From contig JAHREC010000030.1 of assembly GCA_020081605.1 (NCBI GenBank), forward strand, positions 1,550,001 to 1,614,000: a stretch of DNA of 64,000 nucleotides, in the 5' to 3' direction. This stretch comes from Albifimbria verrucaria (Eukaryota; Ascomycota; Sordariomycetes; Hypocreales; Stachybotryaceae). Both the position numbers and the translations under genes were made by a program. Below the pieces are notes generated by a model, which saw nothing but the letters and a program-made list of their open reading frames with translations, was not told the DNA's origin and searched no databases. Shown here piece after piece: positions 1 to 64,000 of the stretch. Each line of letters starts with the position of its first letter. The stretch's first letter is position 1.

Positions 1-3000
1 TGGGGATCGTACCCTCGGCTGTCGTTGGCCATTCCTCAGGCGAGATTGCTGCCGCCTACGCTGCCGGCATTCTATCGTTCCGTAATGCTATCATATGCGC
101 ATATTATAGAGGGCTATACATGTCTGAGGGCAAAAGCTTGCCTCAGAAGGGAGCCATGATGGCCGTGGGCATGACAGTGTCCGAGGGCCGTACACTTCTC
201 GAGCCATATATTGGACGAATTGCCCTAGCAGCCGTTAACAGTCCTACAAGCCTTACTCTTTCTGGTGACGAGGATGCAATTATTGAGCTCAAAGCCGAAT
301 TGGACAGAGCAGGCGTGTTCAATCGCCGTCTGCGTGTCGAACAAGCGTTTCACTCTCATCACATGGTGCCACTCGCCCCAGGCTTTGAAGCCGCGTTATC
401 CAAAACTCCTGGGTTCCGGTCAGAGACCGCTCAAGTAAGGATGGTATCCAGCGTCACAGCTCGAGACGCGAGCGCCAGGGTCATGGACGCAGCGTATTGG
501 GCAGCAAACATGACGGGGTTGTTCGGTTCGCCGATGCGCTCACAGGCATCCTTCTCGACGAGAAAGATGAGCCTGATGTCGACATCCTCGTCGAGATCGG
601 AGCGCATCCGGCCCTCAAAGGTCCAGCGCTAGACGTCGTGAAGAGCACTGGTTCGGAGCTTCCGTACGTGGGATCGCTAACACGCGACAAGCCTGCGTTT
701 GAGAGCCTTCTTGCTTGCGCTGGCGAGCTTCATAGCCTTGGTTACGAAGTTGATCTGGCTGCATCAAATAGCGACCACTGGCTCAATGTTGATGGCAATG
801 TGGTGGGCAAATCTACTGTAGGTCGTACTATTCATGACCTTCCCGCCTACGGTTGGGATCATGGAACGCATTGGTCTGAAACACGAGTGATTCGCCAACA
901 CCGCTTGAGGCCATCCCGTCATACTCTCCTCGGGGCGGTTGTACCAGGAACAGTGGACAACCATCCGACTTGGAGAAACTATCTGAAGATCTCCGAGATC
1001 CCATGGTTGAGTGAGCATGTGATTCAGGGCAAAATCCTCTTTCCCGCTGCGGGTTACATATCGATGGCCCTTGAGGCTGTGGCGAGTATTTCTACAGGAC
1101 GAGGTAGTTTTCAGCTTCGCGACGTTAGTTTCAAGAGCGCACTCGTACTAAATGAAAACGATGAAGTCGGTACCGAGATTCTCCTCGAGCTTCAACCCCT
1201 GGCTATATCGGCCAAGAGCACTTCTACTTCCTGGTACATTTTCTCCATATCTACGTATGACGACCGTGAGAACCTAGTTGAGCATTGTCGTGGTCAGATC
1301 TGCGCTGAAAGTCAGGTCGCGGTCGATCCGTGGGCAGCAGCCACTTTGGCTGAGGTTCGTCTAGGTACTGACCGCCGCAAGCCCTCTAGCCTCCACTACA
1401 AGCAGCTACGCAGCGTCGGTCTGGATTATGGAGAGAAATTCCGACTTATTTCCAACCAGATCGAGAGCGGACCCGGATACTCTTTGGCCAACTTGACCTT
1501 CTCTCCATCGAAGGTTGTCAGCTACTATGCGGACCAATGTATCCTTCATCCCACTATTCTTGACTCAGCTTTCCATGCTATCTTTTCGGCGATTGAGACA
1601 CGTACCGGAAAGCCCCTTAGCGAGAGTTTTGTTCCCACCTTTATTCGTTCCGCCCATTTTTCAAAGTCCTTGCTCCAGCAAAAGACTAGCGAACAGGCTC
1701 AAGAGCTTACGGTGCATTGCTCCGCTGACTTGCCCGGAACGCGAGTTGCCCACAGCACGCTTCAGCTTCTCAATCCTACCGTCGTAGATGGCCAGCACGA
1801 GGTCCTCGTCAAGCTTGATGGTTTGGAGTTGACAGCTCTTGGTAACGAGTCCGGAGATGCTGAGGACAAACGGAATCTCTTCTTCAATATCTCCTGGGCG
1901 CCTCTCTTCTCCCACCTTGGCACTGGCGAGAGCTGCGACACATACCCAACTAGTATCGCAGAAGCTGTCATGTTCCATTGTCACGAGGTTCCCAACTCGT
2001 CAATCATGCATCTCACATCATCCAAGAACACCGTGGAGGCAGTGATATCGAATATTGGAGGCTTGAATGGCGAAGACAGAAAGTTTGGCAGCCTCAATGT
2101 CTGGTCTCACGTCAACACGCAGGGTGCCCAGCAAGTATTCCAGGAGATAGAGCCTACTCTGAAGAATTTGATTGAACACGTGGAGCCAGAGACCAACAAG
2201 TATGACTTGGTAGTTCTTCACGAGGTTTACACAGGACCTGTTGAGAATTTACTGAAGCCAGGGGCTGTTGTCATTGATGCAACTAAGCAAACTCTTAGCG
2301 CTGTCTCGTTCGAAAAATTATTTAGCACCGAAGAATTCACCGTGTGGAAGGCACTCCCTAGCAGCAAAGTTGAGACCGTGGCAGAGAAAGAGGACATCAC
2401 TGTCTTGGTCTCTAAGAGGGCCTCTGCTGAAACAAGAGCCATCGTCTCCGACATCGTGTCGTCTTATCCGGCTACCGTTCACGTTGTCCCTATGGGGGCC
2501 GACAGCTCGTCGAGCGCACATGTTATATCCTTAGTAAGCTTGGATGAAGACTTTTGTTTGATGCTGAGACAGAGGCGGGGCATCTCACGGCTATCCAAGC
2601 CCTCGTTGCCGGCCCCGCGGAGAATGTGGTCTGGCTCACTCAAGACGCTGCCATTCACAGCCGGAGACCCGAGCAGGCCGTTATAAACGGTCTCTTTCGC
2701 AGCATACGGAGTGAGAATGATGGTTCGCGATTCGCAACCCTCGACCTCGAATCTAAAAGTATTCCAAATTCTTCATACATTTCCGATCTTGCCATTCGTG
2801 TTCTCTTGAAGATCACAAGCGAGGATGAGCTTGCCGAAAGGAACAAAGTTATCCTTGTCCCTCGAGCGGCTATTGACGAAACAAGGAACAGCAAGCTTCC
2901 TTTCATCGGAAATCGTCGAGTACAGCAGGCTCTATTTTATGAACCCAATCGTCCACTTGCTCTGAAAGTTGGTAAGACCGGCTTGCTCAGTAGCCTTGCC

Positions 3001-6000
3001 TTTGGTGACGATGGCGATATCGCAGACTCAGAGTTACCCCACGACCATATTGAAATTCAAGTTGGCGCATCTGCTCTTAATTCTCGAGACATCGCTATTG
3101 CAAGCGGCACCGTTGATGAGAATCGCCTGGGTGACGAGGCAGCTGGGACTGTGGTACGCATTGGAAAACAGATCTTACCAAATGACTTCAAGGTTGGAGA
3201 CCGTGTGATTGCACTGCGACCTGGACAGGGCGCTCACCGCACTTTTGTACGCAATCCAGCTAGTTTGTGTCTAAAGATCGAAGATAGCTTGTCGTTCGAA
3301 CAAGCAACCTCCTTTCCGCTCATCCTTACTACAGCCTACTACTCCCTATACACCATTGGTCGACTCCAAAGGGGGATTATTGCCTGATACACACTGCGGC
3401 TGGCGGTTTAGGCCAGATGGCGATACAGCTCGCTCAGCGAGTTGGTGCCAGAGTCATCGCCACAGTCAGCTCTCCAGAAAAGAGGGCGTACATTCGGGAC
3501 AGGTTTGGGGTTCCTGATAGTATGATTTTCTCGTCTCAAGACGCCTCATTTGTAGAGGGCGTACTGGCCGTGACTGGTGGTCGCGGAGTCGACGTCGCTC
3601 TCAACAGCCTGGCTGGGGAGCTGCTGCACAAAACCTGGAGCTGTGTGGCTCCATTAGGCCGTCTTATTGAGATTGGTAAACGAAATATCCAAGATAATAC
3701 GAAGTTGGAGATGCGCCCGTTCCATTGCAGTGTCATATTTGCAAGCGTAGACATCGGCACTCTCTTCCGCGTCAGCCCTGGACTTCTTGGACAGCAGCTA
3801 CAGCAAGCCTTTGCATTGGTGAAGGAGGGACAAATCGAGGCTCCTGGGCCTCTCAAGACGTTCACATATGGCAATGTGCAGACGGCTTTAAAACCCTCCA
3901 GAAGAGATCGTTCTTTGGCAAAGTAGTCCTCGTCCCAGATAATAAAGAGCTGGTTCCCATCACGCCAGCCTCGTTCACTAACGAGAGGATCTTTGCTTCT
4001 GACAAATCATACTTGCTGGTCGGCGGTCTCGGTGGGATTGGTAGGTCGCTAGCAGAGTGGATGTTCTCTCGAGGCGCTCGCAAAATTTGTTTCCTTTCAA
4101 GGTCGGGCGCCCAGACGCGAGATGCTCAAGAGACTGTTGCATGGCTTTCTGAGCGTGGCGCTGAGACATCTGTCTTCAAGGCCAATGTTGATCGCCTTGA
4201 AGAGGTTAAACCCATCATCGAATCCCTCAGATATACGCTAGGTGGTATTTTCCAGGCGGCCATGGTCCTCCGTGATGGTCCATTCGGACAATTGACGGCA
4301 GCCGATTGGAGATCATGTGTTCATCCCAAGACGTTTGGAACACACAACCTGCATGTTGCTAGCGAGGGAATTAACCTAGACTTTTTGTTTGTTTCTCATC
4401 CATGTCCTCCGTTGTTGGCACAGCAGGTCAATCCAACTATTCAGCCGCCAACTCCTATATCGATGCTCTAATGGCCCATAGGAGAGCAAATGGCTTAGCG
4501 GGAACCACTATGAATGTCGGTGTCGTCGGCGATGTCGGTGCTGTAGCTGAAGATGATTCACTCGCTACTATTCTAGACCGTATGGGCTACGACTTTATCT
4601 CTCAGAATGAGCTCTTCTATCAAGTTGAAGAGGCTGTTCTCACCTCTAAACAATACCAGTCCGCTGCCTTGCTTGGGCCGGCAAGACACCAAATAATCTC
4701 AGGTATTAACACGAAGCGCAAGGATGTTTACTGGGGCTCCAAACCATTATGGCGGAACTTGTATGGTAACTTAGATCTAAAATCTACCAGTAACGCCAAG
4801 GGTAAAGAATCTCTTTCGGCTTTGCTGAGCTCTGCGAAGGGCTTGGAAGAGCGTTTGGACATTCTCACGAATGCTTTCATCAACAAGGTTTCCGCAGTCA
4901 TGGGTACTCCTACTGAGTCGATCCAGAAGTCGCAGCCATTGACAGCTTATGGACTTGATTCTATTGTTGCAGTAGAATTCAGAAAATGGTTCACCACCAC
5001 CATTAGTGCCGATGTGCCCCTATTTGATATTCTCGGTTCGAAATCGATCAAGGCCCTTACAACCAAAGCACTCATGTATATCAAGCAGGAGGATAGCACA
5101 CAAAGCTCGAACGTCAATTCCAACTCTCTTGGAGTTACTTCTAGCAATTCTAGCTCGGGCATTAACACCAAGCGAGGCATGCGAGGCTTAGACATCCAGC
5201 CTAGACCTCTCAAACACAATACACCACTATCCAGTTTCCAGAGACGCCTGTGGTTCCTCCACAACATTTCCGCTGATCCAAGCACCCTCAACTTGTTGGG
5301 TACTTTCATACTTCAAGGCCAGCCTCGATTAGAAACGCTTCAAAGAACCTTTGAAGAGTTGGCCAGGCGGAACGAGATCCTGCGGACAATTTATACCGAG
5401 GGAGACGACTTCACCGAGCAGCTGACTGCTGACAAGTTTCAGTCTCAGGTCGAGCTACAGGATATAAGCTTGGCCTCAGACACTACTGCTGCACTCATCA
5501 AGGCAAAAGATAACCTAAGAGGCCAATCAATTGACCTCGAGATTGGTGAATCCATGAAAGTTCGTCTGATCAAAATGGCAAAGGATAGGTATGCCCTGGT
5601 TCTATCGTTTCATCATATCAATCTCGATAACGGCAGCACCAAGACAATCCTCGACCAATTCACACAAATTTACGATGCCATCTCTAGACAGAAGGACCTT
5701 ACCAAGATCCCCGTGCCTCGTATTTCTTATGCCGACTTTGCTGTCTGGCATAATGAATTCTTAGAAACGCCCGAAACTTTTATTCACGTTGATTGGTGGA
5801 AGGAGAATCTGCGTGGCGTTCCCGAATTCTCCAGCTTGCTTCCATTTTCTTCTAAAAGGAAAGGCCAGCCAGTAGACCTACGGAGAGATCGACCATGGAA
5901 ACGAGTGTATCTTCTACCGTTCTGAAGCGCTTGAAACGTATCTCATCTTCCACAAATGCCACGCCATTCCATTTTCTCATTGCCGCGTTCCGAGCATTTA

Positions 6001-9000
6001 TATATCGATACACGGAAGAGGATGATTTGACATTCCTCATTGTCGATGGTACCCGTCCTCATACTGAAGTCAGCGATATCATGGGTTTCTTTGTCAACTT
6101 AGTTCCGCTTCGTCTCCTTCTTGAAGCAGGGAAGTAGATTTTGAGACGCTCCTTTCCTACGTTTCGAAAGCGGCTTTTGGTGCCCTCGCACATAATTCAG
6201 TTCCTTCGACTCTATAATTGACCATGTGGGCGTTAAACGTAACGCCAGCTGCTTCCCTATTAGCCAGATTATGGTCAACTATCAGATTTATGGCAAGCCA
6301 CCAGTTGTCCAAACTGTCGACTTTAACATTACGGACATTGATTTCCAGGATATTCCGACTCCCGGAGACATCTCTCTCGAGGCTATTGAGGACCCAGCTA
6401 TAGGTCTTACGCTTAGGCTGCAGTATGACCCAGTGTTGTACCCAGGTGCTGAGATGGAACGCTTTTTGGAGAACTTTACCATCTTCTTAGCTGACGTTAC
6501 ACGAGACCACCGCCAACCAATTAATGAAATCGCCATGGCGGGTCCAATGGAACTTCATTATCTCCGAGAGCATTGTTGGGGACTGGATGTCACTGAAGAT
6601 TTGTGGCAGAATAAGAGCATCGTTACAAAGGTGCTCGACATTGCGCAGGCGCAACCGGCGTCGATTGCTATTGAGACATCCACCGGCGAGACAATCACCT
6701 ATGGCGAGCTTGTCAATCAGGCAAAGCAGGTTTCCCTCAATCTTGAGAATAGCGGCATCTTCACGGGCTCACTCGTGGCAGCTTTGTACAAGCCAGGCAT
6801 TGATATGGTGGCTGGGTTGCTTGGCATTGTCTTTTCGGGCGCCGGCTACCTACCGTTAGACCCTGATTTTGCCATTGAAAGGCTGAAACATATGGTTGGA
6901 GGCCCGAAAGTATCCGCTATTCTGGCGCAAAAGAATATAGGAGTTAGCCGATGAGCTGGCTGGCGGCAATTGTGTGGTCCATACAGAGAGGGTGGACTTG
7001 GCGGTAGAAGCTTGGACTGAGAAGCGGAACTCGCCTGCTGATCCTTTTACGTGATTTATACGTCGGTAGGTCAACAATATGCGGCTCAATCTGCCTTCAT
7101 ACATGAATGCTAACTTGTTCGTTTTAGGGCAGCACAGGGAAGCCAAAGGGAGTTCTACTCAATCATGGCAACACACGTGCGATGCTCAGCGCACACAACA
7201 CCCGGCATAACTTCTCCGCCGATGACAAAATTCTTTTTCTGACATCCTTCACTTGGGATGTCTCAGTAGCTCAGATCTGGGGTTCACTCACCTCAGGAGC
7301 TACCATGCTCCTGGCCAAAGAAGACACTCGCAAGGACCCAGATGCACTGGCGTTATTCTTACTACAGTCGAGAGCCAGTGTCACATACACAACCCCAACT
7401 CAGTACGCCTCCCTCCTCCTGAGGGAAGGGAGCAGCTATCACGTATGCGACAGTACAGAGCGGCCATATTCGCTGGAGAAGCTTTATCCAGTCGACTTGT
7501 TAGGGACGTTTACGATCTAGGCATCCAGGGTCTCAAAGTGTACAACGAGTTCGGTCCCAGCGAGGCAACAGTTCAAACTACTTGTTATGAAGCAACGTAT
7601 CCAGAAAACGCGGATGGATACGTTCCCATTGGCTATGGCTTGGCAAATTGCTCCCACTACGTGGTAGATAGCAAACTCAAGCCCGTCCCGGCTACCGTTA
7701 TCGGTGAGTTGTGCGAAGGAGGGCCTCAGGTTGGGGCAGGCTACATAGGCCAACCCGATGCGACAGCTAGAGTGTACGTCAAGAATCCGTTTGCGACGCA
7801 GGAACATTTTATGCGTGGATGGAACACCATTTACCGTACTGGTGACAGAGTGAGATTCCTCCTGACGGGCAAATGGAGTACAAGGGTCGCATTGCTGGGG
7901 ACGCCCAGGTCAAACTTCGCGGATTCAGAATCGAGCTAGGTGAGATTGAAAACGAGATAACAGCCATAGCTAGTCAAATGCCCAAGAAGCTAGCTGCCGA
8001 CGGAGCTGTTATCTGCAGACGCTTGGGAAGCGCTGACGAGGCATCTCAAGACGTCGATGATCGCCAGCTGATTGCCTTTTTGGTCACACCAAATGTCTTT
8101 TCCAAAACAGAGAAGGAGTCAATTGTCAGCACCCTGCACAGCCAGCTGAAAAAAGACTCAATTATTACATGATTCCGAACGGCTATCATTTCGCTGCGGC
8201 ACTACCGACTCTTCCTAGTGGAAAACGAAACAGGCGTGCACTTCACGACCTGGAACTCAACCTAATCTACCCCTCTCAGATAATGTATCCACTACTGGAG
8301 CTTCTAGCATACAATCTCATGCCGATGGTTCACATATCTTGGAGAAAGTTGTGGATTGCTTCCGAAAAGTGCTCAAGCTTGGACCAGATCAACATGTTGA
8401 ACCAAACATGAGCTTTTTTGACCTCGGTGGTCACAGCCTTCTGGTGCTACGACTGGCGGCTCAAATTAAAAAGGAACTCAACGTCAAAATTGAAGTCCGG
8501 GACATTTTCTCCGACCTTACACCAACTGCAGTTACGAGTGTTGTTGCAAAAGGGCTAGGCGTAGGCTTGGCAGCAGTTACCGGGCCAACTCTCGAGGTGG
8601 ATTGGAAAGCCGAAGCAGCACTCCCGGACGATCCATCATTCTACCCAGCTTCACGGGGCACAGATCTAACAGAAGTAAATAGACCAGAGTCTATCCTACT
8701 GACTGGTGCCGATTCAATCGCAGGGGTCCACTTGCTCGTGCGTTTGTTAAACCATGGTCACGCGAGGATCGTAGCACTTGGGACGGAATCGCCGCTCAGC
8801 CTAAAATCCCTCGAATTATCATTTGAGCGTTATGGTCTTTTGGTCAGTAGCTCAGAGAAGTGGACGGAGCGTGTAGAAATCTTGTCTGGGTCGCTGTCTG
8901 AGACACAGCTTGGCCTCGACGATGAAGCCTTCCATAAGCTCGGACGATCACTTACAACAGTATATCATTTTGGCAGCCAGGTATCTCTGCTCAAGTCCTA

Positions 9001-9765
9001 CTCAGACCTGAAAAGAGTCAACGTGTCTGCTACCAAAGATGTCATTCGCCTCGCTGCTTTGGGCGTAGGCACATCCATTCATTACCTCTCATCTTGGAGC
9101 GTTCTCCATCTTCAACTTTGGTCAACTTCAAGTCGCCAAAGTGATTCCATCATTGTCAAAGATGAGAAAGTCCCCGACTTTTTACTCCATCAGGTCCAGA
9201 ATATGCCTATTTCAAAACTCGCTGGGCAGCCGAGGTAATGCTCGCTGAGGCAGCGAGACGAGGAATTCCAACTGGTATTTATCGCTCCTCGGGTCTAGAT
9301 GACAACTCTTCTGGGAAAGAGAGCAACTTCTATCTTGGACTGATACGTGAAATGGTTCAAGGCGGAATTGTCCCCGATTTCGGCAATGATGGATTTGACG
9401 CCGATTTCGTGACCCTGACTACGTTGCGGACGTTGTGCTGCATCTGAGGGAAAAAGTCAGCGCGCGGCTTTAGAAACGCAGATATTCCATATCCGAAATC
9501 CATCTGCGGTATCTCTGAAAGACTTACCTGAAGCGTATGCCAACGCCAGCGGGAAAAGCGCACAATGTCTCTTGTTTCTGTAGACGATTGGTTGGCTACT
9601 CTAGAGCGAAGTGGCGAGGTGAACGCGGCCATCATGAGGGAGTATATCAAGCTGGGACATCGTATGTTCAGCTTAAATGACTTCAGGACCAGGGAGATTT
9701 TGAATAGTGGTGATGGTGGCCCAAGGAAAGCACTAGATGTTATTCCACGCCAGATAATCGCATGA
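1..9765 (+). CDS. Hybrid PKS-NRPS megasynthase, 5' end outside window, many frame changes
   Basis: Iterative polyketide synthase fused to one NRPS module, making a polyketide-amino acid product. The window opens inside the acyltransferase (GHSSGE at 27-44; end of AT near 600). Then come a dehydratase (hot-dog His in [14 protein letters not shown] near 1000-1050; [10 protein letters not shown] near 1545), an enoyl reductase (about 2935-3890, NADPH loop HTAAGGLGQ near 3395), a ketoreductase (VGGLGGIG near 4020; GQSNYSAAN near 4430), an ACP (GLDSIVAVE near 4955), a condensation domain (5218-6590, HHINLDN near 5611), an adenylation domain (6650-8240; GPSEA, YRTGDR and [11 protein letters not shown]), a carrier (DLGGHSL near 8425) and a terminal reductase (8690-9765, YxxxK at 9209). 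No C-methyltransferase motif is visible. The reading frame changes more than a dozen times, so no single intact ORF exists; this is either a pseudogene or a gene with indel errors. The A3 motif is split by a real intron at 7066-7127. Product unknown. Confidence 0.88.
7066..7127 (+). other. Spliceosomal intron inside the adenylation domain
   Basis: A 62-bp intron with a GTAGGT donor, a TGCTAAC branch site at 7107-7113 and a TTTTAG acceptor. It cuts the A3 phosphate-binding motif exactly between VIYTS and GSTGKPKG. This is the one discontinuity of the megasynthase gene that is clearly an intron and not a frame change. Confidence 0.8.
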
Positions 9766-10946
9766 TGCTTCTCATTCTGTGGGAAAAATCTAAGCATTAG
9801 GAGGGCGGGAGAAAGTGAGGCATGTATTTATATATTGGAAGATTTTCAGTTTCACTAGACATTTTAGTTTTCCTCTCATTGTTGAATCACCAAATGAAAC
9901 TATCTTAGAATATTGTTTGTTATATAAAAATCCAGGATGTCAGACTGGAACCTTTCAAAACTAAGCTAATAGCTAATGACAAAAGAAAAAGCAACAGGTG
10001 ATTCACTATTTCACCGACAGGTGTGAATAGATTTATAGCTACTCAGATTTTGCTGCATTTATTTGAAGACATTGGACTGCGCCTGTATTGCTGTCATACG
10101 AGCCTAAACAGCGTATAAGGCCAGAAGTCGAGCTATTTATGCTGCAAAGAAAGCTATCGGCTAAGTCTCATGACGAATTGTTTGAAGCTAACTATTGGCA
10201 GAAAACCTTGGAATATAATTGAAACTTGGCTGTAGCTTGCTATCTATCAGTGACAACATCGTGTTCCTAGCTATCTCTCAGAGGTACCTTCACTTAGACG
10301 AGCTCAGTTTGCGATTCCGAGCAATGATATCACCCAAACTCAGTCGGTGGCAGGAACTATGTTGCTAGACAGAAATCCCGCATTGCTCAGGGCACAGGGA
10401 GGAGTGCTCAGGCCCAGCCTAGTTTGACTTAATTTGGATTGCTACCTGTTCCGCTGGATAGCACCAAGCACCCAAAGCCTTGGGCGACTAGTAGTATTAT
10501 CAAGGGTGTATAACCATAGAGAAGTGAACATGAACGGAACTTGGACCAGTACTTCAGCCGACGGATAGGCCAGGGGCATTCACTTAGAGATGTATTGAGT
10601 AAAAAGGCAGCAGAAAGGGTGTTAAGTAATTAGTCGCGTATGACAATCATTCCACAAGGTTCTAAATAACGTCTGTTTTCCGGATCGCTTTTCCCAGCCC
10701 GCTGTCGATACAGCGCGAGACTTTAGAATTAGCTAGGATAGAAAGGCAATATTTTATTTGAGCATTTGTTGAGTAAATAATACAAACCCCTGGCTCCATC
10801 ACTTTCATCTAACAAAATACGAGATATCTAATCGTGCATCAGTTTTTGCCCCATGCGCTTGATTTCCTGCATAATAATGCTTACCCTTCTGTCTATTCTC
10901 CCACGGACCGTGTCTACATACTTTGGATTTTGTAGTACTTACTACT
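9766..10946. other. Intergenic stretch without a recognisable gene
   Basis: About 1.2 kb between the PKS-NRPS stop and the stop of the next gene on the opposite strand (convergent arrangement). Both 3' ends point into it. I see only short unconvincing ORFs and no RNA gene or repeat. Confidence 0.6.
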
Positions 10947-11991
10947 TTATGCTAAAAACAGCACGGCAGCAAATGCCGTCAGAGCCAACGGTAGGCTCAA
11001 AGACCCGGCGCGGTCCACACCACTACCAGGATCATCGTTATCTTCTCCGATGGTGATATTAACATTGGTGTGAGTGTCGTTCTGCTCCTTGTTAGGATCA
11101 ACACTGCCTCTCCAGAACTGATGCGCTCGTAGGCACCGCAAGCTCGTCTCGGTCTCTGTATTGTCCACATTGAGCCCACCGATCTGTTGACTTGATATAT
11201 ATATTGGCCAAACTTGCTTTACATTCTCTGCATAAGCATCAGAAGCATTTTTCGAGCCGCTCTCGGTAGGGGGCTAGCTTTCGCAAAGAAGTAACCACCT
11301 TCAGGGAGGCGGTCAGTCTGCATAGCTACAATGAATATTATATTAACGTGTGTGCAAACAAAAGTTTTCATCAAACTTGTTCCTCCTCGCACCTGCTAGT
11401 TGGCGACTCTATCAAGGTCAAACTTACTGAAACTGGTAACCTTTCCACCAGGGAAAGCGTCTTGACAAGCGGAAGGCAGTGAGAACGTGCCACTGCATCC
11501 TTTCGGGTTTATGTTATTCTGAGCACGACTTCTAAGTTCATTGTCGCATTCGTCAGGGATCATATCGCAGGAATTGTTCTCCCAATCCTGCGCCCTTTCC
11601 GTAAGTTTATCACTGAGACCCTGAACCAAGGTGACGCAGACGTCTGCTGGAAATTGTTCCGATACACTTTGGTTAAATGGAGTGACAGAGAAACCAGTAA
11701 GCTGTATAACTTGATCATCCCCAATATCGTCGGTCTTCGGAATCGGAACATTTGCCGCAACTGCGATTTTAATTATCGCCCCCAACTCAGGGCGTTAGGA
11801 TTCTTGGCAGCAGAGCTGTCTGAGAAGTATTCCTGGCCTGTCGCGGTGGCATTGGCATTCTCCAAGCTCATAATAATGGCATCTTCGTTCAGTCCGTAGA
11901 GTGAGGTAGACTTGTTTATTGTGGTAATCTGTTTACCACTCACGGCTGCAAGAGAAAACCCAACAAAAGGGGCAAGCTTGAGAAAGAACAT
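10947..11991 (-). CDS. Secreted protein with a GPI-anchor-like C-terminus
   Basis: Unrecognised protein. The start at 11991 gives a hydrophobic N-terminus typical of a signal peptide (MFFLKLAPFVGFSLAAVSG). The middle contains cysteines and N-glycosylation sequons. A likely intron runs 11326-11427 (GTAAGT donor, CATTGTAG acceptor). The C-terminus, ending at 10947, has a small-residue site (GSGVDRAG) followed by a hydrophobic tail to the stop, as in GPI-anchored wall or membrane proteins. Two single-base frame changes are needed, near 11785 and in a C-rich run near 11270; the flanking frames otherwise stay coding-like. Function unknown; a cell-surface role is inferred only from the two ends. 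Confidence 0.6.
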
Positions 11992-14296
11992 TTTTTCACG
12001 ATATGAGATGAATAATAAGAAAATAAGAGCTGCGTAAAACTTAAATCCAAGGTGCAGGTGTTGGGCTTCTAAAAACATGGAAACGCTGAGATATTTATCT
12101 TTGGCTCCAAAACTACATTTGAAAATAGGGTGATAAGCGGCTTCTTCCACGTTGGGTATTGGCCGGACCTATATTTGCTGTGGCCGGGCGCACCCTGAGA
12201 TTGATTTGACAGAACTTGGGCCTTTAAGGGTTATCAGAATTAACTATATTACTTCGATCCTATGAGACTCCTTATTCGCCTTGCGAGATGCAGGAATAGG
12301 CTATTATCCCTATCACCAATCCCTGCCACCAACAGAATAAGGTATAAGCCGAATGGGCAAGATCCTTGTGCCTAAGGAGAGAAGGACGATTGTCTCCTTT
12401 CAGTATTTCGTCGCTTCTCCTTTTGTTTCTCGCCGCTTTACTGATTAAGCACAACGGGTTATCTAGTTCATCTCAAGGCCACCGATGGTGCGACTAAACA
12501 TTTTCGTCCTTTTTCTTCACTTGCTTTTATCATGAGTTGGAGCCGTTGCTTTCAGCATGACAGAGCTTGACGCGAAAGGCGGGCACTATTTCACAGGCGA
12601 TTTACTGCTAGTACTGTTAATCTACTTACCCTATGAGGGATTGTAGACCTTGTCTATATTTGGCCGACTGATAAATTTATGAAGATAAAGATCGTAAAAA
12701 TAATATGCTTATCAGTAAAAGCAGGCGTCGTGGGTCTCTGGCCTTATGGACAAGGAACCTATGAGGAATGGTTCACCCGTCATCTTTCGTACTAGTCAGC
12801 TGTTCCAAAGATCAAGGATTCTGGAAGAACGATAAATACCGAGATAAGTTGTATTCCATAACGAAAGCAAAGAAAAGTCTGACGTCGTGTTCAATCCCAG
12901 TTAGTCAATGTTTAATATTCGTGAGAATTAGCTTTCCACGACACTTGGCCACAGTTGCTGGAAATTTTATGGGAGCACGTAGATGCGGAATCGATGTGAA
13001 TGTAATCCTGCTGATGAATACCCAATGCCAATGATTCAGCACTCCATGCTCCGCTAGATGACAAGGCAAGTAAAACGACGCCTTAAGAACCAATTTCTTC
13101 ATGAAATTCATGGTTACACTGCTTAATTCACCTATCCTTTCAAAGTCTATCACAATAAACATCGGAAAGCAGTTTTACCGTCACGTCAGGCGTGACAGCG
13201 AAATTATCTCGAAATTTTGCAAACTTCTATGGACTTCTTCTGAGTATTTAATATTGTATGGGGTGATGCAGTGAATGAAGATGAGTCAAATTATGAAACT
13301 CGCAAGGAAACGACTGGGGCAAATGTGAGGTCTACTCCCCTTTGATTTCATTTTCTGATGTGACAGGAAAGTGGTCCCAGTGCCAGTCGATTTTTCGACG
13401 TTAATTAAGCCAGCACTTGGGGTCATAATCCTCAACTTCGGGATGTATATGGGCGTCCCTACTGTCTTTGTGACTCGTAAGAGTGACTATTTTTCATAAG
13501 ATATGCGAAGACCGCCTTTGAATCTGTTTTCCTTTACTCAAAGCCACTGCACAGTCACTATCCAAGCACTGTTAGTCACAGGACCCGACACATGCTACGA
13601 CGATCCATAAGATGCCCACCTACAGCGAAAGAATGCAACCTCGGAGACTTCCGCGGGACGCTATACGCAAGCGAAGCTCACCCAACGCATATTTGGCCAG
13701 TATATGCCCTTCTTTTTGTTTACTTGTTGTAAGAATCTCTTGTCGAATCTCTGGGAGCACAACCTAAGGGCTCAAGAAGTAATATAAGGTAGACAGCGCA
13801 TCGCCGGAACTACTGAATAAATGTGATCATAGTTATGAACATTTTCGGGATAATGTTGTTTGTTATGGCTCCTCTTCCACGGGAGCCATGATTTTTGATG
13901 AGACACTATATTGTAAGCTCTGGTGTGGAGACAAAGCTACTCTGATGGACTTTCAGGCCAACATATTGCCCCAAGCCATGCAGTCGTATATATTGAAAAC
14001 CCAAAGTGAAAAGACGGCATCAGAAGGCAATTAAAGCGTGGGAGCTATCGCTGTGTCCCTGGTTCGCAAGTGTTGGAACGAAGAATGGAAGCTTCGTATT
14101 GACTGCTGCTATGCGCTATAGTAATGTATTATAAGAGACTTGAAGATCACAAAGGAAATAGGGGTAGCTTCCCTTGGTATGTGTAATGCGTAAGGCACAT
14201 AATAATTCCGCTCCACGGAACCCCTGTCCCATGCGCGGCGCCACAGGGTCAACAGCCACATAAGTGGCTGTTGACCTTCCAATTCAACAGCAAGGG
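11992..14296. other. Long intergenic region without supported genes
   Basis: About 2.3 kb of mixed composition. ORFs here are short, overlap on both strands and show no family motif or signal peptide. No tRNA-like cloverleaf or repeat was noticed. Confidence 0.5.
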
Positions 14297-14659
14297 TTAA
14301 GCAGTCTCTCGTTCCTCGGCGAAGACTGTAAGACCTGGGTCTTGATATTCAATCAGAAAAAATCCAGATAGCGACTGAACCATTGACAGAAGGACCAAGG
14401 ACCAAGGAGTATGTTCTTGCTTAGTTAGGATACTCCTAACATCTCGAATCAGGGCCATGGACGGGCGAATGTACTGTGTTTCAAGAAAAAGAATCTCAAT
14501 ACCGGCTAGCTCAACACAAAGGATGGTCTGATCGAAGATGCCGAGAGCAAGAGCTTGGAAGGATGGTTCGTGGCTCCTGTCTAGCCTTATTTTTCCATGC
14601 TGACAATGAATTGTCATGAAAAGGCACGCAGTCTGGCAATACCAACTCCCGCCGCCCAA
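14297..14659 (-). CDS. Hypothetical ORF, possible C-terminal gene fragment
   Basis: Single open frame of 120 codons. Its second half (VELAGIEILFLETQYIRPS, then a hydrophobic helix and an EYQDPGL stretch) has the balanced composition of real protein more than of a chance ORF. I recognise no family. There is no credible upstream exon, so it may be the 3' relic of a broken gene. Confidence 0.25.
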   Translation of the reverse strand: MGGGSWYCQTACLFMTIHCQHGKIRLDRSHEPSFQALALGIFDQTILCVELAGIEILFLETQYIRPSMALIRDVRSILTKQEHTPWSLVLLSMVQSLSGFFLIEYQDPGLTVFAEERETA

Positions 14660-15114
14660 GTTTTGGTCCTTACTATTCGATTGAGGGTTAATGGAGTCTC
14701 AAGCTCAAGTAACACGGTATTGGTGATCAGAAAATTCGTGAGATTAACATGGTAATAGAGAACTGGTCAACAATAACGACGTTGAGAACTGAGAACGGCC
14801 AGACGATTTGATCGACAAAATCTTCGGGCATAAATTTCAGCCCGACATTTTTGGATGAGTGTAGCACTAGTAATTATTGCCTGCCTTTAGTTCAATAAAC
14901 TATTCCAGCATGTTGGCGGTGATAGAAAGCAAGGAGGCTCAACGTACGATTGTACCGTCTTCAATCTCCATGCTAAGCATGCCGACCATGCCCACTGCCT
15001 AGGACCTCTGAACAACCATTAGAAGTCCTACGTGCCACTCATGGCCTTTGATATTGATATACAAATCTCCTTGAATGCCTTAAGTTGCTGGAAATGTCAC
15101 GGACAAGGAATGTT

Positions 15115-15610
15115 GTTAATTAACATTGGAGAGAGCTATTTATATGTTTAGCTTTTTAAAATCTGTTTGCCTTTTTTGCTTTGTATTTAATATCAATTTT
15201 ACCGCTTATATAATTATTCCCAAATGGTAAAACAAGAGATTATTTCTATATAGTTAATCTTCTCGTTAATTTATTCTTTATCTATTATAAGAATTATATA
15301 TATTAAAGTAATAAACTTCTTATTCGAGTTAACAAACTACTCGACTTAACTTGAATAGTTTCATATAAAATATTTAATATCTAGAGTTCTCAGAAATCGT
15401 AATAATAAATATAATCTTCTAATAATAACTTTATATTATTATCTTATACTAAACATTTCTATAAATATTTTCAACTTTTCTTTCTGATTTTAATTCTATA
15501 CTCTTTACTTTTGTGAAAACGAAAGAACAATCGCATTCAAACTTTTCACTCTTAACCTAACCTGAATATAAAACATTGATTCAAAGAATATTTACTTATT
15601 CCTAGTAGTA
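15115..15610. repeat. AT-rich island, probably RIP-mutated relic DNA
   Basis: Roughly 500 bp of strongly A/T-rich sequence with few CpG sites, ending just before the stop codon of the UstYa-like gene. No coding motif survives. It resembles short RIP-degraded transposon relics in compartmentalised fungal genomes; the element type cannot be told. Confidence 0.5.
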
Positions 15611-15624
15611 AATACCCAGAGTCC

Positions 15625-16623
15625 TCATTGATGCCCCGGTGGGTTAACAATACCCAACCGACTTCCCTTTCCATCTGGAAAGGCAACGCCGTGAGTCAGG
15701 TGAACCAGATATCCTGGCTCAAGTAAATTGACGGAGTGTTCACTTGCCCAGTTATATAGCCGATCGAAATCGACACACTGATGCGCTTCCGTATTATTAA
15801 GTGAAGGAACCTTGTCATAATCAACCCAGTAGTAACTGCTAACGCTTGTATCAGCATGGCACATGATACTTTGTCTGAGTTGATTGATACAGTGCACTGG
15901 CAAGATTTTATTAGCTTCTTGTGCTCGCTATCACTGTAAACAAATTAATAATGCGCAGGGATGTAACTCACTGTTATGCTGCATATTCAATTTCCTCTGC
16001 TCCTCATCGAGGTCTGGGAAGTAATAATCTTGAAACATGTACTGGTGCAGCCTTTTCAGGCAGTGCAGGTCGTGAAAGACGTACAACAAGCCAGCGTATC
16101 CTCCATCAGGAAGGTTAACATTAGGTTCATTTTCTCGGCCTAGTCGGTGGATATCATCGTCTGATATGCGAATATTGCTGTGCTGAAGGAGGGAGTCCCA
16201 CGCTGCGTCGAGCTCTGCACTGGGTAGGCCAATCAGTGGAGCACTGGCCTTTTCTGTGAGAAACTTCTGTGTTTTGTAGGAGATAGCGGCATTTGCAGGA
16301 GCTAATGAGATCAGTCGGTCAAACTATAGACTGGTTTATGGGGTAGTGAACGAACAAGGTGGTAGCCATGCTGGTCTGGCATTACTGAGTGAAAATTCCC
16401 CATGGGCTTTGTAAGTTTGGAACACTATAATGCTGAAGGCGGAGAGGATTCCAGCATGTATTAAAATGAAAATGACATGGATTCTTAGCACCTGAAATCT
16501 GGACCATCCAGGTTTGAAAGAAACATCGTCTTGGTCTGGTTGATTTTCATAATCTGAGATGCTGGCGGTGTCTGCATAGTCTCCTTTCGTAGCTAGAGCT
16601 CGCAGAGGTTTATAGCTTTCCAT
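15625..16623 (-). CDS. UstYa-like (DUF3328) oxidase, probable RiPP cyclase
   Basis: Three exons (16623-16386, 16301-15972, 15896-15625) joined by 84-bp and 75-bp introns give an uninterrupted 279-residue protein, normal for this family. The N-terminus is cytosolic and charged and is followed by one membrane helix (VIFILIHAGILSAFSIIVF, about residues 50-70), so the catalytic part should face the secretory lumen. The hallmark pair of HxxHC motifs is present: HDLHC in exon 2 and HNMHC formed across the second splice junction. They are followed by the usual INQLRQSIMCHADTS and HQCVDFDRLYNWA blocks. UstYa/UstYb proteins oxidatively cyclise ribosomal peptides in ustiloxin, phomopsin and asperipin biosynthesis; related proteins act in some other pathways. 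The gene is transcribed divergently from the repeat precursor at 17584, which fits a partnership. No frame change is needed. Confidence 0.88.
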
Positions 16624-17583
16624 TTTCGAAGAATAAGCAGTAGCCACAAAGTGAATAGAATGGATGATGGGTTTGCGGGTGTGAGTTCGGGGAAGCAAGG
16701 AGGAAACATTTATTATCTTTGCTGAGCAAAGGAAACTAAAATAGATTAAATTTTCATTATAGGTTAGCCACTGATACCGCTCAATCAGATTCTACTGGAC
16801 GCACATTGCCTATTATTGTTATCCGCCAGCCCCAGGGGCCCTTCCAGCTTTGTGCTGATGTCGGGAAATCAGGAAACGTTACGTTGCATTCGTTTCCATT
16901 CCATAGTACTATGCAGAGTCGACTTTCTGCCGCGCCATTCTCATGTCATCATTATCTGCATTACAGCTAAGTGTGGTCCATAAGACGGGGACCATTTTGA
17001 ATGCAACTCTGGACACGCAAACATTGGTCAGGTAATGCATAGGGCGGGGTTTCAGCTTTGGTCATGCATGACAGATCCACAGTGTCATAAGCAACTGGAC
17101 GCAGGTAAGAGATGGATCCCGATATGGACCCCGAAATGGACCCCGAAGTATGAATCAATTCGCTGACGCCCTGAGTTCTAATTCAGCCCTACACAAGAGC
17201 ACTTCTTCGACTGTGGAACAGTTCCGCCCAAGCTGCAGGTATCTCCGAACAAAGCAGTATAATTCATACTCACTATTACTTGACTAACCTCATCTTTCGA
17301 CTGGACTAACCGACAGGGGTGAACCGTTTGTTGGTTACTTCTTTGAGGATGCACCTAGTCGGACCAGCAGAAAATTGCGGAACGGCGAGGATGTAGTTCA
17401 AAAACTTGACTGAGCCATCTGCATGATGACAGCCATCTGAACTATAAAGAGGCATTCTCTCCCTAAGTTGGCGAACTATTATCATCAAACAGATCAGCCC
17501 ATTCCAAACTCACAATTGTTAATCAAGTCGCCTGAAAACCCCAAGCACTACCAAGACCCATTTGAAACTAGCCGTTGATCAAG
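16624..17583. promoter_or_regulatory. Shared divergent promoter of UstYa-like gene and peptide precursor
   Basis: This 960-bp region separates two divergent start codons, so it must carry both promoters. A TATAAA lies at 17443-17448, about 140 bp before the precursor ATG. A 12-bp tandem repeat with CCCCGAA cores sits at 17112-17147. A bidirectional promoter would allow co-expression of precursor and tailoring enzyme; that is inference. Confidence 0.5.
17112..17147. repeat. Three tandem 12-bp units in the divergent promoter
   Basis: Units are atggatcccgat, atggaccccgaa and atggaccccgaa. The last two are identical and the first differs at two bases. On the other strand they read TTCGGGGTCCAT, carrying CGG half-sites spaced one helical turn apart. 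Zn(II)2Cys6 regulators of fungal clusters often bind CGG elements, so this may be an operator, but no factor is known. Confidence 0.4.
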
Positions 17584-18080
17584 ATGCTTGTCTCCGCTAA
17601 GGCTTTTACTCTCTTCACTCTCTTGAGTGGTACAGCTTTGGCCGCGCCCATTGGTAGGTTTGCTAGTAGATTCAGATTGGAAGCATCAGTGACTAACATG
17701 TAGATACAGCGTCCGCTGAGGCGGCCAAAGGTGGCTCTTCCGATGCTGCCTGGGTGTTCACTGGTGGCAACGTTAAGCGAGAGAAAACCGATGCTGATGC
17801 AGCCTGGGTGTTTACTGGAGGCAACGTCAAGCGAGAGGAAACCGATGCTGATGCAGCCTGGGTGTTTACTGGAGGCAACGTCAAGCGAGAGGAAACCGAT
17901 GCTGATGCAGCCTGGGTGTTTACTGGAGGCAATGTCAAGCGAGAGGAAACTGATGCTGATGCAGCTTGGGTGTTTACTGGAGGCAACGTCAAGCGAGAGA
18001 AAACCGATGCTGATGCAGCTTGGGTGTTTACTGGAGGCAATGTTAAGCGGGATCCTGCCACTTCTACTGAGGCTGCATAA
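17584..18080 (+). CDS. Repeat-containing, Kex2-processed RiPP-type precursor peptide
   Basis: The ATG at 17584 begins a signal peptide (MLVSAKAFTLFTLLSG...ALA). A 50-bp intron (17654-17703; GTAGGT, GACTAAC branch site, TAG) joins in frame to exon 2, which ends at TAA 18078-18080; the protein is about 148 residues. After a short leader there are six copies of an 18-residue unit, typically EETDADAAWVFTGGNVKR, each closing with the dibasic Lys-Arg cut by Kex2 in the Golgi. The Asp-Ala pairs before the core resemble dipeptidyl-aminopeptidase spacers. AWVFTGGNV is invariant while its codons differ, so the peptide is conserved. This is the layout of UstA, PhomA and GigA precursors of dikaritin RiPPs, and a UstYa-like gene lies divergently next door. 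Mating alpha-factor precursors share the layout, but their peptides in this group carry cysteines that are absent here. Confidence 0.87.
17742..18050 (+). repeat. Six-unit 54-bp coding tandem repeat
   Basis: The conserved TGGGTGTT block recurs every 54 bp (first tryptophan codon at 17751, next at 17805). The period is a multiple of three, so each unit encodes 18 residues. Unit 1 has a divergent lead-in (SSDAA). Units 2 and 6 begin EKTDADAA and units 3-5 begin EETDADAA. Differences in the core are silent (GTT/GTC, GCC/GCT, AAC/AAT, CGA/CGG). The periodicity also opens long ORFs in other frames on both strands; those are shadows. Confidence 0.93.
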
Positions 18081-18409
18081 GTGTTTTGTATAAGAGATAC
18101 GAGTACTTTAAGCGAATATATAGGTAACGGTATTACTTAACCACCGGTTGGAAAATGTGAAAATTTGGTAAGATGTATGTATAAGCCTTTGCACTGCCTA
18201 AGATATTGTTCAAGCCCAATATTGGCTGTAATAAAGTGTTATCCGTAAGATAGGGCCGAAGAGGGCACAGGACGACTACAGGGGCGCGACTCAAACTTGC
18301 TTGGTCCTGAATTAAGTCTACAAACCTCTTCACAGGAATAATATCTATTTATGAGTACAAGTTGAGTTGTTCCAGTCATAAGGCCACTTCGGATCTACAA
18401 GGCTAGTCC

Positions 18410-18795
18410 CAGGCGTTGGAATCGACATATGTATTATTGTAGAAAATATAAATGTTCTATTAATGCTTCTACAGCTCTAACGCATATATAGATATAGGAT
18501 TAAATTATGTACTAGAGCATAGATCACTATGTAGAATAACCGCAATGGGTCACCTAGTTTATAAATACGAATGTGATGTATTAAATTAATACATTTAATA
18601 TAAAATCGATTTATAATCATTTACAATATAAAGTTTTCAAGCATAATATAAACATATTCTGATATATCTTCAAATACTTGCAATAAACTTCAATCCTCAT
18701 ATTGTTAAAGCAATTTTCTAAGTATTTATTTGAGAATAAACTATTATAAGCTTGAAACTCTTAATACTTGTTAATAACCTATTACCATACTTAGG
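18410..18795. repeat. AT-rich island between precursor and protease genes
   Basis: About 390 bp of A/T-rich DNA after the precursor gene and before the stop of the subtilisin gene. No coding motif is visible. Together with the island at 15115-15610 it brackets the peptide locus. Confidence 0.45.
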
Positions 18796-18800
18796 AGAGC

Positions 18801-21800
18801 TTACTTGGGGATCGGAAGAATCTTAATCTCAGGAGTCTCCCAGACATCCCAGTCAGCTGACTTGGCACGGTCGCCCAGAGGTCGGAGTGCAGCGATTCTC
18901 ATCCTGTGAATTTATTAGTTGTCTGGTAAAATAACTGAAGCATTTAAACTCACTTGTAGGTTCCAGGAGTAATATATGTACCATTGGCCAGCTTTCCCAA
19001 CCAGTAGAACTCATGAGTGGAGTAGCCTAGGAAATCTGTCACTAGCACACTACGGCTTAGCGCGCGGACAGGGAAAGGAATAGTATTTTCCTTGTCATTT
19101 TCCTTGGCGTCAAACCATGGCCATCGCTGGACATCACGGAAAGACGTGGCTGCTCCGACATAACCATTGCGACCCACTACAGGAGGGTACTCCCAGCGTG
19201 ACTCGTTCCAGCCGGCTTGGTATAGCTGCTCTTGGTTAGACACCGTCATGCACCCATAGAGCTATGGCGATTACTCACATCCCAGCGAAGCTCATCACAG
19301 CCAAAGATCAGTGAAACCCAGAGCTTAGGGTAGTCAGAAGCAGTTGGGCCGGTGGTCCTCAGATCGAAGGTAAAGCTATTCGGTTAGAGCTAATTCACTA
19401 TAAATGGAGAACTTATATGTCTGAGTAGTACATACTTTGATTTGACAGATAGATCAAGGTTCTGCGACTTAATATAAGGCGTTTTGGTAATGAAGAGCTT
19501 CTTATACTGGTCTTTAATGCTATAGGCAGCACCGAAGTAGCCGATAGAAAGTTGCTCGCCTAGGGACGAGTCAATAAGGACTTTCCCGCTATATAGAGGT
19601 TGTTTGGTGACGTTGAGTCCACGAGGGTAGTCGAAGACAAATCTTTTGTTACGTTAGCTATTAACCGCCAACAATTTAACAAATGTAGACTTACTCGGCT
19701 CTTTTGGTCTCGCCAGCTTTCAGTTTAAAGGTGCCAGCAGGAAACTGGACGGTGGGGACCATTTTAATAGGCTGAAGTTGGTTACGAGGAGCAAGTCCGT
19801 TGCCATCAGCAGCTGCTGCTTCAATACCGGCGGCAGGCTGTAGTGAGAATGTATAAGTAACATCCACAGCGCCCTTGTTGGTGATATCAACGCTGTGACG
19901 AGGGGCAAAGTTGGCAGTGTCGTTCAGATTGAACTTGGTAGTACTTAAAGTGCTAGTATAGTTCAGCACCTTCCAAGCGTTTGCCAGACCATTTCCAGCT
20001 TGGATAGTAGGCGCCCAGAAACCGGTATCAGCAGCAGGATTAGCATCCGATATTGACCATGGCAGAGTACCGGCGCTAGCTCTAACCCTATTAGCGAATA
20101 TCTTCGTTACCTGCGCGCCTTGTGTATTGCGGCCGCCGAAGCGGCTGATATATAACGCAGCAATACCAGCAAGGTAAGGGGTGGCCATAGAGGTTCCGCT
20201 CGAGACACGCCAGGTATTAGCCGGGTAGGTGCTCAGGATCTCACCACCAGGGGCGGAAACATCGGGCTTAAGATCCAGATCATAGAGAGCACCCACGATG
20301 TGAACTCGCTGGGTCTGTTCCCAGCAGCGTTCTTGATGCCGAAGTACCAATCAATATCCTGGTATTTTGTGAAGTCAACCGTCACCTTGCCTCCAGTATT
20401 TATAACATCGAGGATGCCTTCCCCAACTTCCTTCTCAACAATAACTTTGGGGTTGAGAGGAAGGATGGTGGGGTATCGGGAGAATTGTTATCCGCATTGT
20501 AATACAGGATATAGCTGACGTTGTATGGACGCAAGTTAAACTCTTGAGCAGTGCCTTCACAGTTACCACGGCGCAGGAGCAGAACCTTATCTGAGAGGTC
20601 GGGTGTATTGGCTGGGATGTCGTTGGCTGTGCAGGCTTGTGAATTAGAGGTGCTGTCCTTAAAGAGCGGGTAGACGGGCCAATTTTTGATGGGCCAGTCC
20701 GCGCCAAAGGTGCGGTATGCAGTCTTGACCTTGGTCGTTTGGCCGCTGACAGTGGTGATGAGCTCAAAGGCATCGGCTATGAGAGTGCCAGCCCTGGAGG
20801 ATGCCACCGCGAGTGCTTCCTTACCAGAAGATCCAGAATTGGCGTAGAAAGCTCCACGTTCACCATCGTTTGAGGCCGCGATGGTGACGATCACACCTTG
20901 CTCAGCGATTCGACTAGCGATAGTGGCCCAGGGACCGTTGGACCAGCCACCGGCAGCTCCAATACTGCAGGTGATAATATCGGCCTAAAAATGACTTTGG
21001 TGAGTATGGAGTTATTTGGTAGGTCGCTTGCTTGGAATAACTTACACCTTCATCGTAAGCCCTAAGGAACGCATCGATGATGAAAGTATCGTAGGTTCCC
21101 GCCTATAAAATTGCTTGAGCTTCTACAATACAGGGCAGGATATAAGGCTACTCACACCGGCGGTGAAGACCTTATAGGCAAGTAAAGTGGCTTCTGGGGC
21201 AACTCCAGTGAACCTAGTCACATTAGTTTTCGATACTCAGATTGAGAAGCCGACCCAACCTACCATTCATTCTTGCCGGCAATAATACCAGCGACATGAG
21301 TTCCGTGACCACGCTCATCCATAGGGTCGCTGTCAGGGACACCATTCTTGAGAGGTTGCGCTGCATGGTTGATTAATCACTGCTCTTGAAGATTTTTGAT
21401 GGTTACGCTTACCGCTGCCGACCAAGTCATATCCTCCGGCAACCTTGAAGCCAGGACCAAAGCCGCCCCCAAGCTGGAACAGTCAGCATTCATTGATCAT
21501 ACCTAGCAAGCATGACTCACGGCAGGGTGGTTGTAATCTATTCCAGTATCGACAACCGCAACCTTGACGCCCTTTCCTTTGATGCCAGCTGCATGAGCTT
21601 GGTCAACACCAGTCCAAGAGTGAATGCTGTAGTTGCCAGCATCGGTAAGTTTGCCAGCCTCCTTGGCAAAATCAATAGGAGGCAGCTCAATGTAGGAGGC
21701 TGGCCAAGCCTGCTCCACTCCAGGCACCTCTTGAAGGGTATCCAAGTTGAGTCCGTCTGTCTCAATGCTCAAGCCCTTGAAAACTTCCGACTTGTAAGTC

Positions 21801-22048
21801 TTCAGAATCTTGACATCCTTGTTGGCATCAAGCTTCTTAGCCAGGAGTCAACATTAGATCCCTATCATGATTGTCAGTGCAAGTGAAGTAGTACAACAAC
21901 ATGTGACCCATACCTCTTTGACTTCAATAATGAACTGCTTGGTCTGATCACCACCATCAATCTGGGTGCCATCATCGCGGCGATAGATTGCACCCTCCAC
22001 CAGGCCACCCGCTAGTGGGAGAATCCGAAGAAACTTTGAGAAATGCAT
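18801..22048 (-). CDS. Secreted subtilisin-like serine protease (S8) with PA insert
   Basis: Starts at 22048 with a signal peptide (MHFSKFLRILPLAGGLVEG) and an I9-like propeptide (FIIEVKE and following). The triad is visible: Asp in VAVVDTGIDYNHPAV near 21540, His in DERGHGTHVAG near 21305, and Ser in SGTSMATPYLAG near 20195. A protease-associated domain (CTAND...VLLLRRGNCEGTAQEF) lies at about 20500-20660 between the substrate cleft and the Ser motif, followed by Fn3-like C-terminal modules. The last exon ends at 18801. At least six short introns are present (first donor at 21913). Single-base frame changes occur in the propeptide (near 21845), near 20450 and near 20310. This resembles large fungal extracellular subtilases with a PA domain, not kexin. 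It is convergent with the peptide precursor; a role in peptide maturation is possible but unsupported. Confidence 0.85.
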
Positions 22049-23474
22049 GAGGCTCGAACTCGAATGCTTAGTAGCACTTGGGGCATTGAGAAAATGGGAT
22101 CGCTGCTCCTATTTATAGGCAGAAGGGCGATCTCTCATTCGTGAGGGCCAGGCTCTGGTATCCAATGGCCTTGAACTTTTGCGAGGTCAGGAATAAGCCG
22201 GATCTGATAGAGCAATCTGGACTCGAAAGCACACGATGATCCCTGGGTGTTGCTTCATAAGTGCCAGGTACATGCTCATGCATCCCATAGTTCGATGCAT
22301 GCTGCATGAACACCTACAACCGTTGATCCGAAAGCAGATGGCTGCATGACATGGAGGAATACGAAGTTGCAGAAAGGGTTCTCAATGGTCCCCTGCTTTG
22401 CAGCAAGAATGGACCGTCGGATGGAAGGAAATGCGGCCCGGTTCGCGCGACTAGCCCGCTGCTACCTGTCTTACGAGCCTAGGCAGACTTTACATGGCTC
22501 CTTGCAAACCACGTGTTAAAGGCACCACAAGCAGCGGTGTGAGCACTAGACTTTTCGTCCGAGATAATGGTGGCACCGGATGCAAGGTATGCATCCAGGA
22601 GGACAGGGGGTCAAATTCGTGCATGTCCAAGATCCCGACCGTGAGGGGCATTTCTGGAAGACCATTAATACTCACTATTAAGCATAAAGACGATCGTCAG
22701 TTCCACAGGACTAAATTAATTATGATGTAAGATCTGATAAAGACTCAAGATATGCCTAAGCAGTTCGGAAGGATTTCCGGGAAAAAACAGTGCTCGACAG
22801 CGCCATAGTGCTTCTAGATTTTGGAGGAAAGAAGAGTGGAGTAGGCCTTCTTGCCTAGTGGCTCTTCTGGCTTGTGCCGTGCATTTGGTCGTTCTATACC
22901 GTAATCATAATGTCCTCTCTATAAAGGGAAATATTCTAATAGAAAGATACCACACGCGCTGACAACTCCCTCAACATATCTGACAGCTTCGCCAGTCAGA
23001 TCCCTGTCACGGAAACCCATCCGAATGAACTAGCATGGAGAACCCTCCAATTACAGGAGCCTGAACCTTGGAGATTAATCCCACGTCGCAGCCACTTTGC
23101 CTTGATTAGAGGCATAACATGCTTGTCAGCGACAACGAGTAGGCTTTCAGCTGACAATTGAGGGGTTGCTTTACTCGGTGTGCTCATGAATAGCGAGCCG
23201 AAATGGAGCTGCCACAGACAGTCCGGGGTTTGTCGGAATGCCATTGGACTATTTCATGGAAAGACTATGGAGAACACAAATTTATCCAAGCTTGATGCTG
23301 ATTGTCCTATGCTTGAAGGATCATTTTACGGCTTGCCGGACTCGGCTTCCGCCAATTTCTATATCATTGAATGTCCGAGGGGCATATCTACATAATAGGC
23401 ATGGATCTGATCCAATCACAACCGGGAAAACCTCGTAACATTAGCTAGCTAACAAATCAGCTAGTGAGAGAAGT

Positions 23475-23580
23475 CTCAGTATTTAGTTATTTTACGAAGA
23501 CCTATATAGTCTATCTACTATCGATAGGATAATATTTAGTTTCTTTACGTATTAATATATTAACTAAGATATTGCGGGTC
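23475..23580. repeat. Dispersed repeat, copy 1 (related to 40283-40384)
   Basis: Shares an ordered series of short matches with 40283-40384: a CAGTATTTA start, TTTTACGAAG/CTTTACGAAG, then GTTTCTTT, and TTAACTAAGA/TTGACTAAGA before a GCGGG/GTGGG end. Differences are scattered and often C/T or G/A, as expected of a RIP-mutated mobile-element relic. The element type is unknown. Confidence 0.4.
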
Positions 23581-24374
23581 CCTATGTAGATATGTCCCTT
23601 GGGTATTCATTGAGATAAACTAAGTTACTATCAGTATATGTGCCATGTGAGTGAAATCTATTTCTGCTTATCTCGTTGGATATTCGCAGGCTTCAATACC
23701 ATACCGGCTTTCATAACTCCTCAGTTAATAAGCTAATATATAAAGACGCTTGGTATTATCGTCTGGAATTAGATATCCTATGTAGGTCTCTATAGAGTTA
23801 CTAAATGCTGGGACTTCTAATACCAGCTAATTTGCCAGCTAAATAATGTTACTAGCTTTTTCCTGGTTTTAATTCGCTCAGTTCCTTGTCTGATACCTAA
23901 TCGGAGCCTTCGGACACTCAATCAGATGCTCAACGTATCAATTATACGAGTCAGGCGAGGTTCTGCAGCAGTTCTAGGAGAATATACCTTTTACCTATTA
24001 GTATTAATTGGTCAGCAAATTGTGTGAAATTTCACACACAAATCAATATCTGTATCTCATTTAGGTTCGTTTGGGTTATTACAAGCTTTCATGCGATGGA
24101 TGTTACAATCGGAAGCTGCTATGTAAGAGCGATAATAGAGCGAGATCTGCCAACGATGTTAATAGGGTAGGGTAATGTGTAACTTCTATGCACCTCTACG
24201 CTTTTTACTGTTGAGGCCTTTGTGCTTCCCACCATCTTACTCAGTCCGTTAAGCTATTGAATGAGTAGCAAACTAATAAACTAACCAATCAGAACCGAAT
24301 AAGCGCTAGATATATGGGAAGGCTTGGTCAACTCGTCGATGATAGAAGTACCAATATTACCCTGCGTGACATAT

Positions 24375-24530
24375 AGCTATATTTCAACAATTACAGCCCA
24401 TATTCGTTGGCTTAGCTGTTGTTGGGTGGTATCCAAGTCGATGTTTTCGTGAGCCGCCAGGTCAGCAGCAGCGGTGGCGTCAGGGGCTAAGCCCAGCGCC
24501 GGATCCGGCCCTGCGGTTGATTTTTGGTCT
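24375..24530 (-). pseudogene. Possible coding relic of unknown origin
   Basis: The minus strand holds a short open stretch rich in Ala and Asp (such as GPDPALGLAPDATAAADL) running to a stop near 24377. Its GC content is clearly above the surrounding degraded DNA. It has no start, signal or recognisable domain, so it may be a fragment of a gene or transposon. Confidence 0.2.
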
Positions 24531-25492
24531 TTTGTCCCTATTGATATATCATTAGAAGCTGCTGCCTAGTGTTCCAATGATAAGGGATTTAGTGTTGGGA
24601 AAAATCGTTGTGTCTAGGGTAGCTGGGTAGGAGAAGGTGGCATCTATTGCAAGACTTCAACTTGCCTAGCCTAGCTACGCTAAACCGGCGAGTTGTTAGC
24701 TAAAGGGTGTGAACCTGTGGGGTCACGTGGTGGGGTGGCCAAGGCGCCCACCTGTGCTTTTTCCGCAACAAAAGGGAATTACTAACTCTACCGTAATAAG
24801 TAAATAATAATTTATATTAGACATGTTCGTTCATGAGCCGAGCGTACTAAGTAAACTAAGATTCTGCCTATTATCTATTTTATCAGCTAGTAAACTCTTT
24901 AAATGTCTAGTAGGCCACGCAGCTGTTAAGTACTGGCAGCAGCCTATGCTAAAGTTATTTCTGGCTTGGTTATCCAGGCGACGCATTTTCAAGTCCCATG
25001 CGGATGTTTTGAAAATACTTATGATTGTACCTACACGCCACTGGATATCAACAGCTTTATTGAAGTCTGTGTCTTGCGTCGAAAGCCTGACGAGCACGGC
25101 TTTATTTGGACAAATAAAAGCATTTGAATCGGCGAATGTAACGGTTCAGCAAGCTGAAAGCATTCCAGTATGTACCAGTTGCCTCTTTAGGATGCATATC
25201 AAATCTCAGCTGTAGGTAATAGGAGTTGATTCAGAAGGGCTGAGGAGACTAATGCAAGTCCAACTCCTGAAACCGCCTCGCCGTTGGATCCGACCAACCT
25301 GCGGTTTGAGCGCGCATGCAGACGGTGGTATAAGCCGGAAAAGGTCCATAACATAATTATTAGCCGCCCGAACTCATTCAGTCACCCATGCGGCTGATTA
25401 ATATGGGTGTACTACATATAATTTTGGCATTTCGCACCTTGTCCTTGCCTATCGTAGCCTCTCATTCTTTCAGTAACCCACATTCGTTCACC

Positions 25493-28420
25493 ATGTTGCT
25501 CCAAGTTATGGCCATTTTGGCCGCCACATTCGTTCAAGCAATACCCGCTCCAGACAGTTCCAGTCTTGCCACCACAACTATAGACGGCTTTGAGGTCGTT
25601 ATCGTCTATGTGACGCCCGAAACAGGCTGCAAGGCCACCCCAACGAGCTGCGACGCCCTGTTCCCGACCAATACCCTCACAACCGGCTTGCCAGACCAGA
25701 GCTCTGGAAAAAGACTTCTATAAAAACATCCCTAATGTCAGCCAGCAGGCGCCAGTGGCTACCCTGAAGCCAAATGTGCACTGGGACTATGATACAAAGC
25801 CAGCAAGCAATGTGATCCCTATCCCTCCCAAGGATGGATCCAATCTGTACTATGGCATCAACGACCCTAGCAAAGCCGGCGAGTATGCGTGGCTCACGTA
25901 CTTCTTCAAGCAGCCCTCCGTCAATCTGGACCACACCGACCATATCATTGACATCAATTTCAGTTCTGATAAACTGGAAATGCATTTTGATTCCGATGAG
26001 GCTTGGGAACTTGCTATTGAGACCTGGTCTAAGAAAGATGAGTTGGTACTTATTACCTACACTGAAGGGTGTGGTGCCTATGAAACACAAGACCGGTGCT
26101 TCTTCCAGGTAACGAAAATCAACTGGAAGGAGGATGAGCATTCCATCGTTGCTGAGGGCCAGCCTACCCATCCTAACGAGATTATCTCACGAGGAGAGTC
26201 AGAGTGGGGATACTACACCCCAAGAGAGGAGCCTAGCAAGATACCGTCGGGCGCCCAGCGTCCTTCGGGCACGAAGCCGGCGAGTAGTTCTGGCTCTGGT
26301 TCAAGTCGCCCGGGCGATGGTGCTTGCGTGCCCCTGTCGATGACAAATACGGCCTTCAGACTGCGTGTTTTGGCCACTCTTTTGACCAGGATCTCGACGC
26401 GCTACTCGGTTCTCAGGACCTTGGTGACGAATACCAAGACTTCCTTGATAGCATCCATAAAGACGTACATGGCAATTCCACACTACACAGACGAGGATTT
26501 TTCGACTTTGTTGGGGATGTTGTGGATGTCATCGTAAAACCCATCGAGGCCGTCGTTGACGTTGTTACAGACGCCCTTGCCATCTCTGCCGACATCGACA
26601 AGGACTTTAGCTTCAAGCTGCCCGACGCGGGCGGCCAGTTGGGGTCCGGTCTTGTGCAAACCACCTCTCCGTGGGGTGATGCGATCCAACTGATGAAGGA
26701 GGACCTGCCCTCATCCGACGGGTTGACTGGACATGTCAGCGTCTACTGTGTGGGCTGCTCTGTCAATGGCCACGCCAAACTTCATGGAAAGGCCAAGTGG
26801 GTTCCATTCAAAGGCATCGAGGAGGGTTTTATTGAGGTGAATGCCGATTTGCAGCTCGCTCTGAAGCTCGGCGTCGACGCTGCAATCCAATTCACCCATA
26901 ACGTTCATTATGATTTATTTAGCATGGGGCTCCTGGGACTGAGCTTCGGCGTTATATCCATTGGACCTCGCGTTGAAGTTGGCGCTAATGTCGGCCTCGA
27001 AGCTTCAGCGTCTGGGAAGTTACTTGTGGGCGCAGAGATGGGTCTACAAAATGCTGTAGCAAGGCTTGACTTTAAGGACTCAGATAAGACGGATGTGAGC
27101 GGTTTCGACCCAAACTTTATACCTACTTTCGAGGCTGAAGGTAGAATTAAAGCGTCTGCTTCGCTGGGCTTACCGGTCGGTATTCACGTTGGCATTAAAA
27201 TTGCCATGTTTGACATCTCCGCCGGTATTGTCGATGAGCCATCGATCAAGGCAACAGCCGAGGTCGCTGCCAAAGTCTCGTTGGGTGAGGATGGCCTTGA
27301 GGGAGGCTTTGTTGACGTGAACGGCTGCCCTGGCATCCACGGGCAGATTAGTTGGCGAAACAAGCTTGATCTTAAGGCGAGCTTCTTCAAAGACAAAAAT
27401 ATTTTGGATACCGAAGACAAAGTGCTTGCCGAATTGTGCATCCCGTAAGTGACTTAGAGCCTTCATTTCTGCGTCGGTCAGTTATTAATCAGGCATAGGA
27501 TTGGATCTCAGACCGGAGAACAGCCAGCCCAACCGCCTGCTCTTGAGCCACCAACTATTGAGCCTTCGGCGACTGAGTCGGCTGCCGCCGGAGTTCCTAC
27601 TGCTGAATCAACCAATGTTGAGATTCCAGTGGGAAGTGAGCCGGCGAAAGCTCCAGTAGCCGATTCTCCGGCTCAAGAGACACCAGCTTTCGAATCATCT
27701 GTCCTTGAAGTTCCAGAAGGGACTGGGGTAAGAACAGTTGCACAATCTCATGAGACGGCGCAAGACCTCTCCTCTTCGACTCCGGGTTTTCCTTCAGGCT
27801 TCACACCAATTGCATCAACACCCGCTGTCTCAGTTATCGAAACGACCTCGGCACCCTCGACAGCCTCACCAAGACCTTCCAAGCCTTCTAGCACAGGCTC
27901 AGCCAGCAAGCCTAATCAACCATTCAAAAACGAAGATGGACTAGAATTTGCTTCTCTAATCGGCAGCAAGTCTTCCAGCAAAGTTGCAGGCTGTTCCAAC
28001 GGCAACATGTACGTCGTTTCCAAGAACGGCAAGAATACTCCGTCGTGCTCGGATACATGGGCATTCAAGGACGACGTCATGGTTGGTGATAATATGTCAC
28101 GAGCTCTACACTACTTTAACAATACCATGGCGCTCCTCGGTATATCTCGCTTGCGCATCGGAGACGAATCTGACGTTCCGGAGGGCGGTATCTTGGTAGC
28201 ATGGGCACCCAACGGTAGAGATGACGACGGTAGAATGTACCTTGCAGTTGACACGAACGATAAAGTCTTCTATCCCGTGGTCTGTAACTACGAGAATGTA
28301 GCCGGCGCTAAGGTCTTCCTTGCTGAAGATCCCGACCGAGGCGTTCAGATTCTGAAGAACAAAGACATTCAGTACTCCATTACAGGGGTATGGTTAAAGA
28401 GTGCTCGCCGCTTCAATTAG
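25493..28420 (+). CDS. Large secreted protein, possibly of the DUF7029/DUF7223 type
   Basis: The ATG at 25493 (CACCATG context) begins a signal peptide (MLLQVMAILAATFVQA). An N-terminal globular region (25755-26250) holds several Cys and Trp residues and ends in a Ser/Gly/Pro linker. A long beta-rich repetitive region follows (26324-27444; VEVGANVGLEASASGKL is typical). After an intron at 27445-27498 (GTAAGT...CATAG) comes a Pro/Ser/Thr-rich, mucin-like linker, then a C-terminal cysteine-containing domain ending at 28420. Two frame changes are required, near 25715 and near 26325. The order resembles large ascomycete secreted proteins annotated with DUF7029 and DUF7223; I recall this from family knowledge and could not search. 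Function unknown; probably extracellular or wall-associated. Confidence 0.65.
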
Positions 28421-30624
28421 TTAAGAGTGATTCCCTTAGCTACGGCGAATATGGCACACCAGTTGCTTGAGTAAGAAATAGGCTGTTGCAGTACGAGATT
28501 GGTTTTAAGGCTAGGATTTCTCCACTCTTAGGGATAATACTTTACTTCTAAAGCTTAACTGTAAGTATGCTATATAAGTTGAATAACGAATGAATCTTTC
28601 GGGAAAGCACTATTAATGAGGGAGAAGTTGAGCAACTCCATTCACCAGCCTTGTACTAATAACTGGGCTTCAGACACTGCTGTTGTAACAGCCAGTAGCG
28701 GTTCAAGATTGTGCAATAAATCTATCGTACTTAAAGGCACAGGAGAGGTTAAATCTCTCAGGCCTTCATTATATTTGGTTTCGACTGCACCATCTATCTC
28801 AGGGAACTCAGGAGTAAACGTATAGAACAAATTGAGCTTGACTAGCTAATCTCAATAAACCCATTGTACGCACTCCAAAGTATGTGTTATACTCATAGAC
28901 AAGCTTAACGTGTGGTATCAAATATATTGCTTATATTGCGCTAAGATGAAAAAGCCGTCATTAATCCATTTATCTACTGAATAGCTGTCAAGGGTTCATG
29001 CTTGAAATAAAATCCGGTGTCCGTTCATTTCCCTGTCATCAATCTTTAGATTAAGTCTGTTTGGCTTGGCTCTGTATGTGATGAACCAAACCGCAAACAG
29101 GGAGAAGTCTACAAAGACGCGGTAGACTTCAAGGGCAGCGTACCTTCCTCGTACTCACTTCTACCTCGAGGACTATGGAAAGTTGGCCCGGTCTTGTGCT
29201 ACCTGCAAGAGAGGGGTTGGCAGCCACTACTTTATCATGGGAAAAACGCATGCAAGGGAACAGCGGTGAGCTGTGTGGTGTCAACTCTAGCTGCTGCGAT
29301 ACGTGTGTCACCACCAATGACTCTTGCTAAGTCAAAGCTAAGTCATGCACTATATGGGAGGGCAGTCCCGACCGACGTCAGCCCAAGAAGCTCTCAAATA
29401 AGCTCGACTGCAAGACCTGCAATACTGGTTCATTTCTTGACACCTGATAAAGACATGAGGTATTGAGGCCTACCAACCCGTGCCGTGAATTAATCTTCTT
29501 CTTGTACAAATTACCCTTGAAAGAGAGGGAATTATCAACATATTGCGATGCTTTAACAGCACATCATTTCTCTCATACAACAACGTATTTTTGTGGATCT
29601 GGCGTCTAATCAGCATGCGCGTGTGAGCCAGCAAGCTCTTGTGTGCGCCTGACGCCTCTTTCCGATGAATCCTTAGGTAGTGGTGGCTATGACTTTAGCT
29701 ACATAATTCGAGCTGTTAGAAAAACCGGCCCAGGTGCTAAGCAATTGTCCCACCGATTGTAGTAAAATTCCTGGTCATCTAAGTCAGTAGTCCTCATGTA
29801 TAAGACCAGTTTGCCCGTTTTCTTCTTCCACCGAATTGACCATATTTTCGCCTCGGAGGAATGTAGCCTAAGTTTTCTCCTACCCAAACACCAACATAAC
29901 TCGAAATATAGCTGGATGAAGAACTTGCCTGAGATAGGGCTTCGCTTGCATACAAGGCTGCGAAACATTTCAAAGGGGATCGGTGGTGTGCTCAAATGGT
30001 TTCTCTTTGATACTTTAGTGCAAAATTGACTATGTGTCGAAGAAGTATCAAGTGTGGCACAAGACGTGCCCCTATACGCTTTGATCACAAGTCTACAACA
30101 ATTCTCAAGCGCCTAATCCTGTTTCTGCTGCTTTTTTCAGTCTTGGTATTTCGATGTATTGGAAGAATTTGTTGGCTTAGCCTGTATCGTGACTGGCCAG
30201 AGTAGCATTGCCGATACGGAGAATTCACTTCCACGTCTTGCAACATCCCAAATGCTACACTTAATAGACACTGCCCAGTCTGCAGTTCGCGGGGCCAATC
30301 ATGAGGTATATGCTACACAGTCTCCGTTTCCCATCAGGAAGTTTATATGCAGTCCATGGCGTTCTAGTCTATGTTTGGAAGACAAGTGACCTGTGATTTG
30401 TCGCGCAAAATCTCCGAACCTCACATACTTCCCCAATCAGACGGAACATTTGACTCCACCAACGAGAAGCGACAGACGAGCTCAGCTGGCTACAACCTCT
30501 TGCATGGGACGCCGAGGCAATACGGATGTGAGGCCGACTATAAAAGACCTGGTTCGAGTTATACTAAAGAGGTGGTATGCAACCGTCAATCATTTGAAAT
30601 CTTCTCCATATCAAAACTTCCACG
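28421..30624. other. Intergenic region, no gene seen
   Basis: 2.2 kb upstream of the pectate lyase. Only short ORFs without recognisable motifs. The last few hundred bases should hold the pectate lyase promoter; a TATAAA is at 30539-30544, about 85 bp before its ATG. Confidence 0.5.
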
Positions 30625-31944
30625 ATGTATCCCCATTTGTTTCTCGCCCTGCTCCCAGTCGTCCTGGGATGCACAAACCCCTTGTCTAACTCCTGCGCGT
30701 CGTTCATGTCTGCAAACCCTGCCACTGCAGGACCTTTCTGCACGAGCTTCACGCAAAATGTGATTACGGCCACCACAGCTCTTCCCGCATGGGCAACAAA
30801 CTGCTCCAACAAAGTCAAGGAAATATCCAAGGAATGTTCCTGCTACTATACTGGCGGCCCTATAGAGCCTCCTAGCTCGACTCAGCTGCCACCCAGCACT
30901 ATCATCACGTCTACCACCAGCAAGGGCAACTCTCCACCTACCGAGACGGGCAATTGCGGTTCAGTCAACGAGCAACAGCTCGTCGGTTTTGGCGTGGGTA
31001 CTACCGGTGGAGGCACTGGAAGCGGTACTACCGTCACATCCTGCTCCGCCTTGACGAGTGCTGTTAAGACTGGTGGTGTCATTCGAATCAATGGCCTCCT
31101 GAGCGGGTGTGGTATCATTGTGGTACCTAGCCAAACTTCAATTCTTGGCGTCGGTTCTAACTCTGGTGAGTCGCTGTCCTGATAGATATGAAAGCTTCTC
31201 TGACGCCATCACCTTAAAGGACTTACCGGTGGTGGCTTCCGCCTCAAGGACGTAACCAATGTCATTCTCCGCAATCTTGTGCTAAGTCGCCCACCCGAAG
31301 GCAAGGATATTATCGACATTGAATCGTCGACATACATCTGGATCGATCATTGTGACCTTTCCGCTGCTGGGTTAACTGGCGATAAGGACTACTATGATGG
31401 TCTCGCTGATGCTAAACGAGCATCAGACTACATTACCATCAGCTGGACCAGGTTCCACGACCATTGGAAAGCCAGCCTCATCGGCCACTCCGACAGCGAG
31501 TCAGGCGACAAAGGACATCTGCGCATAACTTACCACCACAACTACTGGAGCAACATCAACAGCAGAACACCATCTCTCCGTTTTGGTACCGCCCATATCT
31601 ACAGCAGTTGCTACGAGGACATTCCAACATCCGGAATCAACTCTCGCATGGGGGCCAACGTGCTAGTAGAGCACAATGCGTTTATTAACACCAACCTCGC
31701 TATCGTGACTGACTTGGATAGCAAGGAAGACGGTTACGCGAATGAGAGAAACAACATCTATACGAATAGCAACACTCGCATCACTCGCCAGGGTAGTTGG
31801 ACCGCACCCTACAGCTACACGTAAGTCAGCGCTATATCTTGAGTTTTGGCACCCAACCTTACATGGAGTATTAGCTTGGACCCAGCTTCGTGCATTTGCA
31901 GCTTTCTGAAATCGAGAGCTGGTGCTGGCAAGATCAGCATTTAA
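30625..31944 (+). CDS. Secreted pectate lyase, polysaccharide lyase family 1
   Basis: Cleaves de-esterified pectin by beta-elimination outside the cell. Three exons (30625-31165, 31220-31820, 31875-31944) with two 54-bp introns give an intact 403-residue protein. A signal peptide (MYPHLFLALLPVVLG) is followed by a cysteine-rich N-terminal module (five Cys, TNCSNK, CSCYY) and a Ser/Thr/Pro linker, a module seen ahead of various fungal secreted enzymes. The catalytic parallel beta-helix carries VWIDH-like WIDHCDLS near 31340, DYITISWTRFHDHWK near 31430, and the HHNYW...SRTPSLRFG block near 31540-31590 containing the expected catalytic arginine. It ends in a short conserved tail (LDPASCIC...AGAGKISI). 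No frame change is needed. It stands alone, consistent with plant tissue degradation. Confidence 0.9.
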
Positions 31945-33626
31945 TGGAGGAATGGAGGTATATCATATCTTTCCCAGCTTGCAAGTTAGGTATAGTAGGT
32001 GGTATGGCGAACGGACCTCGCGTGCGCTCAAGGCAGTTGCTGATTAAGTAAGAATAACGTAAGAATATGGTAGCTCGTGGCGTACGTGAAACACGGTGTC
32101 GATGGGATCAGCATAGCTTGAGATGAAGTTCCGAGTTCGACCTGGCCGTGTCAGCATTATTCTTCGCTCGAGCAGCTTTAAGTTCAATGGTACCGGGAAC
32201 TACCATCGATCGGTACTAAGACATTTTCACATGGAATTTTGTTTCAAGTCTTACATCGTATTCGGGATTGTAATTCCAAAGGATTGTTATACCCCACTCG
32301 GGCCTTCAATGTGAAGAACCGTAGTCGATGTGATATAATAATGTACCTGAAAGCTAGGCTACCGCCAATGCTCAGAGGATAACCTTATGGAGACCTCAAA
32401 AGCTTTTCTGTACAAAGTGGTCGCTGATATAATTTGATATTTCGAAATACACAAACAGGATGACTATTGATGGGCTAGACACGATATGGCCTAGGCAAGG
32501 CCGCTTCTCAATCAATCACTAATACTGGCACTACGACTTCTTTGTCAAGATTATAGCAGATATACGATCACGTCGATTCCTCACATCACTCCTGAAATAT
32601 AAGAGACCGTCCGTGCTTTATAGAATCATACAGTTTAAGTTTTAGACACTGAATCGATCATTGTCATCATATTCAAATGATGGAAATCATCAATCGTCAA
32701 GCCGCTCCAGGTGTAGCGCCTGTGAATGTCCCCTAAAGTATTTCTTCCTCCAAGGTATTGAGCCATCAATATCCCGCGATCAGGCTGTTAACTACTTTAA
32801 GGGCACTATCCGGACTCGAGTGGTGTTGTCGGGTCTGGGATTGGCTGATATTATGCTTCCGTATACAGATTCGATTCTTCTGGGATAACATCTTCAACAT
32901 AAAACCACTGGTTACAAGTCCCTCTCATCGGACGCCTGTGGCAGTGGGCAGCCAAAGACATGTATTATGTCAACACGGTTAAGACCGCGGCTAGCCGTGC
33001 CCAGTGAGAGCTTTCTGCACAGTAGGCAATCCGTGCTGACTATAGCCGTTAGTCCACCCTGCCTGGTAGTAACTATTTGAATGTAGTACTGCTACAGTTT
33101 CTCAGTTGGACCTCTTTCACTCAGGATATAGTTCGCTGAAAGAAGTTCTTAATGCTGACTGTATGCCTCAATTTAACCCGTACGCTTTATAGATTTGCCC
33201 ACTCCTGTAATGCCGCCAAACTATGCAGGCATTTCTAAACGTTAGCACGTGGAGGCTCAGCGGCATTTGTGTAGCCCAGCCTCAAAATCTTCCCAGAGTC
33301 TTCTGATGGCCATTGGATCAGTTTTTAAGTCTTTGGATATCTCATATGGATTAGCTACCTGCCTAGAGATGGTCCATGAATACCCTGCTAACCTTGTAAC
33401 ATATTATCATTCTTTAAATATTATACTATGGGGAACCCGTTCAACTATTTCAGAGGTTCAGAATTTTGACGAATATGTTTCCTTGCAAGTTACTTAATTT
33501 TCATTATCTTCCAGGTACGACTCACTTCAATACACATAACCCAAGCGAAATTTAAGAATAGGAGACTAAATGCTTAAATCTTGGATTGGCCTTGTATTGA
33601 GCTTTAGGTCTCACAATCCTTTCATG
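31945..33626. other. Intergenic region, no gene seen
   Basis: 1.7 kb between the pectate lyase stop and the stop of the NmrA-like gene on the opposite strand (convergent pair). Short ORFs only; none has a family motif. Confidence 0.5.
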
Positions 33627-34849
33627 CTAGTTACCTTTAAAGGCAAGAGTACTATACTGTTTCATCTGATCCCTATAACTCTTATACAAAGGCTTCAGGC
33701 CTTTATCGAGTGTCTCCTTCACGAAATCCTCAAAAGAGATACCATGCAAATCAGGGTAAAGATCCTTAGTAATAAGATAACCGAGGTAGCGGGCATACTC
33801 GGGCGTATTCTCCCTAGAATGTCCCACGACTTGCTGTATGAGAAGTGATAATAGTCCATCATCTTACTCTGATCTTCTTTCGCCTTGATGATGTCGGCAT
33901 CAACTTGCTTGGTTGTACGCTGTGATCCGTTAGTTTAAGGCTAGTTAAAAACTTGAAATTGTAGAACGAAATCAAGGCTTTGAAGAAACATGGAAGCGGG
34001 AGAGCAAGAACAGAAAACAGCAGCATGGGGCAGTACATATTCTCGTGGAATCGTCTCATTACTGAGTTTCTCGACCGTATTGTAGACTTGGTTATGTGTG
34101 CGAAGATCAGTATAGGCCAGGACCTTCTGATTCAGGGTGCGGGGATCAGCGATGATGCGAGCGACATATCTGCCAATGTCTCGTAGGTCAGTTCTTGCAG
34201 AGGGCACATCGCCCGTGCCTGCAATGTAGCTACTGTAAAGCAGGAGGTTACGGTCCAAACGCCCAGAGGGCAGACGCGGCATGCTGATCTGATACCACCA
34301 ACCGACGTCGATAATGGTGTATGGGAGGTGCAGCCTCTGGACGTGGTCAAGCACAGCCTCTTTCTACACATTTGAGCGATCCATCAGTCTCGGTGTTGGA
34401 GTTTTTTGCAGAGTAGGGGTTCAATAACTAACACTATCTCTCAGAGACATGAAACCTCTGGGCATCACTGTAGCAAAGAAGCTGGGGATGAAGCGCCCCA
34501 CACCAGCCTTCTTCGCAGCCGTGGCGAGAATTGTTTCACTCATCAAGAAACAGCTGATGACGACGTCAATGCCTTGAAGCTGCGCAGCAATGTCATCTTC
34601 GGGGCCGTCGTAGTCGATTGGTGATATGGCGACGCCTTTATTCTGCAGTTCAAGCACTTCCGGCTTCTTTAACGAAGCAGGACGAATCAATGCCGTCACA
34701 TCCTAGGCACTAGTAGTTAGGCCATGTAATATAGTACAGGAGCCAAAGAGGAATGGTAAACTTGCGAATTTGGGGTCAGAAGAAGCCAGCAATCCCTCAA
34801 CAATGGAAGAACCGGTCTCGCCAGTTGCGCCTACTACTGCAACTCTCAT
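33627..34849 (-). CDS. NmrA-like / isoflavone-reductase-like NAD(P)-binding protein
   Basis: An atypical short-chain dehydrogenase fold. The start at 34849 leads directly into the dinucleotide loop MRVAVVGATGETGSSIVEGL (GxxGxxG). Next come TALIRP...KKPEVLEL, GIDVVISCF and VGRFIPSFF (strands 2-5). After 34380 the conserved LDHVQRLHLPYTIIDVGWWYQ block and TDLRDIGRYVARII follow, and a C-terminal helical part ends at 33627 (ENTPEYARYLGYLITKDLYPD). Introns lie near 34700-34760 and 34380-34440, but their exact splice phases do not resolve cleanly, and one frame change is likely near 33850. Family members range from NADP-sensing regulators (NmrA) to reductases of secondary metabolism. The substrate cannot be inferred. 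Confidence 0.78.
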
Positions 34850-36032
34850 GCTGAAGAATTGAGAAGGGTTTAGAGTGATTCTGATTGAGTAGAACGGTGT
34901 CCGAATTGTCCAATATAGAAGTATATGAGTAGTTGAACACAAACAGAAATCGAGGAGAGATGGGAATATTTATGGCGTCGTATTCAACTATTCTAATTTC
35001 AATGGGTTCCATTCTAAACCTCAGGTCGCTCTTAGTCCCGTGAGTCCGTTGCTTCCGACATCCCATAGTCTTCTCGGATCTATTAGCAAAACAGAAGTTA
35101 ACAAAATGTGTGTGCGGCAGACTTTTTACAAATCAAACGGATCCAACCATGTGTTAACTAACCGGAATGGCAATCGGCAAGCATAGAGTCGGCGAGTCAG
35201 ACCCACGCGTCGGATGATGTTACTGCGACAGTGGGGCCTGCTGACCTAATGGGATATTTCCACAATAGAAGCCTTGAGAATAATGGTCTTCGTTTTGGGT
35301 CCATTTTTGCTGATGGTGGATGGGATGAGAGGACCACCGTCGTCGTTATGATGCCTGATGCCTAAACTAGACGAATGATCTTCCTTGAATTTCTCTTTCA
35401 TTTTCTCTATGAGTTCACTCATGACACACACAAGGGTTGACAGGAATAAACGGGAATTACTGGACAATACTCGACTAAATGTATATCATAACGGCATCCA
35501 CGCTACCTGCATCATTCCATGCAGCACAAGATTGTGGAATAACTTCATTAAAAGCTCATAGGAAGTAGTTGTCAGGGTTCACACGTGAAATTCTCATTGT
35601 GGGGCATATGCTGTCCCATCAGCCAATGCTACGGTGCAACATAGTCCGGTGAGGACCCATGAGCCGACGTCTGATAAATTGAATCTAATGGCGGTCCCAA
35701 CTGCAACTCCAGTTGGCGATTGAATCATATGAGGCCAAGAAAAACCGGTAAGGGCGTGGAGGGCCAACTAGTATGAAAAAAAAAAAAAAAAAACGGATAG
35801 GGAGTGGCTGAGGTCATCAAAGACGACGATGGCGCATGTTACTGAGCAAAATATCATACACACAACCTAATCGCCCATCGTCCTTAATATCATTAGTCAT
35901 TCAGCTACCTAGCCCATAAGACTTCTATGCCTTGGAATCTAATGGCTCATAATGTAGGTTTGTAATGGTTAAGTAGTAGTCAGCTCAAATAAAATCACTT
36001 TCGGCATCAATATTGATAGGAAATGGCTTTAT
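34850..36032. other. Intergenic region with a 19-base A tract
   Basis: Lies upstream of the NmrA-like gene and downstream of the transcription factor gene, both on the minus strand. A pure A19 run is at 35776-35794. No supported gene. Confidence 0.5.
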
Positions 36033-38161
36033 TTACCCATTATTTTCTGGTAGCTCCCAACCTTCGTAAAGTCCTTGGAAATGGGGTTGGAAAGCAGATA
36101 TGGGATGCAGCGGTCCTGGAAACCACATTTCCGAGGCCATGTTTGGCACCAAGAAGCCCATGTCCTGCAATGCCAGGTCATTTCTGAGGTTGGCATCGTC
36201 CCCGACCGACACGGCAGGTACTTGTTGTTCGGCATCTCTTGGTGGCAGCAGTTCGGACACTCGCAAATCGACCGCTCCGTTCTCGTTGAAGAATGGGTCA
36301 CGGCTGAAGCGGTCCTCCAAATCACCAGTTGTCGCGCGTTGATCAACCAGGAAGCGAAGTACACTATTCCCAGACACGGTGCTACCGTTGAGCTCTGCCC
36401 GCCCGCGCCGGAGCAGCCACCAATACTTTTGCTTATTTGCCAATATCGCCCTGTTTCTCTGAGACATGCAAGAAATGTGGAAAAGTATCTTTGCGGGATG
36501 ATTGAACCCCGCCGTGCTCTGCGATCAGGATGTAGCGAGCAGCCACCCATACGGCCCAACTAAAAGGCCAACCGAGCTTGCACAAATCCTCTTTGCGGAG
36601 CAGGGCCACCATACGCGCCAGATTCTCAATCTCCTCCGCGCACTTTTGGCGACTACGAGCTTGGTAGATGGCAAGCTGCGAACCCAGTCCTGGGGTTGAC
36701 GAGTAGGCGACGACCCCATGAAGAAAGATACCAAGTGCGTGCTTGTATGCATACAGGGTTGCAAATGATGACATGAATGAGGACTTGGCCCACATTTCCG
36801 GATTGTCATGGGCACGCTGAATCTCCGGGCAACTGGCCAGCCACTCTTCTAATTTGTCGGAGCACGCATTGAATGCCTGCAGCCAACATCCGTAACTGGT
36901 CTCATCAGTTTCATCAATGTCAATGTATTTTAGGAAAGAGGCATGGATATCTCTCGATATCACCAATAGACGGAGCTGGTGGTTGAATATGGCAAGGCAT
37001 GGTTCAGCCTCGGGGCTTGGTCTTGTCCATGACCCCGTCGCCAGACCACATGGCCGGCCGAAGAGGGATAAAATAGGATAAATAGCAATCCGCCAGCTGA
37101 GAAGGTTGACCAGTTGTGATGGAAATGTAGCAATCCAATGTGAATATTGCCCAAAACAGCCGCCGGCGGCTCAGCTCGACTTCCCATGACGTGTCTGCGT
37201 GACCCTCCCCCAAAGGACATTCTAAGCACGCGGCCGTCGTTGGTCCTGAGTTGAACAGCAAGCCTAACGGCAATCGCGAGGGCGCCCCAGACCTGCGGAC
37301 CATGGGTCATTCCAGATAAGTCGAGCACAAGGATGGAAAGAGCTTCTAGAGAGGAATAAGATGGTTCCTCGAGGACTTCAATGAACACCTTGCGTTTCGC
37401 GTACTTCCAAAACGAATCACACCCTTCTAGAGTCAACCGTGAGTCTAATGAGAATGGAAGTGAGATGCCGAAGAGGGCATAGCACAGAAGCGGCGGGTCA
37501 GCTCCGACTGCCACCTTGCCAAAGACGCGCTGGGCGTCTAGGAAAGGAATCCAGGGGTGGATATGTCGGAAGTAGAGTGCCACCAGGAGAAGACTAGGTC
37601 TGCAGGCGGCTTGTGCTGGGGAACATGACTCGAGCAGGTAGAGGCGGCGAGAGTTGGCCAGCCAGGCAGCGATTGAGAGGCGGGGGTTTGTGTCCTGCTT
37701 GCCGGTGAAGTTGCTGAAATGTTCCATGTGGTCTGGTCCATGCCGCGATCCGGCGTGCCAGGCTCTCCAGCCGGAGCATCTTGAGGTCGGGTGCTGGGAG
37801 CTTGCTTGCCACGCAAGGCCTCCACCTCAGCTTGCAGCTGACCTACTAGGATCAGCCCCAATCACACGACAGCTGGTTGCCAGGGATAAGTGGACGGGTG
37901 CTCAAACCAATCTTATCTTCGAGGTCTTGTCGGTAGCCGGCTGGGAAACCTGGCTTTCGACGATTCAGGTACTCACAGGGCACGCCAGCCATGTGGCAGC
38001 GACGGCATGATGGATGCTGCTGATCGCACCTAGATTTCCGTTTCTTGCACCGCTCGCACCTACATTGAGCGTATCAGCAACACGACAAGGGGGCTTAGGT
38101 CGCAAGAGGTTAGCGTGAATCTGACGCACGATCTCGGTTGCCTCGAAGTGTGTTGGTCCAT
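36033..38161 (-). CDS. Zn(II)2Cys6 transcription factor with fungal_trans domain
   Basis: The start at 38161 gives a short first exon (38130-38161) spliced over a 70-bp intron (38060-38129) directly into the binuclear zinc cluster. That motif, beginning CERCKKRKSRC, has the spacing C-x2-C-x6-C-x6-C-x2-C-x6-C at about 38058-37975. A second intron (37846-37907) precedes a coiled-coil-like dimerisation stretch (GQLQAEVEALRGKQ) and a low-complexity linker. The middle homology region follows: RHIHPWIPFLDAQRVF near 37550, then LSRRRLFWAIFTLDCYIS near 37150. Helical regions continue to 36433 and an acidic tail ends at 36033. Frame changes are seen near 37220, 37010 and 36460. It is a nuclear DNA-binding regulator, target unknown; no biosynthetic genes adjoin it. 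Confidence 0.82.
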
Positions 38162-40952
38162 CGGCCCGTGGAGAGACTCCTACTCACGCCGGGGTCGGTA
38201 TGAGGCGATTACCTGTGCTTGAGGCTTGAATGCGCGAGGGGCCGAGGAATAAGATGGATAAGTCAATGCCGAGAGAAAGTAGCTCCGGGACGGTCGGATA
38301 ATGTTATGCCTTACAAATGGGGTTAGAGTTAAGTATTAAGCCACAACCCAGTGATTGGTAGAATGCGGAGTATGTTATACCTAAATGCAAGACCGATGGG
38401 ACTTGGGCTAAAATTCTATAATGAGGCTAAGTTCTCTTCTTACGCCCGGTGTAACTAAACTCGCTATCATAAGATAAGATGTTCTAGGGAAAAAGGGAAG
38501 AAAATGTAAAGTTTAGAGTGATTAAAACATGTAAAATGGATGAAGATGATATAATACGGAGATTTGAATTGATATGAATTAAACAAATATGAAAAACTTG
38601 AGGGATCAAAATTAAAGAGGATATGTTATATCCCTTATATATAGAATATAAGTTTAATATCAATTGTATTAATTAATCTCTTTACCATTTGATTTATATC
38701 ATGTTAACGCTGTTCAGACCGGCGCGGTTGTCTTTCAAGCTGACTTCATGGACCGAGTTCAGCGTTAGTTTATGGTATCGCTCATTATCGAGCTCTTGCC
38801 CGTCACTGACCCTCGTCAGGCTTGAGCTGCTGTTATTTTTGTGAAGGCTAGCTACTAACATTGACTACTTTAGGTGCATCTGGTGCCCGGTGCTGTGCCC
38901 GGTGCTAGCATTGTCGTTGGTAAGTTGTTTTGCTGCTGTAGACGATGTTGACTACAAATGCCTGGTTCGTTGATCATGAACCTTGATCGAGTACTCAACG
39001 CTCTCATTTATCAGACTCTTCCTTGTCATATTGAGGCAAATTGCGCCCCTGACGTCTTCACAGATATTTTTGAGTACGTCGTCTTTCTCAGTCACCACTA
39101 CAAAAAGATGAGTCATAGGCAAAGACAAACAGCTAATTGTCTCGACTAGTCTTAATCCTACATACTCTCCCTCTGAAATATTCGAACTCGATGGGAGCAG
39201 AGGCTTACAGTCCTTAGTCTGTTCTCGCTGTCAATTATCACTACGACTATTGCTGTCATTAGCATATACATGCTTGATACCACGAGAAGATTAAATAGTC
39301 ATTTCGACAACCCCTACCTGTCGCTGTCACCATCGAGCTTAATCCTGGCATGTGGTTCTTGTAATGCCTGGAGTTGATTTGGAGCCTTCAATTCATGATC
39401 ACTTCATTAAAGCTGTTTTCGTCTTGTACCTCCCTGTCTCCCCAAAACTCTTTACACAATCACCTAAACGAGAGAGGGCCGCATTCTTGCCCTCCGAGGC
39501 CTCCTTTAGAGTGACGTCTCGCATCGATGACACAAGAAACGCCAAGGACATAGCCCTGCTATTGAATTAAGCGAAAACCTCAATCTGGGGATGTTCACTG
39601 TTAGGTCACACGTCAATAAGCAGACATGGAATCACTTTTGGCAGCATACAACGCAGCCAGTGCTGCTGACAATTTTTGGCACTGCTCTTGCTGATGCAAA
39701 AGGGACCACCAGTGAGTAAGAAGATCACCTGTCAAACTCAATCTCGCAAACATTGGACTGTAGAGTTATCTACCAGCCTCGAGAAGGCTCAGCTGGACTG
39801 TGAGGCGATATGCTTCATGCTGAGCCCTTCTTGGAGTTTCAATAGGTGCACCTGCTCGTTTAATACTAGTCTCATAGTACCTTACGGTGTAGTATATGTA
39901 ACGGTTATCCGACGGAGTTCAAAGTTAGGAAATATAGGCTTATTAGAAACAGTGATCAAATATTTGCAATACAGAGACGTCTATCTCAAGCTGTGTTGTT
40001 TCAACAGAGATCATGTCCCTCATGACATCACCAGGTCGCTTAGAGAAGCCGTGTATAATGAATGGTCTTATCAATAGGAAAAAACCAGATTTGGTACTAC
40101 GCACAAATTAACCAAGTTTCACTCTGAACCAAAACTAAGTATGCGACGACCACCATTCCACGCGATGTTATATTCTAGTAAAACAACGCTTCTGGCACTG
40201 TGATAACAAACCAGAGGGCTGCACTTTACTGAAACAAAGAAACTGGCTGACTTATACTTATAGCAAAGAGCCATAGAAATATTACCAGTATTTATCTACT
40301 TTACGAAGGTCTTTAGTCTATGCAAGATCTTCAGAACGATATGAAGTTTCTTTTATACCAACATGTTGACTAAGACGCTGTGGGAATTAGAATTCCTACG
40401 CCCTCCCATATTTAATGGGATATAAATTGGAACTGTCGCCACCGCATCGCCAGCAATACATTTTTTCCTCACTCTGTGCCAGATTAAGTTGCTACTACGA
40501 TTTTTAGAATTGACAACAACCATTAGGCAAAACTCGGAATATCGATGCACGTGCAGATTACCTGTATATTATAGCGGATCCAAAAAAAAAAAAAAAAAAA
40601 CAAATATTGGCCTACCCTTAACCGGTTGACTCAGCTTGAACCGGCTTGACCCACATTTGAGACTGGAATTTGGGGATGTGTTTAACTAGCCTGCCTAATT
40701 AGTGCTAGAAAACAGGAGCTGCACAATATAACATGAAAGTGGCTAGCTGTTGATCCACATAGAAGCGTAATTCAGCTGGGTCGAGAATCCCTGACTTGAT
40801 GCGACCGCGTAACTCAGAAGCTTGATTGATATTTGATGAGGAAAAACTATATAGAGAAGGATGCTCCTCATATCTAAAGAAAACAAAACATCCAACCCAG
40901 CCCTCTGCGCTGCAGACTGTCCAGAATTTTCATTTCCTCAGTCTTTCCAGAA
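38162..40952. other. Gene-poor region with AT-rich patch and degraded repeat
   Basis: 2.8 kb without a supported gene. 38490-38700 is A/T-rich. 40283-40384 is a dispersed repeat copy, and an A19 tract lies at 40582-40600. ORFs at 39352-39570 and 39676-40077 carry no recognisable motif. Confidence 0.5.
40283..40384. repeat. Dispersed repeat, copy 2 (related to 23475-23580)
   Basis: Contains CCAGTATTTATCTACTTTAC, then AGTTTCTTTTATA, then GTTGACTAAGACGCTGTGGG, matching the order of blocks in the copy near 23.5 kb. It retains more G/C than that copy, suggesting less mutation. Confidence 0.4.
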
Positions 40953-42191
40953 ATGGCTCAGGTGGTAGCTGGCTTCACCCTTCGCTGGGTGCTCACGGAG
41001 ATGGGGAAAGCCATTCCTGGCGCAGCGGGCGGCTGGCTATTCAAGGTAGCTGCTGATAAACTTTCTGGCGGCGATGCCTCAACAGAAAAGATCCGAAGCG
41101 ATATCAAGGCCCTTGCAAACCAAGTCTCGCAGGTGCAAACCTCGGTGGATCAGCTGTCCAAGCAGCTCAGTAATGTGTTGCTCGAATTACGTTTCGATCG
41201 TCTAACATCCCTAACCACTAAAATCACTGCCTCTTATGACGGCGTGTTCTTCGCCCTTCAAGAATGTCTGAACATGCCCAAGGACTGGACAGAGCAGCAG
41301 AGGGCTAGCAAGCTACAGGACGCTCGGATTCGTGTTGAAGAGATCTTGCGTTTGTGTGTGAACGAGCTGCCAACTTCTCTAGAAGGAATACACTCACTTC
41401 TCAACTCCCAAGACAGCCAGTCGGTACTGTCGCTAGCCAAGGCTCGATCGCTGGATAATTCTCTAGATTTTCTCTCCTACGTCTGCAAAATGAAGGCTTT
41501 CGCATTGCCTTTTTGGATTGCAGAGGCCAAGGCACTGTCGTTGCTGCAGATGGCCGTGGACACGCCTAGTGTGCATTTCGCCGGCGGCGAGAGCACAGTT
41601 AAAAAGTACAACGATTACGCGACCACGCAGGAGGGCACGTTTAACCATGTGGTTGGAACCCACGTCCTATCTCTTGTCGACGCTGTTATGAAGAAGCCTC
41701 ACGACCCAACGCCTGTAGAGTGGCAGATTGCTGACCATCAATGGCTAGTACCTTATCCATCTCAGGGCGTAAGCCATATCAGCCACCAGACAAGCCCGCA
41801 CCCATGGGTCCTGAAGCCTGTGTCAGACATAAGCCAACCCAAGCCGGATGGGTCGTATGCGTTTGAGATGTTTACTTTCGAAACTAAAGGCTTTGCCACT
41901 TGGGGTCGACAGGGCTAAGTTGGGGTGGCTACGGAGCCAGCATGTGAGTTGATGATCGAATAACATGGTGGTCTGAAAGTTTGGTGTGCTAATTAGCTCA
42001 CAAGGGGATACAATGATGATCATCCGAGCTGGTACATCAAACCCGGCGCAGCAGACAAATTCTGCTTCCGCTTCAACTACTCTTCCATTCCAGACAATAG
42101 ACGATCGCAATTCAAAGAATGGGATGGCCAATATCTCTCCCAGAACGAGGGAGGATTCCCAGCATGTTGTTCCTCCCCAAACTTGACATAA
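40953..42191 (+). CDS. Hypothetical protein with amphipathic helical N-terminal region
   Basis: Unrecognised. The ATG at 40953 opens a 321-codon frame. The N-terminus is glycine/alanine-rich and hydrophobic (MGKAIPGAAGGWLFKVAADK) and is followed by a heptad-rich coiled coil (ANQVSQVQTSVDQLSKQLSN) and several long helices up to about residue 240. A Trp/Pro-rich segment then leads to a second region. That region continues in another frame after 41915 (WGGYGAS) and after about 42010 (SWYIKPGAADKFCFRF), ending at 42189-42191. A possible intron starts at 41956 (GTGAGT). So at least one frame change, and perhaps a second, is needed. There is no secretion signal of the usual type. A helical bundle followed by a beta-rich tail is seen in several membrane-active protein families, but I make no assignment. 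Confidence 0.5.
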
Positions 42192-45100
42192 ATAACGCAC
42201 GCCAGTGGTTCTATGTCACACCTAAGTAATAAGGGAAAATGAAGGAATATGATTATTTTCATTTTGTTTCTTTTTTGTAGTAATGGAAAGGAACTCGATC
42301 TTTAAAATGCGTATTGAGAAGTGGCAGATCTTATAGAAATAAGTATAACTAGCAAACTTTTAGTTAAGAATAAATTTTTTCATTCGTTTGTCTCTTCGGT
42401 TATTTGTTTTATTGACAGTATTTTACTAATTTTCTAAAGAATGTATGTCAGCGGAGTTATAATATTAATTTAAATTATAATTAATAATTTTATATATTAA
42501 TATATATATTGTTATATAGTTCATTCCACCATCAAGTTTGCCTTCTTGAATCCCAGGTCGTGTTCTTCGATCTTGACGTGGCTGGGGAGCAGGCCTCCAC
42601 CAAGGTATTGCGGCAGAAACGGGGCTCCTCTCTCCACTTTGTAAGCCAAATGTGCCGAGTGACCATGCAGAAAAACCCATCAAGGCAGGCAACGAGTTAG
42701 AAGGCGAGCTCAAATCCGAGGAGACCGTCAGAGTTGAATATCATTGCCGTAATTTGGTGTCGGAAACAGATTTCCTGAAAGCGGGAGCCATGCGAACCCT
42801 GTAGCCCATCAGGCCTTCCATGACACGGCAAGCATCGCAAATTCTAATATAATCTCAGGATGTCCAAATGCTCGAAGAATTCTTTCGCAGTGGGTGTCAC
42901 TATCTCAGAGAATCTATTCCTTGTTCCTTCCGCTGCAACAGACAGTGCTCTCGAGAGAATTGTAAAAGTCGGGGTTAGCAGTGACTGAGAGATCTTAACA
43001 AGTACTACAATATCTTATCTACTTCTCCATAGCCAATATTAAAGTAATCTATGGAGTAATTTCGAGATACCAGAAAATTAAACTAGTCAATTACTGTTTA
43101 CAGGGTAGAGGGCGAGGCACATAAACTCGGGATTCTCTGATTTCTGGCATCTGAGAATCCCTCCTCGCTGGAGATATTCAGTATCTTCTTTATTATTAAG
43201 TTGCTAGCAAGCGTTCAAACAATGTCTTAACTTGTACGGACCTGTCAGCAGCCAGGCTTCATCGGAATTCCAGTCCGCTGGAGAATAGGCACGTTTGTTG
43301 GTGATACTCTCTGCTTAGTGATAGATCAACTGGATGTCTGGAAATGATTGAACAAGATAAAGTCATTCAGGGTATTCACAAATCAAATCTATTAATCATT
43401 GCCATCGATCCCTATTTCACACAGATGGTCCACAGGGCATAGAGCGAGGCCTCCGCTCACGTGAGGGCATCTTTTAGCATCAAGGAAGATGCACGATGCA
43501 AGTCAATAGCTTTTTATAATTATCGATTCTAACCGGGCTGAGCTTGGGTAAAAAAGGCGTGCGTTCTGTTATTGACTGGCCTTGGCCCTTTTCTCCATTA
43601 GTCTGCAAACGCAAAAGGATCAAATCGGGAACCATAAATGCGACGCTATTCGCCACCCCCACAGGTCAATGCGATGCTTCTAATAAACGAGAAAACGATG
43701 AAGCTCTTATGCAAGGTCGCCTAAGCGCATATGTGGAGGTTTGTTATACAGGCGGTACTTTACAACAGGATACCGGCTATTCCAACTAATTGGTCGCTGT
43801 ATCCCACTCATCTGATGAATCGCATGAAACACCTAGGACCGAGCGAGACCTTGGCTATGAATATGTCAACGTCCACAAAGCACAAGCTCAAGCACTCTTT
43901 GATTCACTACTCTAGATAATCATTCTTAGCCCGTCTTAAATAAAAAAGCCCTATGAGGTTTGATCGCCGACTTGGCGTGAGTAACTATTAGAGACAAGCA
44001 ACTTGGTGTGCCCGTAATAATTTTCTTTTCTTTTGGTGCCGTGAGAGGAAAGAGATCAGCTTATCCTTGTCTATGCTGCGTTCCCCAACTTGGTTTCCAT
44101 CATTTCGCGACGTGTAACAAACACCGACGCTCGCACCCCTATTGCATATCTCGCTGGATTGGCAGATCCGGATCAGTGTCTCTTCTAGCTTTAGCTTATC
44201 AGCAAACCGACTGTTCCTCAAATGGAACAAGTCATCAAAGGCCCAGATCCAATCAAAGAATGCAAAAATCGCTTAGTTTGGGAAGTAAGCACAAATTGGT
44301 CAGATGCTTCAATCTTTTAGGCTGACACATTCAAGAATGGCACTTTGTAACGGTTGCACATAACATTCTTGTCTTAACCATTGTTGTTCTGGCAAGACAG
44401 CCCTACCCATACTCGGTGTAGACGTCATGGGCATGAAGCCAATTCCGTCATACTTTATCGGGAATACCATTCCTGGCTGCCACTACAGTCATGGCGGGAT
44501 CGATCGGCCAATGATGTGTTTCATTCTTGATATGAAACAAATAGCTTTCATGGGGGCGATAAAATTGCTCATCACCGCACAATGGCTGACAAAACTGCGT
44601 ATAAGGCACTTGTCCTGAAGAAACTAGTCTTGCGAAAGCCTCAGTTATATATACCAGTAGAGCAATAGAATCAACATATTTCTTAACTATAGAGTAACTT
44701 ATTCTTCTGATTTACATCATGTCAAGGTTTAGTAATTTTCAGCCTTTTGCCATGTCTCATATTTCTGGCCTCTTTTAAATTCAGCAGCCTCATAAGGTGG
44801 AGTATAACAGTTGGAATCCAGAATTTGATCCGCGAGCAGTTTAATGTCAGTCAATGCAGCGAGTAGGATCTTGTCTTATAATGAAATTACGAAATATTAC
44901 GTACATGTCTCAACCAAAGTCTTACGAGTACTCATATTGGAAACGTCTACAATACACTTTCACACCCTTTACGAGGAGTACGCTTGTGACTTCGCGAGAA
45001 CGGGCTACAAAAAGCCGAGTCCGGCATCATGTAGCTCAACCAGACCCTTGATGCCCGAAAACCAGGTTCTGAAGACGCCAGCCTCGTCAAGCTCGAAATA

Positions 45101-45254
45101 TAAACAGAATAGCCTTTTGACCAAGAATCCTGAGTTAGGACTCATTGAAGGTCAAATCAACCAAGCCCCATCCAGAATAATCACGACGACATCAACTATA
45201 TGACCAATAACACCAACAAGTGAGGCAAATCAATCCGTTCTTCGTATATCTACG
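42192..45254. other. Intergenic region, no gene seen
   Basis: 3 kb with an AT-rich stretch at about 42410-42520. ORFs such as 43544-43789, 44008-44325 and 44844-45203 are short and motif-free. A TATAAA-like element lies near 45099-45104, about 155 bp before the next start. Confidence 0.45.
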
Positions 45255-45864
45255 ATGCAGTTCAAAACTATCTTCATTTCTTGCCTCTTCGCTTTGCTGA
45301 GTACAGCGCTGGGTGATGACTTTGCACCCTGGCCCCAAAATTGCATGTCTACGACTCCATTTGAGGCAACAAGTATAAGGGAATTTTTCCGGGCTCGGCA
45401 AAAGGCTGTTACAATGTCGGAGCACAGTGCCGAACCGACAATGACTGTCTTGAGCCTGACGCGGAATGTATCGCCCGCAACCATTCTAAATGCCAGGCTG
45501 GGATCTGCCGTGTCTACGGAGCGGGAGAAGGGCAAATCTGCACCTGCTATGAAGGCTGTGCATATGAGACAAGGGATGGTAGATATTTGCATTGCGTCTC
45601 AAAGGAAGGGGGAATGGGTTCAAGTGTGTTGCGAAACCATGTGCGCCGTGCGGCGAAGTACCTTCTGCAGGAGGTTGCTGTGCACCTGGTATTACTCACG
45701 ATGGGAAGTGTTACTGTGCAACAGGTGGCGGTGAGGGTTGCTCTGCTAACCCACAGGATTGCAGGAGACTGAGGAACGGAGTTTGCTGTCGCTCTGGGAG
45801 TCACGAGGATAGATGTTGCAATGCAGGAACATGTGATGGCGAATGCACACAGATATTCGGGTAA
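45255..45864 (+). CDS. Small cysteine-rich secreted protein
   Basis: The ATG at 45255 begins a signal peptide (MQFKTIFISCLFALLSTALG). The rest has very many cysteines in closely spaced patterns such as CRTDNDCLEPDAEC, CCAPGITHDGKCYCATG and CCNAGTCDGEC, typical of disulfide-rich extracellular proteins. The signal peptide, the middle part (about 45405-45600) and the last part (45600-45864) lie in three different frames, with single-base changes near 45365 and in a G run near 45607. The cysteine spacing continues sensibly across both. This could be a candidate effector or an adhesion/wall protein; no family recognised. Two frame changes in 600 bp leave open a true pseudogene. Confidence 0.55.
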
Positions 45865-46219
45865 TATGTCGTTCGAATACAGTTTAGTACAGGTATTTTC
45901 ATGGCTTATAAGTCGCTCTAGTCAAGGCAGAATTCTACCAATCTGCGGGGTTTCGATGGAAAGCAGATTGCAACAATCCGGGAGCAATAACGCGCATCCT
46001 GCAGGAGTTTTGACAGGGCAAACAAGACTTTACAGTCATCAGTTGAATGGCTCAAGGTCTTGGACAATTACAACGTGGTCTTTTACCCTGTACCTTAGGT
46101 CTCATCAATTATATCAGTTGCTATGGTGGGGTCCGTATTTCTACTGATCAGAAATTGTTTCTTCCCATTGACAAACAGGGTGAATGATCCAGTGCCGTCT
46201 GCGCGTCAAGAGCGTCTAC
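45865..46219. other. Intergenic gap between convergent genes
   Basis: About 350 bp between two 3' ends. Nothing recognisable. Confidence 0.5.
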
Positions 46220-47219
46220 TTAGAGTTCCTGCTTGACCTTGCGCTTGGACTTCTTTCCCTTTGGACGCTTGCACTTGGGACGTTCAGTGGCAGAAGAAGC
46301 GGGAGCGGACGATGCTGAGGCGGCAGGAGGCTCGTCAATAGCGGTCGTGGGCTTGGGCTCCGTCGCCTCGGAAGATCGATCGGGTTGTGGCTGATCCACA
46401 GGAGGGGAAACGGGCTGAGAAGGCTCAGCTGGAGACGGAGGCTTGGAAGAGGCAGACGGCTTAGGAGCAGGAGGCTCCGCCGCGGAGCCTGATGATGCGC
46501 CAAAGTTGGAGCTGAGTGCAGTCTCAGAATCAGCCGCAATACTCACGCCTTTAGCGGTGACGACTTTGCCTGTGACGCTCGTGACACGGACGTCAACCTT
46601 CTCCGTACCAAAGCCGCTAGGATTCTCGAAGAAATTATAGTCCTGACGCTGGGTAGCCTTCCAAGTGCTGCCGCCATCGATGCTGACTTCAAGGCTCTTA
46701 ACAGGCTCGTTGGCATTGATGACCTGCATGGAGAACCAGTAGGGTGATGTACCACTCTTATTATGCAGCTTAATCGGTGAGGTGATACCGCAGGGCACAA
46801 AGCTATAAGACGTAGAAATAATGCCCTTTCCCGGTTCATCGAGTTGGCTAAAAGCATTGATAAAGAGATCAAGGTGCCCTTCATCACATTCAGGGCATTT
46901 ATCAACGATCTATTGTTTCTAAATTAATGGACGCCCATTTAGTAGTTAAAAGATGGCTTACCATAGCCTTGATCTTGTTACCCTTGGGACCAGTCACCTC
47001 AACGCAAGCACCGCAAGCACTTGAACTGTCCCAGGCCGATCCAGAAAAAGCAGTGCCGAAGACGCCTGGAGGCAGCGTGTAGGTCGTGAAGGAGCACGTC
47101 CCGCCACTGAGGTTTCCACCATAATGGGTAGACTTTCCAGTGACTGCGGCTCCTTGGAGGCTAGGAGCAGCGCTTGCCGCAGAGGCAGAGGCAGCGAGAA
47201 GAACGATTGAGCGCCTCAT
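46220..47219 (-). CDS. Expansin-like secreted protein with basic C-terminal tail
   Basis: Non-hydrolytic wall-loosening family. Two exons (47219-46962 and 46909-46220) with a 47-bp intron give an intact 315-residue protein. A signal peptide (MRRSIVLLAASASAASA) precedes a double-psi beta-barrel with THYGGNLSGGTCSFTTY, SACGACVEV and DKCPECDEGHLDLFINAF, including the Asp of the HLDLF motif. A second expansin C-terminal/CBM63-like domain follows (WFSMQVINANEPVKSLEVS, GSTWKATQRQDYNFFE). A Pro/Ser-rich linker (about 46500-46290) then leads to a strongly basic end (KCKRPKGKKSKRKVKQEL), which is unusual for expansins. Expected action: secreted, binding cellulose or the fungus's own wall. No frame change is needed. 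Confidence 0.85.
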
Positions 47220-48234
47220 TTTGGTGCTGATGAGTTTTCGGTATACTCAGGACAACACAGGTTTGACAGCAGCAGTTGAGCTTAGTGGACAAGAATCGTT
47301 GATAAGCGGAAGCGTCGGCTTCTAAAGCAGAGTTGCATCCAAACGAATAGCATCTGGCCATCAACAAACCAGTTCATGACCCCTGTTCCTCATTTCGCCT
47401 TTGTCAGTTAGGGGAAGGGATACCCCAGTCCAGATTCTGCTGACAGCCAGGGATTGAGTGAATCTACCCGTATTTCCGTAAGCAGCATTGTCCCTTCTAC
47501 CAAAATCATGAGAATTGCAGCAGATTTGTGCAATGGTCTAAGATGTGCCAAACCTCAACATTCCTGAAGCGATAATTTTCTCATTAAGTTACTTGCTTTA
47601 AACACGTAACAAGTGCTTTTCAAGTCTCGTCTGATTGATTGTGCTGCGTCAGCTGTAATTTCATGCACTCATCTTAGTAGTGAATTTCGGTAAGGAAAAC
47701 TTGCGCATGTTTAATGAAGCAGGAGCCGCTATTTGCAGCTACCCGCTTTAACTTGAAACACATCCTCGGGACTCGGCTTGCCATTAGTGTTCGCCGTTAG
47801 ATCCCTGCATGAATGTGGGCTAACGCGGGAGAGCCTACGGGTAACAACGACTTGGGAATCGGAAGAAAATACAAGGCCTGATTAAATACTTTGTCTACAG
47901 AGTATGTACTTTATAAATTTCTACAATTCACCAGTATTATTACTCAACCTCTCTACTGTTACTTATTCTAATTTAAGTATAGTTAGATTCAAGCTTCGTT
48001 TACAACTTTTTCAAATCATAATCTATAAAATTAAATCTACAAGTTGATATTTATTTAGACACTCAAAAAGTATAAATATGAGTAACTTGATAAAATATAT
48101 TAAAAATCATTTTTATCTATGCTTTATTAGCATTCTTTGTAACTATTTATCGTTCAAGTCTCTCTGAACACTTAGAATAGGCTTCTTCCCGTTAATAGGC
48201 GGAGCTTTCTCGCAAGCCTGAGCAGCAATGCGCA
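47220..48234. other. Intergenic region with AT-rich patch
   Basis: Upstream region of the expansin-like gene plus an A/T-rich stretch at about 47880-48170. No gene seen. Confidence 0.5.
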
Positions 48235-49011
48235 CTAACATACCATCGAATGAACTAAAGCCGACGCATCGAGCCTTAGGTTCGTATTTCTCAAAGTCTG
48301 GATAAAAGTCGCAAGTCCTGATAGCGGCGTTACGTCTATCATTACGATTTTCACCCTCGCGTTCAATTTGATTCCACAGTTCTTCGGCACCTTTGGCTGT
48401 GGTTGGGCCACAGTCGAGACTGATCCAGTGTTCCCGGGCCAGCTCGACCGGCCCTTAGTGAACATGTCGAGGATGAAGTGTCTCTCAGCGATAACACCAG
48501 GATTGAGGTTGATGGAGCATTGCTTGGTTGTTGTATTGTACTCGACGTATTCATCCATCGCCTCCTTAGTACATGATCTCTCTGGAACCTGGATGGGAGA
48601 GCCACAGTGGCGGAACGCCTTGGCACAAAGGTGACCCCCAGGGTAAAGACGGCATTCCTTCAGGTAAAAGGCGCAGTTGCTAAAGCTACATGTCTACCAT
48701 TTCTCATCTGAGCACTTTCTCTCGCAGTAGGCGCCCTTAGCCTCCTTATCGACACTTCTTATAACAGTTCTCTCGTAGCCGCTCTTACAGGTGAGGAGGC
48801 CAGTTCTGTACCATTGAACGCAATCTTGGCGGGAGGTGCATCGAAGACCTTCGTTGTCGTCTGCACGAGCTGCTAAGGAGGATGCCACAGCGGCAGTTAA
48901 CCAAGAGCATGTCAGGGCAAAAAGAATAAGCTTGGGTAGCGTGGTGATGATGTTAAACCACGATGATAGGACACTAATGTCGTTAAAGTCTTGTAGCAAA
49001 GTTGAGGGCAT
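48235..49011 (-). CDS. Cysteine-rich secreted protein with an in-frame stop
   Basis: Start at 49011. A hydrophobic segment (LPKLILFALTCSWLTAAVASS) acts as a signal peptide or anchor, followed by a cysteine-rich region. One reading frame runs from 49011 to 48235 and is interrupted only by TAG at 48694-48696, between DEKW and TCSFSNCAFYLKEC. Cysteine spacing continues unchanged on both sides, so the stop looks like a point mutation in one gene and not a gene boundary. A C-to-T change at a CAG codon would create it, which is the RIP direction. No family recognised. It may be a pseudogene. Confidence 0.5.
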
Positions 49012-49762
49012 AGAGGAATTAAGTCCAGGCTCATGCCCAATACCCTTAACAAGCCTTTTCTTCTTTGAATGAGGATTGCATATTTCTCTAGTATTGTCTC
49101 ATAGTGAGCTCTGCCAAGTCGGCTTAAATGACCTATGCAGCTTCTATCATTGCAATCACATTTCCCCATCAGGTGACATGTCGCACACCTCAAACAATCA
49201 GGTCCGATTCGCGTGTAATAGCTAAACTAAAGGCTGGTGCTACCTATGGCACGAAAAATGCTTGAGTAAAAGGTGCGTATGGTGGTGGTCTTTTCTTAGG
49301 GTTATATACAGGGTTTAACCTCCCGCTATAGGCCCGGTCTGTCTCGGTTGATTTCGGTCGGTCTCGGTTTATCTCAGTCTGTCTCAGAATTTCTTATTTT
49401 ACTCTGGTTTATTATTCTCTTTTATTATCAGTAGATAAATGATAATTAATATTTTAAAATGTAAAATACATGTTAATATAAAAAGTATTCTCACTAAGCT
49501 AGTGAACGTTTCCGCCTAGCTTTATGGACAATGAGCAAAGGATTCCAGTTCTTCTTTTAGCTTGCCTACCGCCTTTAATATACCCTCGTGTATCTATGAG
49601 ATATTTTACATTTATTTTTCCTTGAGGATCGCCTAACCACGGTGTAAGCGTGGGATTTGCGAGTTGATATAATACCCATGAGTAAAGAATTTCACTTGTT
49701 TGGACAAGTCATCTCTCTCAGTCTCTCGTGTAAAGCCTCGTTAGGGGCTGTAACGGAATTGC
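49012..49762. other. Intergenic region with short degenerate repeats
   Basis: Contains 49335-49388, where a GGTCTGTCTCGGTT-like unit recurs about four times (TCGGTTGATTTCGGTCGG, TCTCGGTTTATCTCAG, TCTGTCTCAG). 49430-49500 is AT-rich. No gene. Confidence 0.5.
49335..49388. repeat. Degenerate short tandem repeat rich in CTCGGT
   Basis: Four imperfect units of about 10-18 bp built on GTCTCGGTTTAT. Such arrays may be transposon-end relics or a simple repeat; no flanking inverted repeat was identified. Confidence 0.4.
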
Positions 49763-52143
49763 TTACGACGGTCGTTGATAAACCATCACATGACCTGAAG
49801 CACCGCACAGTTGCGCCGGGTTTCCCGCACAGATCCGGTTGCACGACCCATCCTCCACCTGCACTGTCCCTTCACGGAACTCATTTCCACAGTAGCATTC
49901 CCGCCCATACTCGACACCCCAGAACTTGAATTGCTGACAGGCAGCCTCGCACTTCTCCAGTGACATGTCGTCAGACGCGGTAGCTTTGCCCCAAAGTGTT
50001 CTGCCCTTGGGGCTCTCTTTCATGCAGCCGAAGCGAGTCGATCCAGCGACGGTAGCTGCGTTTTGTGGACCAGACTTGGATTTGTTGTAGTATAGAGAGA
50101 CGAACATGCTGCCACCACAGAACTCAGTCTTGTTGCCCTGGCATGGGGTAGCACATTCCTTAGTGGCCACAGCCGATGACACTGCTGAAGGGGATAGGCC
50201 GCAGTAGCATTCTCTTCCATACTCGGTACCAAAATAGGGCCATGCTGTGCAGAAATCGGCACATTTTTCTAAAGTCATGTCATCGGAGGCGGTCCTAGCA
50301 CCAGTCAGGAGGCGTGCTGCAGTTGTTTCCTTCCAGCAGTCCACCCAATCATAGCCCTTGACCGATGGGTAGGCTGGTGTGGGTGTAGGACTGGCTGAGG
50401 TAGTCGTTGAGGTGGTAGAGCTTGTGGGCTCTGGTGTTGGGTCCGGCTCAGCAGAGCAAGTCTTCGTCGAAGCTGTGTCCAAGCACTCCACTGCCCTCAT
50501 CTCAATACTATTTATCATGATGGCTGCGTTGTTGGGATCGTTACGCCAGGTCCAGGTGACAAGGACATCCTCGGAGACTTCAGAAATCCACGGGCCAGTA
50601 GCAAATCTAGTCCAGCTGGTGTCACCAGAGTAGGTGTACTGGTTGAAGAGTCTCCTTCGGGCTGGTAGAGTCTCAACGTACACTTCTAACGTATTGGCAA
50701 CATTTCGAACACCGCTCATTGCGTAGTTGACAACGAAATCATACGTGGTACCAGCTTGAACGGTGGCGACCTGCGACATGTAGACACGACAGTATCCACT
50801 GTGGCCCTTAGGACAGTAGTTCCATACGTAGTAACCAATGGAAGGGTCGTGGCGAAGCTCGAGGGATCCCTCGCCATTGGTACTCCGGCCTAGCATCCAG
50901 TTACCAGACTTACTAGGAGAGTAATAGTTACCAGCGGACAGGACACCATTGGACCAATCATAGTTGGCAAAAGAGGTGCACTGCAGTCGACGCATGTTTT
51001 GGGAGTGGGAGTGGATGAGGCGGCTGTTGACGAGGTGGCTGTTGAGGAGGTGGTTGTTGATGAAGATGAGCTTATTATGGCTGGTAAGGTTGTAGTAGAG
51101 AGAGGCGTGGAAGATGAAGAAGAGGAAATGCTTATGGAAGTGGTTGAGATAAAGTCACTGGATGTCGAGCTCGACGTATCCATGCTTATCGAAGAGAGTG
51201 AAAGGGACGAATCCAGTGAGGCCGTGGATGAGGTCGAGATGCTTTCGGATGAGCTGACAGAGGCGGCTGAGGTTGTGATAGAATTGCTGGTACTGGTGGA
51301 TAGCGTATCTACTGATGTCATGCTTGTCGAGGAGTCGTGAACGAAGATGTGCTGGAAGAAGTGGCAGAGCTGGCTTTGTACAAGTTAACTCTGCCAAAAG
51401 CGCCGCACAGCTCAGAACCATCGCCAGAGCAAGCAGAGGTGCACTCATCCGTGCTGGCAGACTCGGTAGCGCCGTTTGGAGATTCACCGCAATAGCAGCT
51501 GTTACCATTGCCGACGCCAAAGTACGTATAACCAAAGCAAAACCCGGCGCATTTCCCAATAGTCATGGAGCCTGAGATAAAGCCAGTGGCTGAAAGTGCG
51601 TGCTGACCACTCGATCCGACGGAATCTGTCCAGCACGATTCATGCGTGAATGATCCTGCAGTAGGAACAATGGCGGCTACCTTACCAGTGGACTGGCTTC
51701 TGGTTTTGTGAAAGAGATTGAGGTTGTTCTTTGAGCCGCAATTCTGCGCATCATTGCCTGCGCAAGTGGAAGTACATTGGGCAGCATCAACCTCTGCCGA
51801 ACCGAGTACATCCCCACAGTAACCTATCATCAATATTAGCATTGGAACGGAAGTTCGCACACAGGTCTAGCTGAATCTCACACTCAGTCCCAGCAGCAAC
51901 ACCGAAGTAGTTCCACCGTCCGCAATAGGCACCGCACTCTTCCAAGGTCATGGTCGTAGAGGCGAATGCGTCTCCAGTCAGTGCCTCAAAGGCCTGGCCC
52001 TTGGACCAACACGCCACATGGCTGAAGGTGGCGTCACCCACAGAGACGGAAGATTTATCATTAACCGCTTCGTCATTGATATCAATCCCATGGACTGACG
52101 TAAGAGACGTAAGGGCAATGAGCCCCAGGAGCTCCGCCTTCAT
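49763..52143 (-). CDS. Secreted protein with four WSC domains and a carbohydrate-binding-like module
   Basis: Start at 52143 with signal peptide MKAELLGLIALTSLTSVHG. Two WSC domains follow (first with CYCG formed across an intron at 51824-51881; second near 51640-51380, SCYCGESPNGAT). Then come a long Ser/Thr-rich stretch (51321-51010), a beta-sandwich module resembling CenC-type carbohydrate-binding domains (GNWMLGRSTNGEGSLELRHD, SWTRFATGPW, near 50920-50500), a Thr/Pro linker, and two more WSC domains (50340-50060, 50030-49770; GRECYCG in both). WSC domains bind glycans and occur in wall stress sensors and secreted oxidases. No transmembrane helix ends the protein, so it should be secreted, not a sensor. 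Frame changes are needed near 51335 and 50985. Confidence 0.8.
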
Positions 52144-53154
52144 TGTATATATATCAAATGAGTGTGAGAGGGTCGGACTGTTGTAGTGGAGTGACTGGAG
52201 AGTAATTCGCAAAGACACAAACGGCGGCATTTCCTCCATTTAATAAAACGATTATGATAAATATCCGTCGTGCACGACCGCTCTAAGAATCAGGTAAGTC
52301 CAAGATTTGGCCGGTTAACTGTGGAGCAATATTGTGCGGTGGACCATTGTCCATTTCCTGTAGAGGACGAATCAGCGCAAGATTGTTGTTTTTAGAGCTT
52401 CAATTCCTAAGCTTGTTTTGAGAACGATTGCAGCTAGCCCTATTCTAGGCTAAGAGGGGTTCTTTAGAGCTCAGCTTTGATGACTTAGTGTTCTGGCTAC
52501 TCTGGGCTATGTCTTAGTGTCCCGACTATTCTAAGACTATGGCATTTATCGACGTCTAGCGTCAAAGACCCTCCGCCATACGACTTTATGAAGGAAAATT
52601 CTAGTGGCAGAGATGAGAGTGTGATTAGATTAAATTTGGCGCCTATCTGTGAATGGTCATGTCCTCCATTATATGACTAGCTACTAGCTGTAACTAGTCG
52701 GTTTGTTTGTTTTGTTTTTTTTTTGTTTTTTTGGCTAGAAAGTGATATATTAATTAATTTAGAATTAAATACATTTGTAAATACAGGTTCAAATGAACAT
52801 GCGATAAATCTTTTGGAATATAGAAGTAAATTAACTATATTCCATATAGTGAATATCGTTTATTCCACTCCATCGCTCTTTGCTTCTGCTGTATGATGGC
52901 TAACATCTGACTGTAGGCTAACCTGGGGTCGGGACTTGCCTCAGCTCGTTAAACAATCGCCTCTCAAGCTTCCGTCGTCGTACAATCCCAGGTCTGAAGG
53001 TGTTAGTTAGAAATTTTCCGTCCCTCGTGTTCCAGAGCATTTGATCTCTGTGGGAGATGCGTGGATTTACTAGAACGAGGAGATGTTGAAGGAACAGCCA
53101 TTTTCCACAAGACATATCCTCAGGGAGGAATGAGTGATATATATAACGATCAGG
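52144..53154. other. Upstream region of the WSC gene and boundary to AT-rich block
   Basis: About 1 kb with no recognisable gene; a T-rich run lies at 52705-52735. Base composition changes abruptly near 53160. Confidence 0.5.
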
Positions 53155-53400
53155 GGTTATTCTATACTATAAGGTAGGTATAGGGTAGGTAAGATCGAGG
53201 TTATTTATCCTTAGATAAATAAATAGGGCTTACTTTTAACTTAAAGTAATATATATTAAGTTATTAATCAGATTAAGTTATTCTTTAAGGAACTTAATTA
53301 AAAGATAGCTTAATAATTATATATTATTAATAGTTAATAATCTTTTAATTAATAACTAAAAAAAACTCTTATTTATATATTAATATTTTCTTTTTAAAAA
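53155..53400 (+). repeat. LTR-like direct repeat, left copy
   Basis: Matches 58193-58440 in the same orientation through ordered blocks: GGTTATTCTATAC.., AGGTAAGAT..GGTTATT, AAATA..AGGGCTTA, TAAGGAACTTAA, AAAGATAGCTTAATAA, TATATTATTAATA and an AAAAAACTC..ATTTATATA end. The length and paired arrangement suggest long terminal repeats, though RIP has erased clear TG/CA termini. Confidence 0.6.
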
Positions 53401-53884
53401 TAAGTTTATATTTTATTATTCTTAGAATAATATTAATTTTTATTATTTTTAAAAATAATAATTTATTTATTTATTTTTTATTTAATTAATAAATTTTATT
53501 AATTTATATTTTAATATTTTTATTTAAGCTTATTATATTATTATAATCTATATTAATATAATACCTAAAATATATTAAAATAAACTAACCTAAGTCTATA
53601 GAATAATTAAATATAATTATATATTATATTTATTTCTATGATATAAATAATATAATAATTTATATTATAATAAATTATATATAAAAGTTTATTTAATTAA
53701 AAATAAGAAAAATAAAATAATTATTTAATATAATAAAATATAAACTAAGAAAATCTTATAAAAAAATAAATAAAATTTAATAAAAAAAAATTATTATAAT
53801 ATATTATATAATAAAATATTAAAGTATAATAATATTAAATACTTTAAATTATTTTATATAATAATATATAAAATTATAAATATA

Positions 53885-54115
53885 TAAATAAAAATCTTCT
53901 TTTAATTATTAATTAAAAACTATTAATTATTAATAATATATAATTATTAAACTATTTTTAATTAAATTCTTTAATAAAATAATTTAATTTAATTAATAAT
54001 TTAATATATATTATTTTAAATTAAAATAAACTTTATTTATTTATTTAAGAATAAATAATTTTAATTTTACCTACTTTATATTTATTTTATAATATAAAAT
54101 AATCCCTAATTATTA
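53885..54115 (-). repeat. Inverted LTR-like copy in tandem unit 1
   Basis: The reverse complement reproduces the order of blocks of the direct LTR-like repeats (TATTCTTAAATAAATAAATA, then AATATATATTAAATTATTAA, then a TTTAATTAAAAA-like block, then TATATTATTAATAATTAATA), with further loss of G/C. Confidence 0.5.
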
Positions 54116-55469
54116 TATATTAATAGCTTTTATTTTAAATAATATTATTTATTATTTAAAATAATAATTATAATAATTAATTAAAAAATACTTAAAATTA
54201 AGCTAAATAGCCTTAATTATTATAATCTTAATTATTTATTATAAATAATAATAAATTAATATTAGCTTATACTCTATTTAATTATTAAGCTTAATTTAAA
54301 GTATTTTAAACTAAAGTTAATATACTTTAAAATTAATTTATTATAAAGCTAAAAGCTTTATTAAAACTAAGCTTATTAAATAAATTTAATAAAAATATTA
54401 ATAAAATTAAAATATTCTTAATTTAATATTAAATATATTTTATTTATTTTTAAGTTTTTTAATTAATATAGAAGATAGAATATTTATTATATATAAATAA
54501 TTTAAAAAAAAATAGTTTTTTAATTTAATTTTATTATAAAAAACTATTATAAATATTTAATATTTATTAAATATAATAATAAAATTAATAATATCTTTAA
54601 TAATTATATATATTTTAAAAAACTATATATAAATAGTTTAAAGCTATAAATAAAAAAGAAAAATAGAATAAAAAATTAAAAAAATCTATTAAATTTATTT
54701 AATATTAATTTATATCTTTAACCTTAAATATTAAATATTATTCTTTAAATAAAATAATAATATTTTTATAAATTTATTTTATAATAAACTTAAAGAAGAT
54801 ATTAAGAATAAATTATATAAAATAAAATAATAAAAATTTTAAATTAAATATATTATTATAATTATTAAAATTAATAATTATTTATATTATTAAAAGCTTT
54901 AATATAAAAAAGCTAAAATTATAAACTTTTATAATTAAAAAAAAAGAATTAATAAAAAAAAATATTTTATAGAATTTATATAAAGCCTATAGAATTTAAG
55001 ATTATTTAGAAAATTAATAATAAAAAAAACTTAAAAAGACTTTTTTATTATAATTATAATAAAAAAGCTATTATATATAAAATTATTATTTATTTAAAAA
55101 AGGAAATAAAAAAGTAAGTTTATATTATAATCTATATTAATATAATATTTAAAATATATTAGAATAGATTAATTTAAATTTATAGAATAATTAAATATAA
55201 TTATATATTATATTTACTTTTATAATATAAATAATATAATAGCTTATACTATAATAAATTATATATAGAAGTTTATTTAATTAAAAATAAAAAAATAAAA
55301 TAATTATTTAATATAATAAAATATAAATTAAGAAAGTATTATAAAAAAGAATAAATAAAATCTAATAAAAAAAAAATATTATAATATATTATATAATAAA
55401 ATATTAAAATATAATAATATTAAATATTTTAAGTTATTTTATATAATAATATATAAAATTATAAATATA

Positions 55470-55700
55470 TAAATAAGAATTTTCCTTTAATTATTAATTA
55501 AAAGATTATTAATTATTAATAATATATAATTATTAAATTATTTTTAATTAAATTCCTTAAAAATAATTTAATTTAATTAATAATTTAATATATATTATTT
55601 TAAATTAAAATAAACTTTATTTATTTATTTAAGAATAAATAATCTTAATTTTATTTATTTTATATTTATTTTATAATATAAAATAATCCTTAATTATTAT
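55470..55700 (-). repeat. Inverted LTR-like copy in tandem unit 2
   Basis: Second inverted copy, collinear with 53885-54115 at an offset of 1584 bp. It retains the TAAGGAATTTAATTAAAAA-type block when read on the minus strand. Confidence 0.5.
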
Positions 55701-58192
55701 ATATTAATAATTTTTATTTTAAATAATATTATTTATTATTTAAAATAATAATTATAATAATTAATTAAAAAAATATTTAAAACTAAGCTAAATAATTTTA
55801 ATTATTATAATTTTAATTATTTATTATAAATAATAATAAATTAATATTAATTTATACTTTATTTAATTATTAAATATAGTTTAAAGTATTTTAAATTAAA
55901 ATTAATATATTTTAAAATTAATTTATTATAAAACTAAAAGCTTTATTAAAATTAAATTTATTAAATAAATTTAATAAAAATATTAATAAAATTAAAATAT
56001 TTTTAATTTAATATTAAATATATTTTATTTATTTTTTAAGCTTTTTAATTAATATAAAAATAAAATATTTATTATATATAAATAATTTAAAAGAAGAATA
56101 GTTTTTTAATTTAATTTTATTATAAAAGATTATTATAAATATTTAATATTTATTAAATATAATAATACAATTAATAATATTTTTAATAATTATATATATT
56201 TTAAAAGGCTATATATAAATAATTTAAAATTATAAATAAAAAAATAAAATAAAATAAAAAATTAAAAAAATCTATTAAATTTATTTAATATTAATTTATA
56301 TTTTTAATCTTAAATATTAAATATTATTCTTTAAATAAAATAATAATATTCTTATAAATCTATTTTATGATAAATTTAAAAAAATATTAAGAATAAATTA
56401 TATAAAATAAAATAATTAAAAATATTAATTAAATATATTATTATAATTATTAAAATTAATAATTATTTATATTATTAAAAGCTTTAATATAAAAAAATTA
56501 AAATTATAAATCTTTATAATTAAAAAAAAAAATTAATAAAAAAATATTCTATAAAATCTATATAAAATCTATAGAATTTAAGATTATTTAAAAGATTAAT
56601 AATAAAAAGAAATTTAAAAAGATTTTTTTATTATAATTATAATAAAAAAATATTATATATAAAACTATTAATTATTTAAGAAAAAAATAAAAAAATAAAT
56701 TTAAATTAATTAAAAAAATAAATATTATTTTAATTTAATAAATCTTAAATAATACTTAAATATATTAATTTTAATATAATATAAATTATTTAAGTTTAAT
56801 ATTTAATTCTTTATTAAAATAAAAATCTTAAATATATAATTCTAAAAATTATAAAATAACTCTTTAAATTAATTTAATATCTTTAATATTTATAATATAT
56901 AAAAATATAATAATATAATTAAAGAAACTTTATAAAATCCCTAAAACTTAAAAAAATATTATAAATAAAATAAAACTTTAATAAAAATCTTTATAAAAAT
57001 TAAACTTAAATTAATAAAATAAAAATTAAATTTATATATTATTAAAAATAATAAAAATAATTTAAATAATTAAAATAAATTAAATATAAAATCTAATTTA
57101 AATTATAATAATATTAAAAGTATTTATTTATAATTTAATTAAATAAAAATAAAATAATAATTATTCTTAAAAAAATTAAAATTAAATAAAAAAATTATAA
57201 TTTAAAAATAATTATTTTATAAATAAATTAATAAAAAATTAATTTTATAAATATTTATTATAAATTAATTAAAATAATAAAAAAATAAAATATAAATTTA
57301 AATAATATTTATATTAAAAGCTTTAAAAAATATAAAATAATAATTTAAAATAAAAAGAATAATAATATTTATATATATTTTTATAATTCTTTTTATTATA
57401 TTATTAATTAAATTTTATATTTATAATATAAATATTTTTTATATTTAAAAGCTAAAATAAAAAATAATATATTTTTAATTTAAATAAAAAAATAATAAAT
57501 AATTAAACTATATAAAATAAAAGAATTTATAGTATTTTTATATATAAAAATTATTTAAAGCTTAAAATTATATTATTTATATTTAATATAGAATATTTTT
57601 ATAAATATTTAAATAAAAAATAAATTATAAAATAATATTAAAAAATATATTATAAAATCTATTATAATAAAAAAATTAAATAATTTTATATTTAAATAAT
57701 ATTTAATAATATTTATAAATTTATAAAAAAATTAATAAATAAAATAAAAAAATAAATATAAAATAAAAAATTATTAAAAAAATATTAATAAAAATAAAAA
57801 ATAATCTTCTTAATTATTTATAAAATAAAATAATATATATTTAAATTATAAAAATTAAAAAATTAATAATATTTAAAAAAATATAAAAAAAAGTCTATTT
57901 TAATTTATAAAGAATTTAAAATAATAATAATTAGAATAAATTAAAAAAATAATATAAAAAATTAAAAAATAAAATTAATTTTAAAAAAAAGCCTTAAAAA
58001 TATTAAAATAATTTTAATATAATAAAATTATAAAAAAATAAAAATAAATAAAATAAAAATAATTTTTATATTTTTAATTTTAATAAAAAATTAAAAAAAT
58101 TTTAAAATTTAAATTATATTTTATATTTTAAAAATAAAAATTAAAAAAAAAATATATTATAAAAATTAATTATATATACTTTAGTATAATAA

Positions 58193-58440
58193 TCCAGGTT
58201 ACTCTATACCTTTATAAGAGATATAGAGTAGATAAGATTAGGTTATTATTCTTAAATAAATAATAAGGCTTATTATTATTCTAAAATAATAATTATATAA
58301 TTATTATTAATTAGGTAAGTTACCTTTAGGAACTTAAATTAAAGGTAGCTTAATAACTATATATTATTAATAACTAATAGCCTCTACTTTTAATAATAGA
58401 AAAAACTCCTATTTATATACTAAAAGGTTTATTTATTTAT
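58193..58440 (+). repeat. LTR-like direct repeat, right copy
   Basis: Best preserved copy (CCAGGTTACTCTATACC, GATAAGATTAGGTTATTATT, TACCTTTAGGAACTTAAATT, AAAGGTAGCTTAATAAC). It borders the gypsy relic, whose 3' end would lie here on the minus strand. Short GGTTAATATATTTTATA-type repeats follow at 58620-58740. Confidence 0.6.
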
Positions 58441-58599
58441 AATAAATAAATAATTATTATTATTTATTTATTTATAGTAAATAGATAAGCTATATAGATT
58501 ATTATTATATAATAGCCTAATAATCTATAATAGTTATTACTTTATATAAATTATTCTAATCTTAGTAATTTATTTTTAATTATTCTATACTATCCTATA

Positions 58600-61500
58600 T
58601 TTTATATTACTCTCCTAAGAGGTTAATATATTTTATATATTAACCTATTTTATATTCTAGCCTATCCCCTATTAACCTATAAGCTAGGTTAATATATTTT
58701 ATACTAGCCTATTGCTAGGGTTAATATACTATAAACTAGCCTTAATTATTCTTTAAGAGTATTAGCTTTATCTTTTAGTATATAGCTCCTTTTCTTCTTT
58801 TATAATACTATTTTAATTATCTAGCTTTATATTAAATATACTTAAGGCTATCTTTTTTATTAATCTTCTATAAATAATAATAAATCCTTCTAGCATTATT
58901 TATCTTTTATTAATAATTATTCTAGTAGGTATTAATAGGTTTTTAATATTAATTTTATTATAGAGTCTCTAATAATTAGATTAGCTTATTATTATTTTAT
59001 TATCTTAGTTATAGTATTAGCTAGGGTTATAATATAATAGTCTCTCTTCTATAGCTAAATCCTTAAGGCTATAGTTCTTATATAAGGTTACTTATTACTT
59101 ACTTACCTTTATAGATTAACCTACTTCCTTTTTTTTTTTTATATTATATTAATATTATAATTAATTATATTTTATTAGATTCTACTATTTATTATTAGAA
59201 ACTTTATTTAGCTATTAAGCGATTTAATTTTTTTATTATACTATATATTTATTATAAGAATAAAAGGGTAGAGTATAAAATAATAAAAGAAGGTTAAAAA
59301 TATTAAATTTATATTTATTTAGGTTACCCTTATAATCTTAATAATATTCCTTTTCTTTCCTATAGATTATCCTTACTTTTTCTTTAATTATTTTATTATT
59401 GATTTCTTATAGTATTTTATATAATTAAGGAAGATAAATATTTAAAGTAGGAGAAGGAGAAGGCTAAGTTTAACCTTCTTTAAAAATAGGCTTCTCTAAA
59501 TAAGATTATTATAAAGTTAGTATAATTATATTATTAATATTATCTCCTTAAGTCTAAAGGGAGTATTATAGTTATATTTACTAAGCAGGAGGCTTTTACT
59601 AAAAAGGTCTCTAAAATAATTATTAATATATAGACCTTAGTTTATTTTAATATAATTAATTAGCCTTTATTTAATTTAAAGGAGTTTATAGATTTTAGCC
59701 CTTTAAATAGCTTTAAAATTCCTTTAGCTTAATTTTAATATTAAATAAGTTTTTAATAATTCTTAGGTATTTTTATTTTTATTATATCTTTTTTATTTAA
59801 TAAGATATTTTTTTTTATTTTTATTATTAACTTTATATTCTAGAATTTTTTTAATTTTATATTCTAGTTTAACTAAAAGAACTTTAATACTTTCTTTAAT
59901 TAATTCTCTATTTAATATTTTTTTAAAAGTATAATATAAAAGATATTATATATCTTTATTTTATTTAAAAGTTTAATTTTATAATTAATATCTAAGATTT
60001 TTTTATAATACTAAGAATAATCTTAGTTTCTTATAGTTTAATTTATTATTAGGTTTTATAGTTTTAATATTTATATAATATATATAAACTATATTTTCTC
60101 TTAAAAATTAATTTTTTTAATCTTTTTTATTATAGAATTCCTTTATTTTTATTTATATAAATAAAATTTCTTTATAAAATATATTATATAGCTCCTTTAT
60201 TTTATTTACTTTAATTATTCTTTTTTATATTCTATCCTTAATAATAACTCCTTATAGAATTTAGGTTTAAATCTTTTATTTATATAATATAGTATAAATT
60301 TAATAGTTTCTAATATACTTAAATTATAGGTAATTTATATAATTAATAATTACTTTATTTAATTATTTTATTTATAATTTATAAAATACTATAAATATTA
60401 TTTTAATATTTAGTTTATTTATTTTATTTATTTATTAATTTATAAATAATAAATAATATTAAATTTACTTTTTATTCTTAACTATACTATAAATTCTTAT
60501 TAGAATTTTAATATAAATATTAATTCTTTATTAAAAATAATTTTATTTAATAATCTATATTATAATATTATATATTTTAAGAAATAATATACTATATTCT
60601 TAGTATTTATAGCTTTATTATAAATAATAAAATATATAAATTTTATTAATTTATTTATAATAATAAAAATATTATTATAGCTATTCTTTATTCTTAGTTC
60701 TTTTAACCTAAGTAATTTTATTATAAAGTTTTATAAAATTAATTCCTATAGATATTTTAATATTAATAGCGGTTTTAAATATTTATAAGGTTTATATTTT
60801 ATTAATTTAATCTTATTATAAATATTATAATTTTTATATATTTCTCTATATATTATTAAAGCTAAGATATATTATAAAATCTAATAATTTATTTATAGGT
60901 TTTCTTTATTCCTAGGTATTCTATAAGTAAATTATTATAATATTCTTTAATTATTTTTTTAATTTTCTCCTTTAGTATCTATACCTTCCTTTTATAATAT
61001 TAGGTTTAATTATATTTCTTAAAATCTTTATTTTTTTAGATTATTAAGCTTTTTCTATATTCCTAGGATTTCCCTAAAGAAAATATTAAGACTTTAGTTT
61101 ATATAAAGGTAATTTAATTATTATACTTATATTATATATTTATTAATATTTTTAATAAAGATTTATATAATTACTATAAGTATATTTTATTTATACTCTA
61201 ATTTATAGCTAAGTATATCTACTTTATTATTCTTTAATCCTTTTTAATAAATAATTTTATAGTTAAATAAGCTTAGTATTTCTATATATTATATTTACCT
61301 TATTATTAAGGTTTATATTATTATAAAATAGAAGATATTCTTATAATTAATATAAACTTTAATTTTATACTTATTTCCTATAAGATAATATTAAAACTCC
61401 TTAAAACTTTTAATAATAACTATAAATTCCTTATTATATATAAAATAGTATAATAATAGTTTATTAAGTTTCTTTAATTAAAATATAATAAGGTATAAAA

Positions 61501-63500
61501 CTTTATTTTTATTTTATTATTCTATTATTATTCTTAATATAAAATCTAATATATTTATTTTTAGTTTAATAGCTAATTCTAGGTTAAATATAGCTAAAAC
61601 CGGCTCTAATAGTATATAATCTTTAATCTTTTTAAAGGCTTTAATTTCCTTTTCTTTAAATTTAAATTCGATATTTTTATATATAAAGTCTATAAAGGGT
61701 CTTATAATTTTTCTAAAATTTTTAATAAATTATTAATAGTAATTAATAAATCTAAGGAAGCTTTATATATCCTTAATATTCTTAGATTCCTTTTATTCTT
61801 TTATTATTATAATTTTTTTTTTTTTATATAGATTTTATTTAATTTAATTATATACCCTAAAAAATCTATTTTTTAAATATAGAATTTATTTTTATTAAGT
61901 TTAATTAATAATTTAATACTTTATAATACTTATAGGATTTTATATATATATTTTTTATATTCTTTTTTTATTTTAGAGAAGATTAGAATATTATTAAGGT
62001 ATATAATAATAAACTTATTAATATATTCCCTAAGGATATAATTAATTATTCTCTAGAATATTATTAATATATTAATAAATCTAAAAGGTATTATAAGGTA
62101 TTTAAATAAGCTAAACTTAGTCTAAAAGGCGGTTTTCTATTTTTTACTTTTTTTATTTAAATTAAGTTATAGGCCCCTTTAAGGTCTAAAGCTATAAACT
62201 AATTTTTTCTATATAAATAGTCTTTTATTTCTATTATTAAGGATAATAATATATAGTTCTTAATTATAATTATATTAAGTCTTTAATAATTTATTATTAA
62301 TTAGAGTTTATTATTTTTCTTTAGTATAAATATTATAGGGTAGCCTATTAATAATATTAAGGGTTTAATATATTCTTTTTTAATATTTTATTAATATATT
62401 CTTTTAGGCTTTTAAGTTCCTTAATATTAAGGTTATAGATTAATAAGTTATATATTTTTATTTTATTTATAAAGTTAATTTTATAATCCTATTCTGAATA
62501 TTTTAATAATTTTATTTTAAGTTTTTTCTAAAATAGCTTTTTATATTTTCTATACTTTTTAGGTATATTCTTTAATTATTCTTCTTTTCTAGGGTTAAGG
62601 GTCCTTTTTTTAGCTAAATAGATTTTTTATTATTATTATTATTTCTACTCTTAGTAGATTTAAATATTATTTAGCTTTATTATTATTATCTTTATTTTAT
62701 TTATATTTTATCCTAGGTTATATTACCTTCTTAATTAATATAGTATTTAATACTTAATACTTTTATTTATTCTTATAGTATTTCCCTTATTAAGATAGTA
62801 AGTTACTCTGAATATTTATTCTTAATTAGATCTTTAATAGATTTATTAGTTTCCTTTTAGCTAAGGTTATCTAGCTAATAGTAAAATTGATTAATAGATT
62901 TTTAGCCTTTAATTATAATTACCCTAGGAGAATATTATTATTATTTAAATCGATTATATTAAATCCTATCTATATAGGTTTCTCTGTATAGATTGCCTAT
63001 AATAGGTATATTTATTTATTAATAATATTATTATTATATCTTATTAAGTTTCCTTTATAGTTTATAATAGAATAGGGTTTTCCTTCCTTTTTTATAATAA
63101 TTATAGTTAATTTATAATTTTATAGTTAATAAAGTTATTTATAGCGCTAGTATTTATTTTAGCCTATAACTTTTTTCCTATAATCTTAATTTTAATTATA
63201 TATTTTTTATAGACTATTTCTCCTAATAGTTTTCTTATTATATTTAGGTATTAAGATTTTTTATTATTCTTTTTAATAATAATATTTAAGTATTATCTTT
63301 ATAGGAAATTCTTCTTTCTTTTAATATTCTTTTAGCTATTTTTATAAAGGATTAATTATCCTAATTATCTTTATTTAATTATTTTATTATACTATTTATA
63401 AAGTATTTATAGCTAAAGTATATATAATACTTTAAATAATATATAGTATATTTAAGCTTATATTTATTAAATATTATTCTAATTATTAATAAGAAGTGTT
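58600..63500 (-). mobile_element. Ty3/gypsy retrotransposon relic with pol fragments
   Basis: The minus strand still reads as Ty3/gypsy Pol with many stops. Reverse transcriptase traces (about 62210-61975) include RGLYNLI near 62185 and a YLDD box that has become YLNN at 61984-62001. Downstream are the PFIDFI...FKFKEKEIKAFKKIKDYI and EPVLAIF blocks linking RT to RNase H (about 61800-61580). Then YNKEFIVIIKSFKEF..YYLIGNKYKIKVYINYKN, typical of RNase H, follows at about 61460-61340. Asp-to-Asn in YLDD is G-to-A on the coding strand, the RIP direction. Outer limits are approximate; gag and integrase are too decayed to place. Confidence 0.75.
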
Positions 63501-64000
63501 TTTTAGATATAATAGCTTATTCTATTTTATATTTAAAATAGTCTAGGTTTAAATACTTATATAAATACTTTTTTTATATTTTTTAATTCCCTTATACTAA
63601 GGTTATCTATTTCTAATATAAATAGCTTCTTTTCTAGCTTCTTAGTATAAATAGTATCCTTTAATTTTAGAATATTAATACTATTTATATTATAAGTTTA
63701 TATAGTCTTAAGCTAGTTTCTTTCTTTTAGTATACTTATAAGGCTACTTAGGGCTCCTTTTTAATATAGCTATTATATAGTCTATATAGTATATATTTAC
63801 TTTATAATAATATATTTTATTTTATTAATATAGAATATATATTTTTTTAAGTTTTATTTTTATAAAGAATAGATTATTCTAGGCTTTCTTAATTAAATAG
63901 TATATATATTAATACTATAGGTATAATATTTAGTTAGTATCTATATATTTAAGGTTTATTATATATATAAAGGGGTTATTATTATTCTATATATAGAGAA

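Follow-up and report, generated by a model that had tools for sequence, protein, structure and literature searches.

The class-defining enzyme of the dikaritins is a DUF3328 protein with two HxxHC motifs (PMC12048977). An older, five-gene definition also includes a tyrosinase, a peptidase or transporter, and a methyltransferase (PMC12048977). However, asperipin-2a is also made without a tyrosinase, and thus a tyrosinase is not required by the newer definition. The rings of ustiloxin, asperipin-2a, and phomopsin use tyrosine, and UstYa homologs are needed to form them (PMC7329392). DUF3328 proteins have recently been recognised as copper enzymes that attack inert C-H bonds, and halogenation, hydroxylation, macrocyclisation, and isomerisation have all been ascribed to the family. 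One member, CctR, hydroxylates and shows that DUF3328 enzymes can be membrane associated and dependent on O2 and copper (PMC12435403). As for precursors, Umemura 2020 reported 7878 KEPs in 1345 of 1461 strains, a KEP having an ER signal peptide and at least three tandem repeats of at least 8 residues between dibasic sites, none above 100 residues (PMC7329392); elsewhere the term is reserved for unmodified peptides (PMC7099791). DUF3328 genes were among the 15 nearest genes for 1758 of the 7878 KEPs, with a peak at the next position, and the DUF3328-linked repeats contained Tyr in 65.6% and Trp in 20.5% of cases (PMC7329392).

Here, we describe a gene pair in a window of 64,000 nucleotides (C22:1550001-1614000) of the Albifimbria verrucaria genome (48.4 Mb, 41 contigs). 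An earlier note had proposed that this pair was an undescribed two-gene locus for a cyclised peptide. Splice models confirmed the divergent arrangement, with start codons about 960 bp apart. The precursor gene (17584..18080, plus strand) encodes 148 residues in an open-frame splice model with canonical GT-AG, its exons (17584-17653 and 17704-18080) flanking a 50-bp intron (17654-17703). On the minus strand, a UstYa/DUF3328 oxidase gene of 289 residues (15625..16623), defined by splice model, PF11807, and homolog alignment, has exons 16623-16356, 16301-15972, and 15896-15625 and introns 16355-16302 and 15971-15897. The donor of its first intron is unusual (GTTCGT) and was chosen because the resulting junction fits the closest homolog (WLP.SPANAAISY). 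Judging from its position, the region between the two start codons (16624..17583) is presumed to hold both promoters. Within it, a 12-bp unit, ATGGACCCCGAA, occurs three times at 17112-17147 and is a possible regulatory element.

The precursor opens with a hydrophobic stretch, followed by a linker, the six copies of DAAWVFTGGNVKR, and finally a short tail. The copies (17742..18050, plus strand) start at 17742, 17796, 17850, 17904, 17958, and 18012, a spacing of 54 bp, and Tandem Repeats Finder, which placed the array at 17742-18049, scored it at 532 (period 54, 5.7 copies, 94% matches). The earlier note had counted six 18-residue repeats. Six copies are indeed present, but only units 2 to 6 have the full 18 residues, E[E/K]TDADAAWVFTGGNVKR, whereas copy 1 has a different flank, KGGSS. 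In protein, the full units are identical except that the second residue following KR is either E or K. Besides the first copy, there are five segments of equal length (16 residues) between KR sites, which agrees with the published repeat definition of a KEP. The most N-terminal part has a 15-mer of mean hydropathy 1.65 from residue 7, followed by an ALA/AP junction, and it is from these two features that we predict a signal peptide. Pfam matches of the precursor to DUF1285_N and DUF1317 were discounted as repeat artefacts, as no single stretch passes alone.

The repeat peptide, including KR, looks constrained, because all seven variable bases among the six copies of the 13-codon unit are silent. 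The encoded protein would be altered by 27 of the 39 transitions, and by 88 of the 117 single changes, that this unit allows; the copies share a common ancestry and may convert each other, and we claim no exact probability. The invariant core, AWVFTGGNV, contains no Tyr, and its aromatic residues are Trp and Phe. The core DNA pattern matched six times in the 48.4-Mb genome, each time inside the precursor gene, and the reversed pattern matched nowhere in the genome. We found no paralog of the precursor in the genome besides the gene itself. No homolog was found at E <= 0.01 among the 7994 candidates sharing most words that were scored, a weak null because annotation often omits small genes and the search would miss cores that have diverged strongly. 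Four fragments of the core drew no mention in the main texts of 5.39 million open papers. That 2560 KEPs had no homolog (PMC7329392) indicates that a stand-alone core like AWVFTGGNV is usual. Thus, within the searches made, the core is unreported and Tyr-free, and "undescribed" is apt for it; the word does not suit the kind of locus, which the survey portrays as common (PMC7329392). Most likely, the locus adds another uncharacterised example to a familiar class of peptide-making loci in fungi.

The oxidase matched PF11807 with 172.2 bits (cut-off, 25) on an earlier 279-residue splice model and with 145.5 bits on the unspliced genome. Its metal motifs are HDLHC at residue 166 (exon 2) and HNMHC at residue 198 (exon 2/3 junction), and H166, H169, H198, and C202 are invariant in 10 of 10 aligned sequences. 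The most hydrophobic 19-mer, the presumptive anchor, starts at residue 50. Thus, the membrane-anchored DUF3328 protein with both HxxHC motifs described in the earlier note stands, and the protein has the features of the enzyme that defines the dikaritins. A single-sequence search gave 10 matches and a four-sequence profile gave 108. The closest homolog is HD806DRAFT_67567 (P0001) of Xylariaceae sp. AK1471, with 74% identity (72% with the first splice model); no homolog of the precursor was found for it among the 7994 candidates scored. A JGI metagenome protein (P0002) is 84% identical over 42% of the query, and its translation leaves the family pattern after the first HxxHC motif. Both look orthologous to the oxidase. 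The next named relatives, from Fusarium, Paraphoma, Colletotrichum, and Xylaria, share 37 to 48% identity, and the nearest relative inside the same genome shares 36%. Such a narrow spread of apparent orthologs fits a specialised-metabolite gene. The open literature yielded no joint mention of Xylaria, RiPP, and UstYa; for Anthostomella pinea, of the Xylariaceae, 23 fungal RiPP clusters have been predicted (PMC10763133). A structural model of P0001, built from 9 sequences (mean pLDDT 68.0, pTM 0.56), places the motifs on helices 163-178 and 189-210. No solved relative was found by sequence, and none of 13 Foldseek matches reached E <= 0.001.

Alpha-pheromone precursors of ascomycetes carry the repeat motif WC...GQ.C. 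An alpha mating pheromone precursor would have the same plan as the repeat protein here, with a predicted signal peptide, KR-separated repeats, and a Trp near the presumed mature start. However, WC...GQ.C is absent from the precursor, and a separate open frame on C8 encodes WCYRPGQGCW four times, then K[A/V]KR. In addition, all but three pheromone-type KEPs are without DUF3328 neighbours (PMC7329392). A pheromone identity is contradicted by the sequence, the likely pheromone gene lying elsewhere, and we give it next to no credence.

We then asked how the pair compares with other UstYa genes of the genome. The 35 PF11807 matches were grouped into 20 regions, including that of the window. A strict KEP finder detected repeat precursors, with unrelated cores, in 3 of the 19 other regions (L007-L025), all on the minus strand: VDSTNNQAGWG repeats at L010:1637-2167, DDVVVADGF-type repeats at L017:4291-4749, and FSGDGHLGINSDASESSYD-type repeats at L018:2706-3215. 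In L010 and L018 the precursor and UstYa genes are divergent, like the window pair, and at L017, which has two UstYa neighbours, the precursor is divergent from one of them. The finder had no match in the remaining 16 of the 19 regions, and thus the presence of a UstYa gene is not by itself a sign of a RiPP. One of the finder's candidates read the window's own array a second time, out of frame, and was dropped. In controls, it found nothing in 33780 segments of resampled DNA or in 797 segments of 13 control loci. Its sensitivity is limited: introns can hide further precursors, and it missed the pheromone gene with four copies, at which four of the control loci (L030 to L033) overlap. A looser periodicity scan added L015, with a His-His repeat bounded by KR, and showed that L013, L022, and L023 have repeats that lack clean dibasic sites. 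We also observed three UstYa-family matches in 5 kb at L007 (G000 C15:257619-262156), where the finder flagged no repeat precursor; the likely alpha-pheromone gene described above, with its WCYRPGQGCW repeats, is at L030 (G000 C8:4603609-4604136).

Alternatively, the repeat protein could be secreted as a linear KEP, with a UstYa gene next to it that is unrelated and belongs, for instance, to a nearby PKS-NRPS gene. In favour of this, 78% of KEPs have no DUF3328 gene nearby (PMC7329392), most of the about 20 UstYa regions have no detected KEP, and the PKS-NRPS gene is about 6 kb from the UstYa gene. However, the pair is directly divergent, the next position is the commonest one for KEP-linked UstYa genes (PMC7329392), the divergent layout recurs in L010 and L018, and the five open frames scanned between the PKS-NRPS and UstYa genes have no Pfam match. 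We consider a chance neighbourhood quite unlikely. The PKS-NRPS gene itself is a hybrid fragment that fills positions ~1 to 9800 on the plus strand and starts to the left of the window, with dehydratase, ketoreductase, ACP, condensation, AMP-binding, PP-binding, and terminal NAD_binding_4 domains.

Beyond the precursor, an S8 subtilase gene runs from ~22.05 to 18.8 kb on the minus strand and ends ~0.7 kb past the precursor. Its reading frame appears shifted near 20.4 kb, which may reflect an overlooked intron, a fault in the assembly, or a genuine break. We found no kexin-typical P-domain at this gene; in the whole genome, a kexin-type P-domain occurs on C10 alone. None of the 69 PF00264 (tyrosinase) matches of the genome is in the window, the nearest being ~0.2 Mb away on C22, and thus the tyrosinase element of the older dikaritin definition is missing from the window. 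The window also has no S41 peptidase match. No methyltransferase occurred among the window proteins scanned, and a search for MFS transporters scored 9 of 680 candidates. Therefore, calling the locus "two-gene" fits as regards a tyrosinase and an S41 peptidase in the window, but the adjoining subtilase is a possible partner of the pair.

Elsewhere in the window are a pectate lyase gene (PF00544; 30625-31824, plus strand) and WSC-domain genes (PF01822; 49763-52239, minus strand), which are cell-wall-related and have no evident link to the pair. A viral PF05531 match on the open reading frame at 40953-41918 was below its own cut-off. Positions 53000 to 64000 are extremely AT-rich (G+C, 2.6 to 17% per kb), presumably resembling the heavily mutated repeat compartments of fungal genomes.

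Taken together, the KR-ending repeats after a hydrophobic start, the UstYa match, and the invariant HxxHC residues support a RiPP reading. So do the silent-only variation, the peak of DUF3328 genes at the next position (PMC7329392), the three further KEP-UstYa pairs, and the kexin P-domain on C10. Against it are the lack of Tyr in the core, when 65.6% of DUF3328-linked repeats contain it (PMC7329392), and the absence from the window of a tyrosinase and an S41 peptidase, both part of the ustiloxin/phomopsin pattern. Further counterpoints are that the 7994 candidates scored yielded no precursor homolog to go with the oxidase of any relative, and that 16 of the 19 other UstYa regions had no strict KEP match. 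On balance, the pair is probably a minimal dikaritin-type RiPP locus, with a repeat precursor, a UstYa oxidase, and most likely a side-chain cross-linked core. The assignment to Kex2-type repeat precursors with UstYa partners, already made in the earlier note, is thereby upheld by the anatomy, the family match, the silent-only variation, and the survey statistics (PMC7329392).

Such a locus would work as follows. The precursor would enter the secretory pathway via its predicted signal peptide, and a kexin encoded elsewhere in the genome would cut after each KR. Trimming of KR would leave mainly E[E/K]TDADAAWVFTGGNV 16-mers, in which the acidic, Ala-rich part may be a spacer or recognition tag and AWVFTGGNV, whole or in part, the core. 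The membrane-anchored UstYa protein, with its HxxHC pair on paired helices, would be the copper oxidase that works on the core, most likely forming a side-chain bond with Trp or Phe. Entry into the ER would probably come first and Kex2 cleavage at KR second, after which UstYa would oxidise the core, with trimming by further peptidases as the last step. Ustiloxins, phomopsins, and asperipin-2a depend on Tyr-ether chemistry, which a core devoid of Tyr cannot undergo, and the reacting residue would need to be Trp or Phe. Victorin is described as ringed through Phe (PMC9233826), and thus a Tyr-free ring would not be unprecedented. The calculated [M+H]+ of EETDADAAWVFTGGNV is 1681.734, or 1679.718 after loss of 2 H; for AWVFTGGNV, the values are 950.473 and 948.457.

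It is also conceivable that the modification of the repeat peptide by UstYa leaves no ring, with hydroxylation, dehydrogenation, and halogenation as examples. The varied chemistry credited to DUF3328 members, with CctR as a hydroxylating case (PMC12435403), and the lack of Tyr for the usual ether link both speak for this. However, the UstYa homologs of the ustiloxin, asperipin-2a, and phomopsin loci serve ring formation (PMC7329392), and we regard a ringless product as unlikely. Given the Tyr-free core and the hydroxylation and halogenation also ascribed to the family (PMC12435403), the "cyclised" of the earlier note keeps the rank of an inference.

A more specific form of the cross-linking reading draws on KEP motif 3, DADAATXYV[A/V]D, a conserved Pezizomycotina repeat (Le Marquer et al. 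2019, PMC6339444). Both this motif and DADAAWVFT have DADAA with an aromatic residue three positions later, and the remainder of the repeat is unlike the precursor here. In our search of open literature text, DADAA was mentioned with Kex2 in PMC6339444 alone. The pattern DADAAxx[F/Y] matched six times in the genome, five times in the precursor gene and once on C6 outside a repeat context. The reversed pattern matched four times, and thus DADAAxx[F/Y] alone is not rare. The likeness is a lead only, as these are acidic, Ala-rich sequences that may have converged. We tentatively propose, as a possibility we would not bet on, a cyclic peptide free of Tyr, with Trp or Phe of AWVFTGGNV cross-linked by a single UstYa copper oxidase and with DADAA as a portable recognition tag, shared with DADAATXYV repeats, with the modified aromatic residue three positions downstream. 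If DADAA is a recognition tag, this would help to predict the modified residues in many uncharacterised fungal repeat precursors. How DUF3328 enzymes choose their target residue is little known, and a minimal pair is a clean test case, with one enzyme, one peptide, two aromatic residues, and an invariant, Tyr-free core present six times.

Among the described systems, the ustiloxin and phomopsin loci share with the pair a signal peptide (here predicted), Kex2-separated repeats, and a UstYa oxidase with two HxxHC motifs. However, at those loci several DUF3328 genes are accompanied by a tyrosinase and other enzymes (PMC7329392, PMC6514808), whereas there is one DUF3328 gene here; their pattern includes a tyrosinase and an S41 peptidase, the window has neither, and the core differs. 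The victorin locus of Cochliobolus victoriae is also described as having a multi-core Kex2-type precursor, with a product ringed through Phe, not Tyr (PMC9233826). By description, a different core, a chlorinated product, and cluster peptidases set it apart. CctR has two coppers at HxxHC(x)nHxxHC in a four-helix coiled coil, with a proposed lumenal position of the domain, and its motifs are placed on helices as in the P0001 model (PMC12435403); its elements recur, in unchanged order, in the window's UstYa protein. The asperipin-2a locus of Aspergillus flavus (aprA/aprY) includes a transporter (aprT) and a reductase (aprR), whose counterparts were not identified at the locus here, and asperipin-2a joins Tyr side chains, which the core here does not have. 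Nevertheless, that locus likewise combines a repeat precursor with a single DUF3328 oxidase, its four listed genes include no tyrosinase, and its core, FYYTGY, has in common with VFTGG the sequence aromatic-Thr-Gly (PMC6514808).
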